Source: an uncultured Paracoccaceae bacterium | Lineage (GTDB): Bacteria > Pseudomonadota > Alphaproteobacteria > Rhodobacterales > Rhodobacteraceae | Direction: 5' to 3' | DNA length: 64,000 bases | Assembly (NCBI GenBank): GCA_947488175.1 | Contig: CANKYO010000003.1 | Location: forward strand, 434,001-498,000 | In this document: positions 1 to 64,000 of the stretch, in pieces | Position numbering within the stretch: position 1 is the first letter of the stretch | Layout: the number at the start of each line of letters is the position of its first letter | Position numbers and translations under genes: made by a program | Notes under the pieces: model-generated | What the model was told of the DNA's origin: nothing | The model's input: only the letters and a program-made list of their open reading frames with translations | Databases searched by the model: none

Positions 1-78
1 CCGGGACCTGCGCCGTGCCCGCATGCGCGGGAACAAATCAACGAGGTGATCACGGGTTATAAGTTGAGCGAAGCGTGA
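1..78 (+). CDS. possible 3' end of a gene cut by the window edge
   Basis: Frame 1 is open from the first base to a TGA at 76-78 and encodes about 25 residues ending in ITGYKLSEA. The composition is protein-like, but the stretch is too short to assign to a family. The 60 bases after it contain a CCCCG/CGGGG dyad that could belong to a terminator. It could equally be chance. Confidence 0.3.
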   Translation, partial: PGPAPCPHAREQINEVITGYKLSEA

Positions 79-138
79 ACCCCGTCCGGGGCTTGTCCCG
101 ATAACTCATACAGATAAGGCTTCGAGCCTTCTTCCTGT

Positions 139-579
139 TCAAAGAAGCGCGACCAAAGCCGCCGTTGCGATGACAATATTCGCGAGCAGGCACACCACGA
201 ATGACAGGGTGCGCGGACCACCGGCGATCTTGCCTACACCGGCGTAGTAGAATGCCCAGAATGCGATCCGGGCCGCCAGATAAACGCCTGCTGCAATGTT
301 AATCACCACCGCTGCACTGCCCGCAATGATCGCCACCAGCAGAGCCGCCACAAAGGCTGGCAGGCTTTCGGCAGAGTTCTGATATGTGCGCAACGCCCGG
401 AAGCTCAGTTTGGTATGATCGAACCGCAATGGCATCCCCGGCACCTGTTCTTCCTTCACAAAGGCGAGCGGTGCGGTCAGGAAGTTCTGGATCAATGTCA
501 TCAGTGAGAGGATGGCAAGCACCATCAGAGCGGGACGATATGCCTCCAGATAAGGCAATGTGTCAAAGAGTGTGGTCAT
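139..579 (-). CDS. MAPEG family membrane protein
   Basis: A 146-residue protein with about four hydrophobic segments (roughly 15-40, 70-90, 90-112 and 120-146), the size and topology of the MAPEG family (membrane-associated proteins in eicosanoid and glutathione metabolism). The central R-A-x-R-x-Y-x-N-S-x-E segment (about 62-71) is typical of bacterial MAPEG proteins. Many are glutathione-dependent or of unknown activity, so no substrate can be given. It is transcribed away from the TetR gene at 699, and a perfect palindrome lies in the shared promoter region. The likely role is an inner-membrane detoxification protein repressed by that TetR regulator, which is inferred from the arrangement. 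Confidence 0.8.
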   Translation of the reverse strand: MTTLFDTLPYLEAYRPALMVLAILSLMTLIQNFLTAPLAFVKEEQVPGMPLRFDHTKLSFRALRTYQNSAESLPAFVAALLVAIIAGSAAVVINIAAGVYLAARIAFWAFYYAGVGKIAGGPRTLSFVVCLLANIVIATAALVALL

Positions 580-628
580 GTCAGGGCCTTTCGCGGTGAA
601 TTATTTGATCATCACCATGTCAGCATTC

Positions 629-652
629 AAAATATGTTAAAGAACATATTTT
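629..652. promoter_or_regulatory. TetR-type operator palindrome
   Basis: Perfect 10-bp inverted repeat AAAATATGTT / AACATATTTT separated by AAAG. It lies between the divergent MAPEG and TetR genes, 49 bases from the MAPEG start and 46 from the chosen TetR start. Its length and symmetry suit a TetR dimer, so it probably controls both promoters. Confidence 0.75.
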
Positions 653-698
653 AAACTGTGATATGCCCTTTTTTCCGAATGCCAAAGGAACCGCGATC

Positions 699-1289
699 AT
701 GCCCTACACCGCCGCTCACAAGGCCGAAACCCGCAGGCGAATCGTCGAAACCGCCCGCATCCTGTTTAATCGCGAAGGCTTTTCGGAAGTGTCGATTGAC
801 CGGATCATGGACGAGGCCGGACTGACTCGTGGTGGCTTTTATAACCACTTTCGCAACAAGGATCAGCTTTATGCTGAAGCCGTTGCAAGCTTTCTGAACG
901 GGCGCGGCAAGGCGTGGCGGGATGAAGCCGGAGTTGATCCGCAGAATGCCGATGCAGGCAGCGTCCGGGACATGATCGAAAGCTACCTGTCCTCCGCGCA
1001 TCTGGGTGATCTTGATGGTCAATGCCCGATGATCGCATTGCCATCCGATACGGCCCGCGCATCAGACAAGGTGCGGGATGCCTATACCGAGTTGTTGCGC
1101 GCGATGGTCTGGCTCTTTGAACATAATGGTTCGGACAAAGGCTCGCAGCGGCAAAAAGCCTTGTCGCTGGCGGCCACATGCGTTGGCGGCATGGTCTTGG
1201 CTCGCACGGTCGGGGACCCGGAATTGTCGGAAGAAGTCAGGACTGCCGCCCGCGCCTCTGCCTTGGAAACTCTTGGTATGGCCTCATAG
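699..1289 (+). CDS. TetR/AcrR family transcriptional regulator
   Basis: A DNA-binding repressor of about 196 residues. The N-terminal region ETRRRIVETARILFNREGF followed by SIDRIMDEAGLTRGGFYNHF is a classic TetR helix-turn-helix (about residues 8-50). The C-terminal half is the variable ligand-binding and dimerisation domain. I chose the ATG at 699 because an AAAGGA ribosome-binding site (684-689) sits about nine bases upstream; an in-frame ATG at 663 would add 12 unlikely residues. It is divergent from the MAPEG gene with an operator between them. Its 3' end overlaps the convergent peptidase gene by a few bases. The inducer is unknown. Confidence 0.9.
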   Translation: MPYTAAHKAETRRRIVETARILFNREGFSEVSIDRIMDEAGLTRGGFYNHFRNKDQLYAEAVASFLNGRGKAWRDEAGVDPQNADAGSVRDMIESYLSSAHLGDLDGQCPMIALPSDTARASDKVRDAYTELLRAMVWLFEHNGSDKGSQRQKALSLAATCVGGMVLARTVGDPELSEEVRTAARASALETLGMAS

Positions 1290-2303
1290 CATCTCGCGAT
1301 AGGTCGGGATGATATCCCCATCCGCCGCAGTCGCCTCATGCACCCCCCTGCAGATCGCCCGGCTCAGACAGATCGCCGCAGCGGCCCCGATATCGCGCAT
1401 GGCCTGGTGGTCAACGATGTCGCCCGTTCCTGTCGATGCGGCAAACACAAGGTCCCCGTCCAATGGGGTGTGCGCCGGTACAATCGCCCGCGCCAGCCCG
1501 TCATGGGCCGCCACCGCCATGCGGTGGCACTGTGATTTGCTCAACGGGGCATCGGTGGCGACAATCGCGATTGTTGTATTCGCAAACTGCCCGGTCGCGT
1601 GCATGAACATCGCCTTTTCCTTGCGGCTGGGTTGGGGTGTGACCAGCCCTGCGGCCGGGTCGGGGCCGATGCCGCCGAACTCGCCCTCCATCTCGAAAGC
1701 AGCTGCCCAGAAATGCCGGTCGCCGGGCGTTGTCACGCTGCCCAGTGAATTCACGGCCACCAGCGCGCCGACCGTGGTTCCGTCCGCCAAAACCATCGAG
1801 GCTGACCCCAATCCGCCCTTCTGCATCGCGGCCATGGCCCCGGTGCCTGCTCCGACGGAGCCCAAGGCAAATGCATCTTCCGCCGCGTCCAATGCGGCAC
1901 GGCCCAAGGCCCGATAGGGGTTCTCATCCCAATCCTTGTCACCGCCATTGATCAGATCAAAGATAATGGCCCCCGGCACGATGGGGATATGCATCGCCCC
2001 CACGGCATAGCCCCGCCCCATCGCGCGCAGCCCATCCATCACACCGGAGCAGGCGTCCAACCCAAAGGCTGACCCGCCCGACAGAACCAGCGCATCCACC
2101 GCCGCCACGGTCTTGTCCGGGGCCAGCAAATCGGTCTCGCGCGTGCCCGGCGCGCCGCCCATCACATGCACGCTGGCCACAAACGGCTTGTCGCCCATCA
2201 GCACCGTGCTGCCGGATTTCAACCCATCGTCCTGCGCATTGCCGACGCGGAGCCCGGCCACATCGGTGATCAGGTTTCGCGGTCCTTTAGATACAGCGCC
2301 CAC
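1284..2303 (-). CDS. P1 family peptidase (L-aminopeptidase/D-esterase, DmpA type)
   Basis: A 339-residue member of the P1 family (DmpA/BapA), Ntn-fold hydrolases that autocleave and release N-terminal residues from peptides, amides or beta-peptides. Visible family segments are ITDVAGLRVGNA (12-23), VLSGGSAFGLDA (73-84), a Gly-rich GSVGAGTGA (148-156) and GALVAVNSLGSV (179-190), the region around the processing site. It is the last gene of a minus-strand operon headed by a dipeptide-type ABC importer and overlaps the SDR gene by 17 bases. A role in cleaving imported peptides or amides is inferred. Confidence 0.88.
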   Translation of the reverse strand: MGAVSKGPRNLITDVAGLRVGNAQDDGLKSGSTVLMGDKPFVASVHVMGGAPGTRETDLLAPDKTVAAVDALVLSGGSAFGLDACSGVMDGLRAMGRGYAVGAMHIPIVPGAIIFDLINGGDKDWDENPYRALGRAALDAAEDAFALGSVGAGTGAMAAMQKGGLGSASMVLADGTTVGALVAVNSLGSVTTPGDRHFWAAAFEMEGEFGGIGPDPAAGLVTPQPSRKEKAMFMHATGQFANTTIAIVATDAPLSKSQCHRMAVAAHDGLARAIVPAHTPLDGDLVFAASTGTGDIVDHQAMRDIGAAAAICLSRAICRGVHEATAADGDIIPTYREML

Positions 2304-3024
2304 CGTCCACCTCCATTGCCACGCCGGTGATCATGCTGGCCTCGTCCGAGCACAGGAAACAGGCCGCGTTCCCCATATCCTCCGGCGTCGAAAACCGGCC
2401 CAACGGAATGGTCGCCAGAAACTTCGCCCGCATCTCGGGCGTGTCCTCGCCCATGAACGACGCAAGCAGCGGCGTCTCCCCCGCTACCGGGTTCAGCGCG
2501 TTGACGCGGACGCCATGCGGGGCCAGCTCCACCGCCATCGCCTTGGTCGCCGTGATCATCCATCCCTTGGAGGCATTGTACCAGTTCAGTCGAGGGCGCG
2601 GCGACACTCCGGCGGTGGACGCAATGTTCAGGATCGCCCCCGCCTCGCGTTCTTTGAAATGAGGCACAAAGGCGCGCGCCATCAGGTAGACCGATTTCAT
2701 GTTCACATTGAACACCCGGTCAAAATCCGCCTCACTGACATCCTCCATCGGGCTGGGCAGATGCGTGACACCAGCGTTGTTCACCAGAATATCCAGCGGC
2801 CCGGAACCCAGCACCGTCTTGGCCAGATAGTTGACCGAGGCACCGTCGGACACATCGCAGGTCAGGGCGCGCCCGCCGATTTCATCCGCCACATGCTGCG
2901 CCCCATCGGCGTTGATATCAGCGATAATCACCTGTGCCCCTTCGGCAGCGAATTTGCGGGCGATGCCCGCGCCAAAGCCTGATCCGCCCCCTGTGACGAT
3001 TGCCGTTTTCCCATTCAACCTCAT
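2287..3024 (-). CDS. SDR family NAD(P)-dependent oxidoreductase
   Basis: A classical short-chain dehydrogenase of 245 residues. The nucleotide-binding motif TGGGSGFG is at 11-18, NNAG at 82-85 and the catalytic set Ser136, Tyr149, Lys153 (YNASK). The Asp at about 36 after the second strand suggests NAD preference. The ending VDGGRCI is typical of the FabG/glucose-dehydrogenase-like group. The start overlaps the stop of the upstream small membrane protein (ATGA), indicating translational coupling. The substrate is unknown; with the neighbouring aldehyde dehydrogenase it probably oxidises an alcohol or hydroxy acid derived from the imported compound. Confidence 0.9.
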   Translation of the reverse strand: MRLNGKTAIVTGGGSGFGAGIARKFAAEGAQVIIADINADGAQHVADEIGGRALTCDVSDGASVNYLAKTVLGSGPLDILVNNAGVTHLPSPMEDVSEADFDRVFNVNMKSVYLMARAFVPHFKEREAGAILNIASTAGVSPRPRLNWYNASKGWMITATKAMAVELAPHGVRVNALNPVAGETPLLASFMGEDTPEMRAKFLATIPLGRFSTPEDMGNAACFLCSDEASMITGVAMEVDGGRCI

Positions 3025-3545
3025 TGTCCCATCCCCGCTTTCCGTCCGACCCGGTAAGTGTAGAACAACGCCGCCAAAAGGCCCAGCAGACCACCGGCAT
3101 AGCTGCCCTCATGCATCGCCCCCGCCCGCAGGAATGCAACCCGGTCGGTCACACTGGGCGGCAGATTGAATTGCGCGGCAAGCTCCGGCGTTGCGATCAG
3201 GGTCAGCAGGCCAAGCGTTGTGATCGCGCAAATGGCCGAGATCCCGATGACCAGCCCGATTGCGCGCATCCCGGTCCGAAAGTACCGGGCATTGCCCTGA
3301 ATGCGCAGCCCAAGCGCCATCACCGGCACACCGATCACCAAGCCCATCCACCAACTGGCTGCCACGCCGACCACGGCTGCACCTAGCCGGTTGTGCAAAT
3401 CCGCAGGGATGCCGAATTGCGGGAATTTCAGCACGTGAAAATATTCCAGCGCAACCGTATAGCTGATCTGATTGTGCAACGCCCCGTAAAGCCCCGCCAC
3501 CAGACAGGCGATGGCGATCAGGAGGGGAAATAAAAGCCATTTCAA
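3021..3545 (-). CDS. small integral membrane protein, unknown function
   Basis: A 174-residue protein with about four hydrophobic stretches: near 4-22, 52-80, 92-120 and 146-164. The first extracytoplasmic loop holds YFHVLKFPQF and a conserved-looking HNRLGAA segment. I do not recognise a named domain. It starts six bases after the aldehyde dehydrogenase stop and overlaps the SDR start by four bases, so it is co-transcribed. It may be a membrane accessory of the catabolic operon, but the sequence does not show a function. Confidence 0.75.
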   Translation of the reverse strand: MKWLLFPLLIAIACLVAGLYGALHNQISYTVALEYFHVLKFPQFGIPADLHNRLGAAVVGVAASWWMGLVIGVPVMALGLRIQGNARYFRTGMRAIGLVIGISAICAITTLGLLTLIATPELAAQFNLPPSVTDRVAFLRAGAMHEGSYAGGLLGLLAALFYTYRVGRKAGMGQ

Positions 3546-3551
3546 CGCAGC

Positions 3552-4994
3552 TCACCCATGCCACGCGGCCACGGTTTTCAGAGTCGAGAAGCCATAAAGC
3601 GCCTCGAACCCCTTTTCCCGCCCATGCCCCGATTTGCCGACCCCGCCAAAAGGCAGTTCCACACCACCCCCGGCCCCGTAATTATTGATGAACACCTGCC
3701 CCGACCGTAGCGCCTTCGCCAGTCGCATCTGGCGTCCGCCATCACGGGTCCAGATGGATGCAACCAGCCCGTAGTCGGTGCCATTCGCAATGCGCAGCGC
3801 CTCAGCCTCATCCTCGAACGGAATGATGACCTGCACGGGGCCAAAGATTTCATCGCGCGCCAGCACATGGTCCGGCGAGACATCCACAAACAGGGTTGGA
3901 CGCACATAATGCCCCGGTGCATCCGTCACGATCTGTCCTTCTGCGGCAATGGTCAGATCAGCGCCCCGCGCCAGAAACCCCTCCACAATCTCCTTTTGCC
4001 GAGCCGAGATCAGTGGGCCGACATTGAGATCCTCCATCGCCGGGCCAACCTTCAGCCCCCGATAAGCCGCCGCCATCCGATCCCGCACCTGATCATACAC
4101 ACCGCGCTGCACCAGTATCCGGCTCGACGCGGAACAGGTCTGCCCCGCATTCTGTATCCCGGCATTGATCAGAAACGGCAGCGCGCGATCCAGATCGGCA
4201 TCGTGGAACACCAGTTGCGGGGACTTGCCGCCCAGCTCCAGCGTGACCGGGATCACATTGCGCGCCGCCGCCGCCTGTATCGCCTCCCCCGTCCGGACCG
4301 ACCCTGTAAACGACATATGCTGCACACCGGGATGCGCGGCCAGCGCGGCGCCGGCCTCGGCCCCCAGCCCGGTCACCACGTTCAACGCACCGGCAGGCAG
4401 CCCCGCCTGCATTGCCAGCGCGGCAAAGGCGAGCGCCGTCAGACAGGCATCCTCTGCCGGTTTCAGCACGCAGGCATTGCCCATCGCCAGCGCGGCACCG
4501 ACGGACCGGCCAATGATCTGCATCGGATAATTCCACGGGATGATATGGCCGGTCACCCCATGCGGTTCGCGCAGCGTATAGACGGTGTAGCCATCCAGAT
4601 ACGGGATCGTCTCGCCCGTGATCTTGTCCGCCGCACCGCCGTAAAATTCCATATACCGGGCCAGCGCCACCACATCCGCCCGGGCCTGCGTCAGCGGCTT
4701 GCCCACATCCATCGCCTCCAGCTTCGCCAGCGCCTCGCGATGGTGCAGCACCAGAATACCCAGCCGGGTCAGGATGCGGCCACGCTCCAACGCGGTCATC
4801 CGGCCCCAATCCCCATCGCGGGACTTCTGGGCCGCTGCAACAGCCGCATCAACGTCATCAGCGGTGCCGCGCGCGATGGTGGTGAGCAATTCACCATCAG
4901 ACGGGTTCGTGACTTGGATCGGGGCATGTCCCTGAATCCAAGCCCCCGCGATCAGATGTGCGGCTTCGGGAATATCAAACAGTTTCAACGGCAT
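3552..4994 (-). CDS. aldehyde dehydrogenase family protein
   Basis: An NAD(P)-dependent aldehyde dehydrogenase of about 480 residues that oxidises an aldehyde to an acid. Counting from the chosen Met, Asn155 (PWNYP), the general base Glu253 (TLELGGKSP) and the nucleophile Cys287 (NAGQTCSA) are all in place, as is the FTGS loop at 229-232. The reading frame could begin 11 codons earlier, but the ATG at 4994 starts a normal ALDH N-terminus (MPLKLFDIPE). It overlaps the ATPase stop by 20 bases. Overall it resembles betaine-aldehyde or gamma-aminobutyraldehyde type enzymes; the substrate is not decidable here. Confidence 0.93.
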   Translation of the reverse strand: MPLKLFDIPEAAHLIAGAWIQGHAPIQVTNPSDGELLTTIARGTADDVDAAVAAAQKSRDGDWGRMTALERGRILTRLGILVLHHREALAKLEAMDVGKPLTQARADVVALARYMEFYGGAADKITGETIPYLDGYTVYTLREPHGVTGHIIPWNYPMQIIGRSVGAALAMGNACVLKPAEDACLTALAFAALAMQAGLPAGALNVVTGLGAEAGAALAAHPGVQHMSFTGSVRTGEAIQAAAARNVIPVTLELGGKSPQLVFHDADLDRALPFLINAGIQNAGQTCSASSRILVQRGVYDQVRDRMAAAYRGLKVGPAMEDLNVGPLISARQKEIVEGFLARGADLTIAAEGQIVTDAPGHYVRPTLFVDVSPDHVLARDEIFGPVQVIIPFEDEAEALRIANGTDYGLVASIWTRDGGRQMRLAKALRSGQVFINNYGAGGGVELPFGGVGKSGHGREKGFEALYGFSTLKTVAAWHG

Positions 4995-6570
4995 GGGACA
5001 ACTCCGGCAGTTTCGGTGCAGCGGCAATCAGGGTCTTCGTGTAGGGGTGCTGGGGATTGGTGAACACCTGTTCCGTCTCACCCTGTTCCACGATCTTGCC
5101 TGCCTGCATCACCATCACCCGGTCGGTGACGGTGCGCACGACAGACAGATCATGGCTGATAAACAGATACGCCAGCGGGCGCTTGCGGCAAAGATCGGCA
5201 ATCAGGTCCAGCACCTGCGCCCGGACAGAGACATCCAAAGCCGACACCGCCTCATCAAAGATGATCAGTTCCGGCTCAATAATCAGGGCGCGCGCAATCG
5301 CGATGCGCTGGCGCTGCCCGCCAGAGAATTCGTGGATGTATTTGCCCGCATCACCCGGTGACAACCCGACATCGCCAAGCGCCTTTCCAATCGCCGCCGC
5401 GCGCGCCTTGCCTTGGGGCGGATCGTCCAGCAGATGAAACGGCTCGGTGATCAGCCGGTCCACCCGGTGACGCGGGTTGAAGCTGCTGTAGGGGTCCTGA
5501 AACACCACCTGCATGCGCCGCCGCACGGCAAGGTTCGGGCGATGATGGGTAAAGACCGGTTCGCCATCCAGCCGGATTTCCCCGCGCTGCACCTCCTCAA
5601 GCCCCAGAATCGCGCGGGTCAGGGTGGATTTCCCGCAACCGCTTTCGCCCACCAGCCCGACGCGCTCGCCATGGTCCATCTGAAAACTGACATCGTCCAG
5701 CGCCCTGACCATCGGGCGCGGACCAAACAGGACCTTGCGGCGTGCGGGATAGTCGCGGACCACGTTGCGCACCGACAATAGCTGCCCGACACCCCCGCGT
5801 TCCGGCAGTTGGACAACATGGCCCGACGCCTCAAACAAGGCTCGCGTATAGGGGTGCTGCATATTGGTCAGCAACTCCGCCGTCGGCGCGGCCTCGACCA
5901 CGCGGCCCTTCTGCATGACAACAATATGATCGGCGACATCGGCCACCACGGCCAGATCATGGGTGATCAGCAAAAGCCCCATATCGAATTCACGCACGAG
6001 GTCTTGCAGCAGGTCCAGAATGCGCGCCTGTGTGGTCACATCCAGCGCCGTTGTCGGTTCATCCGCGATCAGCAGTTTGGGCCGCAAGGCAATCGCCATC
6101 GCGATCACGACGCGCTGGCGTTGCCCGCCTGACAACTCATGCGGATACCGCGTCGGGGCGACCTTCAGCCCGACCCGTTCCAGCATCGCAGCTGCGCGCT
6201 GATGCGCTTCGGCTTTCGTGGTCTTTTCATGGATCAGGATCGTCTCCGCCACCTGCGCGCCAATCGTCTGCACCGGGTTCAGTGCCGTCATCGGCTCCTG
6301 AAACACCATCCCCATTGCATTGCCGCGCATCTGGCACAGATCCGGCTCCGCCGTTTGCAGAATATCGACACCATCAAGAAGGATTTGCCCTTGCGCCCCC
6401 GCCCCGCGCGGCAACAACCCCATGACAGACAGTGCCGTCATGGATTTGCCCGATCCGCTCTCGCCCGTGATCGCGACAATCTCGCCATGCTGCATCGACA
6501 GGCTCACATCATGCAGGATCTCCGTCTCACCAATCCGCAGGGACAGGCCATTGATCGCCAGAATACTCAT
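4975..6570 (-). CDS. dipeptide-type ABC transporter, fused double ATPase
   Basis: A 531-residue protein with two complete ABC domains, equivalent to DppD joined to DppF. Walker A motifs are GESGSGKS (36-43) and GESGCGKS (308-315). Signatures LSGGQRQR (147-154) and FSGGQRQR (about 430) and two Walker B Asp-Glu pairs are present. It energises import of a peptide or related solute through the two permeases upstream. The start at 6570 overlaps the permease stop as ATGA; a longer frame reaching 6729 is only read-through of permease sequence in another frame. Nickel and glutathione importers share this architecture, so the solute is open. Confidence 0.92.
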   Translation of the reverse strand: MSILAINGLSLRIGETEILHDVSLSMQHGEIVAITGESGSGKSMTALSVMGLLPRGAGAQGQILLDGVDILQTAEPDLCQMRGNAMGMVFQEPMTALNPVQTIGAQVAETILIHEKTTKAEAHQRAAAMLERVGLKVAPTRYPHELSGGQRQRVVIAMAIALRPKLLIADEPTTALDVTTQARILDLLQDLVREFDMGLLLITHDLAVVADVADHIVVMQKGRVVEAAPTAELLTNMQHPYTRALFEASGHVVQLPERGGVGQLLSVRNVVRDYPARRKVLFGPRPMVRALDDVSFQMDHGERVGLVGESGCGKSTLTRAILGLEEVQRGEIRLDGEPVFTHHRPNLAVRRRMQVVFQDPYSSFNPRHRVDRLITEPFHLLDDPPQGKARAAAIGKALGDVGLSPGDAGKYIHEFSGGQRQRIAIARALIIEPELIIFDEAVSALDVSVRAQVLDLIADLCRKRPLAYLFISHDLSVVRTVTDRVMVMQAGKIVEQGETEQVFTNPQHPYTKTLIAAAPKLPELSHAVETV

Positions 6571-7382
6571 ACCCGCGCCACCCTGATCCGCGGGTCCAGC
6601 CAGTCGCGCAAGCCGTCCCCCAGCAGGTTCAGCCCCAGCACCATCAACAGGATCGCGAAACCCGGCACCAGCGCGGTATGCGGCGCGATGCTGACCAGCG
6701 TCTGCGCATCCGCCAGCATCCGGCCCCAACTCGCCGTTGGCGGCTGCGCACCCAGCCCGATATAGGACAGCGCCGCCTCGGCCAATATCCCCAGCGAAAA
6801 CTGGATCGTTCCCTGCACGATCATCAGGTTGGTAATGTTGGGCAAGATATGTTCGACCGAAATCCGCGCCGCCGACTTGCCGCAGACACGGGCGGCCAGG
6901 ATGAAATCCCGCTCCCAGAGCGGCAGGGCCGCGCCCCGCGTCAGCCGGGCAAAAACCGGAATGTTAAAGATGCCAATGGCGATAATCGCATTCACCGCCG
7001 ATGCCCCGAAAACCGCCGTGATCAGGATCGCAATCACCAGCGACGGAAACGCAAACACCAGATCATTGCCGCGCATGATCAGCTCATCCAGCAACGACCC
7101 GCGCCTTGCAGCGGCCAGCAACCCCAGCGGAATACCAATCGCCATCCCGATGCCCACGGCAACCAGCGCCACCGCAATCGAAGTGCGCGCACCCATCATG
7201 ATCATCGACAGAATATCGCGCCCGAAATGATCGGTCCCCAGCAGGTTTGCCCCACCCGGCCCCTGCAGCTTGTTCGGAATGTCCAGGGCCTCGATATCGT
7301 AGGGCGTCCACAGAAACGACACCGCAGCCAGCGCCAGAAAAACCACCGTCAGCGCGATACCGATGATCAGGTTCCGACTCAT
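6567..7382 (-). CDS. ABC transporter permease, DppC type
   Basis: A 271-residue inner-membrane permease. An N-terminal helix (about 5-25) is followed by the periplasmic stretch with LLGTDHFGRDILSMIMMGARTSI (about 48-70), a hallmark of OppC/DppC proteins, and then five helices. The cytoplasmic coupling loop is near 160-185. It overlaps both neighbours by four bases (ATGA), so stoichiometric translation with the partner permease and ATPase is likely. Confidence 0.92.
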   Translation of the reverse strand: MSRNLIIGIALTVVFLALAAVSFLWTPYDIEALDIPNKLQGPGGANLLGTDHFGRDILSMIMMGARTSIAVALVAVGIGMAIGIPLGLLAAARRGSLLDELIMRGNDLVFAFPSLVIAILITAVFGASAVNAIIAIGIFNIPVFARLTRGAALPLWERDFILAARVCGKSAARISVEHILPNITNLMIVQGTIQFSLGILAEAALSYIGLGAQPPTASWGRMLADAQTLVSIAPHTALVPGFAILLMVLGLNLLGDGLRDWLDPRIRVARV

Positions 7383-8323
7383 GCCCGCGCCCTCAGTCGA
7401 GGGTCAACAGCGGCATAGGCCAGATCGACCGCGAAATTGACCACGATCACGGTAAAGACCAGCAGCATCACCACGCTTTCCACCACGATCAGGTCACGGG
7501 CGCTGATGGATTGGAAAATCAGCCGGCCCAGACCGGGCAGGAAAAACACCTGCTCAATGATGATCCCGCCGGCCAGCAGGAACGAAAACTGCAAACCGAT
7601 GATCGTCAGCACGGGGATCAGCGCGTTGCGCACCGCATGGCGCCACAGGGCCTGCCTCCGGGTCAGCCCCTTGGCGCGGGCGGTGCGGATAAAATCCTCA
7701 CCCAGCATGTCCAAGAGGGACGACCGCATGACACGCGCCAGGATCGCCGCCTGCGGCAAGGCCAGCGCAATGGCAGGCAGCGTCAGCGCCTTGATCGCCT
7801 GCAACGGATCACCCCACCCCGGAAAGCCCCCTGCGCTGAACCAGCGCAGGTTGATCGCAAAGATCAGCACAAGGATCATCGCGAACCAGAAATTGGGGAT
7901 GGCGACACCCAGTTGTGTCGCCCCCATGATCGTGATGTCACCGGGGCCGCCGCGCCTGCTGGCGGCATAGATACCGGCGGGAAAGGCGATGAGGGTCGAC
8001 AGGATCAGCGCATAGATCGCCAGCGGCAGCGACACCCAGATACGATCCGCGATCAGGTCGACAACCGGGGTTTTGTAGGTCCAGCTTTGGCCGAAATCCC
8101 CGCGCAACAGCCCCGTCACCCAGTCGAAATACCGGGTGACCACCGACTGATCGAGGCCCATTTCCGCCCGCAAAGCCGCAATCGTATCGGGCCTTGCATT
8201 CACCCCCAGCATGAAGGCGGCGGGATCGCCGGGGATCACCTCGATCACCGCAAAGATCACCAGAGACGCCACGAAGAGGCTGATAACCAGCGATGTCAGA
8301 CGGCCAAGGGCATAGCGGATCAT
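7379..8323 (-). CDS. ABC transporter permease, DppB type
   Basis: A 314-residue partner permease. The start MIRYALGRLTSLVISLFVAS and the motif VIPGDPAAFMLG (about 29-40) are typical of OppB/DppB. The assembled-fold region TARAKGLTRRQALWRHAVRNALIPV (about 204-228) is the ATPase-coupling EAA loop. An open frame continues to 8425, but the added N-terminus has no family resemblance, so the ATG at 8323 is preferred. About 195 bases containing strong hairpins separate it from the binding-protein gene. Confidence 0.92.
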   Translation of the reverse strand: MIRYALGRLTSLVISLFVASLVIFAVIEVIPGDPAAFMLGVNARPDTIAALRAEMGLDQSVVTRYFDWVTGLLRGDFGQSWTYKTPVVDLIADRIWVSLPLAIYALILSTLIAFPAGIYAASRRGGPGDITIMGATQLGVAIPNFWFAMILVLIFAINLRWFSAGGFPGWGDPLQAIKALTLPAIALALPQAAILARVMRSSLLDMLGEDFIRTARAKGLTRRQALWRHAVRNALIPVLTIIGLQFSFLLAGGIIIEQVFFLPGLGRLIFQSISARDLIVVESVVMLLVFTVIVVNFAVDLAYAAVDPRLRARA

Positions 8324-8355
8324 TGTGATGAAATGCAGAGCATCTAAGACGTCAC

Positions 8356-8495
8356 GCCCGGTCGATAGACCGGGCATCGCCCGACCTCCCCCCGGAGGGC
8401 GATTTTGCAACGTATCACCAGACACATCGTTTCGCCTGTTGCGATGCCGTGCGAATTCAACATGTTACAAACGCCCTCCAGGTCGGGCAATGCCC
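8356..8495 (-). repeat. hairpin cluster between binding-protein and permease genes
   Basis: A perfect 8-bp stem GCCCGGTC-gata-GACCGGGC lies at 8356-8375. It overlaps one arm of a larger imperfect inverted repeat: 8372-8401 pairs with 8472-8495 (the arms share GGGCAT-GCCCGACCT and GGAGGGCG). On the minus-strand transcript these would fold just after the binding-protein gene. Such structures often protect the upstream mRNA and lower permease expression; that role is inferred. Confidence 0.65.
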
Positions 8496-8517
8496 TCGTT
8501 TCTTTATTGGAAGGTTG

Positions 8518-9993
8518 CTATTCAGACCAACTCACCCCGGTCAGATCAACCGCCGCCGTCGGCTGGTTCACCCACAGGCCCTGCACACCCGCCTTGGCCA
8601 CTGTCGCCACTGCAAGCTCGAACAGATATCCGTTCACGTAATCCTCCGAAATGATCGTTTGCGCGCGGGCCAGCAACGCACTCCGCCCCGCCGGATCGGT
8701 GGTCGCGTTCAACTCCTCCATCAGCGCCTGAAACTCCGGATTGTCATACTGGAAATAGTACTCCGGATTGGCATAGATCCCGATATCCATCGGCTCGGTA
8801 TGGCTGACGATGCTCAAGCCGAAATCCTTGTTTGTGAACACCTCCTCGATCCACTGCGCCCATTCGAGGTTCGTGATCTCTGTCTCGATCCCAACCTCGC
8901 GCAGCTGGGCGGCGATAATCTCGCCCCCGCGGCGGGCATAGGACGGCGGCGGCAGCTTCAGCGTGGTGGTGAAGCCATCCGCAAACCCCGCCTCGGCCAG
9001 CAATGCCCGCGCACGGTCGGGATCATGCGGCGAATTGGCCAGCAGATCGACATAATCGGGATGATGTGGCGCGAAATGGGTGCCAATCGGCGTACCAAGA
9101 CCAAACATCGCCCCGTCAATAATCGCCTGCCGGTCAATGGCATGTGCGACAGCCTGCCGGACCAGCACATTATCAAACGGCGGCATCTTGTTGTTGGTCG
9201 ACAGGATCGTCTCGCCTTCAGTATTGCCCACCAACACCTGGAACCTTGGATCAGCCTCGAACTGCGGCAGGTTCTCGGGCGCGGGGAAACCGATGAAGGC
9301 ATCCACATCCTCGGCCATCACGGCAGCAAAGGCAGCGGTCGGATCGCTGATAAACCGGAAGGTTGCGCTTTCCAGCGCCGGGGCAGGACCCCAGTAATCG
9401 GCATTGCGCGTCAGCTCGATCCGGTCGCCCTGCACCCAATCGGTGAATGTGAAGGGACCCGTGCCAATCGGATTGCTCGCGATGTTCTCAATGCTTTCGG
9501 GTGCGACAATCACCGCATCCCCCCAGGCCATATTGAACAGAAAATTCCCGTTCGGCTGGTCCAGCGTCACCTGTACGGTCAGCGGGTCCACTACGGTCAC
9601 ATCCGCGATCCCCGCAAACAGACCCTTCTGCGCATTGGTGCTGTCCTCGGCCCTTGCGCGATCAAGGCTGAACTTCACATCCTCCGCATCCATCGCCGTG
9701 CCGTCATGAAACGTCACCCCGGCAGCCAGGTTGAAGGTATAAACCAGCCCGTCATCCGAGATATCCCAGCTTTGCGCCAGCCCCCGGATAATCGCGCCAT
9801 CGGCATCAAACCGGGTCAGCCCTTCAAACACATTGGCATAAAGCACACTATCAATCGCCTGCGCGGCCCCGCCCGTGGGGTCAAGGTTCGGCGGCTCCAA
9901 CTGAATGGCCACGGTGATGCTGTCCTGCGCCAGCGCGGTCGTGGCCCAAAGACCGATAACAGCCGAAGCGGCAAAGCGTTTGAAATGATACAT
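8518..9993 (-). CDS. ABC transporter substrate-binding protein, DppA/OppA family
   Basis: A 491-residue periplasmic solute-binding protein (SBP_bac_5 family). A Sec signal peptide (KRFAASAVIGLWATTALAQ, cleavage near 22-23) is followed by the mature start DSITVAIQLEPPNLDP, which is characteristic of the family. The conserved early segment YANVFEGLTRFD is at about 52-63. It is the first gene of the operon that runs down to the P1 peptidase. The family binds peptides, glutathione, nickel chelates or opines; the downstream peptidase favours a peptide-like ligand. Confidence 0.93.
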   Translation of the reverse strand: MYHFKRFAASAVIGLWATTALAQDSITVAIQLEPPNLDPTGGAAQAIDSVLYANVFEGLTRFDADGAIIRGLAQSWDISDDGLVYTFNLAAGVTFHDGTAMDAEDVKFSLDRARAEDSTNAQKGLFAGIADVTVVDPLTVQVTLDQPNGNFLFNMAWGDAVIVAPESIENIASNPIGTGPFTFTDWVQGDRIELTRNADYWGPAPALESATFRFISDPTAAFAAVMAEDVDAFIGFPAPENLPQFEADPRFQVLVGNTEGETILSTNNKMPPFDNVLVRQAVAHAIDRQAIIDGAMFGLGTPIGTHFAPHHPDYVDLLANSPHDPDRARALLAEAGFADGFTTTLKLPPPSYARRGGEIIAAQLREVGIETEITNLEWAQWIEEVFTNKDFGLSIVSHTEPMDIGIYANPEYYFQYDNPEFQALMEELNATTDPAGRSALLARAQTIISEDYVNGYLFELAVATVAKAGVQGLWVNQPTAAVDLTGVSWSE

Positions 9994-10091
9994 GATATCC
10001 CCCTGTTGTCGGGAGGAGTGTTGACCTAACGTCTGGGCAAATCAAGTCCCCTGCAAATGACCGTAGGATGGGTGATTTCACCCATCATGTC

Positions 10092-10282
10092 CCAAACCTT
10101 AACGCCCCTTAACAAACCCCACCGCACGCCCCCTTAATCTCCCATAATGCCGAACTGGGGTCCGACGCATTGCCGACGCAAATCCGACGCGATGCCGACC
10201 GGACATTTCCCAATAAAATATGGCGTTAACCTACGATTCGCCGCAAATGGCGAAAACCACCGTGCGGTAGGGGCAACGCAAC
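10092..10282 (-). repeat. dispersed intergenic element, copy A
   Basis: Reverse complement of an element found again at 44301-44485. It contains four CCGAC units starting at 10162, 10173, 10184 and 10195, exactly 11 bp apart. It also has a TTCGCC-gcaaat-GGCGAA hairpin (10237-10254), a conserved GTTAACG block (10224-10230 on the other strand) and TTAACG/TTAACA blocks at the far end. It fills most of the gap between the divergent importer operon and panB, so it could carry promoter or protein-binding functions. I recognise no known family. Confidence 0.8.
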
Positions 10283-10384
10283 GCCCGCAGCCTGCATATC
10301 TGACGCTCCGTTCCGGCGACGCATTTGCGCTAGAAACACACCCCGCCGACTGGTAATTCCCGCCCAACACGAAAGGGAAAGATC

Positions 10385-11209
10385 ATGAGTGCCACCGCCA
10401 AGAAACGTGCCCCCCTCCCCGATGATATTCGCTCCGCCAAGGGCGGCACGCCGCTGGTCAGCCTGACCGCCTACACCACGCCTATGGCGCAGATGATGGA
10501 TGAAAATTGCGACTTTGTGCTGGTCGGTGACAGCGTGGGCATGGTGCTGCACGGGTTGCCATCCACCCTTGGGGTGACGATAGAGATGATGATCCTGCAC
10601 GGGCAGGCTGTCGCGCGCGGGCTGACCTCGGCCATGATGGTGATCGACATGCCCTTCGGGTCGTACGAGGAAAGCAAGGAGCAGGCGTTTCGCAATGCCG
10701 CTCGGCTGATGGCCGAGACAGGGGCGGGGGCCGTGAAACTGGAAGGCGGCACCCAAATAGCTGAAACCATTGCCTTTCTTGTTGGGCGTGGCATTCCGGT
10801 GATGGCCCATATCGGGCTGACGCCGCAATCCATCAACACGCTTGGCGGCTACAAGGTGCAGGGGCGCGGCGATGCGCGCGATGCGGCCCTCGCCGATGCG
10901 GATGCGGTGACGGCAGCGGGGGCCTTTGCCGTGGTGCTGGAGAAAGTGCCAGAGAGTTTGGCCGACGAAATCACGGCCCGCGTGCCGATCCCCACCATTG
11001 GCATCGGCGCGAGTGCAGGATGCGACGGGCAAATCCTCGTGGTCGATGACATGCTGGGCCTGTTCACCGCCTTCAAGGCGAAATTTGTCAAGCGTTACGC
11101 ACATTTAGGTGATGACGGGGCGGCGGCGATTGCGGCCTATGCGGCCGATGTGCGGGCGCGGGATTTTCCAGGGCCAGAGCATGTGTTTGCAGACGAGGCC
11201 CCCAAGTGA
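10385..11209 (+). CDS. panB: 3-methyl-2-oxobutanoate hydroxymethyltransferase
   Basis: Ketopantoate hydroxymethyltransferase, the first committed enzyme of pantothenate synthesis, transfers a hydroxymethyl group from methylenetetrahydrofolate to alpha-ketoisovalerate. The 274-residue length is normal. Family signatures are visible: [16 protein letters not shown] (about 40-55, with a metal-binding Asp), [10 protein letters not shown] (about 85-94), GAVKLEGG (about 117-124) and [23 protein letters not shown] (about 203-225). An AAAGGGAAAG ribosome-binding site precedes the ATG. Its stop overlaps the panC start by four bases, so both are made from one transcript. Confidence 0.97.
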
Positions 11210-12051
11210 TCGCGCCCATCAAGCGGACTTTGGCGGACCTGCGCGCGCAGACCGCCATCTGGCGCAAGGCAGACGAAACCATCGGCGTTGTCCCCACTAT
11301 GGGCGCGCTGCATCAGGGGCATTTGTCACTGGCCCGCGCCGCCCGCGAACGCTGCGACCGGGTGATCGTGACGATCTTCGTGAACCCCAAGCAGTTCAAC
11401 AACCCCGATGATCTCGACAGCTACCCGCGGACCGAGGAAGACGACGCGCGCAAGCTGGAGTCGATTGGTGTTGATCTGATCTATGTCCCTGACCCGGAAC
11501 AGATTTATCCTGATGGTTTTGCGACAAACGTTAGTGTCGCGGGGCTGACGGATATGCTCTGCGGTGCTGCCCGCCCCGGCCATTTTGACGGTGTTGCGAC
11601 CGTGGTATCGAAGCTGTTCCTGCAAACCTCCGCCGACTTCGCGTTCTTTGGCGAGAAAGACTATCAGCAGCTACAGGTGGTCCGCCGCCTCGCCGCCGAT
11701 CTGGACATGCCGATCGAGGTTGTCGGCTGCCCCACCATTCGGGAAGAGGACGGACTCGCCATGTCATCACGAAACTTGCTGCTGTCGGACCGGTCGCGGA
11801 TCAAGGCACCTGTGTTGGCCGAAGTGATGGAGGATATGCGCGCGCAACTTCTGGACGGGGCGGCGATGCGCGATATTGTCGGGGATGCCAAGGCGCGCAT
11901 TCTGGCGGCAGGGTTTAACGATATCGACTATCTGGAACTGCGCGACGGCGCCGATTTGTCCCCTCTTGATCAGACAGTTCCCGGTGCAAGGCTCTTCGCA
12001 GCAGCTTGGCTGGCTGGCGTCAGGTTGATCGACAACATTGCGGTGGATTAA
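11206..12051 (+). CDS. panC: pantoate--beta-alanine ligase
   Basis: Pantothenate synthetase, which joins pantoate and beta-alanine using ATP in the cytosol. The 281-residue protein has the nucleotidyltransferase signature [14 protein letters not shown] (about 28-41, HIGH-like HQGH), the pantoate-binding FVNPKQFN (about 61-68), [15 protein letters not shown] (about 149-163) and the KMSKS-like MSSRN (about 186-190). It overlaps panB by four bases (start GTGA). The AbiV-like gene follows 18 bases later and could be read through from panBC. Confidence 0.97.
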
Positions 12052-12069
12052 AGCAAGAGGCAGTAGCTA

Positions 12070-12780
12070 ATGGGCTCATCACACATGCCGAAGATGACAG
12101 CTGAACTATTGCGTTCCTATAGTGAAGCCGCGCTCCGTAACGCCGACGAACTGTTCGTTGAAGCGTCGCTGTTGCACGACAATGAGCACAACGCGCGGGC
12201 CTACTTTTTGGCAATCGCGTGCATTGAAGAAGCGGGCAAAGCGCTGCTCTGTTTCGACGCGCAGAAACGCAACCTGTCTGATCCGGCAGTTTGCACCAAA
12301 CTGAAAGCGAAAACGGAAAACCACGAAATGAAGATCACTTGTGCTCTGAGCATGTGGGCTTTGAGTAGCTCCGGTTCGCGCGAAACGGCATTGGAAGCTG
12401 CGCTTGATTTGATCTTTCACCTGAAGCAAGGACGAGAGCCGTCGATGTACAGCGATTTACGAACCGATCCAGATCGAGTGCAGACGCCACGCGATGTTGT
12501 GCGCTCCAAAGCTGCATTCGATTGTCTACGACTGGCCGAAAACTGCCTTGCCTATGCACATCGCCACGTGAGCGAAAAAATACCGGTCAAGACCACATCG
12601 GCTCATGACAGAGTGTTCTCGATGAAATCTAAGAACTTTCAGGAAATGATGAGCGACGAAGACTTTTGGTGGTATTACATTTCGGGTTTGGAAACAGGCC
12701 GCGAAGATTTTGCGGAGGCTGTTCTTGGATATGAGCGGGACCATGTTAAGACAGGCAAGCCGTTCTACTCTAAACAGTAA
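12070..12780 (+). CDS. AbiV family abortive infection protein
   Basis: A 236-residue cytosolic helical protein. The N-terminal half has the spaced pattern of AbiV proteins: ALRNADELFVEASLL (about 21-35), then ARAYFLAIACIEEAGKALLCF (about 43-63), where the I-E-E-x-G-K core is the family hallmark. AbiV of Lactococcus blocks phage translation. Base composition is closer to 50% GC than in the neighbours, suggesting acquisition. It lies between panC and a convergent M20 hydrolase, 18 bases after panC, and may use the pan transcript. No partner gene is adjacent. The start at 12070 could be replaced by the ATG at 12085. Confidence 0.75.
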   Translation: MGSSHMPKMTAELLRSYSEAALRNADELFVEASLLHDNEHNARAYFLAIACIEEAGKALLCFDAQKRNLSDPAVCTKLKAKTENHEMKITCALSMWALSSSGSRETALEAALDLIFHLKQGREPSMYSDLRTDPDRVQTPRDVVRSKAAFDCLRLAENCLAYAHRHVSEKIPVKTTSAHDRVFSMKSKNFQEMMSDEDFWWYYISGLETGREDFAEAVLGYERDHVKTGKPFYSKQ

Positions 12781-12797
12781 ATGGGTTTTTGTGCACC

Positions 12798-14069
12798 TTA
12801 CGGCAGCAGAATATCCACCAAAGCCCCTGCCATCACCTTGGCGCTGTCGAGCATATCCTCAACCCTAACATATTCATCCGGCTTATGCGCCAGTTCCAGA
12901 ATCCCCGGCCCATAGGCGATGCAGTTTTTCAGTTTGCCGATCCGGTCGATATGTTTCTGGTCGTAGGTCCCGGGCGAGGCCACAAATTCCGCTGGTTTAC
13001 CGAGTACTTGCTCGATCTGCGCGGCCACGATCTGCACCACCGGCGCGTCCCGGTCGGTCATGCTGGGCAGGACCACGTTGATCTCGCGCAGGTCATAGTC
13101 GAACTTGTCGCGGCGGGCCTTGAGGTCTTCGAGCAGCTTTGTCACTTCGCCGCGCACATCGTCGATGTTTTCCTCTGCCAGAAACCGCCGGTCGATGACG
13201 ATCCGGCAACTATCCGGAACGCAATGGGCGGGCAAGCCGGTGTAGTCCGCATCCTGTTCCGGCTGGCCGCCATGGATGGAGTTGATGTTCATCGTCGATG
13301 ATCGCGCCCCTTCCGGCACCACGGGCATGTCGGTCGTGCGGGTGGCCATGGCGGGGTAGAGCTTGTCTTCGAATTCGGTCAGCACAGCACCCATATGGCG
13401 CACCGCGCAATCGCCCAGGAACGGCATGGAGCCATGGGCGATTTCGCCGAATGTCTCAATCTCTGCCCACCAGCCGCCGCGATGGCCAAGGCACACGCGA
13501 TCCTTGTTCAGCGGTTCCGGGATGATCACATGCTGCACGCGCTTAGGATCGAAATAGCCTTGTTCGGCCAGATAGGCGACGCCGCCATAGCCGCCGGATT
13601 CCTCGTCTGCGGTGCCGGAGATTTCGATGGCGCCCGCAAAATCAGGATGCGTTGCGACAAAGGCCTCGACGGCGATAATCGAGGCGGCAAGCCCACCCTT
13701 CATATCGCAGGCGCCGCGCCCGTAGATTTTCCCGTCGATCAGGTCACCGCCAAACGGGTCCGTCGTCCAGCCGGACCCGACCTCGACCACGTCGATATGG
13801 CTATTGAAATGCACGCAATCGCCTTTTGCGGTGCCTTCCCGTCGCGCCACGATATTCCAGCGCGGATATTTGTCGCTGTCGCCGGGGGTGCCGTGGGCGC
13901 GGATCAGCTCGGTCTGAAATCCACTGCCTTGCAGGCGTTTGTCCAGAAACTCGCAAATCTCGCGGTAGTTGTCGCCGGGCGGGTTCAGCGTTGGGATGCG
14001 GATCAGGTCCTGTGTCAGCGCGATCAGATCGTCGCGCCGGTCGGTAATGGCTTGGCTCAAGTCAGTCAT
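12798..14069 (-). CDS. M20 family ArgE/DapE-type deacylase
   Basis: A zinc-dependent amidohydrolase of about 423 residues that removes acyl groups from amino acids or related compounds. Family metal-site motifs appear in order: HFNSHIDVV (His and Asp), RGACDMKGG (bridging Asp), GTADEESGG (catalytic Glu-Glu), IIPEP, and the C-terminal ELAHKPDEYV (His). A dimerisation domain is inserted in the middle. The frame extends to 14177, but MTDLSQAITDRRDDLIALTQDLIRIPT at 14069 is a normal N-terminus. It is divergent from the hydantoinase gene, and both act on amide-type bonds. Confidence 0.9.
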   Translation of the reverse strand: MTDLSQAITDRRDDLIALTQDLIRIPTLNPPGDNYREICEFLDKRLQGSGFQTELIRAHGTPGDSDKYPRWNIVARREGTAKGDCVHFNSHIDVVEVGSGWTTDPFGGDLIDGKIYGRGACDMKGGLAASIIAVEAFVATHPDFAGAIEISGTADEESGGYGGVAYLAEQGYFDPKRVQHVIIPEPLNKDRVCLGHRGGWWAEIETFGEIAHGSMPFLGDCAVRHMGAVLTEFEDKLYPAMATRTTDMPVVPEGARSSTMNINSIHGGQPEQDADYTGLPAHCVPDSCRIVIDRRFLAEENIDDVRGEVTKLLEDLKARRDKFDYDLREINVVLPSMTDRDAPVVQIVAAQIEQVLGKPAEFVASPGTYDQKHIDRIGKLKNCIAYGPGILELAHKPDEYVRVEDMLDSAKVMAGALVDILLP

Positions 14070-14151
14070 GGCCTGACTATTGGCCAAGGAACGCATCGAC
14101 ACAATCGCCAAATCATGCATATCAGGGCGGGCAGGCAGCAGGGTTTTGGCG

Positions 14152-16149
14152 ATGGCGTTTCTTTTGGGTGTGGACACAGGCGGGACCTATACGGATGCCG
14201 TCGTGCTGGACGAAGCTGCGGACTGGGTTGTCGCATCGGCAAAGGCGCTGACATCGCGGCCTGATCTGGCAAATGGCGTTGGTGCGGCGATTGATGCAGC
14301 ACTTGGCCAGGCAGAGGTGTCGCCCGACCAGATTGCGATGGTGTCATTGTCGACCACATTGGCCACCAATGCGCTGGTCGAGGGACAGGGGGGCAAGGTC
14401 GCCCTGGTCGCCATCGGGTTCGATACGGCTGAGTTGGGGCGTGCCGGGCTGGCCGAGGCGCTGGGCAGTGATCCCGTGATCACAATTGCGGGCGGGCATC
14501 ATCATAGCGGAGATGAAAAGGCCCCGTTTGATCGGGCCGCTTTGACCACAGCGTTAGAGGCGTTGGAGGATGGTGTCACAGGCTTTGCCGTTGCAGGCAG
14601 CTTTGCTGCGCGCAACCCGGCGCATGAACTGGCGGCGCGTGATCTGATCCGCGAGTTTACAGGCAAACCGGTGACCTGCGGCCATGAGTTGTCGCAGGCT
14701 TTGGGTGGCCCCAAACGGGCGCTGACGGCGGTGTTGAATGCGCGCCTGATTGGCATGATTGATCACCTGATTACAGCCTGCGAGGGGCATCTGGCCTATC
14801 TGGGCATCACCGCCCCACTGATGGTGGTGCGAGGGGATGGGGCGCTGGTGTCTTCTGCCGTGGCCCGGGCAAAGCCGATTGAAACGATCCTGAGTGGCCC
14901 TGCCGCCTCGGTCGCCGGGGCCAACTGGCTGACCGGCATGAAAAACGCCATGGTCAGCGATATCGGTGGCACCACGACCGATATCTGCCTGCTGCGTGAT
15001 GGCAAACCGCTGATCGACCCGCAAGGCGCCCGTGTCGGACCCTACCGCACGATGGTCGAGGCTGTCGCGATGCGCACAACCGGGCTGGGCGGTGATAGCG
15101 AGGTGCATCTGACGGACGGTCTGGCAGGCGGACTGACATTGGGGCCACGTCGCGTCATGCCGATGTCGCTGGCGGCGACGGCGTATCCCGACCTTGTCCA
15201 TGATGCGTTGGACCGCGCCTTGGCGCAGGATGTGCCGCCGGTGGATGATGGGCAATTCGTGATCCCAGTCTGGGGGGATGCACCAACCGGGCTGGACCAG
15301 CGCGAGGCGCTGATCGTGGATCGGCTGCGCACCGGGCCGATGCGGTTGGGAGAAGCCGCGCAGAAGCGGTTCGAGATGGCGGCGCTGCGCCGATTGGTCA
15401 GCCGTGGTCTGATCATGCTGGCAGGGATCACCCCGTCGGATGCGGCCCATGTACTCGGTCGTCTTGATACATGGGATGCTGCAGCGGCGCGTAAGGCCTT
15501 GAGGCTGGCCGCCCGTCGCAGGACGGGTGCAGGTCAGCGTCTTGCTGCGGGGCCCGACATGATGGCCCAGATGATCGTTGATCAATTGACCGCACAGACC
15601 GTCGATTGCGTGATGCAGGCGGCCTTTGCCGAGGATGGTTGGGATGATCCGGCCACCCTTGCCCGGCATCCCTTGACCCATGCGGGGCTGGATCGGGGGC
15701 AAGGTTTGGTGAATGTGCAGATGTCGCTGGGCCTGCCGCTGATCGGGCTGGGGGCATCGGCCCATAGCTATTACGGGCCGGTGGGCGACAGGCTGGGAAC
15801 GCAGACAATCCTGCCCGACCATGCAGGTGTGGCCAATGCGATAGGGGCTGTTGTGGGACAAGTGGCGATGCATGTCAGCGGTTCGGTGACCAGCACGGGA
15901 CCTGGGGCTTTCGTGGCGCATCTGCCGGACGGGCCCGCCCGATATGACACCTCCGGCGCGGCCATGACAGCGCTGGAGGCAGCATTGCATCGGGAGGCCG
16001 GACGCAAGGCGCAGGCGTCGGGCGTTGATGAACCCCATTTTCGCGTTGAACGTGACGTGGCCGAGGCTGAAGTTGAAGGGCAGCAGATGTTCGTGTCAGC
16101 CCAGATCAAGGTGACAGCGGGTGGTCGCCCGCGCATCGCCCGCACATAG
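14152..16149 (+). CDS. hydantoinase/oxoprolinase family protein
   Basis: A 665-residue protein of the HyuA-like family, ATP-dependent enzymes that open hydantoin or 5-oxoproline rings. The first ATP-binding segment is GVDTGGTYTDAVVLDE near the N-terminus and the second is SDIGGTTTDICLL (about 268-280), both of the actin-like ATPase fold. The ATG at 14152 gives the canonical start MAFLLGVDTGGTYTD; an upstream ATG at 14080 in the same frame adds unrelated residues. No hyuB partner follows, so it may be a single-subunit form. It is divergent from the M20 deacylase. Confidence 0.88.
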   Translation: MAFLLGVDTGGTYTDAVVLDEAADWVVASAKALTSRPDLANGVGAAIDAALGQAEVSPDQIAMVSLSTTLATNALVEGQGGKVALVAIGFDTAELGRAGLAEALGSDPVITIAGGHHHSGDEKAPFDRAALTTALEALEDGVTGFAVAGSFAARNPAHELAARDLIREFTGKPVTCGHELSQALGGPKRALTAVLNARLIGMIDHLITACEGHLAYLGITAPLMVVRGDGALVSSAVARAKPIETILSGPAASVAGANWLTGMKNAMVSDIGGTTTDICLLRDGKPLIDPQGARVGPYRTMVEAVAMRTTGLGGDSEVHLTDGLAGGLTLGPRRVMPMSLAATAYPDLVHDALDRALAQDVPPVDDGQFVIPVWGDAPTGLDQREALIVDRLRTGPMRLGEAAQKRFEMAALRRLVSRGLIMLAGITPSDAAHVLGRLDTWDAAAARKALRLAARRRTGAGQRLAAGPDMMAQMIVDQLTAQTVDCVMQAAFAEDGWDDPATLARHPLTHAGLDRGQGLVNVQMSLGLPLIGLGASAHSYYGPVGDRLGTQTILPDHAGVANAIGAVVGQVAMHVSGSVTSTGPGAFVAHLPDGPARYDTSGAAMTALEAALHREAGRKAQASGVDEPHFRVERDVAEAEVEGQQMFVSAQIKVTAGGRPRIART

Positions 16150-16205
16150 CGATTCGGCGATCCACAGCCTGCGCAACCCTCTCAATTCACTAGATTTATC
16201 GTTAT

Positions 16206-16224
16206 TGTTTACGTATAGTAAACA
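16206..16224. promoter_or_regulatory. operator-like palindrome upstream of the protease/NTPase cassette
   Basis: Perfect 7-bp inverted repeat TGTTTAC-gtata-GTAAACA in an unusually AT-rich 140-base stretch, 70 bases upstream of the first cassette gene. TTTATCG, TATTTTTG and similar AT blocks nearby could be promoter elements. The spacing (TGT-N13-ACA) excludes a standard PpsR box. It probably binds a dimeric repressor or activator not encoded next door. Confidence 0.6.
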
Positions 16225-16293
16225 CAGCCATATTTTTGTGCTACACTCCGCGCAGCAATTTAAGCGAAGTCATTTTTAACGAGGAAATTAGTC

Positions 16294-17928
16294 ATGACAT
16301 TACGTGACGCGTATCAGGTATTGACGGCAAATGAGGCTGCGGCAGGCAGCGAGCCTATCATTATTGAGCTGGTCTTTACCGAACCTCAAAACCCCGCAGA
16401 GGTCGAAGCGCAGATAACAGAGCGGCTGCCCAATGCGCCCGTATCTGTCACGACAGCCTTTGGCGGCGATACCGATCAGTTTCTGTTTGCGGCCTTTGAG
16501 GGCATTCGCGAGCGCGGGCAAGAGCCTGAGATCTTCGCGCTTGCCCGCCAATTGCGCGCGGCACTCGACGCGCTGGAGGCGAACCCGGTTCTGACCGATA
16601 GTATCTATGGTGCGGCGGCTGTGGATGCGGCCACAGATGCCGAAAGCTTTGGCAATCTGTGTTCAACCGATCGGACGAACCTGCAGCCCTTTGGCTGGCC
16701 GCACAAGATCATCCATACCCCTCAGGCCTGGCGCAAAAGCCGGGGCCAAGGGGCGACCGTCGCCGTGATCGACACTGGTTATTCCACCCATCAGGAGCTG
16801 AATGGCGCGATCCGGCAGACCGATCAACTCAATCTGGTTGAAGGCGGTACGGATGCCCATGACAAGTTCAGCAGCGGTTTTCTGAAAAATCCTGGACATG
16901 GGACGTTGGTCTGCTCAGTCGTCGCTAGTCGCGGCGATGTGGATGAAGATGGCAATGTGGCCAATAACGGTGCTGTTGTCGGCTCTGCGCCAGAGGCCGA
17001 GATCCTGCCCATTCGCGCCATCAAGTCCGTTGTCAATTTCCGCCAGTCCACCCTGCCAAAGGCGATTGCCCATGCGATCAATCACGGGGCGGATGTGATT
17101 GCGATGGCGCTGGGCGGCCCCACCCGCGTCGCCTCAACCGAGCGGGCGCTGCGGATGGCCGCGGATGCCGGGCTTGTGGTTGTGTGCGCGGCTGGCAACT
17201 GCTGGCCAAAGGTGGTGTTTCCCGCCGCCTATGCCGCCAACGATATATGCACCGCGGTTGCCGCATTGACCCAGTCTTTGCAACCATGGGCCAAGTCAGG
17301 CCAGGGGCTGCAGGTGACCATCGCCGCCCCGGGTGAAAATGTCTGGGGGGCCGCCAAGAATGCGGCGACCGACCCTGACAATGGGGTGAAGGCGTCGCAA
17401 GGGACAACCCTTGCCACGTCGCTGACGGCGGGCGTGGCCGCCTGTTGGGTCGCCCGTCATGGGGGCCGTGCAGCACTGCGCGCCAAGGCGCAGGCGTCGG
17501 GAACAACAGTGCAGGCTTTGTTCAACAGCAGCGTGACCCATAACATTCAGAAACCTGCCGTCTGGAATGGATCAAACACGTTGGGGGCGGGCGTTGTGGA
17601 TGCGGAAAAGGCGTTGAATGCCCCGCTGGCACCGGGAACCGAGGCAGTGGCGGGCACGGTACCGGGCCCTGCCGGCGTGACATCGACGCTGGGTGTGCTG
17701 CAGACCCATCTGGCCAGTCATGATCCCGATGCGCTGGAGGATTTCGGCGCCGAACTGGCGGAATTTGCCGGCGAAATCCTATGGCTGTCACATCGTGCAG
17801 GCGCCAAGGCGCGGGCAGCCGAAAGTCTGGATAATGAGGCCGCCGTGGGTGCAAATCGCGCCAGTGATGAACTTGCTGCCGCACTGGCCGATAAACCGGT
17901 CCTGAAATCGGTACTTCGGACCCTTTAG
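16294..17928 (+). CDS. S8 subtilisin-like protein with Thr in place of the catalytic Ser
   Basis: A 544-residue protein, first gene of the cassette. Residues 1-150 form a non-catalytic N-terminal region without a signal peptide. The subtilisin core has Asp160 (AVIDTGYS), His202 (GHGTLVCS) and the oxyanion Asn302 (AAGNCW). The segment that normally reads GTSMA is GTTLA, so the expected nucleophile position is Thr372. The C-terminal 80 residues are helical (about 465-544) and may contact partners. The protein is either a catalytically dead S8 sensor or scaffold, or an unusual Thr-dependent protease. The next cassette gene begins eight bases after its stop, so the genes are co-transcribed. Confidence 0.85.
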   Translation: MTLRDAYQVLTANEAAAGSEPIIIELVFTEPQNPAEVEAQITERLPNAPVSVTTAFGGDTDQFLFAAFEGIRERGQEPEIFALARQLRAALDALEANPVLTDSIYGAAAVDAATDAESFGNLCSTDRTNLQPFGWPHKIIHTPQAWRKSRGQGATVAVIDTGYSTHQELNGAIRQTDQLNLVEGGTDAHDKFSSGFLKNPGHGTLVCSVVASRGDVDEDGNVANNGAVVGSAPEAEILPIRAIKSVVNFRQSTLPKAIAHAINHGADVIAMALGGPTRVASTERALRMAADAGLVVVCAAGNCWPKVVFPAAYAANDICTAVAALTQSLQPWAKSGQGLQVTIAAPGENVWGAAKNAATDPDNGVKASQGTTLATSLTAGVAACWVARHGGRAALRAKAQASGTTVQALFNSSVTHNIQKPAVWNGSNTLGAGVVDAEKALNAPLAPGTEAVAGTVPGPAGVTSTLGVLQTHLASHDPDALEDFGAELAEFAGEILWLSHRAGAKARAAESLDNEAAVGANRASDELAAALADKPVLKSVLRTL

Positions 17929-17936
17929 GGTGTACC

Positions 17937-19700
17937 ATGACCAACGCGCTGACAGCTGATGCATTGCGTCCTCACTTGGCGACCAGGCCCGGCCTGATCA
18001 AAGAGGCCTTGGCCGTGATCTATGCCGGTGACGCGCGCAATCTGAGCATGGACGCCATTGCCGTGCAGGCCGATCTGACCGGTCAGGATCAGGCCACACT
18101 GCTGGTGACCAGTCTGGAAAAGCACGGGACAGATGGTGAATTCGCCGCTTTCCTGCAGGGCCGTGGCGTGGCGTTGACATCGTTTGACGATCTGCTGAAC
18201 GGGCTGGCGCAGGGCCCTGATGAGGGTGCGGTGGATCATGCTGATCTGGCCGATTTCGCCACCCGCAGCCACGCATTTCGGTGCCGGATCAAGGTGGGTG
18301 GGCAGGTGATGGGGAGTGGCGCGCTTGTCTCGCCCCGGCTGGTCCTGACGGCGGCCCACGTGATTGAGGCGGCGCTGGACCCGGCGAATGCCATCAAGGT
18401 TGAGGTGATTGCCTCTGATGCGCATAGCTATCCTGCACGCAAAGTCTTTGCACTGCCGTGTCATCCGGACGAACATGGCGGCGCCCTGCCCCCGGCCGAT
18501 CAGGCCGCGGATCATCTGGATGTGGCTTTGCTGCGGGTCGATCCGCCCCTTGGCCGCTGGTACAGCCATGTGAAGCTGCCCAACCCGGTGAGCCATTGGA
18601 ATGGTCATGAACGGTTTTTTCTTGTGCATTTTCCCAATGGGATCGAAAATGGATTGGCCATTGGCGATATCACCCGCAACGACCTGGCCGAGATCCGGGT
18701 GCCCCATAATGCCCAGGCTGATGAAGGATCGTCGGGCGGGCCGGGATTTAGCGGGAATTTTGAGTTTCTGGGCATTCATCAAGGCCGCCTTGGCCCGTTC
18801 CGCCGGATCGTCCCCTATGATCTGATTGCCGCAAACGATGCGTTTCAAGAAGCGCTGAAATCCGACCAGCCACCGCAATATCTGTGGTCGTTGGATGGGA
18901 CACTGGACAGCCATGTGGTGATCGGGCGCGGCAAGTTCTTTGATGCCATCACCGCCATGGTCGAAAACGACCCGCCCAGCCTGCGCGGTATCTGGGTCCG
19001 TCGGATGGATCCGGAGGTGACGACCGGACTAAGTTTCAGCCACGATCTGCTTGACCAGTTTTTACGCGCCAGCAGCGCCGACTACAGCATTCTGCGTATT
19101 CCGATGGATCTGGGGGTCACCGATCTGGTGAAACATATCAACCAGATCGCGGCTGCGGGCGACGCCCCGGTTGCGGCACAGGGTGTGGCCGATGGCCAGA
19201 CCACCGATGTGGCCCATGACGATGACCGGGTGCGCCGTTTGGTCGACCGGCTGGATGCAGTAGCGGATGCGGCAGGTGAAACCACCTGGGTTTATATCGA
19301 CAATCCGCCCACCGGATTGCTGGCCGAGACCCAGGTGCAGCTTGAACATTTCGTGCAGGCGGCCATGACCCGCCCGCATCTGCGGCTGGTGATCGCGGGG
19401 TATGAAACCTTTGGTCTCGTCAACGCGCTGAGCACCGAAGTTGCCGATGCCCGCCGCATGACACGACCCAATCTGATTGTGGAGGAGTTGAAGAATGTCA
19501 CAATAGACGACGTCAAGCTGAGCATCGCCGAAATGGCGCGCGCGCTGGGTCTGGCGTGGTCGCCGGACGTCGTTACCTTTATTGCCAAACGTGCGGTCCA
19601 AGGTGTGGAGACGACATTGGGTCATTTCTTTGACCCCAAGCATTTCAGGAAAATCTCGGACGTGATCCGGGACGAAGCGCGGCGGAGTATCGGCCAATGA
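17937..19700 (+). CDS. trypsin-like serine protease with N-terminal adaptor and STAND-like domain lacking a P-loop
   Basis: A 587-residue cytosolic protein in three parts. Residues 1-85 are a small helical domain (LSMDAIAVQADLTGQDQATLL) resembling effector-associated domains of bacterial conflict proteins. Residues about 110-300 are a chymotrypsin-fold protease with an intact triad: His141 (LTAAHV), Asp195 (LDVALLRV) and Ser266 (GSSGGP). Residues about 320-587 look like an NTPase fold: the position of a P-loop reads VRRMDPEVTTG with no GK[ST], but a Walker B-like strand VYIDN (about 450) and a sensor-like LVIAG are present. It overlaps the NTPase start by four bases. Domain naming is by eye. 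Confidence 0.82.
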   Translation: MTNALTADALRPHLATRPGLIKEALAVIYAGDARNLSMDAIAVQADLTGQDQATLLVTSLEKHGTDGEFAAFLQGRGVALTSFDDLLNGLAQGPDEGAVDHADLADFATRSHAFRCRIKVGGQVMGSGALVSPRLVLTAAHVIEAALDPANAIKVEVIASDAHSYPARKVFALPCHPDEHGGALPPADQAADHLDVALLRVDPPLGRWYSHVKLPNPVSHWNGHERFFLVHFPNGIENGLAIGDITRNDLAEIRVPHNAQADEGSSGGPGFSGNFEFLGIHQGRLGPFRRIVPYDLIAANDAFQEALKSDQPPQYLWSLDGTLDSHVVIGRGKFFDAITAMVENDPPSLRGIWVRRMDPEVTTGLSFSHDLLDQFLRASSADYSILRIPMDLGVTDLVKHINQIAAAGDAPVAAQGVADGQTTDVAHDDDRVRRLVDRLDAVADAAGETTWVYIDNPPTGLLAETQVQLEHFVQAAMTRPHLRLVIAGYETFGLVNALSTEVADARRMTRPNLIVEELKNVTIDDVKLSIAEMARALGLAWSPDVVTFIAKRAVQGVETTLGHFFDPKHFRKISDVIRDEARRSIGQ

Positions 19701-22700
19701 TGCAGGAATTGTCCCTTCAGGTGCAGGCCATGCTGGATATCGCCCGTCTGTCGGCAGCGCTTCAGAAGCGGTTTCGCCCGGCCGATCTGATGGCCGAGGT
19801 GACGCAAGGGGCTGATCTGTCTGATCCTGTTTTGATGATCGACGTTCTGTCCTTGTTGCGCGAGGATTGTGTTGTTGACGGCGATCACTGGATCATGCGC
19901 CCCAGCCCCCGGCGCAAGGTTCTCGCGGCTGAAAAGGGCCGTACAGGGCTTGGCGTTGGCACGACGCTCACACCGGTGCAACAGGCGCTTGAGGGGGCGG
20001 GTGACTTTGAACCCGCCAGACTGGATGCCCTGATGGCTGAACCGGGTGATACCGATCTTGCAGCACTGGCGGCAACGCTGGATCAGGCGGGACCCAATGC
20101 GCCTGCCTATGAACAGCTTGTCGCCCTGCGCGCTGCATTGAACGGCCAGAAACAATCGCGTCGCAATGATGAGATATTGGAAAAAGGCTTCTTTGGCCGC
20201 GAAGAAGCCTTGCGCGATCTGGCGGATTGGTTGGCCCATCCGCAACAGAAACAACCCTTGCGCAGTTGGCACATCTCGGGTCTGCCGGGGATCGGCAAAT
20301 CCTATCTGTTGGAAAAGGTGATCCAGTCTGCCCGACTGGCCCATAAACCGATCCTGATCCGGCTGGATTTTGATCGCGCAGCACTGGATGTCCTGAACCC
20401 ATACGCGCTTTTTGAAGAGATATCGCGCCAGATAGCCGATGCCGTGCCTGCCGCTGCACCGGAACTACGCCAGCTTCGCCAGCAGAGCGCGGCAGAGCGT
20501 CTGGAGTCCCGCCCGGCCACCAAGATGCGCCAACTGCCCCGCAAACTGTTGCGCGGATTGGCGGCGGTCGCCAATGACAGCGCCCGCACGGTTCTGTTTG
20601 TCCTTGATACGCTTGAAGTGCTGCGCAGCCGGGGTGAGACCCACATCATTACCCTGTTCGAACATCTTGATCTGCTATTGGACTACGGGATGCAGCGGGT
20701 CACGGTGATTTCGGCTGGCCGCGGTGACGCACTGGCCCCGGCCCCGCGGCGTATGAAAGAACACACGGCGCTCAGCGGGCTGGAAGATTGGGCAGCAGAG
20801 GCATTGCTGAAAAGACGGGGGGTCAAGCCAGCTCTTTGGCCGCGCATCCTGCCGCTGGCCAAGGGCAACCCGCTACTGCTGACGCTTGCCGGACGCGCGT
20901 TATCAGAAGAAGGTATCAGCACCGACGATCTGCCGGATGAAGCGGATGTCACGACCGTTGGTGGATATCTCTACCGGGCAATCCTGTCGCGGGTGCCCAA
21001 AGATCTGCGGGCCGTTGCCAATCAGGGTTTGACATTGCGGGCCATCAATCTCGAAACCCTGCAAAACGTTGTTGCACCGCCCTTGGGTCTTGAGATGACC
21101 GATGCCGTCGCCGCCGACATGCTGGAGACGCTGGCAACCCATCATTGGCTGGTCGAACGGGACAACGCGGGCTGGATCTGCCACCGCAGCGATGTGCGGG
21201 CGGCCTTCCTGCCGTTGATCTATGCCGATGATCCGCAAACCATGGCCGCGATCAACCGGGCCGCAGTGACATGGTTTGAGAGCCGCGATCCGGTGCAGGC
21301 CCTTTATCACCGGCTGCAATTGATGCGCGCGGGCGATCCGGCACCCGAAGTCAATCCGACGGATGCCGCGGCATTCACTCAGCCAATGCTAGATGATCTG
21401 CCAGATCTGGCGCGTGATCTGGTGTTGCAGGCGCAAGGCAACCGCTCCGATTTCGGGCGGGCAGAGGCGCCGCTTGATTTGGCGCAATTTGATGATGCAT
21501 TGTTTGAGGATCTGGGTGTGCGGTCCCCTGCGCAAGATGCCCGGTCGACCTTTGATGCGCCAGATCCGTTTGCACCTGTCGCGCCAGAGTCACAAGCGCC
21601 AGTCCCGTCGAGCGGCACCATTGCCTGGTCGTCAAAGTTCGACCGACTGATCTTTAACGCACCCGGGACTGTCCGAACGCCAGATAAACGTGCCCAGACC
21701 GACTTGCACATGATGCTGGAACGCGGCGATGTGCGCGAGGCGCAGTATATCGTTGAGGAAAGCTTTGGCGCGCCGTTCCCTATTACGTCCGACGCCGCCA
21801 TCCTTGTGATCTGTCAGCAATGGCTGGCTGGCCGGTGGAGCGCGGTTGAGCGTCTGTGGCCCACAATGGGGTTCGATGTCTTGGCCCGCGTCCTTGGTGA
21901 TAAGGATCATGTGCGTGGCCGTCTGATGCTTGAAATCGCAGCAGAGTTCGATTTTGACGCTTTGGTCGATGCGATCCGCGATCAGGCGCTTTCGGATTTC
22001 GGCATCGATCTGATCCAGAACCCGCCCGGCTTTGGGATGGCAAGGGGTGCGCTGGATTTTGCGCTGCTGGTCGCCCGTGGTCGCTTTGTACCCATCGACC
22101 GCACCATTGGCCACGTGGCACATCTGATGGAACCATCAGAGCCTGAGGCGGGGCGCGCCGCCGTCTATGACGCCGACAGATTGCGAAGCCGGACGGGCGT
22201 CGACATCGATGAAAGCGCATATTCCCGGATCTATGCCGTCATGCCGCTGAACCCCTATGGCAGTTTTCTGGCCGCCCGCGCCCCGTTGTTCGGGGTGCTG
22301 CAGGAGGCGGAGGATAGGCCCGACATCGCACAGGTTGCGCGCTTGTTTGCACCGGGTCTGACACGGTGGGAGTTTCTGTCGGACACGATCCTGCCGGGCA
22401 TCGCCGACAAGATCGACGTGGCCGAAGGGTTGGGGTTAACTGCCGAATTTGCCGGAGGGCTGACAGCCTATCACCGGTTGCCCGATCTGCCGCTGATCGC
22501 CGCCGCGGCGGAGCGTTGGCGGCGGACAGTTGCCGGGGTTTGGTCCTACGGGTCCGCTGCGCCAGAGGGTTGGACAGGTCAGGTGGCGGGTACGGATGAC
22601 GGTGCGGTGGCCCTCATGGATCACCTTCTGGCAGATGCCAATCCGGTCGAACAGGCGCGCGCCGCCTTCACCGCCTGGATGCCCGATGACGGCGATGCAG

Positions 22701-22891
22701 CCCGCCTCGTCCGCAGATATGGCAGGCGATACAATACAGTGATGAGCGCAGATTTGCCGGAGGCTGCGGACAGCCCGCGCGCCGCAGTGCTGGAGGCGTA
22801 TAAACACCTGACCAAGGCCGATTTGCCCATGGTCGTCGCAGCCCCGCTCGCCATTCTTGCCGCGCACCAATTCAATCTCGACCGTATTTGA
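19697..22891 (+). CDS. large STAND-like P-loop NTPase
   Basis: A 1064-residue protein and the probable sensor/switch of the cassette. The N-terminal 90 residues could be a winged-helix-like adaptor. GFFGREE (about 171) leads into the NTPase with Walker A GLPGIGKS (Lys201), Walker B VLFVLDTLE (Asp304) and a sensor-like TVISAG; a winged-helix-like segment follows to about 450. The remaining 600 residues are helical and acidic, consistent with a solenoid that senses a trigger. STAND NTPases oligomerise on recognising a ligand and activate attached or partner effectors. No enzymatic effector is fused here, so the co-encoded proteases and nuclease are the obvious outputs. It overlaps the preceding gene (ATGA). 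Confidence 0.85.
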   Translation: MMQELSLQVQAMLDIARLSAALQKRFRPADLMAEVTQGADLSDPVLMIDVLSLLREDCVVDGDHWIMRPSPRRKVLAAEKGRTGLGVGTTLTPVQQALEGAGDFEPARLDALMAEPGDTDLAALAATLDQAGPNAPAYEQLVALRAALNGQKQSRRNDEILEKGFFGREEALRDLADWLAHPQQKQPLRSWHISGLPGIGKSYLLEKVIQSARLAHKPILIRLDFDRAALDVLNPYALFEEISRQIADAVPAAAPELRQLRQQSAAERLESRPATKMRQLPRKLLRGLAAVANDSARTVLFVLDTLEVLRSRGETHIITLFEHLDLLLDYGMQRVTVISAGRGDALAPAPRRMKEHTALSGLEDWAAEALLKRRGVKPALWPRILPLAKGNPLLLTLAGRALSEEGISTDDLPDEADVTTVGGYLYRAILSRVPKDLRAVANQGLTLRAINLETLQNVVAPPLGLEMTDAVAADMLETLATHHWLVERDNAGWICHRSDVRAAFLPLIYADDPQTMAAINRAAVTWFESRDPVQALYHRLQLMRAGDPAPEVNPTDAAAFTQPMLDDLPDLARDLVLQAQGNRSDFGRAEAPLDLAQFDDALFEDLGVRSPAQDARSTFDAPDPFAPVAPESQAPVPSSGTIAWSSKFDRLIFNAPGTVRTPDKRAQTDLHMMLERGDVREAQYIVEESFGAPFPITSDAAILVICQQWLAGRWSAVERLWPTMGFDVLARVLGDKDHVRGRLMLEIAAEFDFDALVDAIRDQALSDFGIDLIQNPPGFGMARGALDFALLVARGRFVPIDRTIGHVAHLMEPSEPEAGRAAVYDADRLRSRTGVDIDESAYSRIYAVMPLNPYGSFLAARAPLFGVLQEAEDRPDIAQVARLFAPGLTRWEFLSDTILPGIADKIDVAEGLGLTAEFAGGLTAYHRLPDLPLIAAAAERWRRTVAGVWSYGSAAPEGWTGQVAGTDDGAVALMDHLLADANPVEQARAAFTAWMPDDGDAARLVRRYGRRYNTVMSADLPEAADSPRAAVLEAYKHLTKADLPMVVAAPLAILAAHQFNLDRI

Positions 22892-22909
22892 ACACAAAGG
22901 AGATTTCAG

Positions 22910-24850
22910 ATGACCGATGACCGCGCCATTTCCCGGCTGGAACGTCTTGGCACAACAGGTGCGCTGGACAAGGTAAAGGCCGCACTGGACAAGGCCCCGC
23001 CCATTCTGGACGAATTTGGGTTCAGTGCAGATGCCGTGCGCGCCGCCCTTGGTACTCGTTTCGATCAGTTGGAAAGCGTAGGCATGCGCGCATCGCAACT
23101 TGAGGCAATTGTGCGGGCTGTAGGGCGCCCGCCGCTGATCGTGCGCAACGGCAAGATCGAAGGCACGATGGCGCTGGCCGACGATTTTGATGCTGGCATT
23201 AGCGGAAGGATCGCGGCGGTTGAACCCTTTGTCGGATCGGTCGGGCGGATCGAATTCATCAACCACGACATGGCCTGGGGCGGGACCGGCTGGGTGATCG
23301 AGGATGACGGTACTACGATGCTGATCGCCACCAACCGGCATGTGGCCAAGCTGGTGGCGCGGCGCACGGCCAATGGCGATGGGACTTATATGTTCAGCCC
23401 GGCCTCTGTCCGATATGGCGCGCGGATTGATTTCGGGGAAGAGGCTGACGTGCCCCCTGATCCTACACGCGTGCTGAAGATCGAGAAATTCACCTATCTA
23501 GCCGATGACGCCGCCGCCGATGTGGCCATTGCCCGCGTCACCCGGCCCGATGCGGGTGTGCCGATCGGCGCGCTGCCGCTGGCCGCCAATGATGGCGATG
23601 ATCAGGAAACAGTGGCCGTTGTGGGTTATCCAGCTTCTGACCCGTTCCGCAACGATCCGACCGAGATGCAGACTTATTTCAAAGATATCTACGATGTGAA
23701 ACGCTTTGCCCCCGGTTTCCTGCGGGTGCAGGACACGCTGGGCATTCTGGGCCATGACTGCACGACGCTGGGCGGCAATTCCGGATCGCCGGTGATCAGC
23801 CTTGAGCAAAAAGGCGTTGTTGGGCTGCATTTTGCTGGCACCTATGGGGTGGGCAATAGTGCTGTGCGGGTCAGCACGCTGAAGGGTTTGCTGGATCAGA
23901 CAACAACTGTTGTGCCCGTTCCCGATGAGGTGGCGGCGGTTTTCGAGGATCCGACCCATGACGCTTCCCATTTCGCGGGTCGCGAAGGGTATGACCCGAA
24001 CTTCCTGCGCGTCGTGAGCGTGCCGTTACCAACCATTCCGGATGCGCTGGATCTGGCGAAACCCAGCGACGCGACGGCAGAGCGCCCGCACGAGCTGCGC
24101 TATCAGCATTTTGGCGTGCTTTATAGTCTGGCCAAGAAAGGCCCGGTGATTGCTGCACTCAATATCGACGGCGACCAGACAAGGCGGATCAAGCGCAGCA
24201 ATTCGCGCTGGTGGAAGGATCTGCGCATTCCGGCGGACAAACAGCTGGGCCGTGACGATTATGATGATCCTGTGATTGATCGCGGGCATATGGTGCGCCG
24301 GGCCGCCACGAATTGGGGGCCGGATGTCGAGACGGCCAAGAGAGCCAATCTGGACAGTTTTCATTATACGGCGGCCAGTCCGCAGCATGAGGGGCTGAAC
24401 CAGAATACAGCGACCTGGCTGGGTCTGGAAGATCACATCATGGATAATGTGCGCACCTTCGGGTTCCGGGCCAATGTGTTTACCGGACCCGTCTTTTCGG
24501 ATGATGATCCGCCACTGGGTGACAGCGGCGCACCCATCCCGCTGCATTACTTCAAGGTGGTAACGATGCTGGCGGAAGATGAAAACGCCACTCTTCGCCT
24601 GCACGCAACGGCCTATGTCCTGAGCCAGGGGCAGTTGATCCAACAACTCTTGCTGGATCAGGGTCTGGCAGCAGCGGTTGAGGGGTTCACCTTCGGCGCA
24701 TTCCGCACCTTTCAGGTGCGTATCGACGATCTGGAAGCCATGACCGGGTATGATTTTGGCCCACTGCGCGATGCCGATCCATTGGCAAAACCGGACGAGG
24801 CGCCCGTGCGGGTGCAACCGCTGGACCGTTTGGAACAGATCAGACTGTAA
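22910..24850 (+). CDS. trypsin-like protease fused to a DNA/RNA non-specific endonuclease
   Basis: A 646-residue two-enzyme fusion, last gene of the cassette. Residues 1-110 are helical and acidic. Residues about 115-340 form a V8/trypsin-like protease with His144 (NRHVAK), Asp204 (ADVAIARV) and Ser291 (GGNSGSP). Residues about 375-640 form a NUC (Serratia/NucA-type) nuclease with the DRGH motif at 457-460 (catalytic His460) and the downstream metal-site pattern SPQHEGLNQN...WLGLED. No signal peptide is seen, so it would cut nucleic acid inside the cell. An AAAGGAGATTT ribosome-binding site precedes the ATG, 18 bases after the NTPase stop. The nuclease may be held inactive until proteolysis; this is inferred. 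Confidence 0.88.
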   Translation: MTDDRAISRLERLGTTGALDKVKAALDKAPPILDEFGFSADAVRAALGTRFDQLESVGMRASQLEAIVRAVGRPPLIVRNGKIEGTMALADDFDAGISGRIAAVEPFVGSVGRIEFINHDMAWGGTGWVIEDDGTTMLIATNRHVAKLVARRTANGDGTYMFSPASVRYGARIDFGEEADVPPDPTRVLKIEKFTYLADDAAADVAIARVTRPDAGVPIGALPLAANDGDDQETVAVVGYPASDPFRNDPTEMQTYFKDIYDVKRFAPGFLRVQDTLGILGHDCTTLGGNSGSPVISLEQKGVVGLHFAGTYGVGNSAVRVSTLKGLLDQTTTVVPVPDEVAAVFEDPTHDASHFAGREGYDPNFLRVVSVPLPTIPDALDLAKPSDATAERPHELRYQHFGVLYSLAKKGPVIAALNIDGDQTRRIKRSNSRWWKDLRIPADKQLGRDDYDDPVIDRGHMVRRAATNWGPDVETAKRANLDSFHYTAASPQHEGLNQNTATWLGLEDHIMDNVRTFGFRANVFTGPVFSDDDPPLGDSGAPIPLHYFKVVTMLAEDENATLRLHATAYVLSQGQLIQQLLLDQGLAAAVEGFTFGAFRTFQVRIDDLEAMTGYDFGPLRDADPLAKPDEAPVRVQPLDRLEQIRL

Positions 24851-24946
24851 TATGTCAAAATCCCCTGTGACGCTCACTTTCGTGTCACCGGAATTGCTTC
24901 GTTACCGCGCATGGGCCACAAGGCTTGAAACCTTGGATACCGCCCC

Positions 24947-25555
24947 ATGCTCGACCGCCATGCCCGCCAGTTGATTGATCCACCGCTGAACCAGATCGGT
25001 AGCGGTCTGGCGGCGCGGGGGTTCACGGCCAATGGGGTGACGCTGATTGGCTTGGGGCTGGGCCTGCTCGCTGCTGCGTTCATCGCGCTGGGCTGGCCAC
25101 TGCTCGCCCTAGTGCCGCTGCTCGCCAGCCGCATTGCCGATGGACTGGACGGGGCGGTGGCGCGCGCCACCCGCAAGACCGACTTTGGCGGCTATCTGGA
25201 TATCGCCGCTGATTTCCTGTTCTATGGGGCCATCCCGCTGGCCTTTGTGCTGAACGATCCGGTGACCAACGGGGCAGCGGGGGCGTTTCTGCTGGCCTCA
25301 TTCTATTTCAACGGCACCAGCTTTCTGGGCTACGCCATTCTGGCGGAAAAGCATGGGTTGAAGACGGACGCGCAAGGGCAAAAATCGCTCTATTACTCCA
25401 ACGGCATTCTAGAGGGGACAGAGACCATCGTGTTCTTTGTCATCCTCTGCCTGTTCCCCGCATATTTCGCAGTTCTATCGTGGATCTTTGGCATCTTGTG
25501 CTTTGCCACGGCGACACTGCGGATATATGCCGCAAAACAAATCTATACCGAGTAA
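24947..25555 (+). CDS. CDP-alcohol phosphatidyltransferase family protein
   Basis: A 202-residue integral membrane enzyme with the diagnostic CDP-alcohol motif DGLDGAVAR...GGYLDIAAD (about 64-88), which binds Mg and the CDP-diacylglycerol head group. About five hydrophobic helices surround it. Such enzymes swap CMP for an alcohol such as glycerol-3-phosphate, serine, inositol or choline to make phospholipids. The 202-residue size and GGYLD variant fit an uncharacterised bacterial subgroup, so the alcohol is not assigned. It is 12 bases from the ynjB-like gene downstream and 96 bases from the nuclease fusion upstream. Confidence 0.88.
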   Translation: MLDRHARQLIDPPLNQIGSGLAARGFTANGVTLIGLGLGLLAAAFIALGWPLLALVPLLASRIADGLDGAVARATRKTDFGGYLDIAADFLFYGAIPLAFVLNDPVTNGAAGAFLLASFYFNGTSFLGYAILAEKHGLKTDAQGQKSLYYSNGILEGTETIVFFVILCLFPAYFAVLSWIFGILCFATATLRIYAAKQIYTE

Positions 25556-25567
25556 AGGAAAGCTCAC

Positions 25568-26767
25568 ATGAAACATCTTGCCGTTCTGGCCGCCCTGTTG
25601 GCTCCGGTGCCTGCGCTGGCCGATATTGACGTGACCAATTGGGATGCCGTCGTGGCCGAAGCCGATGGACAGACCGTCTATTGGAACGCCTGGGGCGGAT
25701 CGACGACCACCAATGATTTCATCGCCTGGGTCGGTGACCGGGTGGCCGAGGAGTACGGCGTGACCCTGGAACATGTGAAGCTGACCGATACCGCCGATGC
25801 TGTCACCCGCGTCCTGTCCGAAAAGCAGGCGGGCGAGGATGAAGACGGCGCCATCGACATGATCTGGATCAACGGTGCCAACTTTGCGGCGATGAAAGAG
25901 GCTGATCTGCTGTTTGGCCCTTATGCCGAGCAGCTGCCGAACTGGGCGCTTGTCGATACTGAAGGTAAATCCGTACAAACCGATTTCACCGTGCCGACCG
26001 AAGGCTTTGAAAGCCCATGGGCCATGGCGCAGGTTGTGTTTGATTATGACACCGCCGATCTATCAGAGCCGCTTGCTTCCATGCAGGAAATACTAGACTG
26101 GACCGCCGCCAACCCCGGCCGCTTTACCTATCCACAGCCGCCGGATTTTCTGGGTACCACGTTTCTGAAACAGGTTCTGGTGGATATTCTGCCTGATCCG
26201 TCCGTTCTGTCCGAACCGGCTACCGATGAGAACTATGACGAGGTGACCGCCCCGCTTTGGGCCTATCTGGACGAGCTGACGCCAAACCTCTGGCGCGCGG
26301 GACAGGCCTATCCCCCCACCGGAACAGCCATGTTCCCGCTGATCGCTGACGGGGAACTGGACCTGTCAATTTCGTTCAGCCCCGGCGCGGCGTCGACGGC
26401 GATTGCCAATAACGAACTGCCGGACACCGTGCGCACCTTTGTGTTGGACAAGGGCACCATCGGGAATGCGTCCTTCGTTGCGGTGCCTTACAATTCCGGG
26501 TCCAAGGCGGGTGCCATGGTCGTTGCCAACTTCCTGATGTCGCCAGAGGCACAGGCCCGTGCGCAGGATCCGGCCATTCTGGGCTATGGCACCGTGCTGA
26601 ACATGGACGCGTTGACGCCAGAGGACCGGGCGCTGTTTAACGCGCTGGATCTGGGCATCGCCACGTTGACGCCCGCTGAGTTGGGCACCGTTCAGGCAGA
26701 ACCGCACCCAAGCTGGATGACGCGCATCGCCGATGACTGGATGACGCGCTATGGCGTCGCGCAGTAA
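25568..26767 (+). CDS. ynjB: ABC transporter substrate-binding protein, YnjB family
   Basis: A 399-residue periplasmic protein. The signal peptide MKHLAVLAALLAPVPALA is followed by a mature region containing YWNAWGGSTTTNDFIAWV (about 38-55), DMIWINGANFAAMKEADLLFGP (about 98-119) and a late SPEAQARAQDP, all typical of the YnjB group of binding proteins. The complete YnjBCD order follows, with similar lengths to the E. coli system. The ligand of YnjBCD is not established. A GGAAAGCTC ribosome-binding region precedes the ATG. Confidence 0.85.
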   Translation: MKHLAVLAALLAPVPALADIDVTNWDAVVAEADGQTVYWNAWGGSTTTNDFIAWVGDRVAEEYGVTLEHVKLTDTADAVTRVLSEKQAGEDEDGAIDMIWINGANFAAMKEADLLFGPYAEQLPNWALVDTEGKSVQTDFTVPTEGFESPWAMAQVVFDYDTADLSEPLASMQEILDWTAANPGRFTYPQPPDFLGTTFLKQVLVDILPDPSVLSEPATDENYDEVTAPLWAYLDELTPNLWRAGQAYPPTGTAMFPLIADGELDLSISFSPGAASTAIANNELPDTVRTFVLDKGTIGNASFVAVPYNSGSKAGAMVVANFLMSPEAQARAQDPAILGYGTVLNMDALTPEDRALFNALDLGIATLTPAELGTVQAEPHPSWMTRIADDWMTRYGVAQ

Positions 26768-26788
26768 TCCGTCCGATGCTGGCGAAAC

Positions 26789-26815
26789 GCGGTCCCGGGT
26801 CTGACCCGGGACCGC
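26789..26815. repeat. stem-loop between ynjB and ynjC
   Basis: Perfect 12-bp stem GCGGTCCCGGGT / ACCCGGGACCGC with a three-base loop, in the 55 bases between the binding-protein gene and the permease gene. There is no U-tract, so it is more likely an mRNA-stabilising or partial attenuation structure than a full terminator. Confidence 0.7.
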
Positions 26816-26822
26816 GACCTTC

Positions 26823-28517
26823 ATGAAAACCCGCCGGTTTCCACCCGCCCTGCCGATCCTCACGCTTTTGGCGATGTTGGGTCCGGTCGCAGCGGGCTTG
26901 TGGGGGACGTTCTTGCCCGCCTTTGGGCATCTGCCTGCGGCCGGGCTCAGCGGTCCGTCGCTTGCGCCATTTCGCGACCTTTTCGACTGGGCCGGGTTGC
27001 CCCGTGCGATGCTTTTATCCATCAGCACAGGGATCATCGCGACTTCGGTCTCCTTGGCCATCGTCATGCTGGTTACCGCAGGGTGGTCAGGCACGCGACC
27101 CTTTCGGGTGCTGGAGCGGCTGCTGTCGCCCTTGCTGTCCGTGCCGCATGCCGCCGCTGCCTTTGGCCTTGCCTTCCTGATTGCCCCATCCGGCTGGATC
27201 GCCCGCCTGCTGTCACCGGGTTTAACAGGGTGGGAGCGCCCACCGGACCTGCTGATCGTGCAGGACAGTTGGGGTCTGACCATGACAGTTGGCCTGATCG
27301 TGAAAGAGGTGCCGTTTCTGTTGCTGATCACGCTCGCCGCCTTGGGGCAGGCTGATGCGCAGCGCAGCGTGACGATCTCGCAGGCCCTTGGATATGGCCG
27401 TTTGACGGGATGGCTGAAAACCGTGTTCCCGCGGGTCTATGCGCAGATCCGACCGCCGATCTATGTGGTGCTGGCCTATTCGATGTCCGTGGTGGATGTG
27501 GCCGTGATCCTTGGCCCGAACACGCCGCCGACGCTTTCTGTCCAGATCGTCAAATGGATGTCCGATCCTGATTTGGCCATGCGCCTGACCGGGGCTGCCG
27601 GTGCCTTGCTGCAGCTGGCACTGGTCATCGGGGCACTGGCGTTCTGGCGATTGGGTGAAATCGTGGCGGCACATGTCGGGCGTCGATGGATTGCGGCGGG
27701 CCGCCGTGGCAGGCTGGATGTCGTCACGGCGCATGTGGCATTGGGCCTTGGTGCGGCTTCGGCGCTGGCTGTGCTGCTGGGACTGGTGGTGCTGGCCATC
27801 TGGTCCCTTGCCGGGTTCTGGGGTTTCCCCGATGCGTTCCCCGACCAATTCACATTCCGCAACTGGATGCGCTTTGGGCCCGGTACGCTTGAGGCACTGG
27901 GGGAGACCGCTTTGATCGCCATTGTCGTCGCCGGTGTCGCCCTGATCCTGACCATTGGCTGTCTTGAGGCCGAGTATCGCCACGGCCTGCAATTCAGCCA
28001 ACGAGGCGTGTGGTTGTTGTATCTGCCCTTGCTGATCCCGCAGACGGCATTCCTGCCGGGCCTGCAAACCCTGATGCTGAATATCGGGGCGGATGTCGGA
28101 CGGTTGCCCGTGATGCTGGCCCATCTGGTCTTTGTGCTGCCTTACGTATTCCTGTCGCTGGCCGATCCGTTCCGGGCCTGGGATACCCGGATGGGCACCA
28201 TTGCCGCAGCCTTGCGGGCCAGCCCGAATGGGGTCTTGTGGCGGGTACGCCTGCCGATGCTGCTGCGTCCGATCCTGACAGCGCTGGCGGTCGGGCTGGC
28301 GGTATCTGTGGGCCAGTATCTGGCGACGTTGTTGATTGGCGGTGGCCGGGTTGCCACGCTGACTACAGAGGCTGTGGCGCTGGCGTCGGGCGGTGATCGC
28401 CGGGCCATCGGAGTTTACGGTTTGATGCAGACAGGGGCAGCGCTGGTGCCCTTTGCCCTGGCGCTGCTGATCCCGGCGGTTGTGTGGCGTAACAGAAAGG
28501 GGCTTCGCCATGGATAA
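26823..28517 (+). CDS. ynjC: ABC transporter permease, YnjC family (two fused permease halves)
   Basis: A 564-residue inner-membrane protein with about 12 hydrophobic helices arranged as two similar halves (about 1-285 and 300-564). This matches binding-protein-dependent permeases of the YnjC/ThiP type, in which one chain replaces a permease dimer. Cytoplasmic coupling loops are visible near 190-205 (SQALGYGRLTGWLKTVFP) and 455-475 (AALRASPNGVLWRVRLP). The ynjD start overlaps its last codons by eight bases. Confidence 0.85.
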   Translation: MKTRRFPPALPILTLLAMLGPVAAGLWGTFLPAFGHLPAAGLSGPSLAPFRDLFDWAGLPRAMLLSISTGIIATSVSLAIVMLVTAGWSGTRPFRVLERLLSPLLSVPHAAAAFGLAFLIAPSGWIARLLSPGLTGWERPPDLLIVQDSWGLTMTVGLIVKEVPFLLLITLAALGQADAQRSVTISQALGYGRLTGWLKTVFPRVYAQIRPPIYVVLAYSMSVVDVAVILGPNTPPTLSVQIVKWMSDPDLAMRLTGAAGALLQLALVIGALAFWRLGEIVAAHVGRRWIAAGRRGRLDVVTAHVALGLGAASALAVLLGLVVLAIWSLAGFWGFPDAFPDQFTFRNWMRFGPGTLEALGETALIAIVVAGVALILTIGCLEAEYRHGLQFSQRGVWLLYLPLLIPQTAFLPGLQTLMLNIGADVGRLPVMLAHLVFVLPYVFLSLADPFRAWDTRMGTIAAALRASPNGVLWRVRLPMLLRPILTALAVGLAVSVGQYLATLLIGGGRVATLTTEAVALASGGDRRAIGVYGLMQTGAALVPFALALLIPAVVWRNRKGLRHG

Positions 28518-29145
28518 AGGTCTGTCGCTGCGCAATGTGACGATTTCAAAGGGTGACGTGCCGCTCCTTTCGGTCAATCACGACATCGGACCGGGCGAGG
28601 TGCTGACAGTGATGGGGCCATCGGGCGTAGGCAAATCCACATTACTTGCTTTCATCACCGGCACGCTGGCCCAGGATTTTGAGGCGACAGGCGAGGTCTG
28701 GCTGGATGGGCACGAGATCACCCATGCCCCGCCGCATCAGCGCCGCGTGGGCATCTTGTTTCAGGATGATCTGCTGTTCCCGCATCTGTCCGTCGGGGCC
28801 AATCTGGCCTTTGGTCTGGCCCAAGGCGGGTCGAGCCGTGACCGGTTGGCCAAGGTCGATGAGGCGCTGGACGAGGTAGGACTGAAAGGTTTTGCCGATC
28901 GCGATCCGGCAACACTGTCCGGCGGACAAAAGGCACGGGTCGCCCTGATGCGGATGCTATTATCCGAACCCTGCGGTCTGTTGCTGGACGAACCCTTTTC
29001 GCGGCTCGATGCGGCGCTGCGGGCGCAGGTGCGCGAGATGGTGTTCGACCGGGCAAGAGCACGGGAATTGCCGGTGCTTATGGTGACGCACGATGCTGAG
29101 GATGCAAGGGCCGCAGGTGGGGTGATTGTGACGTTGGGAAGGTGA
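28510..29145 (+). CDS. ynjD: ABC transporter ATP-binding protein, YnjD family
   Basis: A 211-residue ABC ATPase with Walker A GPSGVGKS (about 36-43), a Q-loop in FQDDLLFPHL, the signature LSGGQKARVAL (about 137-147) and Walker B LLLDEPFSRLDAALR. It powers the YnjC permease. The start ATG at 28510 lies inside the ynjC 3' end; an upstream in-frame ATG at 28480 is embedded deeper in ynjC and has no ribosome-binding site. Length matches the short YnjD-type ATPases that lack a C-terminal regulatory domain. Confidence 0.87.
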   Translation: MDKGLSLRNVTISKGDVPLLSVNHDIGPGEVLTVMGPSGVGKSTLLAFITGTLAQDFEATGEVWLDGHEITHAPPHQRRVGILFQDDLLFPHLSVGANLAFGLAQGGSSRDRLAKVDEALDEVGLKGFADRDPATLSGGQKARVALMRMLLSEPCGLLLDEPFSRLDAALRAQVREMVFDRARARELPVLMVTHDAEDARAAGGVIVTLGR

Positions 29146-29190
29146 GTTGGGGTGTCCGCTATGCGGGACAAAGCAGACATGGTGTTTGTG

Positions 29191-29451
29191 TCAAGCCAGT
29201 GGAAATTCCATATCTGCCAACATGTTTAGGAAACTTTCTTTTTCCAACTCGGATCCAACTTCAGTCTCAAACAAGAACCAATTTGCCCAAGCCCGTTTAT
29301 CAGTACGATGTGACTGCCCCGATCGTTCCGTCAGCTCATTAATGATGTCTTTTTCTGGTATTGGCTCAATTTCTGGCAAAATACCTAAATCGCCATCACT
29401 GAAAAGTTCGACCAACAAAACGTAGATTGAAACCGATTTCAGCTCACGCAT
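29191..29451 (-). CDS. hypothetical small acidic protein
   Basis: An 86-residue, strongly acidic, soluble protein (MRELKSVSIYVLLVELFSDG...) that I do not recognise. An AGGATG ribosome-binding site lies about eight bases upstream of the ATG. The base composition is clearly more AT-rich than the flanking genes, suggesting acquired DNA. It lies alone between ynjD and crtC, convergent with ynjD and in the same direction as crtC/crtD. Coding status is likely but not certain. Confidence 0.5.
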   Translation of the reverse strand: MRELKSVSIYVLLVELFSDGDLGILPEIEPIPEKDIINELTERSGQSHRTDKRAWANWFLFETEVGSELEKESFLNMLADMEFPLA

Positions 29452-29544
29452 GTATCACATCCTGAATTGTTGACTAGACTTAGACCTAATCAGACTTTCT
29501 CCACTCTGCAGAGAGAGGTCAATAAGGGCTCAAAGCCGACCTTA

Positions 29545-30552
29545 TCACACCCAGCCTTCCCGTCTTGGCACCCGAACGGCCAGCATCGGTTTGATCAGCG
29601 GCGATGCAAAACGGTTGAGGTCCAGCGCCTCGTGGACCCCGGTCACCACTTCGCCGTTGAGTGTTGTTTGCACGGCAGAGCGTGAATAGAACGGCGCATC
29701 CAGCATATTCAGCACTTGTCTAGGCATTGTGCCGGGATCAGCCCGGGTTTCACGCCTCACCTGCCATAGCGATCGTTTAAAGCGTGTGCGTGGGGGTGCT
29801 TCTACCTCTTGCGCGTTGCCGCCCTTGTCAAAGGCGATGGCGGTGTCGAGCGTTGTGCCATCCCGACGCACGGCATCATAGATGCAAGTCGCCCCCGCCT
29901 TGGTCGGATAACGGCCCCAGGTCCAGAAGCTGAAATCCTGCTCCAGCGCGCGGGTCCCGAAATTGGCATCGAAATAGCCATGACCAGACCATTGCCAGCC
30001 CTTTGCCTCGAGATCGACGGTGATGGCCGAGGATGGCGCGAAGGGCCGCCAGATATGGGTGCCGTCCGGGGTGAGTGGCAATTCGATCGATGTCATCGCA
30101 TCGGGGGTGATCGTGATCCGGCCACGCACCCGGCTGATGATTGGCGGGCTTGAAATTTCATTGATGTCGATGATCAATTCGCGGCCTGTCCAATGCATCG
30201 ATGACGGGCCAACCTGCAGCGTGTCCCGTGATGTCACCAGCGCATCGCGCCCCCGATCCGTCATGGTGAACCGCCCGCCGGGCCCATAGGTGGCCACATT
30301 GATACAGCAGTGATTGGCGGGGTCACGGCGCCCTGACCACGCATACCAAGGCGAAAAAACCGATCCTATGAACCCGATGACAGAGACCGCTTTGGTCCCG
30401 CAATCGCTGATCCCGTCAACATACCACCACGCGTAGCCGTTTGGGGGGACGTCAAGTGCGAAGCAAGGTCCGTCATGATCGCCGCGGCCGCGTGCCGGGC
30501 GGAGAGCACAGCCATCGGCACCCCCGCCCCCGGATGCGCCCCGCCCCCGCAA
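29545..30552 (-). CDS. crtC: 1-hydroxycarotenoid hydratase; start codon unresolved
   Basis: CrtC adds water to the terminal 1,2 double bond of neurosporene or lycopene in the spheroidene/spirilloxanthin pathway, at the intracytoplasmic membrane. The recognisable family start is PPNGYAWWYVDGISD, followed by VIGFIGSVFSPWYAWSGRRDPANHCCINVA and GHGYFDANFGTRALEQDFSFWTWGRY, both strongly conserved. No ATG, GTG or TTG lies in frame near that conserved start. The closest is TTG at 30550-30552, about 31 codons upstream and inside crtD, which gives 335 residues. The true start may be non-standard, or an indel may be present at a C6 run just upstream of the conserved block. Confidence 0.85.
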   Translation of the reverse strand: MRGRGASGGGGADGCALRPARGRGDHDGPCFALDVPPNGYAWWYVDGISDCGTKAVSVIGFIGSVFSPWYAWSGRRDPANHCCINVATYGPGGRFTMTDRGRDALVTSRDTLQVGPSSMHWTGRELIIDINEISSPPIISRVRGRITITPDAMTSIELPLTPDGTHIWRPFAPSSAITVDLEAKGWQWSGHGYFDANFGTRALEQDFSFWTWGRYPTKAGATCIYDAVRRDGTTLDTAIAFDKGGNAQEVEAPPRTRFKRSLWQVRRETRADPGTMPRQVLNMLDAPFYSRSAVQTTLNGEVVTGVHEALDLNRFASPLIKPMLAVRVPRREGWV

Positions 30553-31928
30553 AGGTAAAGGCCCGGCATCTGCGTCCGTGCCGTCGGGCGTTTGAACGCC
30601 GCCGTCAGCCCATGCGGGCTCCGCCCGTAAAGGGAACCGCTGCTGCCCGGAAACATCGCGTCGAACCCGTGTGGTGTTGTCAGCGCCTCTGACCCCGGTT
30701 GCGGATCGAAGGTCAGCCCGAATTGCTTGAGCCGGGCGAAAATCAGTGTCTGACATGGGCCTTTTTCCTTTTCCGGGTCGCGGGGGATGGGGGGGGCGTT
30801 CATGATGATCTCGAACCGCTGCACGGCGTCCGGGGCAACAGCCCCGTGATCCTGCGCACAAAGATAGAGCGTGGCATCGGTGGGCATGTCACCTTTGGCA
30901 AGGCTGGCGAACTCTGCCTTTCGGGTATGTCCGAAAAACACCGTGTGATGCGCCAGATCGATGCCTTCCGGTGCCGCAGCAAAGGCGTGGACGTAAGCCG
31001 ACAGGCTGCGCGGTTCGGTGGCGGTTTGCGGCACCGCCTCTTTCGGGCCGACGCCTAGCAGGCCGGTGGTCAGCGCGCGTGGATCGCCGTTGAACAGGAC
31101 GACATCGGCTGGGATATGGCCGCCAGCGGTTTCGACACCGGTGACTTTGCCGCCTTGGCGCGTGATCCGCGTTGTCTTGGTGTTGTAGTGAAATTGCGCG
31201 CCGCGCGCTGTGGCCAGTGCGGCGATTGTTGTGGCGACGCGATGCATCCCGCCTTTGACGGTCCAAACACCCTGCGCCTCGGCCTGCCAGATCAACGACA
31301 GAATCGCAGGGGTGGCATAAGGTGATCCGCCAACATAGGTCGCGTAGCGCCCGAAGAGCTGCGCCAGTCGCGGGTCGCTGAAAGATTGGCGTAGCAGCCC
31401 GGCGAGGGTCCGATGCGGGGCCATGTCACGGATCAGGCCGGGCTTGCGCAGTACGGTGCGGGTCATTGCCCGCTGATTGGGCTCTGCTGTCTGCATCATG
31501 GGCACGTCGAAATTGTCAAACAGACGCTTGGCGCGGGCAGAAAACTTGGTGAATTGCGCGGCGGCCTTGGCCCCGAATGCATCTGCGATGTTGGCATGGC
31601 TGGCTTCGGCATCCGCCATCAGGTCCAGTCGTGTGCCGTCGTCCCAGTAGTGCCGCGCCAATGTTTGAAGGGGGGTGAGCGTGAGATGATCATCCATATC
31701 TTCGCCCACATCACTGAACAGCGCAGCAAAGACGTGGCGCATCGTCAAGACGGTCGGACCCGCATCAACCGGGCCTGCCATGGATGGAACAATGCGCATT
31801 TTGCCACCCGGCTGGTCATGCATATCCAGCACGGTCACGTCACAGCCCTGATGACTAAGCCGCAGTGCCGCGGCCAGCCCGCCGATGCCTGCACCGACGA
31901 TGACGACTTTTTGGGCGCTGCCCTTCAT
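30366..31928 (-). CDS. crtD: hydroxyneurosporene (methoxyneurosporene) desaturase
   Basis: CrtD is an FAD-containing carotenoid 3,4-desaturase acting after CrtC and CrtF in spheroidene synthesis. The 520-residue protein starts MKGSAQKVVIVGAGIGGLAAALRL, a Rossmann dinucleotide-binding motif (about 11-16), then GGKMR (about 41-45). Its C-terminal motif GLYLCGGGAHPGAGVPMAVLSARHAA is typical of CrtI/CrtD. About 26 residues after TDLASHLTS look like crtC sequence read in another frame, so the C-terminus may be artificially long. The ATG at 31928 is chosen over an extended frame. Tandem PpsR boxes lie just upstream. Confidence 0.93.
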   Translation of the reverse strand: MKGSAQKVVIVGAGIGGLAAALRLSHQGCDVTVLDMHDQPGGKMRIVPSMAGPVDAGPTVLTMRHVFAALFSDVGEDMDDHLTLTPLQTLARHYWDDGTRLDLMADAEASHANIADAFGAKAAAQFTKFSARAKRLFDNFDVPMMQTAEPNQRAMTRTVLRKPGLIRDMAPHRTLAGLLRQSFSDPRLAQLFGRYATYVGGSPYATPAILSLIWQAEAQGVWTVKGGMHRVATTIAALATARGAQFHYNTKTTRITRQGGKVTGVETAGGHIPADVVLFNGDPRALTTGLLGVGPKEAVPQTATEPRSLSAYVHAFAAAPEGIDLAHHTVFFGHTRKAEFASLAKGDMPTDATLYLCAQDHGAVAPDAVQRFEIIMNAPPIPRDPEKEKGPCQTLIFARLKQFGLTFDPQPGSEALTTPHGFDAMFPGSSGSLYGRSPHGLTAAFKRPTARTQMPGLYLCGGGAHPGAGVPMAVLSARHAAAAIMTDLASHLTSPQTATRGGMLTGSAIAGPKRSLSSGS

Positions 31929-31946
31929 CCGATCCTCAGACTCGTC

Positions 31947-31964
31947 TGTCCTATTTGATTTACA
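31947..31964. promoter_or_regulatory. PpsR/CrtJ box 1, crtD-crtE region
   Basis: TGT-N12-ACA (TGT at 31947-31949, ACA at 31962-31964), the established binding site of the PpsR/CrtJ repressor. A second copy lies 26 bp away. Paired sites are how PpsR binds cooperatively, and they lie between the divergent crtD and crtE starts. Confidence 0.85.
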
Positions 31965-31972
31965 TTGACACA

Positions 31973-31990
31973 TGTAAACTAAAATGGACA
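31973..31990. promoter_or_regulatory. PpsR/CrtJ box 2, crtD-crtE region
   Basis: TGT-N12-ACA (TGT at 31973-31975, ACA at 31988-31990), 26 bp start-to-start from box 1 and 27 bases upstream of the crtE start used here. It would place repressor over the crtE and crtD promoters in oxygen or light. Confidence 0.85.
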
Positions 31991-32016
31991 CTATGAACTG
32001 CAAAGGGGACACGCAC

Positions 32017-32898
32017 ATGAAAATCTCGGATCGGATTGAAGCGACCATCAATGCAGCGATCAGGCAGGGACAAGGCGGCATTGCACCAGCCAAGCTGGCT
32101 GCTGCCCTTGACTATGCTGTGACCCCCGGCGGCGCACGGATCCGGCCCACGATTCTGACATCAGTGGCCATGGCCTGCGGTGACGACAGGCCGGATGTGA
32201 CGGATGCAGCCGCTGCCGCGCTTGAGCTGATCCATTGTGCGAGCCTTGTCCACGACGATTTACCCTGTTTTGATGACGCCGATCTTCGTCGTGGCAAACC
32301 GTCGTTGCACCGTGCTTTTTCAGAACCGCTGGCCGTTTTGACCGGTGACAGCCTGATTATCATGGCGTTTCAGGTACTGGCGCGCACGGCTGCAGATGCG
32401 CCAACCCGTGCGCTGGACCTGATTGAGATTTTGGGCACCCGCACTGGCATGCCCTTTGGCATTTGCGCGGGCCAGGGTTGGGAAAGTGAAGATCAGATTG
32501 ATCTCTCTGCCTATCATCAGGCCAAGACAGGTGCGCTGTTCATTGCGGCCACCCAGATGGGGGCCGTTGCCGCCGGGCAAGAGGCAGAGCCATGGGGAGA
32601 ACTGGGGTCGCGCATCGGCGAGGCGTTTCAGGTCGCCGATGATCTGCGCGACGCGTTGTGTGATGAACAAACGCTTGGCAAACCCGCCGGTCAGGACGAT
32701 CTGCACGGCCGGCCAAATGCGGTCGCATCGCTCGGGGTGCGCGGCGCAATCCAGCGGTTCGACGATATCCTTGGCGGGGCCATTTCATCGATCCCGGCCT
32801 GCCCGGGTGAGGCCGCTTTGGCCCAGATGGTGCGCGCCTATGCCGACAAACTGGTGCCCGCCGGTGCCCGCAACCGGCCGACCGTTCCAGGTGAGTAG
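32017..32898 (+). CDS. crtE: geranylgeranyl diphosphate synthase
   Basis: CrtE makes the C20 precursor for carotenoids and the bacteriochlorophyll tail. The 293-residue protein has the first Asp-rich motif VHDDLPCFDDADLRRG (about 77-92) and the second VADDLRD (about 207-213) of trans-prenyltransferases, plus GGARIRP near 37. I chose the ATG at 32017 because AAGGGG precedes it and because the alternative ATG at 31984 would lie inside a PpsR box. Its TAG overlaps the crtF start (TAGTG). Expression should be under PpsR control. Confidence 0.94.
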   Translation: MKISDRIEATINAAIRQGQGGIAPAKLAAALDYAVTPGGARIRPTILTSVAMACGDDRPDVTDAAAAALELIHCASLVHDDLPCFDDADLRRGKPSLHRAFSEPLAVLTGDSLIIMAFQVLARTAADAPTRALDLIEILGTRTGMPFGICAGQGWESEDQIDLSAYHQAKTGALFIAATQMGAVAAGQEAEPWGELGSRIGEAFQVADDLRDALCDEQTLGKPAGQDDLHGRPNAVASLGVRGAIQRFDDILGGAISSIPACPGEAALAQMVRAYADKLVPAGARNRPTVPGE

Positions 32899-34046
32899 TG
32901 GCAGATGTCGATCTGCCCAGATCCGGGTTTGCCCCTGATCCCCAAGCGGCGCGGCCCGCGTCGCGGCTCACCCGACTGATCGCATCGCGCCGGTTTCAGA
33001 AATGGGCCGCCCGTTTCCCGCTGACCCGTCGATTGGTGCGTCACGAAGGCGAGGCGATGTTCGATCTTGTCGCCGGATTTTGCCATTCACAGATTTTGCA
33101 GACGCTGGTCAAACTGGACATCCCAAAGACGCTGTTAGAGGCCGAACGCCCCCTTGATGCCTTGGCCAAAGATGCCGCCGTGCCAAAGGACCGGATGCAG
33201 GTTCTGCTGTCCGCAGGTATCGCGATTGGCCTGCTGAAACAGCGGCGCAGTGGCCATTATGCGCTGACGACGCGCGGCGCCGCGCTCGCAGGTGTGCCCG
33301 GACTGGATGGCATGATCCGTCATCACGACGTGCTTTATCGCGATCTGGCAGACCCGGTGGCGTTTTTCAGGGGTGAGGTTCAGACCGAACTGGCAGAATT
33401 CTGGCCTTACGTGTTTGGCGCCGGTGGCGCGACTGACCCGGAGGTCACTGCGACCTATTCGCAATTGATGGCGGATAGCCAGCTGCTTGTGGCAGAAGAC
33501 ACGCTTGCTCTGGCTGATCTGGCTGGCGTCTCCCGACTAATGGATGTGGGGGGCGGCACGGGCACGTTTCTGGCCGCCACTGGGGCGGCATATCCTGAAC
33601 TGGCCGTTACGCTATTTGACCTGCCCACAGTTGTCCCGGCAGCGCAGACGCGCTTTGCCGATGCCGGGATGTCGGGGCGGGCAACGGTTATTCCTGGATC
33701 ATTCCGCGACGACCCGCTGCCGCAGGGGGCCGACATGATCAGCCTTGTCCGCGTGCTTTATGATCATGGCGACGCGACTGTGGCTGATCTTCTGCGATCA
33801 GTCTGGGATGCCCTGCCGCCGGGCGGATCGGTTCTGATTTCCGAACCGATGACGGGCGGGCAAACGCCCGAGCGGGCAGGTGACGCCTATTTTGCGCTTT
33901 ATTGCATGGCGATGCGGACCGGGCGGGCACGCTCGGCGGAACAAATCGGCGATCTGCTGCACCACGCCGGTTTCGCCAACATCACGGGGCCGAAGTCACG
34001 ACGCCCTTTCATCACCACTGTTTTGCAGGGTGTAAAGCCAAGTTGA
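32898..34046 (+). CDS. crtF: hydroxyneurosporene O-methyltransferase
   Basis: CrtF methylates the C1 hydroxyl made by CrtC, using S-adenosylmethionine. The 382-residue length matches the family. The N-terminal half is a winged-helix dimerisation domain, and the AdoMet site is RLMDVGGGTGTFLAATG (about 213-229), with a later LVRVLYDHGD motif near 280. The start is GTG, overlapping the crtE stop. The last codons overlap the first PpsR box of the bchC promoter. Confidence 0.94.
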   Translation: MADVDLPRSGFAPDPQAARPASRLTRLIASRRFQKWAARFPLTRRLVRHEGEAMFDLVAGFCHSQILQTLVKLDIPKTLLEAERPLDALAKDAAVPKDRMQVLLSAGIAIGLLKQRRSGHYALTTRGAALAGVPGLDGMIRHHDVLYRDLADPVAFFRGEVQTELAEFWPYVFGAGGATDPEVTATYSQLMADSQLLVAEDTLALADLAGVSRLMDVGGGTGTFLAATGAAYPELAVTLFDLPTVVPAAQTRFADAGMSGRATVIPGSFRDDPLPQGADMISLVRVLYDHGDATVADLLRSVWDALPPGGSVLISEPMTGGQTPERAGDAYFALYCMAMRTGRARSAEQIGDLLHHAGFANITGPKSRRPFITTVLQGVKPS

Positions 34047-34048
34047 CA
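34031..34048. promoter_or_regulatory. PpsR/CrtJ box 1 upstream of bchC
   Basis: TGT-N12-ACA (TGT at 34031-34033, ACA at 34046-34048), overlapping the crtF stop codon. A TTGACA at 34043-34048, suited to a -35 element, overlaps it, so bound repressor would block RNA polymerase. Confidence 0.85.
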
Positions 34049-34055
34049 CTTTTAC

Positions 34056-34073
34056 TGTCCAAAGTAATTGACA
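34056..34073. promoter_or_regulatory. PpsR/CrtJ box 2 upstream of bchC
   Basis: TGT-N12-ACA (TGT at 34056-34058, ACA at 34071-34073), 25 bp from box 1. Another TTGACA (34068-34073) overlaps it. The pair lies in the promoter region that should drive bchC, bchX, bchY and bchZ and feed into puf. Confidence 0.85.
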
Positions 34074-34159
34074 CAACGTCACGTCAAGTTAGACTGACAC
34101 CAAGGACAAAGTGCCGCGGCTGAGTCCTTTCGGGTCTATCGCGGCAGGTGGGAGACGTT

Positions 34160-35098
34160 TTGGAAAGCAAGGCTGTCATACTCTCAGCACCCGGGAAACT
34201 GGCGCTCGATACGGTGGGAATCACATCGCCAGAGGCCGATGATATCGTTGTGGCGATCCGGCATTCCGGCATCTCCACTGGTACGGAAAAGCTGTTCTGG
34301 TCGGGTGAAATGCCGCCATTTCCCGGTATGGGCTACCCCCTGATCCCCGGATACGAGGCCGCTGGTGAAGTTGTCGAAGCAGGCGCTGACAGTGGGTACC
34401 GCGTGGGCGAACATGTCTTTGTGCCCGGCGCCACTTGCTACGAAGGGGCGCATGGACTGTTCGGGGCCGCCGCCGCAACGCTTGTGACCAAAGCGGCCCG
34501 TGTCACCCGGATTGACGCAGGTTGGGGCGCCGCTGGCGCCCTGCTGGCTCTGGCCGCAACCGCCCGGCACGCAATGGCCGGGCCGGGCAAGGCTGTTCCC
34601 GATCTGATCGTTGGTCATGGCGTGCTTGGCCGCCTTCTGGCCCGCCTGACCATTGCCGCCGGTGCGCCTGCACCCACGGTCTGGGAAATCGACCCGATCC
34701 GGATGGGCGGTGCCGACGGGTACGAGGTAATGACCCCCGAAACCGACACCCGCCGCGATTATACGTCCGTCTATGATGCATCCGGACGTGGCGATCTTTT
34801 GAATGACCTGATCGGACGTATCGCCAAAGGCGGCGAGATTGTTCTGGCCGGTTTTTATACCGCACCGCTGCAATTCGCCTTTCCACCCGCGTTCATGAAG
34901 GAGGCCCGCTTTCGCATCAGCGCAGAGTGGACGCCTGACGACATGACGGCAACCAAAGCATTGGTCGAGGCCGGCGCGCTGGAGCTGGCCGACCTGATCA
35001 CCCACCAACAACCGGCTGCCGAGGCGGCCAAGGCCTACCAGACCGCCTTTACCGATCCGGCCTGTCTGAAAATGATCCTGAATTGGGGAACTGCGTGA
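34160..35098 (+). CDS. bchC: bacteriochlorophyllide a dehydrogenase (3-hydroxyethyl group)
   Basis: BchC oxidises the C3 hydroxyethyl group to acetyl in bacteriochlorophyll a synthesis. The 312-residue MDR-type dehydrogenase contains [36 protein letters not shown] (about 37-72), typical of BchC, and a [10 protein letters not shown] cofactor motif near 153-162. The frame opens at GTG 34148, but TTG at 34160 gives the usual start [12 protein letters not shown] and has GGTGGGAG upstream, so I chose it. The stop overlaps the bchX GTG. Confidence 0.92.
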
Positions 35099-36099
35099 AA
35101 GATGAGATTCCAAACCTGAAGGATTTTGATCAGCGCCTGCGGGATGAAGCGGCTGAAGAACCTTCGCTTGAAGTGCCACAGGGCGAACCCACGTCGAAAA
35201 CCCAGATCATTGCGATCTATGGCAAGGGTGGGATCGGCAAGTCATTCACTTTGGCAAACCTGTCACACATGATGGCCGAGATGGGCAAACGCGTGCTGCT
35301 GATCGGCTGTGATCCAAAATCCGACACCACCAGCCTATTGTTTGGCGGCAAGGCCTGCCCGACAATCATCGAAACCAGCGCCAAAAAGAAGCTGGCCGGT
35401 GAAGAGGTTGCTATTGGCGACGTTTGCTTTAAACGGGGCGGTGTTTTTGCCATGGAACTTGGCGGCCCTGAAGTGGGTCGCGGCTGTGGTGGCCGTGGGA
35501 TCATTCACGGTTTTGAACTTCTCGAAAAGTTGGGGTTCCACGACTGGGACTTTGATTATGTGCTCCTCGACTTTCTCGGGGATGTTGTCTGCGGTGGCTT
35601 CGGCCTGCCCATCGCGCGCGATATGGCGCAGAAGGTAATACTTGTCGGATCGAACGATCTCCAATCGCTTTATGTTGCTAACAATGTCTGCTCCGCGGTC
35701 GAATACTTCCGCAAGCTTGGTGGCAATGTTGGGGTCGCCGGACTTGTCATTAACAAAGATGACGGGACAGGAGAGGCCCAGGCCTTCGCCGAGGCAGTTA
35801 GTATTCCTGTCCTTGCTGCAATCCCACAAGACGACGACCTAAGGAAGAAATCCGCGAATTATCAGATCGTCGGCACCCACCAAAGCAAGTGGGGCCCGAT
35901 GTTCGAAGGTTTGGCAGAGGCCGTTGGCCTTGCGCCACCGGTCCGTCCGGCACCGCTGGATCAGGACGGTCTGTTGGGCCTGTTCGACGCCAAGGACACT
36001 GGCGGTGATTATCAGTTGGTTCCGGCCACGGATACCGACATGCGCGGCAAAAATGCCAAGCCCAAGGAAAGCCTGGAGGTCATCTATGATGACGCCTGA
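35095..36099 (+). CDS. bchX: chlorophyllide a reductase, iron-protein subunit
   Basis: BchX is the NifH-like ATP-dependent reductase component that feeds electrons to BchYZ to reduce ring B of chlorophyllide a. Near residues 38-46 is the P-loop YGKGGIGKS, followed by GCDPKSDTT. The Cys ligands of the bridging 4Fe-4S cluster are in GRGCGGRG (about 124-131) and [10 protein letters not shown] (about 160-169). I chose GTG at 35095, overlapping the bchC stop as GTGA with GGGGA upstream; an ATG at 35083 would add four residues. Confidence 0.95.
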
Positions 36100-36235
36100 T
36101 GCTGATAAAACCCAATGGGCGCAAGTGTATCAGATAATGGCCAAGGCCTGCCCCGAGCAGACCAAACACCTGCTGGACGATATCCGCCGCAGCGCCCCGA
36201 TCATCGTCAAGGAACGCCAACACCATGACGCATGA
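36086..36235 (+). CDS. small ORF nested between bchX and bchY
   Basis: A 49-codon frame ([18 protein letters not shown]...) with a strong GGAGGT ribosome-binding site at 36075-36080, inside the bchX 3' end. It overlaps bchX by 14 bases and bchY by 11 and covers the whole intergenic space. The product is amphipathic and charged, with a predicted helix (QWAQVYQIMAKACPEQTKHLLDDIRR). I do not know a named family. Its position and signal argue for a real translated micro-gene, possibly coupling bchX and bchY translation or assisting the reductase. Confidence 0.65.
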   Translation: MMTPDADKTQWAQVYQIMAKACPEQTKHLLDDIRRSAPIIVKERQHHDA

Positions 36236-37826
36236 GTCCGGAAAAAAAGGCTATGAGGTCGGCTATGATGAGGCTGGCAAAGTCCAGATCATCGAAGGCG
36301 TTGCCCGTGCCGCGGTGGAGGTCCCGGATCAGGTCCGGGACGCTGTCGCGCTTGAGGGCGGCTGTACTGCCGGGGCAGCCACGATGGAGGCTGCAGCGCG
36401 GGCCGCAGGCAAATCCGACATCCTGGATCAATACGCCAAGGACTATCCGCAAGGACCCCACGACCAGCCGCAAAGCATGTGCCCGGCTTTCGGGTCTTTA
36501 CGTGTGGGCCTTCGGATGAAGCGGGTTGCGACGGTGCTGTCCGGCTCTGCCTGCTGTGTTTATGGCCTGACCTTCGTGTCCCATTTCTATGGTGCGCGCC
36601 GGTCGGTGGGTTATGTGCCGTTCAATTCAGAGACATTGGTGACCGGCAAGCTATTCGAGGATATCCGCGAAAGCGTCCACGATATGGCCGATCCTGATCG
36701 CTATGACGCGATTGTGGTGACAAACCTGTGCGTGCCGACCGCCTCTGGCGTGCCGCTGCGTTTGCTGCCGAAGGAAATCAACGGCGTGCGCATCGTCGGG
36801 ATTGACGTGCCCGGTTTCGGGATCCCGACCCATGCCGAGGCCAAGGATGTGCTGGCCGGTGCGATGCTGAACTATGCCCGCGAAGAGGTTGCGGCAGGTC
36901 CGGTGCAAGCGCCCGTAGGCGTCAAGTCAGACCGTCCCACCGTTGCGCTATTGGGTGAGATGTTCCCCGCCGATCCAATGATGATCGGCGCCATGCTGGG
37001 CCCGATGGGGTTGGCTGCTGGTCCTGTTGTTCCGACACGCGAATGGCGCGAACTTTATGCGGCCCTTGATTGCGGTGCAGTTGCAGCGATCCACCCGTTT
37101 TATACCGCGTCCATCCGAGAGTTCGAGGCAGCCGGTCGTCCAATCGTAGGTTCCGCCCCGGTGGGCTACAACGGCACTGCGGCTTGGCTGATGAATATCG
37201 GCGAGGCATTCAACGTGCCGCCAGCACAGATTGCGGCGGCCCAGAATGCGTTTCTGCCTGCAATCAGCGAGGCGCTAAAAGGCGCTCAGATCAACGGCAC
37301 CGTGACCCTGTCGGGTTATGAAGGGTCCGAGTTGCTGGTCGCTCGCCTGCTGATCGAAAGCGGCGCGGATGTCCCTTACGTTGGTACCGCCTGCCCAAAG
37401 ACGCCGTGGTTGGCAGCGGATGCCGAATGGCTTGCCTCGCGCGGGGTGAAAGTGACTTATCGCGCTTCGCTCGAGGATGATCTGGCCGCTGTTGACGCGA
37501 TCAAACCAGACCTTGCCATTGGCACAACACCCGTTGTGCAGCACGCCAAGGAACACGGCATTCCGGCGCTTTACTTCACCAACCTGATTTCTGCACGGCC
37601 ACTCATGGGGCCAGCGGGTGCGGGCTCGCTGGCTCAGGTCGTGAATGCGGCAATTGCCGGGAAAGAGAAGATGGACACCATGCGCGCGTTCTTCGAGGGC
37701 GTGGGCAACGGGGACACGGCAGGTGTCTGGGAGGGGTCGCCGAACCTGCGGCCGGACTTCCGTGCGCAGCATCAAAAGAAGCTCGACAAGATGGCGCGGG
37801 CCGCGAAAGCGGAGCAAATGATATGA
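36225..37826 (+). CDS. bchY: chlorophyllide a reductase subunit Y
   Basis: BchY is the NifD-like half of the catalytic BchYZ component that binds chlorophyllide a. The 533-residue protein has [53 protein letters not shown] (about 85-137), which is distinctive for BchY and includes Cys residues for the 4Fe-4S cluster. AAGGAA precedes the ATG by about ten bases. The first 50 residues are variable. Two stem-loops follow before bchZ. Confidence 0.95.
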
Positions 37827-37848
37827 AGAATTTTGGCCAAAATTCTTC
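37825..37848. repeat. 24-bp perfect palindrome after bchY
   Basis: GAAGAATTTTGG followed directly by its reverse complement. It begins inside the bchY stop codon. In RNA it forms a hairpin with a GGCC tip. Together with the next stem-loop it fills the bchY-bchZ gap. Confidence 0.8.
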
Positions 37849-37854
37849 CGTCGG

Positions 37855-37881
37855 GCAAAATCTTCGTCACGAAGATTTTGC
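37855..37881. repeat. second bchY-bchZ stem-loop
   Basis: Perfect 12-bp stem GCAAAATCTTCG / CGAAGATTTTGC with a three-base loop (tca). The arms resemble the preceding palindrome (GAAGA-TTTTG). There is no terminal U-tract and the bchZ ribosome-binding site AAGGAGG follows at about 37890, so it is probably a stability or processing element rather than a terminator. Confidence 0.8.
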
Positions 37882-37902
37882 AGCCCCGAAAGGAGGCGCG
37901 CC

Positions 37903-39363
37903 ATGCTAGTCACCGATCATGATCGCGCTGGCGGCTACTGGGGTGCAGTCTATGCATTCTGCGCCGTCAAGGGCCTGCAAGTTGTGATTGACGGCCCTGT
38001 GGGTTGCGAAAACCTGCCCGTGACATCCGTCCTGCACTACACCGATGGCCTGCCCCCGCATGAACTGCCCATCGTCGTCACCGGCCTTGGCGAAAGCGAA
38101 ATGGGTGAAGGCACCGAAGAAGCGATGAAGCGGGCCTGGGACACGCTAGATCCTGCGCTGCCTGCGGTCGTTGTAACTGGATCAATTGCCGAGATGATTG
38201 GCGGCGGTGTCACCCCGCAAGGCACCAATATCCAGCGTTTCCTGCCCCGCACCATTGATGAAGATCAGTGGGAATGCGCGGACCGGGCCATGACCTGGAT
38301 TTTTACCGAATTCGGCATGACCAAAGGCCGCATGCCGCCTGAGAAGAAGCGCGAAGAAGACGCCAAGCCGCGCGTGAACATTCTTGGGCCGATGTATGGC
38401 GCTTTCAACATGCCGTCCGATCTGGCCGAAATCCGGCGTCTGGTCGAAGGGATCGGGGCCGAGGTCAACATGGTGATGCCGCTGGGCGCCCATGTGGCCG
38501 AGATGCGCAATCTGGTGAACGCCGATGTGAACATCACCATGTATCGCGAGTTCGGGCGCGGGCTTTGCGAGGTCCTGGGCAAGCCATACCTGCAGGCACC
38601 ATTCGGAATCGACAGCACCACGAAATTCCTGCGTAAACTGGGTGAGTTGACGGGTCTCGACCCGGAGCCGTTCATTGAGCGCGAAAAACATTCGACGATC
38701 AAACCAGTCTGGGACCTATGGCGTTCGGTCACGCAGGACTTCTTTGCGACTGCCGAGTTTGGGATCGTCGCCAATGAGACCTATGCAAGAGGTGTGCGTC
38801 ATTTCCTCGAAGGTGACCTGGGTTTCCCCTGTGCTTTCGCCGTTGCCCGCTGCCGTGGCAAGAAGACCAACAATGACGAAGTGCGCAGCCTGATCCACAC
38901 CAAACGACCGCTGATCGTACTCGGGTCGATCAACGAAAAAATGTATATGGCCGAGATGGAGGCAGGGCATGGCCCATCGCCTGTATTCATCCCCGCCAGC
39001 TTCCCCGGTGCTGCCATCCGGCGCGCTACGGGCACGCCGTTCATGGGCTATGCAGGGGCGACTTACCTGCTGCAAGAGGTCTGCAATGGCCTGTTCGATG
39101 CGCTGTTCCATATCCTGCCGCTGGCCACCGATATGGATGCAACCGACGCCACCCTGACACCGCTGCGCCGCGATTTCCCTTGGGATGCCGACGCGCAGGC
39201 CAAGCTGGATGAGATCGTGGCGACCCATCCGATCCTGACACGTATTTCTGCCGCCAAAACGCTGCGGGACGCAGCCGAACGCGCGGCCCTCGACGCCGGA
39301 GCCGACCGGGTTGTTCTGGAAACCGTCGAGACCCTGCAATCATCCTCGGGAGGACGCAAATGA
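37903..39363 (+). CDS. bchZ: chlorophyllide a reductase subunit Z
   Basis: BchZ is the NifK-like partner of BchY. The 486-residue protein begins [68 protein letters not shown], with conserved Cys35 in GPVGCEN. The C-terminal third holds [33 protein letters not shown], typical of the family. A strong AAGGAGG site precedes the ATG. Its stop overlaps the pufQ ATG (ATGA), linking bch and puf transcription as a superoperon. Confidence 0.95.
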
Positions 39364-39584
39364 CTGATTTCACAACAGATGCACCGGTGCTTCGGAGCCG
39401 AACCGCACCCCCGAAACGTGAATACTATGCCTATTTCACGCTGATCTTTCTGGCGACCCTGCCCTTGGCATTTCTGACCTGGGGGCTGTCGGCAGCCCGC
39501 CGGATGGAACTGCCTGAAAAGGGACCGCTGGCCAAGGCCTGGACACAGGCCCGGATCATTACGCCGCATATCTTCAACGCATGA
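39360..39584 (+). CDS. pufQ: PufQ, bacteriochlorophyll synthesis/assembly protein
   Basis: A 74-residue single-helix protein with [27 protein letters not shown] (about 17-43), the PufQ pattern. PufQ supports bacteriochlorophyll synthesis and delivery to the light-harvesting complexes at the membrane. It overlaps bchZ by four bases. The 147 bases to pufB hold short hairpins such as GCCCA-gcga-TGGGC (39603-39616). Confidence 0.9.
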
Positions 39585-39731
39585 AGATACGGCAAGACAT
39601 TTGCCCAGCGATGGGCATCCACAGGTTCATCATTCCCCCCCGGGATGGTGGATTGGGGCAGAGGAAGAGCTTCTGTCGTAACCCGGCCGCGGGGGGTGCG
39701 CGGCGTCAGACCCCAATTTTGGAGACAAAAC

Positions 39732-39887
39732 ATGGCTGACAAATCAGACCTGTCTTTCACAGGTCTTACTGACGAGCAGGCCCAGGAGCTGCACTCAGTT
39801 TATATGAGCGGGTTTGCGATCTTCACGATCGTCGCCCTGATTGCTCATTTTCTGACGTACATCAAGCTTCCTTGGTTCAGCTGGTAG
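39732..39887 (+). CDS. pufB: LH1 antenna beta subunit
   Basis: A 51-residue light-harvesting 1 beta polypeptide. The central helix [20 protein letters not shown] ends in the bacteriochlorophyll-ligating His near residue 39, followed by the aromatic C-terminus LPWFSW. The ATG at 39732 has GGAG upstream; the frame is open back to 39645, but that extension is not LH1-like. pufA follows 14 bases later. Confidence 0.95.
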
Positions 39888-39901
39888 GAAAGGAATAGCA
39901 C

Positions 39902-40057
39902 ATGGCACAGTTCTACAAGATCTGGCTGGTATTCGACCCGCGCCGCGTCTTCGTGGCTCAGGGCGTATTCCTGTTCCTGCTCGCAGCGATGATTCACCTC
40001 GTCCTGCTGAGCAACCCAGCGACAAACTGGTTCCAGCTCGCCTTTGGCGCGCAGTAA
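39902..40057 (+). CDS. pufA: LH1 antenna alpha subunit
   Basis: A 51-residue polypeptide that begins [20 protein letters not shown], as LH1 alpha chains do. The membrane helix [17 protein letters not shown] contains the bacteriochlorophyll-binding His near residue 32. AAGGAA precedes the ATG. It pairs with PufB to form the ring around the reaction centre. A stem-loop after the stop probably protects the abundant pufBA message. Confidence 0.96.
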
Positions 40058-40079
40058 CCGGCTTCGCCGCACAAGATAG

Positions 40080-40110
40080 CTACGGGCAGGGCTCCGTGTT
40101 CTGCCCGTAG
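40080..40110 (+). repeat. pufA-pufL intercistronic stem-loop
   Basis: Perfect 10-bp stem CTACGGGCAG / CTGCCCGTAG with an 11-base loop. A hairpin at this place in Rhodobacter blocks 3' decay and keeps pufBA mRNA in excess over pufLM; the same role is expected here. There is no U-tract. Confidence 0.88.
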
Positions 40111-40184
40111 CAAACACCGACATTGACGATGACAGGGCGCGCCCGAACGGGGACGCAGGGCCTGTCCATGAATGGAGTAGGAAG

Positions 40185-41015
40185 ATGGCGCAGCTCAGCT
40201 TCGAAAGAAAATACCGGGTCCGTGGCGGGACATTGGTAGGCGGTGATCTGTTCGACTTTTGGGTGGGGCCATTTTACGTTGGCTTCTTCGGGGTCACGAC
40301 GTTCTTTTTTGCCGTCCTAGGCACGATCTTGATCTTTTACGGGGCCAGCCAAGGCCCCACATGGAACCCCTGGCTGATCTCGATTGATCCGCCGCCTTTG
40401 GAATACGGTCTGGGTGCAGCGCCGTTACTGGAAGGCGGGCTGTGGCAGATTATCACGATCTGCGCCATCGGTGCCTTCGTCAGCTGGATGATGCGCGAGG
40501 TCGAGATTTGCCGCAAACTCGGCATCGGCTACCATGTGCCGTTCGCGTTTGGGGTTGCCATCTTTGCTTATGTGACGCTGGTGGTGATCCGCCCGGTCCT
40601 GCTGGGCGCGTGGGGGCACGGCTTCCCTTATGGTATCTTCAGCCACCTAGATTGGGTGAACAATGTGGGCTACGCCTATGGCAATTTCCACTACAATCCT
40701 GCCCATATGGTGGCGATCACCTTCTTCTTTACCACCTGTCTGGCGCTGGCGCTGCACGGCTCACTTGTGCTGTCCGCGGTCAACCCTGGCAAGGGCAAGG
40801 AAATCGCTTCGCCTGACCACGAAGACACCTATTTCCGCGATCTGATCGGCTATTCCATCGGGCCACTGGGCATCCACCGGCTGGGCCTGTTCCTGGCGCT
40901 GAATGCCGGCTTCTGGAGTGCGATCTGCATCGTGATCTCGGGCACCATCTGGTTCGAGGAATGGATCGTCTGGTGGGATTGGTATTACGAACTGCCTTGG
41001 TGGCGGGATCTGTAG
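40185..41015 (+). CDS. pufL: photosynthetic reaction centre L subunit
   Basis: A 276-residue five-helix membrane subunit that binds the special pair, the active-branch bacteriopheophytin and QA/QB cofactors together with Puf[15 protein letters not shown] (first helix), FGYPYGI-type loop [31 protein letters not shown] and the His in YNPAHM (bacteriochlorophyll/iron region) are characteristic. Length is close to the usual 275-282. A GTAGGAAG ribosome-binding site precedes the ATG. Confidence 0.97.
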
Positions 41016-41028
41016 GAGGACATGAACA

Positions 41029-41958
41029 ATGGCTGAATATCAAAACATCTTCACCCAGGTTCAGGTCCAGGGACCGCCCGAACTGGGGATCAACCCTACC
41101 GACACCAACCCCGCGTCAGAGCGGATCGGCAAAGGCCGGTTCTCCAAGCTGGCTGGCTGGTTCGGCAACGCCCAGCTTGGACCGCTCTACCTTGGGTCAT
41201 TCGGCGTCATCTCGCTGGCGACCGGTCTGATCTGGTTTGTCATGGTTGGCATGTCATTTTGGGCGCAGGCTGATTACAACCCGGCGATTTTCCTGCGGGA
41301 TCTGTTCTGGCTGTCGCTGGATCCGCCATCGCCCGGCTATGGTCTGGGCATGCCGCCCATGGATGACGGCGGCTATTTCATGATCGCCTCGTTCTTCCTG
41401 TTGGTCTCAGTGCTGACATGGTGGGTGCGGACTTATCTGCGGGCCGAAGCGCTGGGGATGGGCAAACATGTGGCCTGGGCATTCGCGTCGGCCATCTGGC
41501 TGTTCCTGGTGCTGGGCCTGTTCCGGCCGATCCTGATGGGCGACTGGTCTGAAATGGTGCCTTACGGCGTCTTCAGCCATCTGGACTGGACCAACCTGTT
41601 CTCGATCACCTATGGCAACCTGTTCTACAACCCGTTCCACGCGCTGAGCATCGTGTTCCTGTATGGATCCGCGCTGCTGTTCGCGATGCATGGGGCCACA
41701 ATCCTTGCCGTCAGCCGCTTTGGTGGCGAACGTGAGATCGAACAGATCGTGGATCGGGGCACGGCAACCGAACGGGCCGCCCTGTTCTGGCGCTGGACCA
41801 TGGGCTTTAACGCCACGATGGAAGGTATCCACCGTTGGGCCTGGTGGTTTGCGGTTCTGACGACCCTGACAGGCGGTATCGGCATCCTGCTGACCGGAAC
41901 AGTTGTCGATAACTGGTTCGTCTGGGCGCAAGACCACGGCTACGCCCCGCTGGATTAA
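41029..41958 (+). CDS. pufM: photosynthetic reaction centre M subunit
   Basis: A 309-residue five-helix partner of PufL. It starts [20 protein letters not shown] and contains the special-pair loop [63 protein letters not shown]. The later [13 protein letters not shown] holds an iron-ligand His. No C-terminal cytochrome partner (pufC) follows; pufX does, nine bases on. Confidence 0.97.
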
Positions 41959-41966
41959 GGAGAGAG

Positions 41967-42203
41967 ATGATGAAAAACGATAACATCCTTAACCTGAACG
42001 AAAAGAGCAGGCTGACCGCCGATATCACGCTCTTGATGCTCAAGGGGGCAGGTTATGCCGCGGCCTTCATCCTGGCGGTATGGCTGATCATCGCGGTCAT
42101 CGCGCTCATTGGTCGGGCCCTTCCCGCCGAAAGCCGGGACACACCTGATCCGATTATCCGGTCGTCACTCACGGTTGATGCACCTCTGGTGCAGACACTC
42201 TGA
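41967..42203 (+). CDS. pufX: PufX, LH1 ring-opening protein
   Basis: A 78-residue single-helix protein (MLKGAGYAAAFILAVWLIIAVIALIGRALP). PufX interrupts the LH1 ring so quinones can exchange and organises core dimers in Rhodobacter. Sequence conservation is low in this family; the assignment rests on position after pufM, length, the K-G-A-G-x-A helix start and GR(A/M)LP after the helix. AAGGAG precedes the ATG; a second ATG follows immediately. Confidence 0.9.
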   Translation: MMKNDNILNLNEKSRLTADITLLMLKGAGYAAAFILAVWLIIAVIALIGRALPAESRDTPDPIIRSSLTVDAPLVQTL

Positions 42204-42210
42204 CCACCTT

Positions 42211-42244
42211 GGGGCGGGCGGCGCGCGACGCTGCCGCCCGCCCC
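42211..42244 (+). terminator. strong stem-loop after pufX
   Basis: Perfect 12-bp GC-only stem GGGGCGGGCGGC / GCCGCCCGCCCC with a 10-base loop, eight bases after the pufX stop. There is no clear U-tract, so it may act as a 3' barrier for the puf mRNA or as a weak terminator. Confidence 0.75.
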
Positions 42245-42324
42245 TTCGCCGTCGAACCTCCCTCCCTGGCTGGTTCGTCTTGGGGCATTGCGCCCCGTTC
42301 CCTTCCTGTTGGCTACAGGAGACT

Positions 42325-42363
42325 GGCGTCGCAAGCGGGGCAAACCCCTTGCGGCGCCTTTTT
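42325..42363 (+). terminator. intrinsic terminator/attenuator immediately upstream of dxs
   Basis: Arms GGCGTCGCAAGCGGGG and CCCCTTGCGGCGCC pair with one wobble and one bulge around a CAAA loop and are followed by TTTTT. It ends only about 20 bases before the dxs start and nine before its ribosome-binding site. It would end puf transcription or limit read-through into dxs. Confidence 0.8.
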
Positions 42364-42383
42364 ATACCTCAAGAGGTAACGCT

Positions 42384-44309
42384 ATGACCGATCGCCCCGA
42401 TACCCCGTTTCTTGACAGTGCTGCCGGTCCTGCCGATCTGCGACGGCTGAATGACACGGCGCTGGCGAACCTCGCCGATGACCTGCGGGCCGAGGTGATT
42501 TCGGCCGTGTCCCAGACCGGCGGGCATCTGGGGTCCTCGCTGGGTGTGGTGGAACTGACCGTCGCCATTCATGCGGTTTTCGACACGCCCCGGGACAAGC
42601 TGATCTGGGATGTCAGCCACCAATGCTATCCGCACAAGGTACTGACCGGGCGGCGCGACCGGATCCGCACGTTGCGGCAGGAAGGTGGGCTGTCGGGCTT
42701 TACCAAGCGTGCAGAAAGCGAATACGACCCGTTTGGCGCGGCCCATTCCAGCACGTCGATTTCCGCCGCGCTTGGCTTTACGGTCGGTCGCGATATGGGT
42801 CAGCCGACGGGTGACGCGATTGCCGTGATTGGCGACGGGTCGATCAGTGCTGGCATGGCCTATGAGGCGATGAACAATGCCGGGCACGAGGGGCGGCGCC
42901 TGTTCGTGATCCTGAACGATAATGAGATGTCGATTGCACCGCCCGTGGGGGCGATGTCCAAATATTTATCGAGCCTTTATGCCTCGCCCATGGGCGAGCT
43001 GCACAAGATGGCCGAGGGGTTCGAGGCGGCCTTGCCCGGCCCCTTGCGCGACCACGCCCGTCGCGCACGGCAGTTGGTGACAGGGGTGCAGACAGGCGGG
43101 TCCGGCACGCTGTTCGAGGAGCTGGGGTTCAGCTATATCGGCCCGATTGACGGACATGATATGTCACAGCTTTTGCCAGTCTTGCGGGCGGCAAAAACAC
43201 GGGCGACAGGCCCCGTGCTGATCCATGTTTGTACAACAAAAGGAAAGGGTTACGCCCCTGCAGAGGGGAGTGCCGATTGCGGGCACGGTGTGTCAAAATT
43301 CGATGTGGCCACCGGCGCGCAAGCCAAGGGAAAGTCCAACGCGCCCGCCTATACCAAGGTGTTCGGATCGGCGCTGACGAAAGAGGCCGAGCTTGACCCG
43401 AAAGTCGTCGCCGTCACGGCGGCGATGCCGTCAGGAACCGGGGTCAACATTATGGGTGAGCGGTTTCCGAACCGTGTGTTTGATGTGGGCATCGCCGAAC
43501 AGCACGGTGTGACATTCAGCGCAGGTATGGCCGCATCAGGGTTGAAACCGTTTTGCGCCATTTACTCAACCTTCCTGCAGCGCGGCTATGATCAGGTTGT
43601 GCATGATGTTGCCTTGCAAAACTTACCGGTTCGTTTCGCAATCGACCGTGCGGGCCTTGTGGGCGCCGATGGTCCGACCCATGCAGGCGCGTTCGACATC
43701 GGCTATATGGCGGCGCTGCCCAATATGGTGGTGATGGCCGCCGGGGACGAATTGGAACTGATGCATATGGTGCGCACGGCTGCGGCCCATGATGCGGGGC
43801 CGATTGCGTTCCGCTATCCGCGGGGCGAAGGGGTCGGTGTAGACCTGCCCGAACGGGGTGAGATTATCGCTATCGGCAAGGGCCGCGTGGTCCGTGAAGG
43901 CACTGATATCGCTTTGCTTTCCTTTGGTGCACATCTGGCCGAATGCCACAAGGCGGCTGACGCGATGGCGGCACAGGGCGTGTCTGTGACGATTGCCGAT
44001 GCACGCTTTGCCAAGCCGCTGGACCGCGATCTGATCCGGCAGTTGTTACGTAATCACAAGGCGCTGGTGACAGTTGAACAAGGCGCGCGTGGCGGGTTCG
44101 GCGCCATGGTTCTGCATGATCTGGCCAATGATGGCTTGCTGGACGGACGCTGCCAAATCAGAACGATGACACTGCCGGACCGGTACATCGATCAAGCCTC
44201 ACCGGCAGCGATGTATGCCGATGCCGGACTGACGGCGGTGGACATCGCCGCGACCGCCATGCAGGCCGCCGGGGTCAGGCTGAAACGGTCGCCCCAGGGT
44301 GTTGCGTGA
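42384..44309 (+). CDS. dxs: 1-deoxy-D-xylulose-5-phosphate synthase
   Basis: DXS condenses pyruvate and glyceraldehyde-3-phosphate with thiamine diphosphate, the first step of the MEP isoprenoid pathway that supplies CrtE and the phytyl tail. The 641-residue protein has [18 protein letters not shown] (about 72-89), the cofactor motif [18 protein letters not shown] (about 152-169) and the catalytic Glu in [17 protein letters not shown] (about 368-384). The ATG at 42384 has AGAGGT upstream. Placement after pufX is shared with Rhodobacter. A terminator hairpin lies just before it. Confidence 0.96.
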
Positions 44310-44485
44310 CCCCCCACCGTACGGTGGTTTTCGCGATTTAGCGCGAAGCATAGGTTAACGCCTTATTTTGCTGGGAAATGGCCGGTCGGCATCGCGTCGG
44401 ATTTACGTCGGCAAAACGTCGGACCTTTTTGCAGCGTTTGGTGGGGTTAAGGGTGCGCGCGGTGGGGTTTGTTAACGGGTGTTAG
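44301..44485 (+). repeat. dispersed intergenic element, copy B
   Basis: Second copy, inverted relative to 10092-10282. GTCGG units start at 44385, 44396, 44407 and 44418, exactly 11 bp apart. The hairpin TTCGCG-atttag-CGCGAA is at 44330-44347; copy A has TTCGCC and GGCGAA, a compensatory change. A palindrome CCACCGTACGGTGG (44314-44327) and conserved GTTAACGCC and GGTGGGGTTTGTTAA blocks complete it. It starts at the very end of dxs and fills the gap to the next gene. Confidence 0.8.
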
Positions 44486-44534
44486 AGATTCGATATGGGT
44501 GAGATCATCAATCCTGATGTTTGTTGGAAACGTT

Positions 44535-45158
44535 CTAATGCAGCCGATTGGCCGTGAATGATGGAAATGTGCGATAGTGGCCGACATTGCGTTTTTGAAT
44601 TTGCTCCAGAAAGGCATCCGAACAGTACAGGCTGCCTTTGAAATACTTGTCCATCCAAAGATGGCGTCCCGCGATGGCGTCCTCGGCCCAGGTGATCTTT
44701 GGATGGGTTGTTGTTCGAAGATAAAACCGAAACGTCCCATCGATATACTCCGGTACGACCTCCGATTTTTCGGGGATGATTCCATCAATCAACTGACCCG
44801 CGCGGAACAGGAAATGCTTGGTGTCAAACAACTCTTCCGACTGCGAATACAGCGAGACCGGATGAAAGAAATGTACGCCAGGCTCCATTTCTTCAATCAG
44901 CGCCTTCATGCCCTCATCAAAGAAAATATCATAGGCGAAGCGCCCGCTGCAAATTGCGGGAACAGTTGTGTGTCTTTTTCTGTTGTTTATCGTCAGGCCA
45001 TAGGGAATTGGCGGAAGATCTGGATGGAAGGGAACACCATGCTCCATTCCCAAATGACTATATTTTTCAGGAAGCTGATTCTGTTCTTCTTCCGTCAGCA
45101 TGTCCCCCCAGTGCAGTTCGCGACTATCAGTGATCTCTGCCGTCAGTTGCCAAGGCAT
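44535..45158 (-). CDS. Imm11-like (DUF1629-type) hypothetical protein
   Basis: A 207-residue soluble protein, more AT-rich than its surroundings. The layout, with GVHFFHPVSLYSQSE (about 94-108), then FLFRAGQLIDGIIPEKSE and a late HLWMDKYFKGSLYCSDAFLEQIQK (about 168-191), resembles imm11-family immunity proteins that neutralise polymorphic toxins. The resemblance is by eye and weak. No toxin gene is adjacent. It stands alone, convergent with dxs and next to repeat copy B. Confidence 0.5.
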   Translation of the reverse strand: MPWQLTAEITDSRELHWGDMLTEEEQNQLPEKYSHLGMEHGVPFHPDLPPIPYGLTINNRKRHTTVPAICSGRFAYDIFFDEGMKALIEEMEPGVHFFHPVSLYSQSEELFDTKHFLFRAGQLIDGIIPEKSEVVPEYIDGTFRFYLRTTTHPKITWAEDAIAGRHLWMDKYFKGSLYCSDAFLEQIQKRNVGHYRTFPSFTANRLH

Positions 45159-45308
45159 TTATGATTTCCCTTTTTTTGGGCCATGCATGGTTTGCGGCTC
45201 CGTTGTTCCTAACGATTCCATGTGCGTCAGCATGATCATGATCTACGACGTCAGCGGATCGCCGTCATTTCCTGGTTGTTCTAGGTCGGATGTAGTCGAA
45301 CAAGTGCA

Positions 45309-46415
45309 TCACAATGGCCTGGTCTTGGACAACCACACCTTCAGCCCTCCGTGGGGGATGGCTGGCCCTTTGGGGCCGAAGGGGAGGCCGGTGGCTTTGG
45401 CCAGCCCGGCGTCGTTGGTGACGATCCCGACCCGCCAGCCTGTGAACCGTGATTTGAGCGTTTCCCCCAGCCCCGCATAGACCCTGTAGAGCATTTTCGG
45501 ATTGCCGATCCGTCCGCCGTAGGGTGGGTTGCAGATGATCAGGCCAGGTGGGCCTTCGGGTGGCTGGATGTCGCTGGCGTTGAGGTTCTGGAAGGTGATC
45601 AGGTGGCCGACGCCTGCCCGTTCGGCGTTGGCGGTCGCCATGCGCACGGCGCCTGCGTCGCGGTCGGAGCCGTGGAAGTGGCTCGTCGGATGGGTGGTTT
45701 CACCCTTCTTGCGCATCTCGGCCCATGTGTCGGGTTTGAAGCTGGCGAGCTGTTCGAAGGCGAAGGACCGGGTGCGGCCGGGGTGCAGCCCGGCGGCGAT
45801 CTCTGCCGCTTCGATCAAGAAGGTGCCGGAGCCGCACATGGGGTCGAGCACGGGTTCGCGCCCGGTATAGCCGCATTCGCGCAGCATCAGTGCTGCCAGC
45901 GTTTCGCGCATGGGGGCCTTGCCCACGGCCTCTTTGTGCCCGCGCTTGTGGAGGCTTTCGCCGGATGTGTCGACGCTGAGTGTGACCCGGTTGTCGTCGA
46001 TCCGCGCCTTGATGGCGATGGGGGCGTCGGCGCTGATCTGGTATCCTTGCGCCTTGATCGCATTTTCGATCCGCTGGGTGGCGGCGCCAGCGTGGTAGAT
46101 CTTGGATTTGCGGGATGTCGCGACCTCGACCCGCACGGGCACGTCCGTCCGCAGCACGTCGCCCCAGGGAAATTTACGCGCCCGTTTATCGAGTTGGGCG
46201 AGGTGGAAGGCCATGAAGGACCCGATCCGCGCCAGTACCCGTGTGGCCCCGCGCATGGTCAGGTTGGCCCGCCAGACATCCGCCCATGTGCCGGTGATCG
46301 TGACCCCGCCGGGCGTGACTTTCGCATCGGCAAAGCCGTTTTCATGTGCCTCGGCCAGCAGGGCCTGTTCCAGCCCCGGGGTCGCGGTCATGAAAATCTC
46401 GAACCTGTCTGTCAT
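45309..46415 (-). CDS. THUMP-domain class I RNA methyltransferase (RlmL/TrmN-like)
   Basis: A 368-residue SAM-dependent RNA methyltransferase. A ferredoxin-like plus THUMP region (about 1-150) is followed by KAPMRETLAALMLRECGY (about 164-181), then VLDPMCGSGTFLIEAAEIAAG (about 187-207, AdoMet site) and the catalytic IICNPPYGGRIG (about 295-306), typical of N2-guanine methyltransferases such as the RlmL N-terminal half. The frame extends to 46568, but ATG 46415 (MTDRFEIFMTATPG) starts the family. It probably modifies 23S rRNA; the exact base is not assignable. Confidence 0.9.
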   Translation of the reverse strand: MTDRFEIFMTATPGLEQALLAEAHENGFADAKVTPGGVTITGTWADVWRANLTMRGATRVLARIGSFMAFHLAQLDKRARKFPWGDVLRTDVPVRVEVATSRKSKIYHAGAATQRIENAIKAQGYQISADAPIAIKARIDDNRVTLSVDTSGESLHKRGHKEAVGKAPMRETLAALMLRECGYTGREPVLDPMCGSGTFLIEAAEIAAGLHPGRTRSFAFEQLASFKPDTWAEMRKKGETTHPTSHFHGSDRDAGAVRMATANAERAGVGHLITFQNLNASDIQPPEGPPGLIICNPPYGGRIGNPKMLYRVYAGLGETLKSRFTGWRVGIVTNDAGLAKATGLPFGPKGPAIPHGGLKVWLSKTRPL

Positions 46416-46678
46416 TGGAGGTGCATAGTGGTAAGCCTGTGGCGCGCGCAAGGGTGGGTGGCCGATGATGGATGACGGGTCTCTGGGGGCTATCCCAGTG
46501 GGTTTGCCGAACACGCGTTCATTGTGACCGGCTGATCCTTTGGGTTGTAGCAATTTTTTGCCTGCCAATCAGGCAGCGATCAGCGCCTTATTGCCCTGAA
46601 ACAGGGTCTTCGCCTGTCTCCTTTGCCCGCGTTGCATGGGCTGCTTACAACCAACGGCGGGGCGCTTGGAGAGACACA

Positions 46679-47185
46679 ATGAAATATCATCTTTCGGTCC
46701 TGGCGGTCTGCGCCCTCGCAGCCTGTGGCAGCAGCAGCGGTGGATCCAGCACGTCAACGATGGGTGCATCGAATTTGCAGGCCACGCCGTCGGTACCCAG
46801 CGCGCCCACCAATCAGAGCTTTGCGGGTCTGCTGAACAATGCCCGGGCCGGCAGTGGCGCCGGTGCTGTCAGCTATGACGCCCGTCTGGGTGCGGCTGCC
46901 CAGGGCCATGCCAATGACATGTTGGCCAATAACTACTTCAGTCATACCGGGCGCAACGGGTCGAGCGCTGGTGATCGCATCAGGGCGCAGGGCTATAACT
47001 GGCGGACCTATGGCGAGAATATCGCCCGTGGTCAGCAGACCGAGGCGGATGTGTTCCAGGCCTGGCAGAATTCCAGCGGCCACAGGCGCAACAACCTGAA
47101 CCCGAATTTCGAGGATTTTGGTCTGGCGAAGGCCGGGTCGGGGTCAAACAAGTATTGGGTTCTGGTGCTGGCGACCGAGCGTTAG
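46679..47185 (+). CDS. CAP-domain lipoprotein
   Basis: A 168-residue secreted protein. The signal sequence ends in a lipobox LAAC (Cys19), followed by a Ser-rich linker. The CAP/SCP domain occupies about 48-168, with HANDMLANNYFSHTGRNG and YGENIARGQQTEADVFQAWQNSSGHRRNNLNPNF containing the conserved His, Glu and His of the family. Function is unknown; CAP proteins are often extracellular binding or hydrolase modules. A paralogue lies at 48745, and the TPR/barrel gene between them is convergent and overlaps this stop by four bases. Confidence 0.88.
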   Translation: MKYHLSVLAVCALAACGSSSGGSSTSTMGASNLQATPSVPSAPTNQSFAGLLNNARAGSGAGAVSYDARLGAAAQGHANDMLANNYFSHTGRNGSSAGDRIRAQGYNWRTYGENIARGQQTEADVFQAWQNSSGHRRNNLNPNFEDFGLAKAGSGSNKYWVLVLATER

Positions 47186-48528
47186 AAGTTTGATGAAATC
47201 CCGACACGCGCCTGCAGTTGTGAACTGGTGAACTGATCCACATTGGATTTGGTTCGCCGTGCGGAGACCGACACGCTGGGCGAAAAGCCGAAGTAGCTGA
47301 TATCCTCAAAGACAACCGTGCCGCCGATGCTGGCATAATCGTCCCGGCGACCATCGAGTGAGAGCGAGAATTCCTTGTATTCGGTGTGCCCCACGCCGAC
47401 GGAGAAAGACCATTTAGTGCCCAATATTGCCTGATCGAAACCGTAGCCCAGCGTCAATTGGGTGTCGGTGAAGTTTTCTTCGATATCGTTGGCATCGTTG
47501 AACAGCCCGGTCACGGACACATCCAGCCGATCATTGTTGGGAAGTGTCTGGGTGTATAGCAGCCCGAGCGTATAGATGAACCGGTCAGGAAATCTGTCGT
47601 CGATCAGTTTGCGTTCTTCCAGTTGCCCGATGACACCGAAGACGGCTGACGGCCCCATCTTCATATCCTGCCGCAGTGACACTCGCCAGTTGTTCCACAA
47701 CAGGTCCCCGCTATACCACACCCGGCCCAGCCCAAATGACAGGCTTGTCGGTCCTTCGGGCGAGACCAGCCATTCCTGATTGATCGAGATATCGGCCAGC
47801 GCCAAGGCATAGTCACTGCCTGATAGGTCAGGCACCCGATCTTGCGTATCTTCCGACAGGGTGTAAGTCCGCCCAAACACGTAGAGGCCCAGAGACGTGC
47901 GTTGCCGGTCGGAACTGGCAATCCTGTACGAGAGTTGCGCATCGCCTGAATACTCGATCCCCGACAGCGCCACGCTGCTGGGGGGCAGTCCGAATTCGAT
48001 GTCCAGCCCTTCGAGCCTGAACGTGTCGCTGTCCGCCCCGTTATTAATGTTATCGGATGGTGCTGCGTTGAAATTGAACTGTGCGGAAAGCGGGTTTTCT
48101 TCGCGGATTCGGCTGAATTCGGTGACGATGGTCGCCGCGTCCTCGCTTGAGCCGATGTGGTTGGCCGCCTGCCGCAGCCACCATTCGGCCCGCACATATT
48201 GCCGTGCCGCAAACCGTGCCCCGCCAGCCAGACGGGCCGATTGCAGCTTTTCCTCCCGGGTTTGCGCGATGCGGTAAGCCTGGCCAGCAGTTCGGGCGGC
48301 CTCTGGATGCTGTCCCAGCTCCGATAGGGCTAAAGCCCGCAAGAAGAGTGCGGCGAAATTGTTGGGGGATTGTTCCAGGGCGGCATCGCTCAGCGTCAGC
48401 GCGGTTGCCGGATCACCCCCGGTTAAGGCCGTTTCCGCGTCCAGCACGATCTGGTCGGTCGCGGTCTGCGCAAACGCCGTCGTGGCACACAGCGCGATGA
48501 CACCGCTGAGACGACAAAGAAAGTTCAT
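47182..48528 (-). CDS. TPR-containing outer-membrane beta-barrel protein, SLAM-like
   Basis: A 448-residue protein with a signal peptide (cleavage after AFAQ), TPR-like helices at about 25-135 (ALTGGDPATALTLSDAALEQSPNNFAALFLRALAL) and a C-terminal half (about 150-448) of alternating amphipathic strands ending in Phe, the signature of an outer-membrane barrel. This TPR plus 14-strand-like layout resembles surface lipoprotein assembly modifiers (SLAM, DUF560), which flip lipoproteins to the cell surface. It lies between two CAP lipoprotein genes, attractive as substrates. The family call is by architecture and not certain. Confidence 0.7.
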   Translation of the reverse strand: MNFLCRLSGVIALCATTAFAQTATDQIVLDAETALTGGDPATALTLSDAALEQSPNNFAALFLRALALSELGQHPEAARTAGQAYRIAQTREEKLQSARLAGGARFAARQYVRAEWWLRQAANHIGSSEDAATIVTEFSRIREENPLSAQFNFNAAPSDNINNGADSDTFRLEGLDIEFGLPPSSVALSGIEYSGDAQLSYRIASSDRQRTSLGLYVFGRTYTLSEDTQDRVPDLSGSDYALALADISINQEWLVSPEGPTSLSFGLGRVWYSGDLLWNNWRVSLRQDMKMGPSAVFGVIGQLEERKLIDDRFPDRFIYTLGLLYTQTLPNNDRLDVSVTGLFNDANDIEENFTDTQLTLGYGFDQAILGTKWSFSVGVGHTEYKEFSLSLDGRRDDYASIGGTVVFEDISYFGFSPSVSVSARRTKSNVDQFTSSQLQARVGISSNF

Positions 48529-48744
48529 AATCGCAAGGCCTTTTACATCATAACGCCGCTGGAATGCGCGAAACTACCGACAATTGTGACATGGGCAAGG
48601 CATCCCGCAATTGTGGCCAAAACATGGCCGCGAAACGCGTGATGTGAGCGAAATATCGCCGTAAAATCAATGCGTAACGCTGACCGCTTACGAGATGATG
48701 ATGTTGTGTCTACCACTTCTGTCTGGGGGCCCAGGAGATGATAG

Positions 48745-49275
48745 ATGAAGTACGCAATTTCTTTGGTGGCCCTTTGCCTGCTGCCAGCATGTATGGGTGG
48801 CGGGTCGGACGGACCATCGGCGCCCACAACACAGCTCAACACTGACTTTGGCACCCTGCTGAACGGGGTTCGTATGGGCAATGGCGCTGCCGCCGTTGCA
48901 TTTGACCAGCGGGTGGCGAATGCTGCACAGTCTCATGCGACCGATATGGTGGTCGACAATTACTTTGCACACGACACCCAGAACCCAACCCCGGAATGTG
49001 GAAATCCGTGTGATGCGGGTGAACGCCTGCTGGCTGAAGGTTACACCTGGAAAGTGTTTTACGAGGGCATTGGTCGCGGTAACAACCTGACACTTCAGCA
49101 ACTGCTGGATGCATGGGAGGCCGGTGGTGCCGGCGGAGACTTCAGCGTTGACGGCGACAATGGTGCGTCGAACAATATCAACCTCGCGGATTTTGAGCAT
49201 TTTGGCATCGCCAAAGCTGGACCCGATGGGAACCAACGCTGGGTTCTTCTGATGGCTGACCCAACTGACCCCTAA
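48745..49275 (+). CDS. CAP-domain lipoprotein, paralogue
   Basis: A 176-residue protein with signal [16 protein letters not shown], lipobox Cys16 and a short Gly/Ser linker. The CAP domain contains [33 protein letters not shown] (about 64-96) and YEGIGRG. It differs from the 46679 paralogue by an inserted Cys pair (ECGNPCDAG) and a weaker terminal motif ([11 protein letters not shown]). The first His and Glu are retained. It is divergent from the SLAM-like gene, and its stop overlaps the convergent methyltransferase gene by four bases. Confidence 0.85.
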
Positions 49276-50042
49276 GACTTCTGCGCTGTCCTCGCCGTTT
49301 CCGGTTTCGGTTTCGGCTTGGTGATCTCTTCCAAGGCCCTGAGTGGCCGCTTGACCGCCTCGCCCAGTCCCGGGCGGGTCGGCGCGGCCATTTGTTTGCT
49401 GACTTCGACGATCAGAACCCCACCGGCCACAACGAAAGGCATGTTGTGGCCGACCTTTTCCAGCAGCCCTGCCGATTTGCGCCAGAGCTTGGCAGATGAC
49501 GGCGGCTGGTAGAGCGCCGATAAGGTGTGTTCGGTGACAAAGCGGTGCTTGCGCAGTTGCGCTTCAAGCTGGCCCAGCGAATAGGGTCGCCCGTAGCCGA
49601 ACGGTGTGGCGTCTGACCGTGACCAAAGCCCGCCCCGGTTGGGCACGATGAACACCGCCCGTCCGCCGGGGCCGAGGACCCGCCAAGCCTCGTCCAGGAG
49701 CGACGATGGCGTTTCGGATGTTTCCAGCCCGTGCATCAGCACCAGTTTGTCCACATGCCCTGTTTCCAGCGGCCAGAGCGTGTCTTCGCACAACACGCTG
49801 ACATTCTGCGCATCGGGCGGCCATGGCATGACCCCTTGCGGCCCCGGCATCAGCCCGATCACCCGCCGCGCGTCTTTCAGATAGGGCCGCAGCAGGGGGA
49901 CCGCAAAGCCGAAGCCCACGACCATCTGTCCCTTGGCCTCTGGCCAGAGGTTCACCAGTTCATCCCGGATCACCTTTTGCGCAGCCCGCCCCAACGCGCT
50001 GCGGTAGTAGAAATTTCGCAGATCAAGCACGTCGAGATGCAT
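49272..50042 (-). CDS. class I SAM-dependent methyltransferase
   Basis: A 256-residue protein with the start [29 protein letters not shown], shared by a Rhodobacterales methyltransferase group often found beside gloB. The AdoMet-binding strand is [14 protein letters not shown] (about 39-52), and Methyltransf_11-like features follow: [45 protein letters not shown]. The C-terminal tail is Lys/Pro-rich. The frame extends to 50159, but ATG 50042 fits the family. Substrate unknown. It is divergent from gloB with 61 bases between. Confidence 0.82.
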
Positions 50043-50103
50043 TGCGGTTTGGGTCCCCTTGGGCGAAGCTAGGGCAAGAATACCAACAGGAGGCCGATTT
50101 ACC

Positions 50104-50880
50104 ATGCCAAACGATTTTGCCCCGATTGATATGGTGGTTGTGCCGTGCCTGTCCGACAACTATGCGTTTCTGGTCCATAACCGTGATACTGGCGAAACCG
50201 CGCTGGTCGACGCCCCCGAGGCGAAGCCCATTCAGGCCGCGTTGAAGGCCAAGGGCTGGACCCTGACCGATATTCTGATCACCCATCACCATGGCGATCA
50301 TATCGATGGTGTGTCAGAACTGCGTGAAGGCGCGCGCGTTATCGGGGCGGCGCGCGATGCGCACCGGTTGCCCCCCTTAGACGTGCAGGTCGCAGATGGA
50401 GATATGATCGAGATTTGTGGCGTTGATACGCATGTGCTGGATGTATCCGGGCACACGATTGGCCATATCGCCTATCATATGCCCGAGCCGGAACTGGCCT
50501 TTACCGCCGACAGCCTGATGGCGCTGGGCTGTGGTCGCCTGTTCGAAGGGACGGCGGCCCAGATGTGGGAAAGCCTGCAAAAACTGCGTTCATTACCGGA
50601 AGACACGATCATTTGTTCGGGTCATGAATATACCGAAACCAATGCCCGTTTTGCCCTGTCCCTTGACGCTGACAATAACGACCTTATCTCTCGTGTCGAA
50701 GGGATTGCGGCCGCGCGCGCTGCCGGACGCCCGACTGTGCCTTCCGCACTTGATGAAGAAATGCGCACGAACCCGTTTTTGCGGGCCGATGACCCTGCGT
50801 TCAAGGCTGTGCTGGGCATGGCCGATTCAACCGATGTGGATGTTTTTGCCGAGATCAGGGCACGCAAAGACAAATTTTAA
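50104..50880 (+). CDS. gloB: hydroxyacylglutathione hydrolase (glyoxalase II)
   Basis: GloB hydrolyses S-lactoylglutathione to lactate and glutathione, the second step of methylglyoxal detoxification. The 258-residue metallo-beta-lactamase-fold enzyme has the di-metal motif THHHGDH (60-66), later [25 protein letters not shown] and [14 protein letters not shown]. The ATG at 50104 follows AGGAGG. The C-terminal HAGH domain is complete. Confidence 0.94.
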
Positions 50881-51058
50881 CCACGATGATGTGACATCGT
50901 GACCCAAAGCAGATGAATTTCTGGACTTCACGTTATTTGTGAAGCCGAATGATAAAAAAGTCCTTGAAGGTTCGCGGATAAAACCAAACCTTAAGGATAA
51001 GAGGCCACGGTTGGCGTGTGCAGTATATGCCGACCCCCGATGTGAAGGAGCACAGATC

Positions 51059-53386
51059 GTGCCATCATTTTCGACAACACTTGAGCAGTCCATTCATGGG
51101 GCCCTTGCCCTGGCAAATGCACGCAAGCACGAACTCGCCACGCTGGAGCATTTGCTGCTGGCGCTGATTGATGAACCTGACGCGGCCCGTGTGATGCGTG
51201 CCTGTTCGGTCAATCTGGATGAGTTGCGCAAGGATCTTGAACAGTTCATCGAGGATGATCTGTCGACCCTGATCACCGATGTCGAAGGGTCAGAGGCCGT
51301 ACCGACCGCCGCCTTCCAGCGGGTCATTCAGCGTGCCGCCATTCATGTGCAATCCTCCGGCCGGAACGAGGTGACAGGCGCCAATGTACTGGTCGCCATC
51401 TTTGCCGAGCGCGAAAGCAATGCTGCCTATTTCCTGCAGGAGCAGGACATGACCCGCTATGACGCGGTGAATTTCATCGCCCATGGTGTGGCCAAGGACC
51501 CTGCATTCGGGGAATCGCGCCCTGTGACGGGTTCAGCTGAAGAAGGTGAGACAGTATCGGTTGGTGCCGATGGCGATGAAAAGGAAAGCGCATTGGCGAA
51601 GTACTGCGTTGACCTGAACGCCAAGGCCACAAAAGGCGATGTTGATCCGTTGATCGGCCGAGCGCATGAGGTAGAGCGCTGCATTCAGGTGCTGTGTCGT
51701 CGTCGCAAGAACAACCCGCTATTGGTGGGTGACCCTGGCGTCGGAAAGACTGCGATTGCGGAAGGTTTGGCCTTCAAGATCGTGAATGGCGAAACGCCGG
51801 AGGTGTTGGCCTCTGCCACGATCTATAGCCTTGATATGGGCGCGCTGCTGGCCGGAACCCGCTATCGCGGTGATTTCGAGGAACGGTTGAAGGCCGTGAT
51901 GTCCGAGATGGAAAATCACCCGGATGCGGTGCTGTTCATTGATGAAATCCATACTGTCATCGGTGCTGGTGCGACTTCTGGTGGGGCGATGGATGCATCG
52001 AACCTGCTGAAACCTGCGTTGCAGGGCGGCAAGCTGCGCTGCATGGGGTCGACCACCTACAAGGAATTCCGCCAGCATTTCGAAAAGGATCGCGCATTGT
52101 CCCGCCGGTTCCAGAAGATTGATGTGACCGAACCTTCGGTGCCGGACTCGATCAAGATCCTGCAGGGGTTGAAGCCCTACTTCGAAGAGCATCACAGCAT
52201 CAAATACACCGCTGATGCGATCAAGACGGCTGTGGAGTTGTCGGCGCGCTATATCAACGACCGCAAATTGCCCGACAAGGCGATTGACGTGATTGATGAG
52301 GCGGGTGCGGCCCAGCATCTGGTTGCGGAATCGAAGCGTCGCAAGACGATTGGCACCAAAGAGATCGAGAATGTGGTCGCCAAGATCGCCCGCATTCCGC
52401 CCAAGAACGTGTCGAAAGATGATGCCGAGGTGCTGAAAGATCTGGAGAAGACACTGAAGCGCGTGGTCTTTGGTCAGGATACGGCTATCGAGGCGCTGTC
52501 ATCTGCCATCAAACTGGCGCGGGCTGGTCTGCGTGAGCCTGAAAAGCCTATCGGCAACTACCTGTTCGCGGGTCCGACCGGTGTGGGTAAAACCGAGGTG
52601 GCCAAGCAGTTGGCCAGCACACTGGGCGTAGAGCTGCTGCGCTTTGACATGTCGGAATATATGGAAAAGCACGCGGTTTCGCGTCTGATTGGTGCGCCTC
52701 CGGGCTATGTCGGTTTTGATCAGGGTGGCATGCTGACCGATGGGGTCGATCAGAACCCGCATTGCGTGCTGCTGCTGGATGAGATGGAAAAGGCGCACCC
52801 AGATGTCTACAACATCCTGCTGCAGGTGATGGATCACGGGAAGCTGACCGACCATAACGGCCGGACGACAGATTTCCGCAATGTGATCCTCATCATGACG
52901 TCGAACGCGGGTGCGGCTGAAATGTCAAAGAACGCCATGGGCTTTGGCCGTGAGGCACGGACAGGTGAAGATACGGCGGCGATCGAACGCACATTCACAC
53001 CGGAATTCCGGAACCGTCTCGATGCGATCATCAGCTTTGGTGCTTTGCCGAAACCGGTGATCATGCAGGTGGTCGAGAAGTTTGTGCTGCAGCTTGAAGC
53101 GCAGTTGATCGACCGCAATGTGCATATCGAACTGACACCTGCTGCTGCCGAATGGCTGGCCGACAAGGGCTATGATGAGAAGATGGGCGCGCGGCCGCTG
53201 GGCCGTGTCATCCAAGAGCACATCAAGAAGCCGCTGGCCGAAGAACTGCTGTTCGGCAAGCTTGTCAAAGGCGGAATCGTCAAGGTTGGCGTCAAGAAGG
53301 GCGCGCTTGAGCTGAAATATCTGGAGCCCGAGCAAGGCAAGATCACCGACAAGGGTGACAAGCCGCCGTTGCTGACCGCCGATTGA
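51059..53386 (+). CDS. clpA: ATP-dependent Clp protease ATPase subunit ClpA
   Basis: ClpA is a double-AAA+ unfoldase that feeds substrates to ClpP. The 775-residue protein has the N-terminal Clp repeat ([35 protein letters not shown]), Walker A GDPGVGKT (about 222-229) and GPTGVGKT (about 504-511) with matching Walker B LFIDEIHT and LLLDEMEK. I chose GTG at 51059 because AAGGAG lies eight bases upstream and MPSFS is the family start; an upstream frame to 50939 is not conserved. The usual neighbour clpS is not seen in the preceding 180 bases. A terminator follows. Confidence 0.95.
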
Positions 53387-53416
53387 CGCAAGGGTGCGAC
53401 ACAAGAAACAACAACG

Positions 53417-53446
53417 GCCCGGCGGCATCCCCGCCGGGCTTCTTTC
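53417..53446 (+). terminator. intrinsic terminator of clpA
   Basis: Perfect 9-bp stem GCCCGGCGG-catcc-CCGCCGGGC followed by TTCTTT, 31 bases after the clpA stop. It ends exactly where the next open frame starts. Confidence 0.88.
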
Positions 53447-53695
53447 ATGAACCGCGTTGAAGCCTACGACATTTTGCGAAAGCATATCGATTTGTTCGTC
53501 ACGTATTGTGCCGACAGGTCGCTCGAAGAAGACGTGCAGGGCGCAAGCGGAATCTGGTACCGGGTCGAAATCAAGGTCGTATCTGGCGCTGATGGTGAAG
53601 AGGTGCATGCCCTGATCCATGACCACAATTCCCACTGGTTCACGATGATCGAGGAACGGGTGCGTTATCAGCGCAGGACGCTTCACTCCGACTAG
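53447..53695 (+). CDS. hypothetical 82-residue protein after clpA
   Basis: A small soluble acidic protein (MNRVEAYDILRKHIDLFVTYCADRSLEEDVQGAS...), with a YRVEIKVVSGADGEEVHALIHDHNSHWFTMIEERV core that reads like a compact alpha/beta fold. The ATG follows the clpA terminator directly and no Shine-Dalgarno sequence is visible, because the hairpin occupies its place. Translation may depend on opening of the hairpin or on a leaderless transcript. I do not recognise the family. Confidence 0.6.
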   Translation: MNRVEAYDILRKHIDLFVTYCADRSLEEDVQGASGIWYRVEIKVVSGADGEEVHALIHDHNSHWFTMIEERVRYQRRTLHSD

Positions 53696-54149
53696 GGAGA
53701 ATAATCAAAGTCGGGTGGAACGCTACGACAGGTTTGCAGGGTCGATGCGGCGACCGGACGAGCCCAAATAGATCGCACCATCTACATGCAACGTGACACA
53801 GTGCGGACTTTCCCTGAAAGCCTGTCTTCATGTGGGACGTCTCGCGCCTTTGACGCGATGCAACGGATTTGCTGAATCGTATCAACGCGCCGCTTGACGC
53901 AATATTGGTCCAAACGTCTTGCATTTCTGACTCAGAACGGACCTACGCCGCAGGATGTGATGGGGTCGGCAAAGCGGGACAATCCCGACTTTCATTGCGA
54001 GAACCGCAACGACCGCTTGCGAACATTGACCGATATCCGACATTCCGTTGCCGGCAATAAAACCGTGCTAGTTTTGACAGACTTTGTGCCACAAACGATG
54101 CTCGGAGCGAACCGGATCTGCTGAGTGCAGCGGGTGTCCCGAAGGTCAG
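53696..54149. other. non-coding gap between clpA locus and siderophore importer
   Basis: About 450 bases. Short frames (53869-54060, 53894-54124) have no ribosome-binding site and no protein-like composition. I see no tRNA, strong terminator or recognised repeat. It may carry remnants of lost genes. Confidence 0.5.
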
Positions 54150-54995
54150 TTATTCTAAAGCATCTGCTTTTTGCGCACTCAAATTGGTGTTGCCTTCGGA
54201 TTTGCCAATCCTGCCAAGCAGCGGCACGACCAACGGCAGATTGCTGTCGGGGCGGGTCATCACCGCACAGGGAATGTCGAACACTGTCTCGATGTTCTGA
54301 GAGGTCAGAACCTCTTTGACCGGACCTTCCGCCGCGACTTGGCCTGATTTGAACAGCACAATCCGATCCGCAACGGTGGCCGCCATGTTTAGATCATGAA
54401 GCACGATCACCACCGTCTTGCCGCCGTTCCGCGCCATCTGGCGCACCAGTGACAGCGTCGACAGCGCATGAGAGATATCGAGGTGGTTGGTCGGCTCGTC
54501 CAAAAAAATAACCGGCGATTGCTGGGCCAGCACCATGGCCAGCCATGCCCGCTGTGCTTGGCCGCCGGACAGGTTTGCCAGCGGCGTTTCAGCCAGCGCC
54601 ACCATGGTGGTCGCGCGCAAGGCGGTGTCGATCGCGGTGTGATCACCGATGTCGAGCCCGGCGAAGGGTTTGCGGTGGGCATAGCGGCCAAGTGCCACCA
54701 GATCGCGCACGCGCATCTCCTCGGGCGCCGTGGGCGTCTGCCCCAGCATCGCGACCGTGCGGGCCAAGCCCTTGGCGCTCCATTGTCCGAGCGGCATGGC
54801 GTCGAGGATCACCTCGCCTGCCGACAGTGGCTGGATGCCCCGCATCGCCTTAAGCACCGTCGACTTGCCGCAGCCGTTGGGCCCGCACAGCGCTGTGACC
54901 TCGCCCTTGGGGATTGACAGCGTGAGACCGTTGAAAACCGTCATATCACGGTAGCCCATGATGCCCGCGTCGATGGTGATAAGAGGCTCAGGCAT
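54150..54995 (-). CDS. siderophore-type ABC transporter ATP-binding protein (FecE/FepC family)
   Basis: A 281-residue ATPase with Walker A GPNGCGKS (38-45), signature LSGGQAQRAW, Walker B VIFLDEPTNHLDI and the D-loop and H-loop (VVIVLHDLNMAA) of the Fe3+-siderophore/B12 group. The ATG at 54995 overlaps the preceding permease by eight bases. It completes the permease-permease-ATPase set, divergent from the binding-protein gene at 57042. No outer-membrane TonB receptor is in the window. Confidence 0.92.
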   Translation of the reverse strand: MPEPLITIDAGIMGYRDMTVFNGLTLSIPKGEVTALCGPNGCGKSTVLKAMRGIQPLSAGEVILDAMPLGQWSAKGLARTVAMLGQTPTAPEEMRVRDLVALGRYAHRKPFAGLDIGDHTAIDTALRATTMVALAETPLANLSGGQAQRAWLAMVLAQQSPVIFLDEPTNHLDISHALSTLSLVRQMARNGGKTVVIVLHDLNMAATVADRIVLFKSGQVAAEGPVKEVLTSQNIETVFDIPCAVMTRPDSNLPLVVPLLGRIGKSEGNTNLSAQKADALE

Positions 54996-55986
54996 GGGCA
55001 CGTCCGTGGCGGAGGAGGAGGAACAGGAAGTACGGCGCGCCAATCAGAGCGGTGACAGCGCCTGCCGGGACTTCGAGAGGCTGGAACAGCACGCGGACCA
55101 GAAGATCTGCCATCAACACCATGCCCGCCCCGATCAATGCCGCCCCGGTCAGTTGCCATGCCGCGCCGGTTCCGAACAACAGCCGGGCGGCATGGGGCGC
55201 GATGAGACCGACGAACCCGATGCCGCCGACGATTGAGACCATTGCCGCCGTCAGCAGGACCGACAGGGCCAGCGTCGCCACACGTGTGCGTGTGACCGAG
55301 AGTCCTGTGGTTCGAGCGCTAAGGTCATCAAGGTGCAACTGGTCGAGGGGGCGGATCAGCGCGACCAGCGCTGGCAAGGCGACAAGAAGCGCCATGGCCA
55401 GCATCCAGACCTCGCGCCATTCGGCGCTTTGCACCGAGCCCGCCAGCCAGATCAACCCTTGCGAGGCGCGGTAGACCGGACCCGCAATTATCAGGAGGAC
55501 GACAATGGCATTGGCAAGTGCGGCCAGCGAGATCCCGTAGAGGATCAGCGTCATGGGCCGTGTATCATCGCGCGCAGCAAGGCTTGCAACGACAAGGGCG
55601 AAGACGACCGCGCCGAGGATCGCAGCGACGGGTTGCCAAACGATTGAGACGGTCAGCACGTTGGCCTCATTCGAGAACAGGAGCAAGAACAGAAGGACGC
55701 CAACGGCTGCCCCGTCCACGATTCCAAGGACACCAGGCGACGCCAATGGATTGCGTGTGGCCCGTTGCAACAGCATGCCCGCGATGCCCAGGCCCGCGCC
55801 TGCCAGCAGGGCCATGGTCACGCGCGGCAGGCGGATATTCCACAAGATCACCGTATCAGCGCGGCTGCCCTGGCCGAACAATGCGGCGGTCACCCGGTCG
55901 AGCGGCATGAACGAACTGCCCATTGCGGCAGCGACAAGTGCCAAGACGACAAGGCCGACCGGTAGGCTGACACGGGCTGCGGTCAT
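54988..55986 (-). CDS. siderophore-type ABC permease (FecD family)
   Basis: A 332-residue permease with about ten hydrophobic helices. LRLPRVTMALLAGAGLGIAGMLLQRATRNPLASPGVLGI (about 45-83) is the FecCD hallmark, followed by GGIGFVGLIAPHAARLLFG near 265-283. The ATG at 55986 overlaps the upstream permease stop (ATGA). Upstream frame extension to 56241 is not conserved. Confidence 0.93.
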   Translation of the reverse strand: MTAARVSLPVGLVVLALVAAAMGSSFMPLDRVTAALFGQGSRADTVILWNIRLPRVTMALLAGAGLGIAGMLLQRATRNPLASPGVLGIVDGAAVGVLLFLLLFSNEANVLTVSIVWQPVAAILGAVVFALVVASLAARDDTRPMTLILYGISLAALANAIVVLLIIAGPVYRASQGLIWLAGSVQSAEWREVWMLAMALLVALPALVALIRPLDQLHLDDLSARTTGLSVTRTRVATLALSVLLTAAMVSIVGGIGFVGLIAPHAARLLFGTGAAWQLTGAALIGAGMVLMADLLVRVLFQPLEVPAGAVTALIGAPYFLFLLLRHGRAHA

Positions 55987-56999
55987 GCGAGACGCATCCG
56001 AGCGCTGCGCAGAAGGCTGATCAGGATCGGGACACCGATCAGCGCCATGACCGCGCTGACGGGGGCTTCGGTTGGGTAAAGGATAAAGCGCGCCAGCACG
56101 TCCGCCGTCAGCGCAAGCAGCATGCCGAAAATCATGCTGCGCGGGATCATCTGGGCGTGGCCGCGCGCCCCCGACAGCTGCGCCAGATGGGGCGCCGCGA
56201 GGCCCACGAACGCGATGGGTCCCGCCAGCGCCACGGCGCAACCAGCCAGCAGGGCCGCGCCCCCCAGAAGCAACAGCCGCAGGCGCGCGACATCAACGCC
56301 GAGGCTTGTCGCGGTCGCATCATCGGCCCGCAAGGCATCAAGCGCCGGGGCCAGCGCCAAACATAGGGCGCCGCCAATGGCCAGACCTGCCGCTACGATC
56401 CAGACGCCCGCCAGGGGCCTGTCCGCGAAGGAGCCGGACAGCCAGAAGATAAGCTCCTCCAGCGTCTGTTCGTTCAGGATCACCAGCACCTGCACGCCCG
56501 CCATCAGCAGCGCTGCCACCGTCACACCCGCCAGCAACAGGTGCACCGGCGATACCGACGCCCCGACCGATAGCGCGAGGCCAAAGACAAGCGCCGCTGC
56601 GATACCTGCACCCAAAGCCGCCACGCCCATGATCGCCCAGATGCCCACCCCCGACTGGTAAGTCAAAAGCACAACGACCGCAAAGGCCGCGCCGGCATTC
56701 ACGCCCAACAATCCCGGCTCTGCCACCGGGTTGCGGGTGACCGATTGCATCATCAGTCCGGACAGCGCCAACGCCGCCCCCACCAAAGCGGCGAGCACCA
56801 TGCGCGGCGCGCGCAGATCGCGTATGATAATCGCCGTAGCGTCGGTATCGGTGCCAACCATTGCGCGCCAGACATCCTCCGTTGGATAGGCCCGCACCCC
56901 CACATGCAAGCCGAGTACGGCAACACACAGGCTCAGGATGATCAACGTGATGTTTCCGACGCGCATTGCGGCTCTTGATATCCTTACAATTTCAGTCAA
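55983..56999 (-). CDS. siderophore-type ABC permease (FecC family)
   Basis: A 338-residue permease partnered with the one above. The motifs LRAPRMVLAALVGAALALSGLMMQSVTRNPVAEPGLLGVNAGAAFAV (about 61-107) and GPIAFVGLAAPHLAQL (about 259-274) define the family. It is the first gene of the minus-strand unit; the divergent binding-protein gene begins 42 bases away, so both share an AT-rich promoter region. Confidence 0.93.
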   Translation of the reverse strand: MTEIVRISRAAMRVGNITLIILSLCVAVLGLHVGVRAYPTEDVWRAMVGTDTDATAIIIRDLRAPRMVLAALVGAALALSGLMMQSVTRNPVAEPGLLGVNAGAAFAVVVLLTYQSGVGIWAIMGVAALGAGIAAALVFGLALSVGASVSPVHLLLAGVTVAALLMAGVQVLVILNEQTLEELIFWLSGSFADRPLAGVWIVAAGLAIGGALCLALAPALDALRADDATATSLGVDVARLRLLLLGGAALLAGCAVALAGPIAFVGLAAPHLAQLSGARGHAQMIPRSMIFGMLLALTADVLARFILYPTEAPVSAVMALIGVPILISLLRSARMRLA

Positions 57000-57041
57000 G
57001 TTATTACCTGATAAAAATACTCAACATCAAGGACAAACCCC

Positions 57042-57938
57042 ATGCGCCCTTTCATTCTTGTTGCCGCAAGCGCCATATGCCTTGCCGGTGCCGCCTCTGC
57101 CGATACGATCACCCACGCGATGGGCGAGACGGAAGTACCGGATGATCCCCAACGCATCGTAATTCTGACAAATGAGGGGACAGAGGCGCTTTTGTCGCTT
57201 GGCATCACGCCGGTCGGTGCGGCCAACAGCTGGCTGGGTGATCCATGGTATGATCACATCGCGCCCCTCATGGAGGGGGTCCAGCCCCTGGGCACGGAAA
57301 ATGGCATCAATCTGGAGCTGGTCGCGGCGCTGGAACCGGACCTGATCCTCGGCAACATGCAGCGCCATGAAGAGGTCTATGCCCAACTCAGCGCGATAGC
57401 GCCTACGGTGATGTCAGAGCGGCTACGCGGTGACTGGCGTGTGAACTATGCGCTTTACGCCGAGGCCGTGGGCATGGTCGAAAAAGGCGCCGAGGTGCTG
57501 GCGGAATATGACGGACAGGTGGCAGCTCTGTCCGCAGCGCTGGGGGATAACCTGGCCGAAGAAGTCTCGATCATCCGCTTCCTCGCGTCGCAGATCCGCA
57601 TCTACCAATTGGACAGCTTCTCAGGTGTGATACTCAGCGATCTGGGCTTTGCCCGGCCAGCGATTCAGAACGTGGAGGAATTCGCCCTGCGCGTGGGCCG
57701 CGAAAACATCCCCGACATGGACGGCGACCGCATCTTTCATTTCACCTATGACAATGGCAACGGTGAAGGCGACGCCGCAACATCAGAGGCGCTGGCCGAC
57801 CCCCTGTGGCAGAACCTCAGCGCGGTGGAGGCGGGTCGTGTGCACCAGGTGAGCGATACCGTCTGGAATACCGCAGGCGGCATCCTTGCCGCGCGTCTGA
57901 TGTTGGAGGATATCGCCGAAATCTATGGCATCGAGTAA
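57042..57938 (+). CDS. iron-siderophore ABC transporter substrate-binding protein
   Basis: A 298-residue periplasmic protein of the FecB/FhuD (type III) fold. The signal peptide MRPFILVAASAICLAGAASA is followed by the domain start THAMGETEVPDDPQRIVILTNEGTEALLSLGITPVGA and ALEPDLILGNMQRHEE, typical of the family, and the long linking helix lies near 135-165. It is divergent from the permease/ATPase genes it serves. The ligand cannot be decided; heme, cobalamin and several siderophores use this fold. Confidence 0.9.
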   Translation: MRPFILVAASAICLAGAASADTITHAMGETEVPDDPQRIVILTNEGTEALLSLGITPVGAANSWLGDPWYDHIAPLMEGVQPLGTENGINLELVAALEPDLILGNMQRHEEVYAQLSAIAPTVMSERLRGDWRVNYALYAEAVGMVEKGAEVLAEYDGQVAALSAALGDNLAEEVSIIRFLASQIRIYQLDSFSGVILSDLGFARPAIQNVEEFALRVGRENIPDMDGDRIFHFTYDNGNGEGDAATSEALADPLWQNLSAVEAGRVHQVSDTVWNTAGGILAARLMLEDIAEIYGIE

Positions 57939-58370
57939 GGGATCGTGTGTCGATGCCCTCGGTTTTGCAAGGAATTTCTGAACTTCTTGAAGGTGATTGA
58001 TTGCGGTCGTGTTTCAGGCCGTCGAGAGCAAAACGCTCAGCATAGATTCCGTCTGGTCTGCAATGAAATTCACCCATCCAATTGCGGGCAAGGTCTATCG
58101 CAACAGTTATGGAACGCTGCCGGAAAAGAGGTGACGTACAAAATCTACCCAGTTTTGCAGTGCGGTTTGCTTAGCTGACATACGCTATCATGCAGCAATG
58201 TAGTGCGTATGGGCTCTTTCGAGACATTCGCTACGCGCTGCATGAAGGTCCGCAACTGAATTTTGGGTCAGAAGTGCTTGACGTTTCGGTCAGAATTGAA
58301 AGACGTAATTTTCTTGTTTCCTGAAGTTTCGGCTGCCAAAAGTGTCAAAGGTTTGGGAAGTTCCACATTC
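57939..58370. other. non-coding gap after the siderophore binding-protein gene
   Basis: About 430 bases with no convincing gene; a frame at 57945-58178 lacks a ribosome-binding site and is Cys-rich and patternless. Composition is lower in GC than the operons on either side. It leads into the terminator at 58371, so a lost gene or a non-coding transcript could lie here. Confidence 0.45.
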
Positions 58371-58402
58371 AAAGGCTTAGCGAGAGATCGCTAAGCCTTT
58401 TT
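58371..58402 (+). terminator. orphan intrinsic terminator
   Basis: Perfect 13-bp stem AAAGGCTTAGCGA-gaga-TCGCTAAGCCTTT extended by further T residues. No intact gene precedes it within 430 bases. It either ends a small RNA or is left from a deleted gene. The stem also works in the opposite direction (AAA tract on the other side). Confidence 0.85.
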
Positions 58403-58568
58403 CAATTCTTAGTCTCTTTTTAATCTCATAAATACGATGAGAACGGTTGATTTTGTATGTTCAGCAATGAGCGTAATACATACTGGTTCGGTCTTACAAA
58501 AGCTTGATCCACAACCATAAGCTGCTAGCCTACAACCTCCTCGGGGACTTTGTCGAAACCCGAGCATC

Positions 58569-58697
58569 GCGATGCTCTTCTATCTAGGAGAGATCGAGAT
58601 GTTCTACAATCCGAAACGCAAGCACACCAACAACGGCATGCTGTCGCCCGTTGACTTCGAAAAAAGACAGCTCAAACTAAAACAGGCGGGTGTCTAG
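58569..58697 (+). pseudogene. IS3-family transposase, C-terminal remnant
   Basis: The frame GEIEMFYNPKRKHTNNGMLSPVDFEKRQ...QAGV followed by a stop is the unmistakable C-terminus of IS3-family OrfB (DDE integrase). The rest of the transposase is missing upstream. The bases after the stop (AGGAAACTTGGGGCACCTCA) look like the terminal inverted repeat of such elements. This is a decayed insertion sequence. Confidence 0.85.
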
Positions 58698-58940
58698 GAA
58701 ACTTGGGGCACCTCACTTCTTCGCAGTTGCGGCGCGGCTATTGCTGCATCGCAGCCCATATCGCCAGAACGGTCATTCAAGACTAGTCTGAGCTGTCAAA
58801 TCCAAACCCTCCACGCGCTGCCTCACTGAGCAACCATCGAGATGCGGACCAAGCTACTGTTCAATTTTGGGGCATCGGTGTCAGCTTTTGCGCTCCGTTA
58901 CAGCAGAAAATACCTGTCTCCAAGAACTTGCGAGGATCTC

Positions 58941-59369
58941 TCAGCTTCCGCAATAGCTGCAGGAGCTTGGATGTACATCTGTGATTGTTGTTTCTCGCAG
59001 CCGCTCTACAAGACTTGCCTCAATATCATGGAGAACTTCGGAAACCCGTGCTTGCAGGCCCGTCTCGACGCTACAATGCGACGGTTCTGCCTCGCCACCG
59101 CTTCCTGCCACGAGCCTTTCGTCCAAAGCCAAATAGACGTCCGCAAATGTAATGCTGTCAGCGGCCTTGGCTAGCTGCCACCCACCCGCATGTCCTTTTT
59201 CCGAGGTCAGAAGACCCGCTTGGCGCAGTTTACCCAACACGCGCCGCACAACGACAGGATTGGTGCCGGCGTGGTCGGCAATGTCGGCGGACGTGCGCAC
59301 ACGACCCGGTTCGCCTGCCATGTGGCTGAGGGTATGCAGAGCGAGGGATAGACGGCTGTTTCGTTTCAT
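58941..59369 (-). CDS. Rrf2 family transcriptional regulator
   Basis: A 142-residue winged-helix regulator. It begins MKRNSRLSLALHTLSHMAGEPGRVRTSADIADHAGTNPVVVRRVLGKLRQAGLLTSEKG (about 1-59), a standard Rrf2 DNA-binding domain. The three closely spaced Cys found in Fe-S Rrf2 proteins (IscR, NsrR) are not in their usual place: one Cys lies near 98, and a late SSCSYC pair ends the protein. It resembles the YwnA-like group and may sense thiols or metals. It is divergent from the COG0523 GTPase gene, with a dyad between them. Confidence 0.87.
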   Translation of the reverse strand: MKRNSRLSLALHTLSHMAGEPGRVRTSADIADHAGTNPVVVRRVLGKLRQAGLLTSEKGHAGGWQLAKAADSITFADVYLALDERLVAGSGGEAEPSHCSVETGLQARVSEVLHDIEASLVERLRETTITDVHPSSCSYCGS

Positions 59370-59398
59370 AGGCGGCGTTCCTTCAAACTGTCAGTCTA

Positions 59399-59417
59399 TG
59401 TAACAATGGATGTTGCA
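59399..59417. promoter_or_regulatory. dyad between Rrf2 and COG0523 genes
   Basis: TGTAACA-atgga-TGTTGCA, an inverted repeat with six of seven matches, 30 bases upstream of the Rrf2 start and 58 upstream of the GTPase start. It is a plausible operator for the Rrf2 protein. It does not match the alphaproteobacterial Zur palindrome as I know it. Confidence 0.5.
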
Positions 59418-59474
59418 TTTATCTAGTAACTGAGTAAGTTGCATGATCGTTGCCGTCCTTGCAGGAGATCAGAC

Positions 59475-60686
59475 ATGTCAGACACGCGCCTTCCCGTTAC
59501 CGTCCTTTCCGGATTTCTCGGCGCGGGCAAAACGACGCTTTTGAACCGGGTGTTGAACAACCGCGAGGGGCGCCGGGTCGCGGTCATTGTCAACGACATG
59601 TCTGAAGTGAACATCGACGCCGATCTGGTGCGTGCGGATACGGAACTGAGCCGCACCGATGAGACGCTCGTCGAGATGTCGAACGGCTGCATTTGCTGCA
59701 CATTGCGTGATGATCTGTTGGAAGAGGTGCGCAGGCTCGCTGCTGAACGCCGTTTTGATTATCTGCTGATTGAATCGACCGGGATATCAGAGCCGCTTCC
59801 GGTCGCCGCCACTTTCGATTTCCGGGACGAGTTCGGCGAGAGCCTGTCAGACGTTTCGCGCCTAGACACAATGGTAACGGTTGTTGATGCCGTGAACCTG
59901 CTGAACGACTACTCCAGCCATGATTTCCTAAAGGATCGTGGGGAGACGCTGGTTGAAGAGGATGACCGGACGCTCGTCAATCTGCTGGTCGAGCAGATTG
60001 AATTCGCCGATGTGGTTATCCTGAATAAGGTCACCGATGCGGGGCCAGAGCGGACGGACGCGGCCCGCAAAATCATCCGCAGTTTGAACGCTGATGCCAA
60101 GATTATCGAAACGGACCATTCCGATGTCGCCGCCGAAGCGATCCTCGATACTGGCATGTTCGATTTCGAAAAGGCCCACGAGCATCCGATGTGGGCCAAG
60201 GAGCTCTATGGCTTTGCTGACCACACGCCGGAAACCGAGGAATACGGCGTGGCCTCTTTTGTCTATCGCGCGCGCCTGCCGTTCATTCCGGAGAAGATCC
60301 TCAGCGTTCTGAACGGCGATTTACCCGGTGTGATCCGCGCGAAGGGGCATTTCTGGATTTCCACGCGACCCGGTTGGGTGGCCGAGTTCTCACTTGCCGG
60401 AGCCTTGTCGAGCGTCAAGCCGCTGGGAACCTGGTGGGCGTCGGTGCCGAAAGAGAATTGGCCCGATCATGAAAGCGCCCGCGCCTACATGCAGCAGCAC
60501 TGGCAAGAGCCGTGGGGGGATCGGCGGCAAGAGATTGTGTTCATTGGCGCGGGTATCGATTGGCCTGCGCTAAAGGCGCGGCTGGATGCCTGCTTGGTCC
60601 CCGCAACGGCGACAAGCGGGCCAGGTGATTTGCCAGATTATCCCGATCCGTTTCCAGCCTGGCGGCGGCAGGAGGAAGCGGCATGA
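59475..60686 (+). CDS. COG0523 (CobW/ZigA-type) metallochaperone GTPase
   Basis: A 403-residue G3E GTPase. The P-loop GFLGAGKT (13-20), metal-binding GCICC (71-75), [11 protein letters not shown] switch region and NKVTD guanine motif are all present, and the CobW C-terminal domain ends near 350. Such proteins deliver zinc or another metal to client enzymes under limitation. GGAGATC precedes the ATG at 59475; an upstream ATG at 59439 has no such signal. It is translationally coupled to the DUF1826 gene by a four-base overlap, a pairing seen in zinc-responsive operons. Confidence 0.9.
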
Positions 60687-61318
60687 CGCTGGCGCGTGCC
60701 CTTGTCAGGAACGAGGCAATTGGTGTCGCCGTCGCGGACAAGCCCGAAGACCTCAAGACATTTCTTCAGCCCGGTTGCGCAGCTGCGATCTGGCGCCGAC
60801 AACCCGAGCCCGCTTTTCAGAAATGGATCGACACTCTCGATCCATCCCTATTGCCGCAGGGACGGATTGTCTTGCCTACCAATGTTGTTACTTCAGCGGT
60901 AACAGCGCTTTGCGACGCAGCAGGAATCCCTGATTGTACCGAACGCGATCAACTCATCGGTGATGTTAGCGCCTTGGCTGAGATCTTCGCCGAACTGAAG
61001 AATACGCCCTATCTCCGCTTGCGCCTTCAGGCGGTTACGACAAATGCCTGTCGTAAGTTCCATATCGACGCGATCACGGCGCGACTTGTGTGCACCTATC
61101 GTGGCCCGGGAACGCAATATGGGATTTCAACCGACGGCCAGGACCCTGCGCGTGTCTTCTCGGTTGCAACGGGTGCACCGATCCTTTTGCGCGGCACGCT
61201 TTGGCCGGAAAAACCTGCCTCAGGTATGCTGCACCGTTCGCCACCCATCGAAGGGACCGGAACGACCCGCCTCGTTCTCGTGCTGGATGCGGTAGACAGC
61301 CCGGAGGATGACATTTGA
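60683..61318 (+). CDS. DUF1826 domain-containing protein
   Basis: A 211-residue cytosolic protein of the DUF1826 family, usually encoded next to COG0523 GTPases. The segment [36 protein letters not shown] (about 112-147) contains conserved Cys, His and Asp that could bind a metal. [19 protein letters not shown] closes the domain. Biochemical role unknown; a partner or client of the GTPase is inferred from gene order. Confidence 0.85.
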
Positions 61319-61587
61319 CCCGCAACCTCGGATCGACATCGCTCAAATGCAAGCGACGCTCGGCTGATCCGATGCGCAGCTACGACGCTTTGCCTGCGTC
61401 GCTGAGACATTGGCTGGCGCAAGCTACGCTGCCTTGGTCGCCCACGTCAGCTCGTCGTGTATGGAATCGCGCCTGTGCGAAAGGACTCAGCCCTGAAGAC
61501 GCGATATCCGCTTTATCACAAGCAGAAGCCCGCACGCTGGCGCGCGACCGCTATTCGATCATCAACCATCTGCCAACGAACACCTGA
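61315..61587 (+). CDS. DUF6525-like small basic protein
   Basis: A 90-residue basic protein starting at TTG (TTGA overlap with the DUF1826 stop, GGAGG eight bases upstream). TSLKCKRRSADPMRSYDALPASLRHWLAQATLPWSPTSARRVWNRA is a pattern I associate with DUF6525 proteins of Rhodobacterales. The function is unknown; the fold looks helical. It shares the operon with the metallochaperone. Confidence 0.7.
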   Translation: MTRNLGSTSLKCKRRSADPMRSYDALPASLRHWLAQATLPWSPTSARRVWNRACAKGLSPEDAISALSQAEARTLARDRYSIINHLPTNT

Positions 61588-61595
61588 AGGAACCT

Positions 61596-62141
61596 TTATT
61601 TCACTTTTGACCCGCATAGCCTAATCGCAGCGCCCCAATCACGCGCCAATCGTCCATACTGGCGCGTTGAGATATGTGGCCGGTCATGGAAGTGGCTGGG
61701 AGATATGAACTGACACGCGAACATTTCTGGCGATTTGACCCAAGCCAAGACGGTTTCACGCGTGTTTTCCATCAGTTCAAACTGGACTGGGCGCTTGGTC
61801 TTGCTATGGATCACTGAGAAGCGTTCCCGAACGCGATCATCCTTCACCAGGTCAGATACGGCTAGTTTGACCAGATCACAGCCGCGCAGCTTGCTGTCGA
61901 TGGCGACGTTGAACAAAGCCAGGTCGCGTGGATAGCCCGCCAGTTCGAGCAGTGCCCGGATCGCCCAAACCTGTTTTGGCAGCAAGGGCCGTTTTTGGCC
62001 GATAATCCGCCCCTCATTCCAGGCTCTGCGTTTCGGGGTGGTTGCGGAAAGTAGGACTCTTGGCGTGATTTGCCCCTCTACCCCACTCCAAACCCAATCA
62101 ACAGCACCACGCTGGCAGAGGGATTTCATCGTCCGTGGCAA
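61596..62141 (-). pseudogene. truncated tyrosine recombinase/integrase
   Basis: A 181-codon frame whose part GQKRPLLPKQVWAIRALLELAGYPRDLALFNVAIDSKLRGCDLVKLAVSDL is the conserved beginning of a small tyrosine-recombinase group; the first catalytic Arg lies in SKLRGCDLV. It ends at RLCGSKVK before the His-x-x-Arg and Tyr boxes, so it cannot be active. About 45 residues at the N-terminus look unrelated. It appears broken at both ends, a leftover of a mobile element. Confidence 0.8.
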
Positions 62142-62391
62142 GGTCAGCTTTCAGGAGCAGACCAACCGCGTCGTTGTTACATGTGCATTCGGCCGCTCTG
62201 GGTGAGGAGTAACTAATGCTGCGCCTTCTTCCAATGTCTGCGTCTAAGCCGGAGTCTTCCGAGCGAGGACCGTAAGCATGCGACCGTCGTTCTATTTCTT
62301 GTCTTGCGCATCGGTCATATCAAACTGTCTTCACATATCCTGACTAAAAAAGTAAGGTAAACGTGAGGCCGATAAAAATAGTCTGCATTTT

Positions 62392-63252
62392 GTGAGATTC
62401 GAAGTGAAGCATGCCAAGACAGACATAGAATTTCTTGCCAGTCGAACCGGAACAGTATCCGCGCCGTGCCTACGCGCTGATCGTCTGTGCGTCGGTTATG
62501 CAGCAACGAAAATTGTCCATGATGTCGACCTGCAGGCAAATCCGGGTGAAGTGACTATTCTTGTCGGACCAAATGGCTGTGGCAAATCGACATTGCTGAA
62601 AGCGATGGCACGTGTCCTCAAACCAATGTCGGGAGCAGCGTTGCTGGATGGGCAGAGTGTTCATGCCATGCCGACACGCGATCTTGCGAGGCAACTCGCG
62701 CTTTTGCCGCAGGGGCCTATCGCTCCGGAAGGGCTGACGGTGCATGAGCTTGTGAGCCAAGGGCGTTTTCCGCACCAAAGCCTGACGCGGCAATGGTCAG
62801 CCGACGATAGCCGCGCGGTGACGGATGCGATGAAGGCCGCCGATGTCGCAGAATTTGCGGATCGCCGCGTCGACAGCCTCTCAGGCGGACAAAGGCAAAG
62901 GTGCTGGATCGCGATGGTTTTGGCGCAGGAAACTGACGTGATCCTGCTGGATGAGCCAACGACGTTTTTGGACCTCAAGGTGCAGGTCGATGTCATGACA
63001 TTGCTGCGCGAAATCGCGCGCGAAAAGGGGCGGACACTTCTCGTGGTTCTGCACGAGTTGAACATCGCGGCTATGTTTGCCGACCATATTGTCATTATGC
63101 GCGACGGGCGGCTGATCGCCCAAGGCGCGCCCGAGCGGGTTATTACGACTGAAAATCTTGCTGCGGGGTTCGGACTGCAAGCAACAGTCATCATGGACCC
63201 AGTGACAGGCCGACCCGTTTGCCTTCCTGCGATTGCGGGGCCAGCGACATGA
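62392..63252 (+). CDS. siderophore-type ABC transporter ATP-binding protein, second system
   Basis: A 286-residue FecE/FepC-type ATPase with Walker A VGPNGCGKS (about 57-65), signature LSGGQRQRCW, Walker B VILLDEPTTFLDLKVQVDV and the family LVVLHELNIAAMFADHIV. The frame opens at GTG 62392, giving an N-terminal extension of about 25 residues; the true start may be an internal GTG or TTG. Its stop overlaps the permease start (ATGA). The transporter's binding protein is not upstream, so it may lie beyond the window. Confidence 0.88.
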   Translation: MRFEVKHAKTDIEFLASRTGTVSAPCLRADRLCVGYAATKIVHDVDLQANPGEVTILVGPNGCGKSTLLKAMARVLKPMSGAALLDGQSVHAMPTRDLARQLALLPQGPIAPEGLTVHELVSQGRFPHQSLTRQWSADDSRAVTDAMKAADVAEFADRRVDSLSGGQRQRCWIAMVLAQETDVILLDEPTTFLDLKVQVDVMTLLREIAREKGRTLLVVLHELNIAAMFADHIVIMRDGRLIAQGAPERVITTENLAAGFGLQATVIMDPVTGRPVCLPAIAGPAT

Positions 63253-64000
63253 CCAAGGCCGGATGGTTCGGTTTGCCCGCTCTTTTGGCCGCCCTGATAT
63301 TGGCCTTTGGCTGGCACATTGCCGTAGGCGCAAAGACAGTACCGTTGCATGTCGTTTTAGAGGCGCTCGTTGCCTACGACAAAAGCAACTTTGACCATGT
63401 TGTCGTCACTGATCTGCGCCTGCCACGTGCTGTTTATGCCGTACTGGTGGGGGCGGCTTTGGCAGTCGCTGGGGCTTTGATGCAGGGCGTCACGCGCAAT
63501 CCGCTGGCGGAACCGGGCGTTCTGGGCCTGTTGACCGGTGCATCTTTTGTCGTGGTCATGGCCGTTGGCTATTTTCAGGTCATTGATCCGGCCTTCATCC
63601 CACTGCTCGCCGCTTTGGGTGCGGCCGTGACAGCCGCCTTGGTCTGGGGGATCGCTGCGGCCGCCCCCGGAGGATCAACACCGCTGACCCTTGTGCTTGC
63701 GGGTGCGGCCATCACTGGGTTCCTCGCGGCGTTCATTTCATTGGCCCATTTACTGGATCAGGAGAGTTTCGACCGCCTGCGTGTTTGGCTTACGGGTACT
63801 TTGGCAGGGCGATCGACGGATGTGTTGTTCTGGGCTTTGCCTTGGTTGATCGGCGGGCTGTTATTGGCTCTCTTGTTGGCCCGCCAAGTCACCGCTCTGG
63901 CGATGGGGGATGAAACCGCAGTGGGTCTTGGTGTCGATGTCGCCCGCGTCAAAATGTTGGCGATGCTTTCGGTCATAGCGCTGACCGCGGCGGCGGTGGC
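63249..64000 (+). CDS. siderophore-type ABC permease, partial
   Basis: Open from ATG 63249 to the window edge (about 250 residues). The FecCD hallmark LRLPRAVYAVLVGAALAVAGALMQGVTRNPLAEPGVLGLLTGASF is at about 57-101, and the sequence continues through GVDVARVKMLAMLSV. It is co-translated with the ATPase. The rest of the gene and the other components lie outside the window. Confidence 0.9.
   Translation, partial: MTKAGWFGLPALLAALILAFGWHIAVGAKTVPLHVVLEALVAYDKSNFDHVVVTDLRLPRAVYAVLVGAALAVAGALMQGVTRNPLAEPGVLGLLTGASFVVVMAVGYFQVIDPAFIPLLAALGAAVTAALVWGIAAAAPGGSTPLTLVLAGAAITGFLAAFISLAHLLDQESFDRLRVWLTGTLAGRSTDVLFWALPWLIGGLLLALLLARQVTALAMGDETAVGLGVDVARVKMLAMLSVIALTAAAV

Follow-up and report, generated by a model that had tools for sequence, protein, structure and literature searches.

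The question raised by this locus is whether four adjacent genes, predicted from their sequence to form a new defence system of proteases, an NTPase and a nuclease, do belong together, and what they would do for the cell. The locus lies in the window, which here means the whole stretch of 64,000 nucleotides analysed, from an uncultured Paracoccaceae bacterium (contig CANKYO010000003.1); all positions are counted from its first letter. The four genes, called A, B, C and D, are intact and closely packed open reading frames, all on the forward strand and in the order claimed: A and B are separated by 8 bp, B and C overlap by 4 bp, and C and D are 18 bp apart (ORF analysis of the window).

Insertion of the cassette between conserved neighbours

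The inserted cassette, comprising the promoter region and the four genes, extends over positions 16150..24853 of the forward strand; these limits come from a comparison of gaps with the genus, the exact ends being judged by eye. Its left border lies just past the stop codon of a hydantoinase-like gene, and its right border at or just past the stop codon of D, downstream of which the intergenic DNA resembles that of the genus relatives. The flanking genes are 8800 bp apart in the window. In the 51 other genomes of the genus where both share a contig and a strand, they lie 63-155 bp (44 genomes) or at most 1602 bp (the remaining seven) apart. The cassette is thus cleanly inserted between neighbours of the rest of the genus, at a site where one of 52 genomes has it, and the four-gene unit of the original prediction is real. 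An AbiV gene lies 3.4 kb away from it.

The AT-rich promoter claimed for the unit is recovered in composition, since the 108 bp upstream of A have a GC content of 35% versus 60% for the window, but not in signal: a scan of positions 15900-25100 for sigma-70-type sites found a single one, on the minus strand inside A (3.1 being expected from shuffles), and hence none in front of A. A perfect inverted repeat of 19 bp (7-bp arms, 5-bp gap; positions 16206..16224) was considered as a possible operator. It has no second perfect copy in its own genome, and eight further A-carrying cassettes do not show it in the 260 bp that precede the approximate start of A; an operator common to such cassettes was consequently rejected, and the role of operator is a guess. 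No Rfam family matched positions 14000-27000. In agreement with the claimed absence of signal peptides, none of the four proteins has a hydrophobic stretch resembling a signal peptide or membrane span in a hydropathy scan (the highest 19-residue Kyte-Doolittle mean is 1.55 overall and 1.01 in the N-terminal regions).

Genes B, C and D as homologues of LypABC

Gene B (17937..19700, forward strand) is predicted by Pfam, alignment and a structural model to encode a helical N-terminal bundle (helices at residues 7-16, 18-28, 38-48, 52-63, 66-75 and 83-87 of the model), an HtrA-like trypsin (His141, Asp195 and Ser266; Trypsin_2, 1.9e-13) and a STAND-like domain lacking the P-loop. Gene C (19697..22891, forward strand) corresponds by Pfam (AAA_16, 9.8e-14) and alignment to an NLR/STAND ATPase with Walker A (Lys201), Walker B (Asp304) and a fast-diverging C-terminal half. 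Gene D (22910..24850, forward strand) joins a trypsin (His144, Asp204 and Ser291; Trypsin_2, 4.6e-15) to a NucA-like Endonuclease_NS domain (His460 and Asn497; 1e-39), again by Pfam and alignment. Between loci L028 and L044, dN/dS is 0.11 for A, 0.16 for D, 0.22 for B and 0.42 for C, and identity between the two C proteins is 50-55% across residues 601-700 and 801-1000.

These three genes have a described counterpart. LypABC of Caulobacter crescentus, a CARD-NLR-type system published in 2026, is a bacterial relative of animal NLR immunity (PMC13236601, here and below in the portion of its text consulted). Locus L079, from the Caulobacter family, served as stand-in for LypABC, since its numbering agrees with every LypABC residue given in the paper; with its proteins, B, C and D share 33% (562 aligned), 31% (1110) and 50% (627) identity, respectively. 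Aligned through this locus, each of the nine residues of LypABC that had been mutated in Caulobacter is identical in the window. Those essential for lysis are LypA S262 (B S266) and T356, S360 and F361 (B T362, S366 and F367), LypB K230 and D335 (C K201 and D304), and LypC S296 (D S291). The same alignment vindicates every residue that the original prediction had named (C Lys201, B Ser266, D Ser291 and D His460). Judged from their sequences, B, C and D are full-length LypABC homologues: the two sets have the same three proteins, order and domain plan, and the P-loop-less ATPase domain of LypA matches that of B. The window differs in having gene A, of which no A-type protein was found in 19 kb around the C. 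crescentus-like L079, as well as in the rarity of the cassette in its genus and in the AbiV gene 3.4 kb off.

Lysis in Caulobacter depends on residues of the LypABC peptidases and ATPases, and also on the degenerate, P-loop-less pocket of LypA (PMC13236601). Together with the relay proposed for relatives (PMC7159879), the former requirement makes the proteolytic cascade of the original prediction plausible. The nuclease as clear killer fares worse, as the endonuclease residues of LypC are dispensable for lysis (PMC13236601) and the nuclease motif is gone in one close relative. A contact between the CARD of LypA and the N-terminal domain of LypB has been reported. How LypABC is activated and which effector causes lysis are, in the words of its authors' Discussion, unknown (PMC13236601).

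The P-loop-less NTPase-like domain attributed to B is confirmed: the motif GxxxxGK[ST] is absent from B and throughout the 59 homologues listed, 56 of which span the P-loop site and three of which do not. In the alignments, the lost site covers residues 356-368 (19002..19040, forward strand), including Thr362, Ser366 and Phe367. Among four distant relatives, the P-loop is kept in L092 and L090, partial in L083 and absent in L020. The relatives with an intact P-loop are better evidence that the domain is STAND-like than its hhalign comparison with the STAND domain of C, in which the P-loop and Walker B places align with a score of 19.3 that is not significant (P 0.12). Fold searches with B listed HtrA-like and other trypsin-fold proteases; as the trypsin domain filled the list, the missing STAND and CARD structures say nothing about those domains.

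A NucA-peptidase "System 3" with a proteolytic cascade was already predicted in 2020 (Kaur et al.; PMC7159879, section 32) and is called "NucA-trypsin" in PMC8195603. It has an alphaproteobacterial trypsin and NucA core, to which an S8 domain and a STAND NTPase are added in some cases. Section 32, however, describes S8 inside the nuclease polypeptide and a fusion of trypsin, bDLD2 and STAND, whereas S8 and STAND are separate genes in the window; neither a Thr-for-Ser change nor a P-loop-less partner is mentioned in that section. The core itself, a trypsin-like peptidase with a NucA-type endonuclease, is present in the window according to Pfam. Pfam contains EAD models, and none of them is among the matches of A-D at E up to 0.1 (EAD1 occurs in only a subset of System 3); an EAD reading was set aside on this basis.

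Lysobacter and Azospirillum have anti-phage systems of the CARD-NLR type (Wein et al. 2025), which, as described in PMC13236601, likewise combine a trypsin-like CARD protein with an NLR-like ATPase and an effector of cell death; by the same description the Lysobacter effector is a gasdermin, and none was recognised in the window. The nuclease-protease pairs of Hachiman, AVAST, Lamassu, DRT and canu (Tuck et al. 2025; PMC12799240, in part) are also protease-triggered nucleases in phage defence, but their nuclease has an MBL fold and a gene of its own, whereas the Endonuclease_NS of D is fused to its own trypsin. No MBL domain was found in A-D at E up to 0.1 (Pfam), and hence no MBL nuclease-protease pair of the Avs1, HamMAB, Lamassu or canu kind. 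PADLOC 2023, a release older than the CARD-NLR paper, matched B, C and D only in part and A not at all; the matches of B and D (LmuA, Avs1b, nacht and RT-Protease_XI) have E 4e-11 or weaker and fall in the trypsin-bearing parts. The NCBIfam matches are all below the curated cut-offs, with none to C.

Gene A and the threonine of its active site

The original prediction knew of no system with this combination. For B-C-D this no longer stands, as they are of the LypABC/CARD-NLR type (PMC13236601) and of the NucA-peptidase kind (PMC7159879). The new part would be the fourth gene, A, with an invariant Thr for Ser; no counterpart was met in the literature compared on related systems, and the main text of PMC13236601 does not contain the term subtilase.

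Gene A (16294..17928, forward strand) comprises an N-terminal prodomain (residues 20-100; 16351..16593, forward strand), an S8 domain (Peptidase_S8, 4.5e-26) and a C-terminal helical region. Both the subtilase fold and the prodomain, arranged as beta-alpha-beta-beta-alpha-beta, are present in the predicted model. When A is aligned to solved subtilases, Asp160, His202 and Asn302 are kept, while Thr372 (codon 17407..17409, forward strand) occupies the position of the nucleophilic Ser. Within the best 120 of 246 homologues, this Thr is found in 120/120, and the Asp, the His and the oxyanion Asn are each just as invariant; its codon is ACC, ACG or ACT among ten loci. Neither A nor these 120 homologues have the Asp-His-Ser triad of an active S8 subtilase. 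Of the three protease folds in the original prediction, two therefore have a full serine-protease triad. In three distant relatives (L020, L083 and L092), S8 domains are fused to LypC-type trypsins, and the Ser is intact in all three; the Thr of A is thus probably derived, and the change looks like tuning-down.

It is possible, though doubtful, that A is a pure pseudoprotease, a scaffold or ligand sensor devoid of chemistry such as CspC of Clostridioides difficile. The Csp subtilases (the protease CspB and the pseudoproteases CspC and CspA) share with A a prodomain-bearing subtilase fold, an altered active site and, as proposed for A, control over a protease relay, but two triad residues are lost in CspC and CspA and one in A, and no kinship is claimed (PMC6636752, in part). 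Besides this precedent, the single conserved loss of the nucleophile (best 120 of 246 homologues), the prodomain kept in the model, and the comparable case of B, where loss of the P-loop is conserved as well and the pocket is still required in LypA (PMC13236601), argue for such a role. In a scaffold, however, drift of Asp, His and Asn would be expected, and none is seen in those 120 homologues.

The same invariance of Asp160, His202, Asn302 and Thr372 speaks for a true Asp-His-Thr protease, the executioner missing from LypABC, whose prodomain would be removed by B or D, leaving it to degrade the proteins of the cell. The single changed residue, as opposed to the two lost in pseudoproteases such as CspC (PMC6636752), and the unknown lytic effector of LypABC (PMC13236601) fit this idea. 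It is nonetheless rather unlikely, given that B-C-D sets without A exist and that the Ser retained in the three fused S8 domains suggests a change towards lower activity. Moreover, Thr is usually a poor nucleophile in the subtilase fold.

Distribution and proposed function

B-C-D occur in this order in 18 of the 25 genome loci found with D; two of the other seven are truncated by contig ends, and five lack B and C. Gene A stands directly upstream of B in five of the 25, in a Paracoccus plasmid and in two further genomes of the same family. Strong matches to A and to C fall in the same three of 292 sampled genomes of the order, and A or B at strict cut-offs in 1/385 genomes of the class, so that the genes do co-occur and their spread is patchy rather than that of housekeeping genes. 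Relatives of B-C-D are also found in betaproteobacteria and on plasmids, with the order kept across alpha- and betaproteobacteria. C and D form one chain in L031, and trypsin and nuclease domains are also carried by 4 of 106 C homologues. A plasmid search with D matched 105 records, of which seven were examined (one with A-B-C-D, one with B-C-D and five with neither set); no D was detected on viral contigs by the six peptide patterns used.

For the neighbourhood of 19 B-C-D loci, 95 flanking ORFs were chosen by hand among 162 predicted ones of 120 aa or longer, leaving aside short ORFs and the near-copies L044 and L042, and scanned with PADLOC (25 of 170 matched families listed; 20 of the 95 ORFs then scanned singly). 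Complete Hachiman, Gabija, IetAS or CBASS systems lie within 10 kb of four of these loci, in partial support of the expected defence neighbours; all four lack A, and beside six A-carrying loci no complete known system was recognised (25 of 170 matched families listed, five proteins scanned singly). In a control of seven 20-kb stretches of the own genome, 95 of 99 ORFs match 63 PADLOC families; the 25 families shown are mostly single common genes (RtcR-like, PD-T4-6-like, BrxHI-like helicase) and do not make up any complete system. This control is rough, and no significance is claimed.

Homology and context suggest that the LypABC-type genes B-C-D, together with the subtilase-fold A and its Thr, form an anti-phage suicide switch, with a probability of about 0.64. 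Several observations point the other way: no complete known system was recognised beside the six A-carrying loci among the families listed, LypABC is reported to serve the release of gene transfer agents, A appears once in the Caulobacteraceae sample (L091) with no B-C-D in the 20 kb covered, and the single origin of the A-carrying group has weak support (59/89).

That the cassette is, like LypABC, a lysis controller for gene transfer agents instead of a phage defence is improbable. Such agents are common in Rhodobacterales, and next to the A-carrying cassettes no complete known defence system was recognised (25 of 170 matched families listed). Furthermore, the direct homologues of B-C-D are required for lysis mediated by gene transfer agents in C. 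crescentus, where LypABC is reported to serve their release and lies outside any defence island (PMC13236601). Nevertheless, the rarity of the cassette (strong C and A matches in 3/292 order genomes; insertion in 1/52 genus genomes) is far below expectation for a general release factor, Rhodobacter capsulatus uses a holin-endolysin for this release (PMC13236601), and A-less relatives lie near phage defence systems and occur in betaproteobacteria and on plasmids. The chance that these are housekeeping or extracellular proteolysis genes, neighbours by accident, is negligible: S8 and trypsin-like peptidases are common, but signal-peptide-like stretches are absent from A-D, a single insertion occupies a conserved site, gene order is kept across two classes, natural fusions occur among genes of this type, and A or B is found in 1/385 class genomes, with no wide single-copy syntenic occurrence in the samples.

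If the anti-phage switch is the correct reading, the fast-evolving C-terminal half of C would bind a phage-linked trigger, and C would bind ATP and oligomerise. It would then recruit B through its own N-terminal domain and the helical bundle of B, as reported for LypA and LypB (PMC13236601), with the P-loop-less domain of B acting as a nucleotide-sensing regulatory module and not as a motor. The trypsin of B would be switched on, and the trypsins of B and D would act as a relay by which D and other targets are processed, on the model of protease-triggered nuclease pairs (PMC12799240). Death of the cell would follow from the nuclease of D, from a further lytic effector, or from both. In the last and least certain step, which we propose tentatively, A would be a latent subtilase capped by its prodomain, which the Ser-to-Thr change makes slow or inactive on general substrates, and would gate the relay by binding D or B or by a single self-cut on removal of the prodomain. 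A bolder version, distinctly doubtful, is that A would be the founding member of a family of subtilases with a natural Asp-His-Thr triad. These would be effectively single-turnover switches, locked by the prodomain and recruited as a fourth subunit into the protease relay of a bacterial NLR, so that the cell would be committed to die once the trypsin partners cut the prodomain; to our knowledge, a catalytic Thr is not known in the subtilase fold.

Conserved as a fourth subunit and altered in just one residue of the active site, A offers a direct handle on how LypABC-type systems are switched and how they kill. If it keeps chemistry with Thr, it would bring new enzymology to family S8; if it has none, it would be another subtilase pseudoenzyme controlling a protease cascade, beside CspC and CspA. 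The Asp-His-Thr switch, if true, would be a bacterial counterpart of the zymogen commitment steps in animal cell-death cascades.

The four-gene cassette and its insertion site

The cassette is a single run of four open reading frames on the forward strand: A (16294-17928, 544 aa), B (17937-19700, 587 aa), C (19697-22891, 1064 aa) and D (22910-24850, 646 aa). A and B are separated by 8 bp, B and C overlap by 4 bp, and 18 bp lie between C and D. Pfam assigns an S8 domain to A, a trypsin domain to B, an AAA/STAND domain to C, and trypsin plus Endonuclease_NS to D. The four products were originally predicted to lack signal peptides, and hydropathy agrees: none contains a signal-peptide-like or membrane stretch. 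The region 5′ of A (16186-16293) is AT-rich (35% GC) and harbors a perfect 19-bp inverted repeat (16206-16224), the sole perfect copy in this genome and a possible candidate operator.

The genes bordering the cassette encode, by Pfam, a hydantoinase-like protein and a CDP-alcohol phosphatidyltransferase; no integrase or transposase was noted in passing next to it. Among 56 genomes of the genus searched, 52 carry both flanking genes on one contig and strand. The distance between them is 8800 bp in the cassette-bearing genome; in the other 51 it is 63-155 bp (44 genomes), 248-645 bp (4) or 1341-1602 bp (3). These short gaps, together with the similarity of the sequence 3′ of the D stop to the short intergenic region of the relatives, indicate a clean insertion of the cassette and its own promoter region between two core genes. 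The site may hold other inserts too, given the 1.3-1.6 kb between the flanking genes in three genomes of the genus (G101, G293 and G306; loci L053, L054 and L055). Near-identical homologues of the cassette proteins are found in Yoonia and Roseobacter kin, which points to a Rhodobacterales host near Yoonia.

B, C and D as a LypABC-type system

In LypABC of Caulobacter crescentus (Banks et al. 2026; PMC13236601), LypA carries a CARD-like bundle of helices at its N-terminus, together with a trypsin domain and an ATPase domain without Walker residues, LypB is an NLR-like ATPase, and LypC joins a trypsin to an endonuclease. B, C and D correspond one-to-one to these proteins. For direct comparison, a C. 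crescentus-like locus from a presumed Caulobacteraceae sample (L079) was numbered by picking one start codon per protein to fit; the remaining residues then matched, so that all the published residue numbers fit: S262, T356, S360 and F361 in LypA (592 aa), K230 and D335 in LypB, and S296, H471 and N505 in LypC (662 aa). All nine are identical in the window (B S266, T362, S366 and F367; C K201 and D304; D S291, H460 and N497), and overall identity is 33% for B/LypA, 31% for C/LypB and 50% for D/LypC. On this sequence comparison, B-C-D is a LypABC-type system. The cassette also falls within a wider kind predicted in 2020, the NucA-peptidase conflict systems termed System 3, in which trypsin and NucA are accompanied by S8 and STAND partners and a proteolytic cascade is proposed (PMC7159879).

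The NTPase-like domain of B has no P-loop in the window or in any of the 59 homologues listed, 56 of which span the site; all 59 keep the trypsin residues His141, Asp195 and Ser266. Distant relatives retain the motif (GPKESGKS in L092, GPDHAGKT in L090) or part of it (L083), with none in L020; the loss is thus most likely derived and thereafter conserved. Lysis still needs the corresponding degenerate pocket in LypA, as reported in PMC13236601. In C, Lys201 of the Walker A motif and Asp304 of Walker B are invariant in the 95 aligned sequences, window included. In the closely related pair L028/L044, identity is 66% for C (dN/dS 0.42) and 95% for A (dN/dS 0.11); within C it falls to 50-55% in residues 601-700 and 801-1000 and reaches 82% in 701-800. 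For this one pair, such divergence fits a sensor under changing pressure.

Regular expressions were run on 35 frames of D, including two (L009 and L015) that repeat a locus. They recover the nuclease motif D[RK]GH in 32, the exceptions being L001, L006 and L032 (cut by a contig end), and the trypsin Ser motif in 33, all but L029 and L043. The L001 case is an A-carrying plasmid of Paracoccus sp. MA (D at 9992-11968), where the nuclease part lacks DRGH and the trypsin residues are intact. This loss, together with the dispensability of the LypC nuclease residues reported in PMC13236601, argues against the nuclease being the only killer. In a Rhizobium etli plasmid (L007, 6922-12601), one of the trypsin proteins carries, by record annotation, a phospholipase D-like domain where D has its nuclease, a possible effector swap.

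Occurrence and genomic neighborhood

Genome contigs were scanned with two peptide patterns from the D profile, giving a sample of 25 loci. B, C and D are all present in order in 18; two others (L024 and L027) are cut by contig ends, and five (L033, L034, L043, L045 and L046) have D without B and C. In Falsiroseomonas algicola (L031, 6935-11995), C and D form one 1687-aa frame in which the NLR is joined directly to the trypsin-nuclease; trypsin and nuclease domains also occur on 4 of 106 C homologues. A lies directly 5′ of B in five of the 25 loci (L023, L028, L032, L035 and L044), as well as in a Paracoccus plasmid and two other genomes of the window's family; the contigs of L030 and L042 stop too early to show whether A is there. 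L042 and L041 are almost identical B-C-D contigs in metagenome-assembled genomes labelled Niveispirillum and Asticcacaulis, respectively, one of which is probably misbinned.

Within the order, C matches at E up to 1e-3 were found in 7/292 genomes and A matches at 1e-60 in 5/292, both strong in the same three (G000, G111 and G227, the only strong ones for C); the remaining two A matches (G150 and G154) are S8 domains within fused proteins. At strict cut-offs in the class sample, A and B were each detected in 1/385 genomes, in both cases the genome studied here. In the family of the L041 genome, presumably Caulobacteraceae, B was found in 6/199 genomes and A in 2/199, different ones. On a tree of 28 B proteins, the presence of A is explained by one change, a value as low as which was reached by 0/500 shuffles; the branch of the A-carrying group has a support of only 59/89.

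At 19 B-C-D loci, 95 flanking proteins were compared with the PADLOC defense models, and complete defense systems were identified less than 10 kb away at four of them. In Burkholderia (L036) Hachiman lies 0.6 kb downstream, in Novosphingobium (L038) Gabija lies 0.4 kb downstream, in Sphingomonas (L040) IetAS is within 10 kb, and a Paraburkholderia plasmid (L003) carries CBASS (record annotation, with cyclase and effector families matched in PADLOC). An AbiU-like gene occurs in L039. A is absent from these five loci, and at the six A-carrying loci of the 19 (L001, L017, L018, L023, L028 and L032) no complete system was recognised among the matches listed. In the window, a HEPN_AbiV gene (12070-12780; 5.7e-24) lies in a lower-GC stretch 3.4 kb upstream of the cassette and is possibly a second defense insertion. 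As a rough control, no complete system was found in this genome among the 25 PADLOC families listed.

Gene A, a subtilase fold with threonine, and a proposed relay

The predicted model of A (pLDDT 92.3, pTM 0.94) is a confident one and shows a subtilisin-type prodomain, the subtilase domain and, towards the C-terminus, a region of helices; its top Foldseek match is unprocessed pro-subtilisin E. The best 120 of 246 homologues all keep Asp160, His202 and Asn302. All 120 also have Thr at position 372, where subtilases carry their nucleophile and which aligns with the catalytic Ser of AK.1 protease and thermitase. Among ten loci the codon is ACC, ACG or ACT; since each is one base change from Ser, the threonine appears to be held by selection. 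Ser is intact in all three cases in which S8 is fused to a LypC-type protein, in the order trypsin-NucA-S8 (L020 and L083) or S8-trypsin (L092). At the last of these loci (7441-15406, in G154) the next genes encode a LypA-like protein whose P-loop is intact and a STAND protein of LypB type; the arrangement looks like an intermediate form of the system.

Where A occurs as a stand-alone protein in the Caulobacteraceae sample, in two genomes (L090 and L091), it again has Thr. In L090 it lies tail to tail with an opposite-strand trio, in order a trypsin without nuclease, a LypA-like and a LypB-like protein; a LypC without endonuclease is described for Caulobacter endophyticus in PMC13236601. In L091 (6621-10275) it adjoins a Peptidase_S41 gene, with no B-C-D within the 20 kb examined, which argues against a strict dependence of A on B-C-D. 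A literature search of titles and abstract starts found no account of a Thr-for-Ser subtilase, nor of a LypABC/CARD-NLR system that includes an S8 subunit; Wein et al. 2025, outside that scope, could mention S8 variants.

By analogy with LypABC and with the protease-activated nucleases of PMC12799240, C would sense a trigger and then recruit B, a trypsin relay would proceed via B and D, and the cell would die by the nuclease or by a lytic effector. The nearest precedent for A is CspC, an altered subtilase that controls a protease cascade and has lost two triad residues (PMC6636752), whereas A has a single changed residue. Judged by its fold, this residue and the natural fusion of related S8 domains to D-type proteins, A may be a subtilase that is latent, slow or inert and acts as the gate of the relay.
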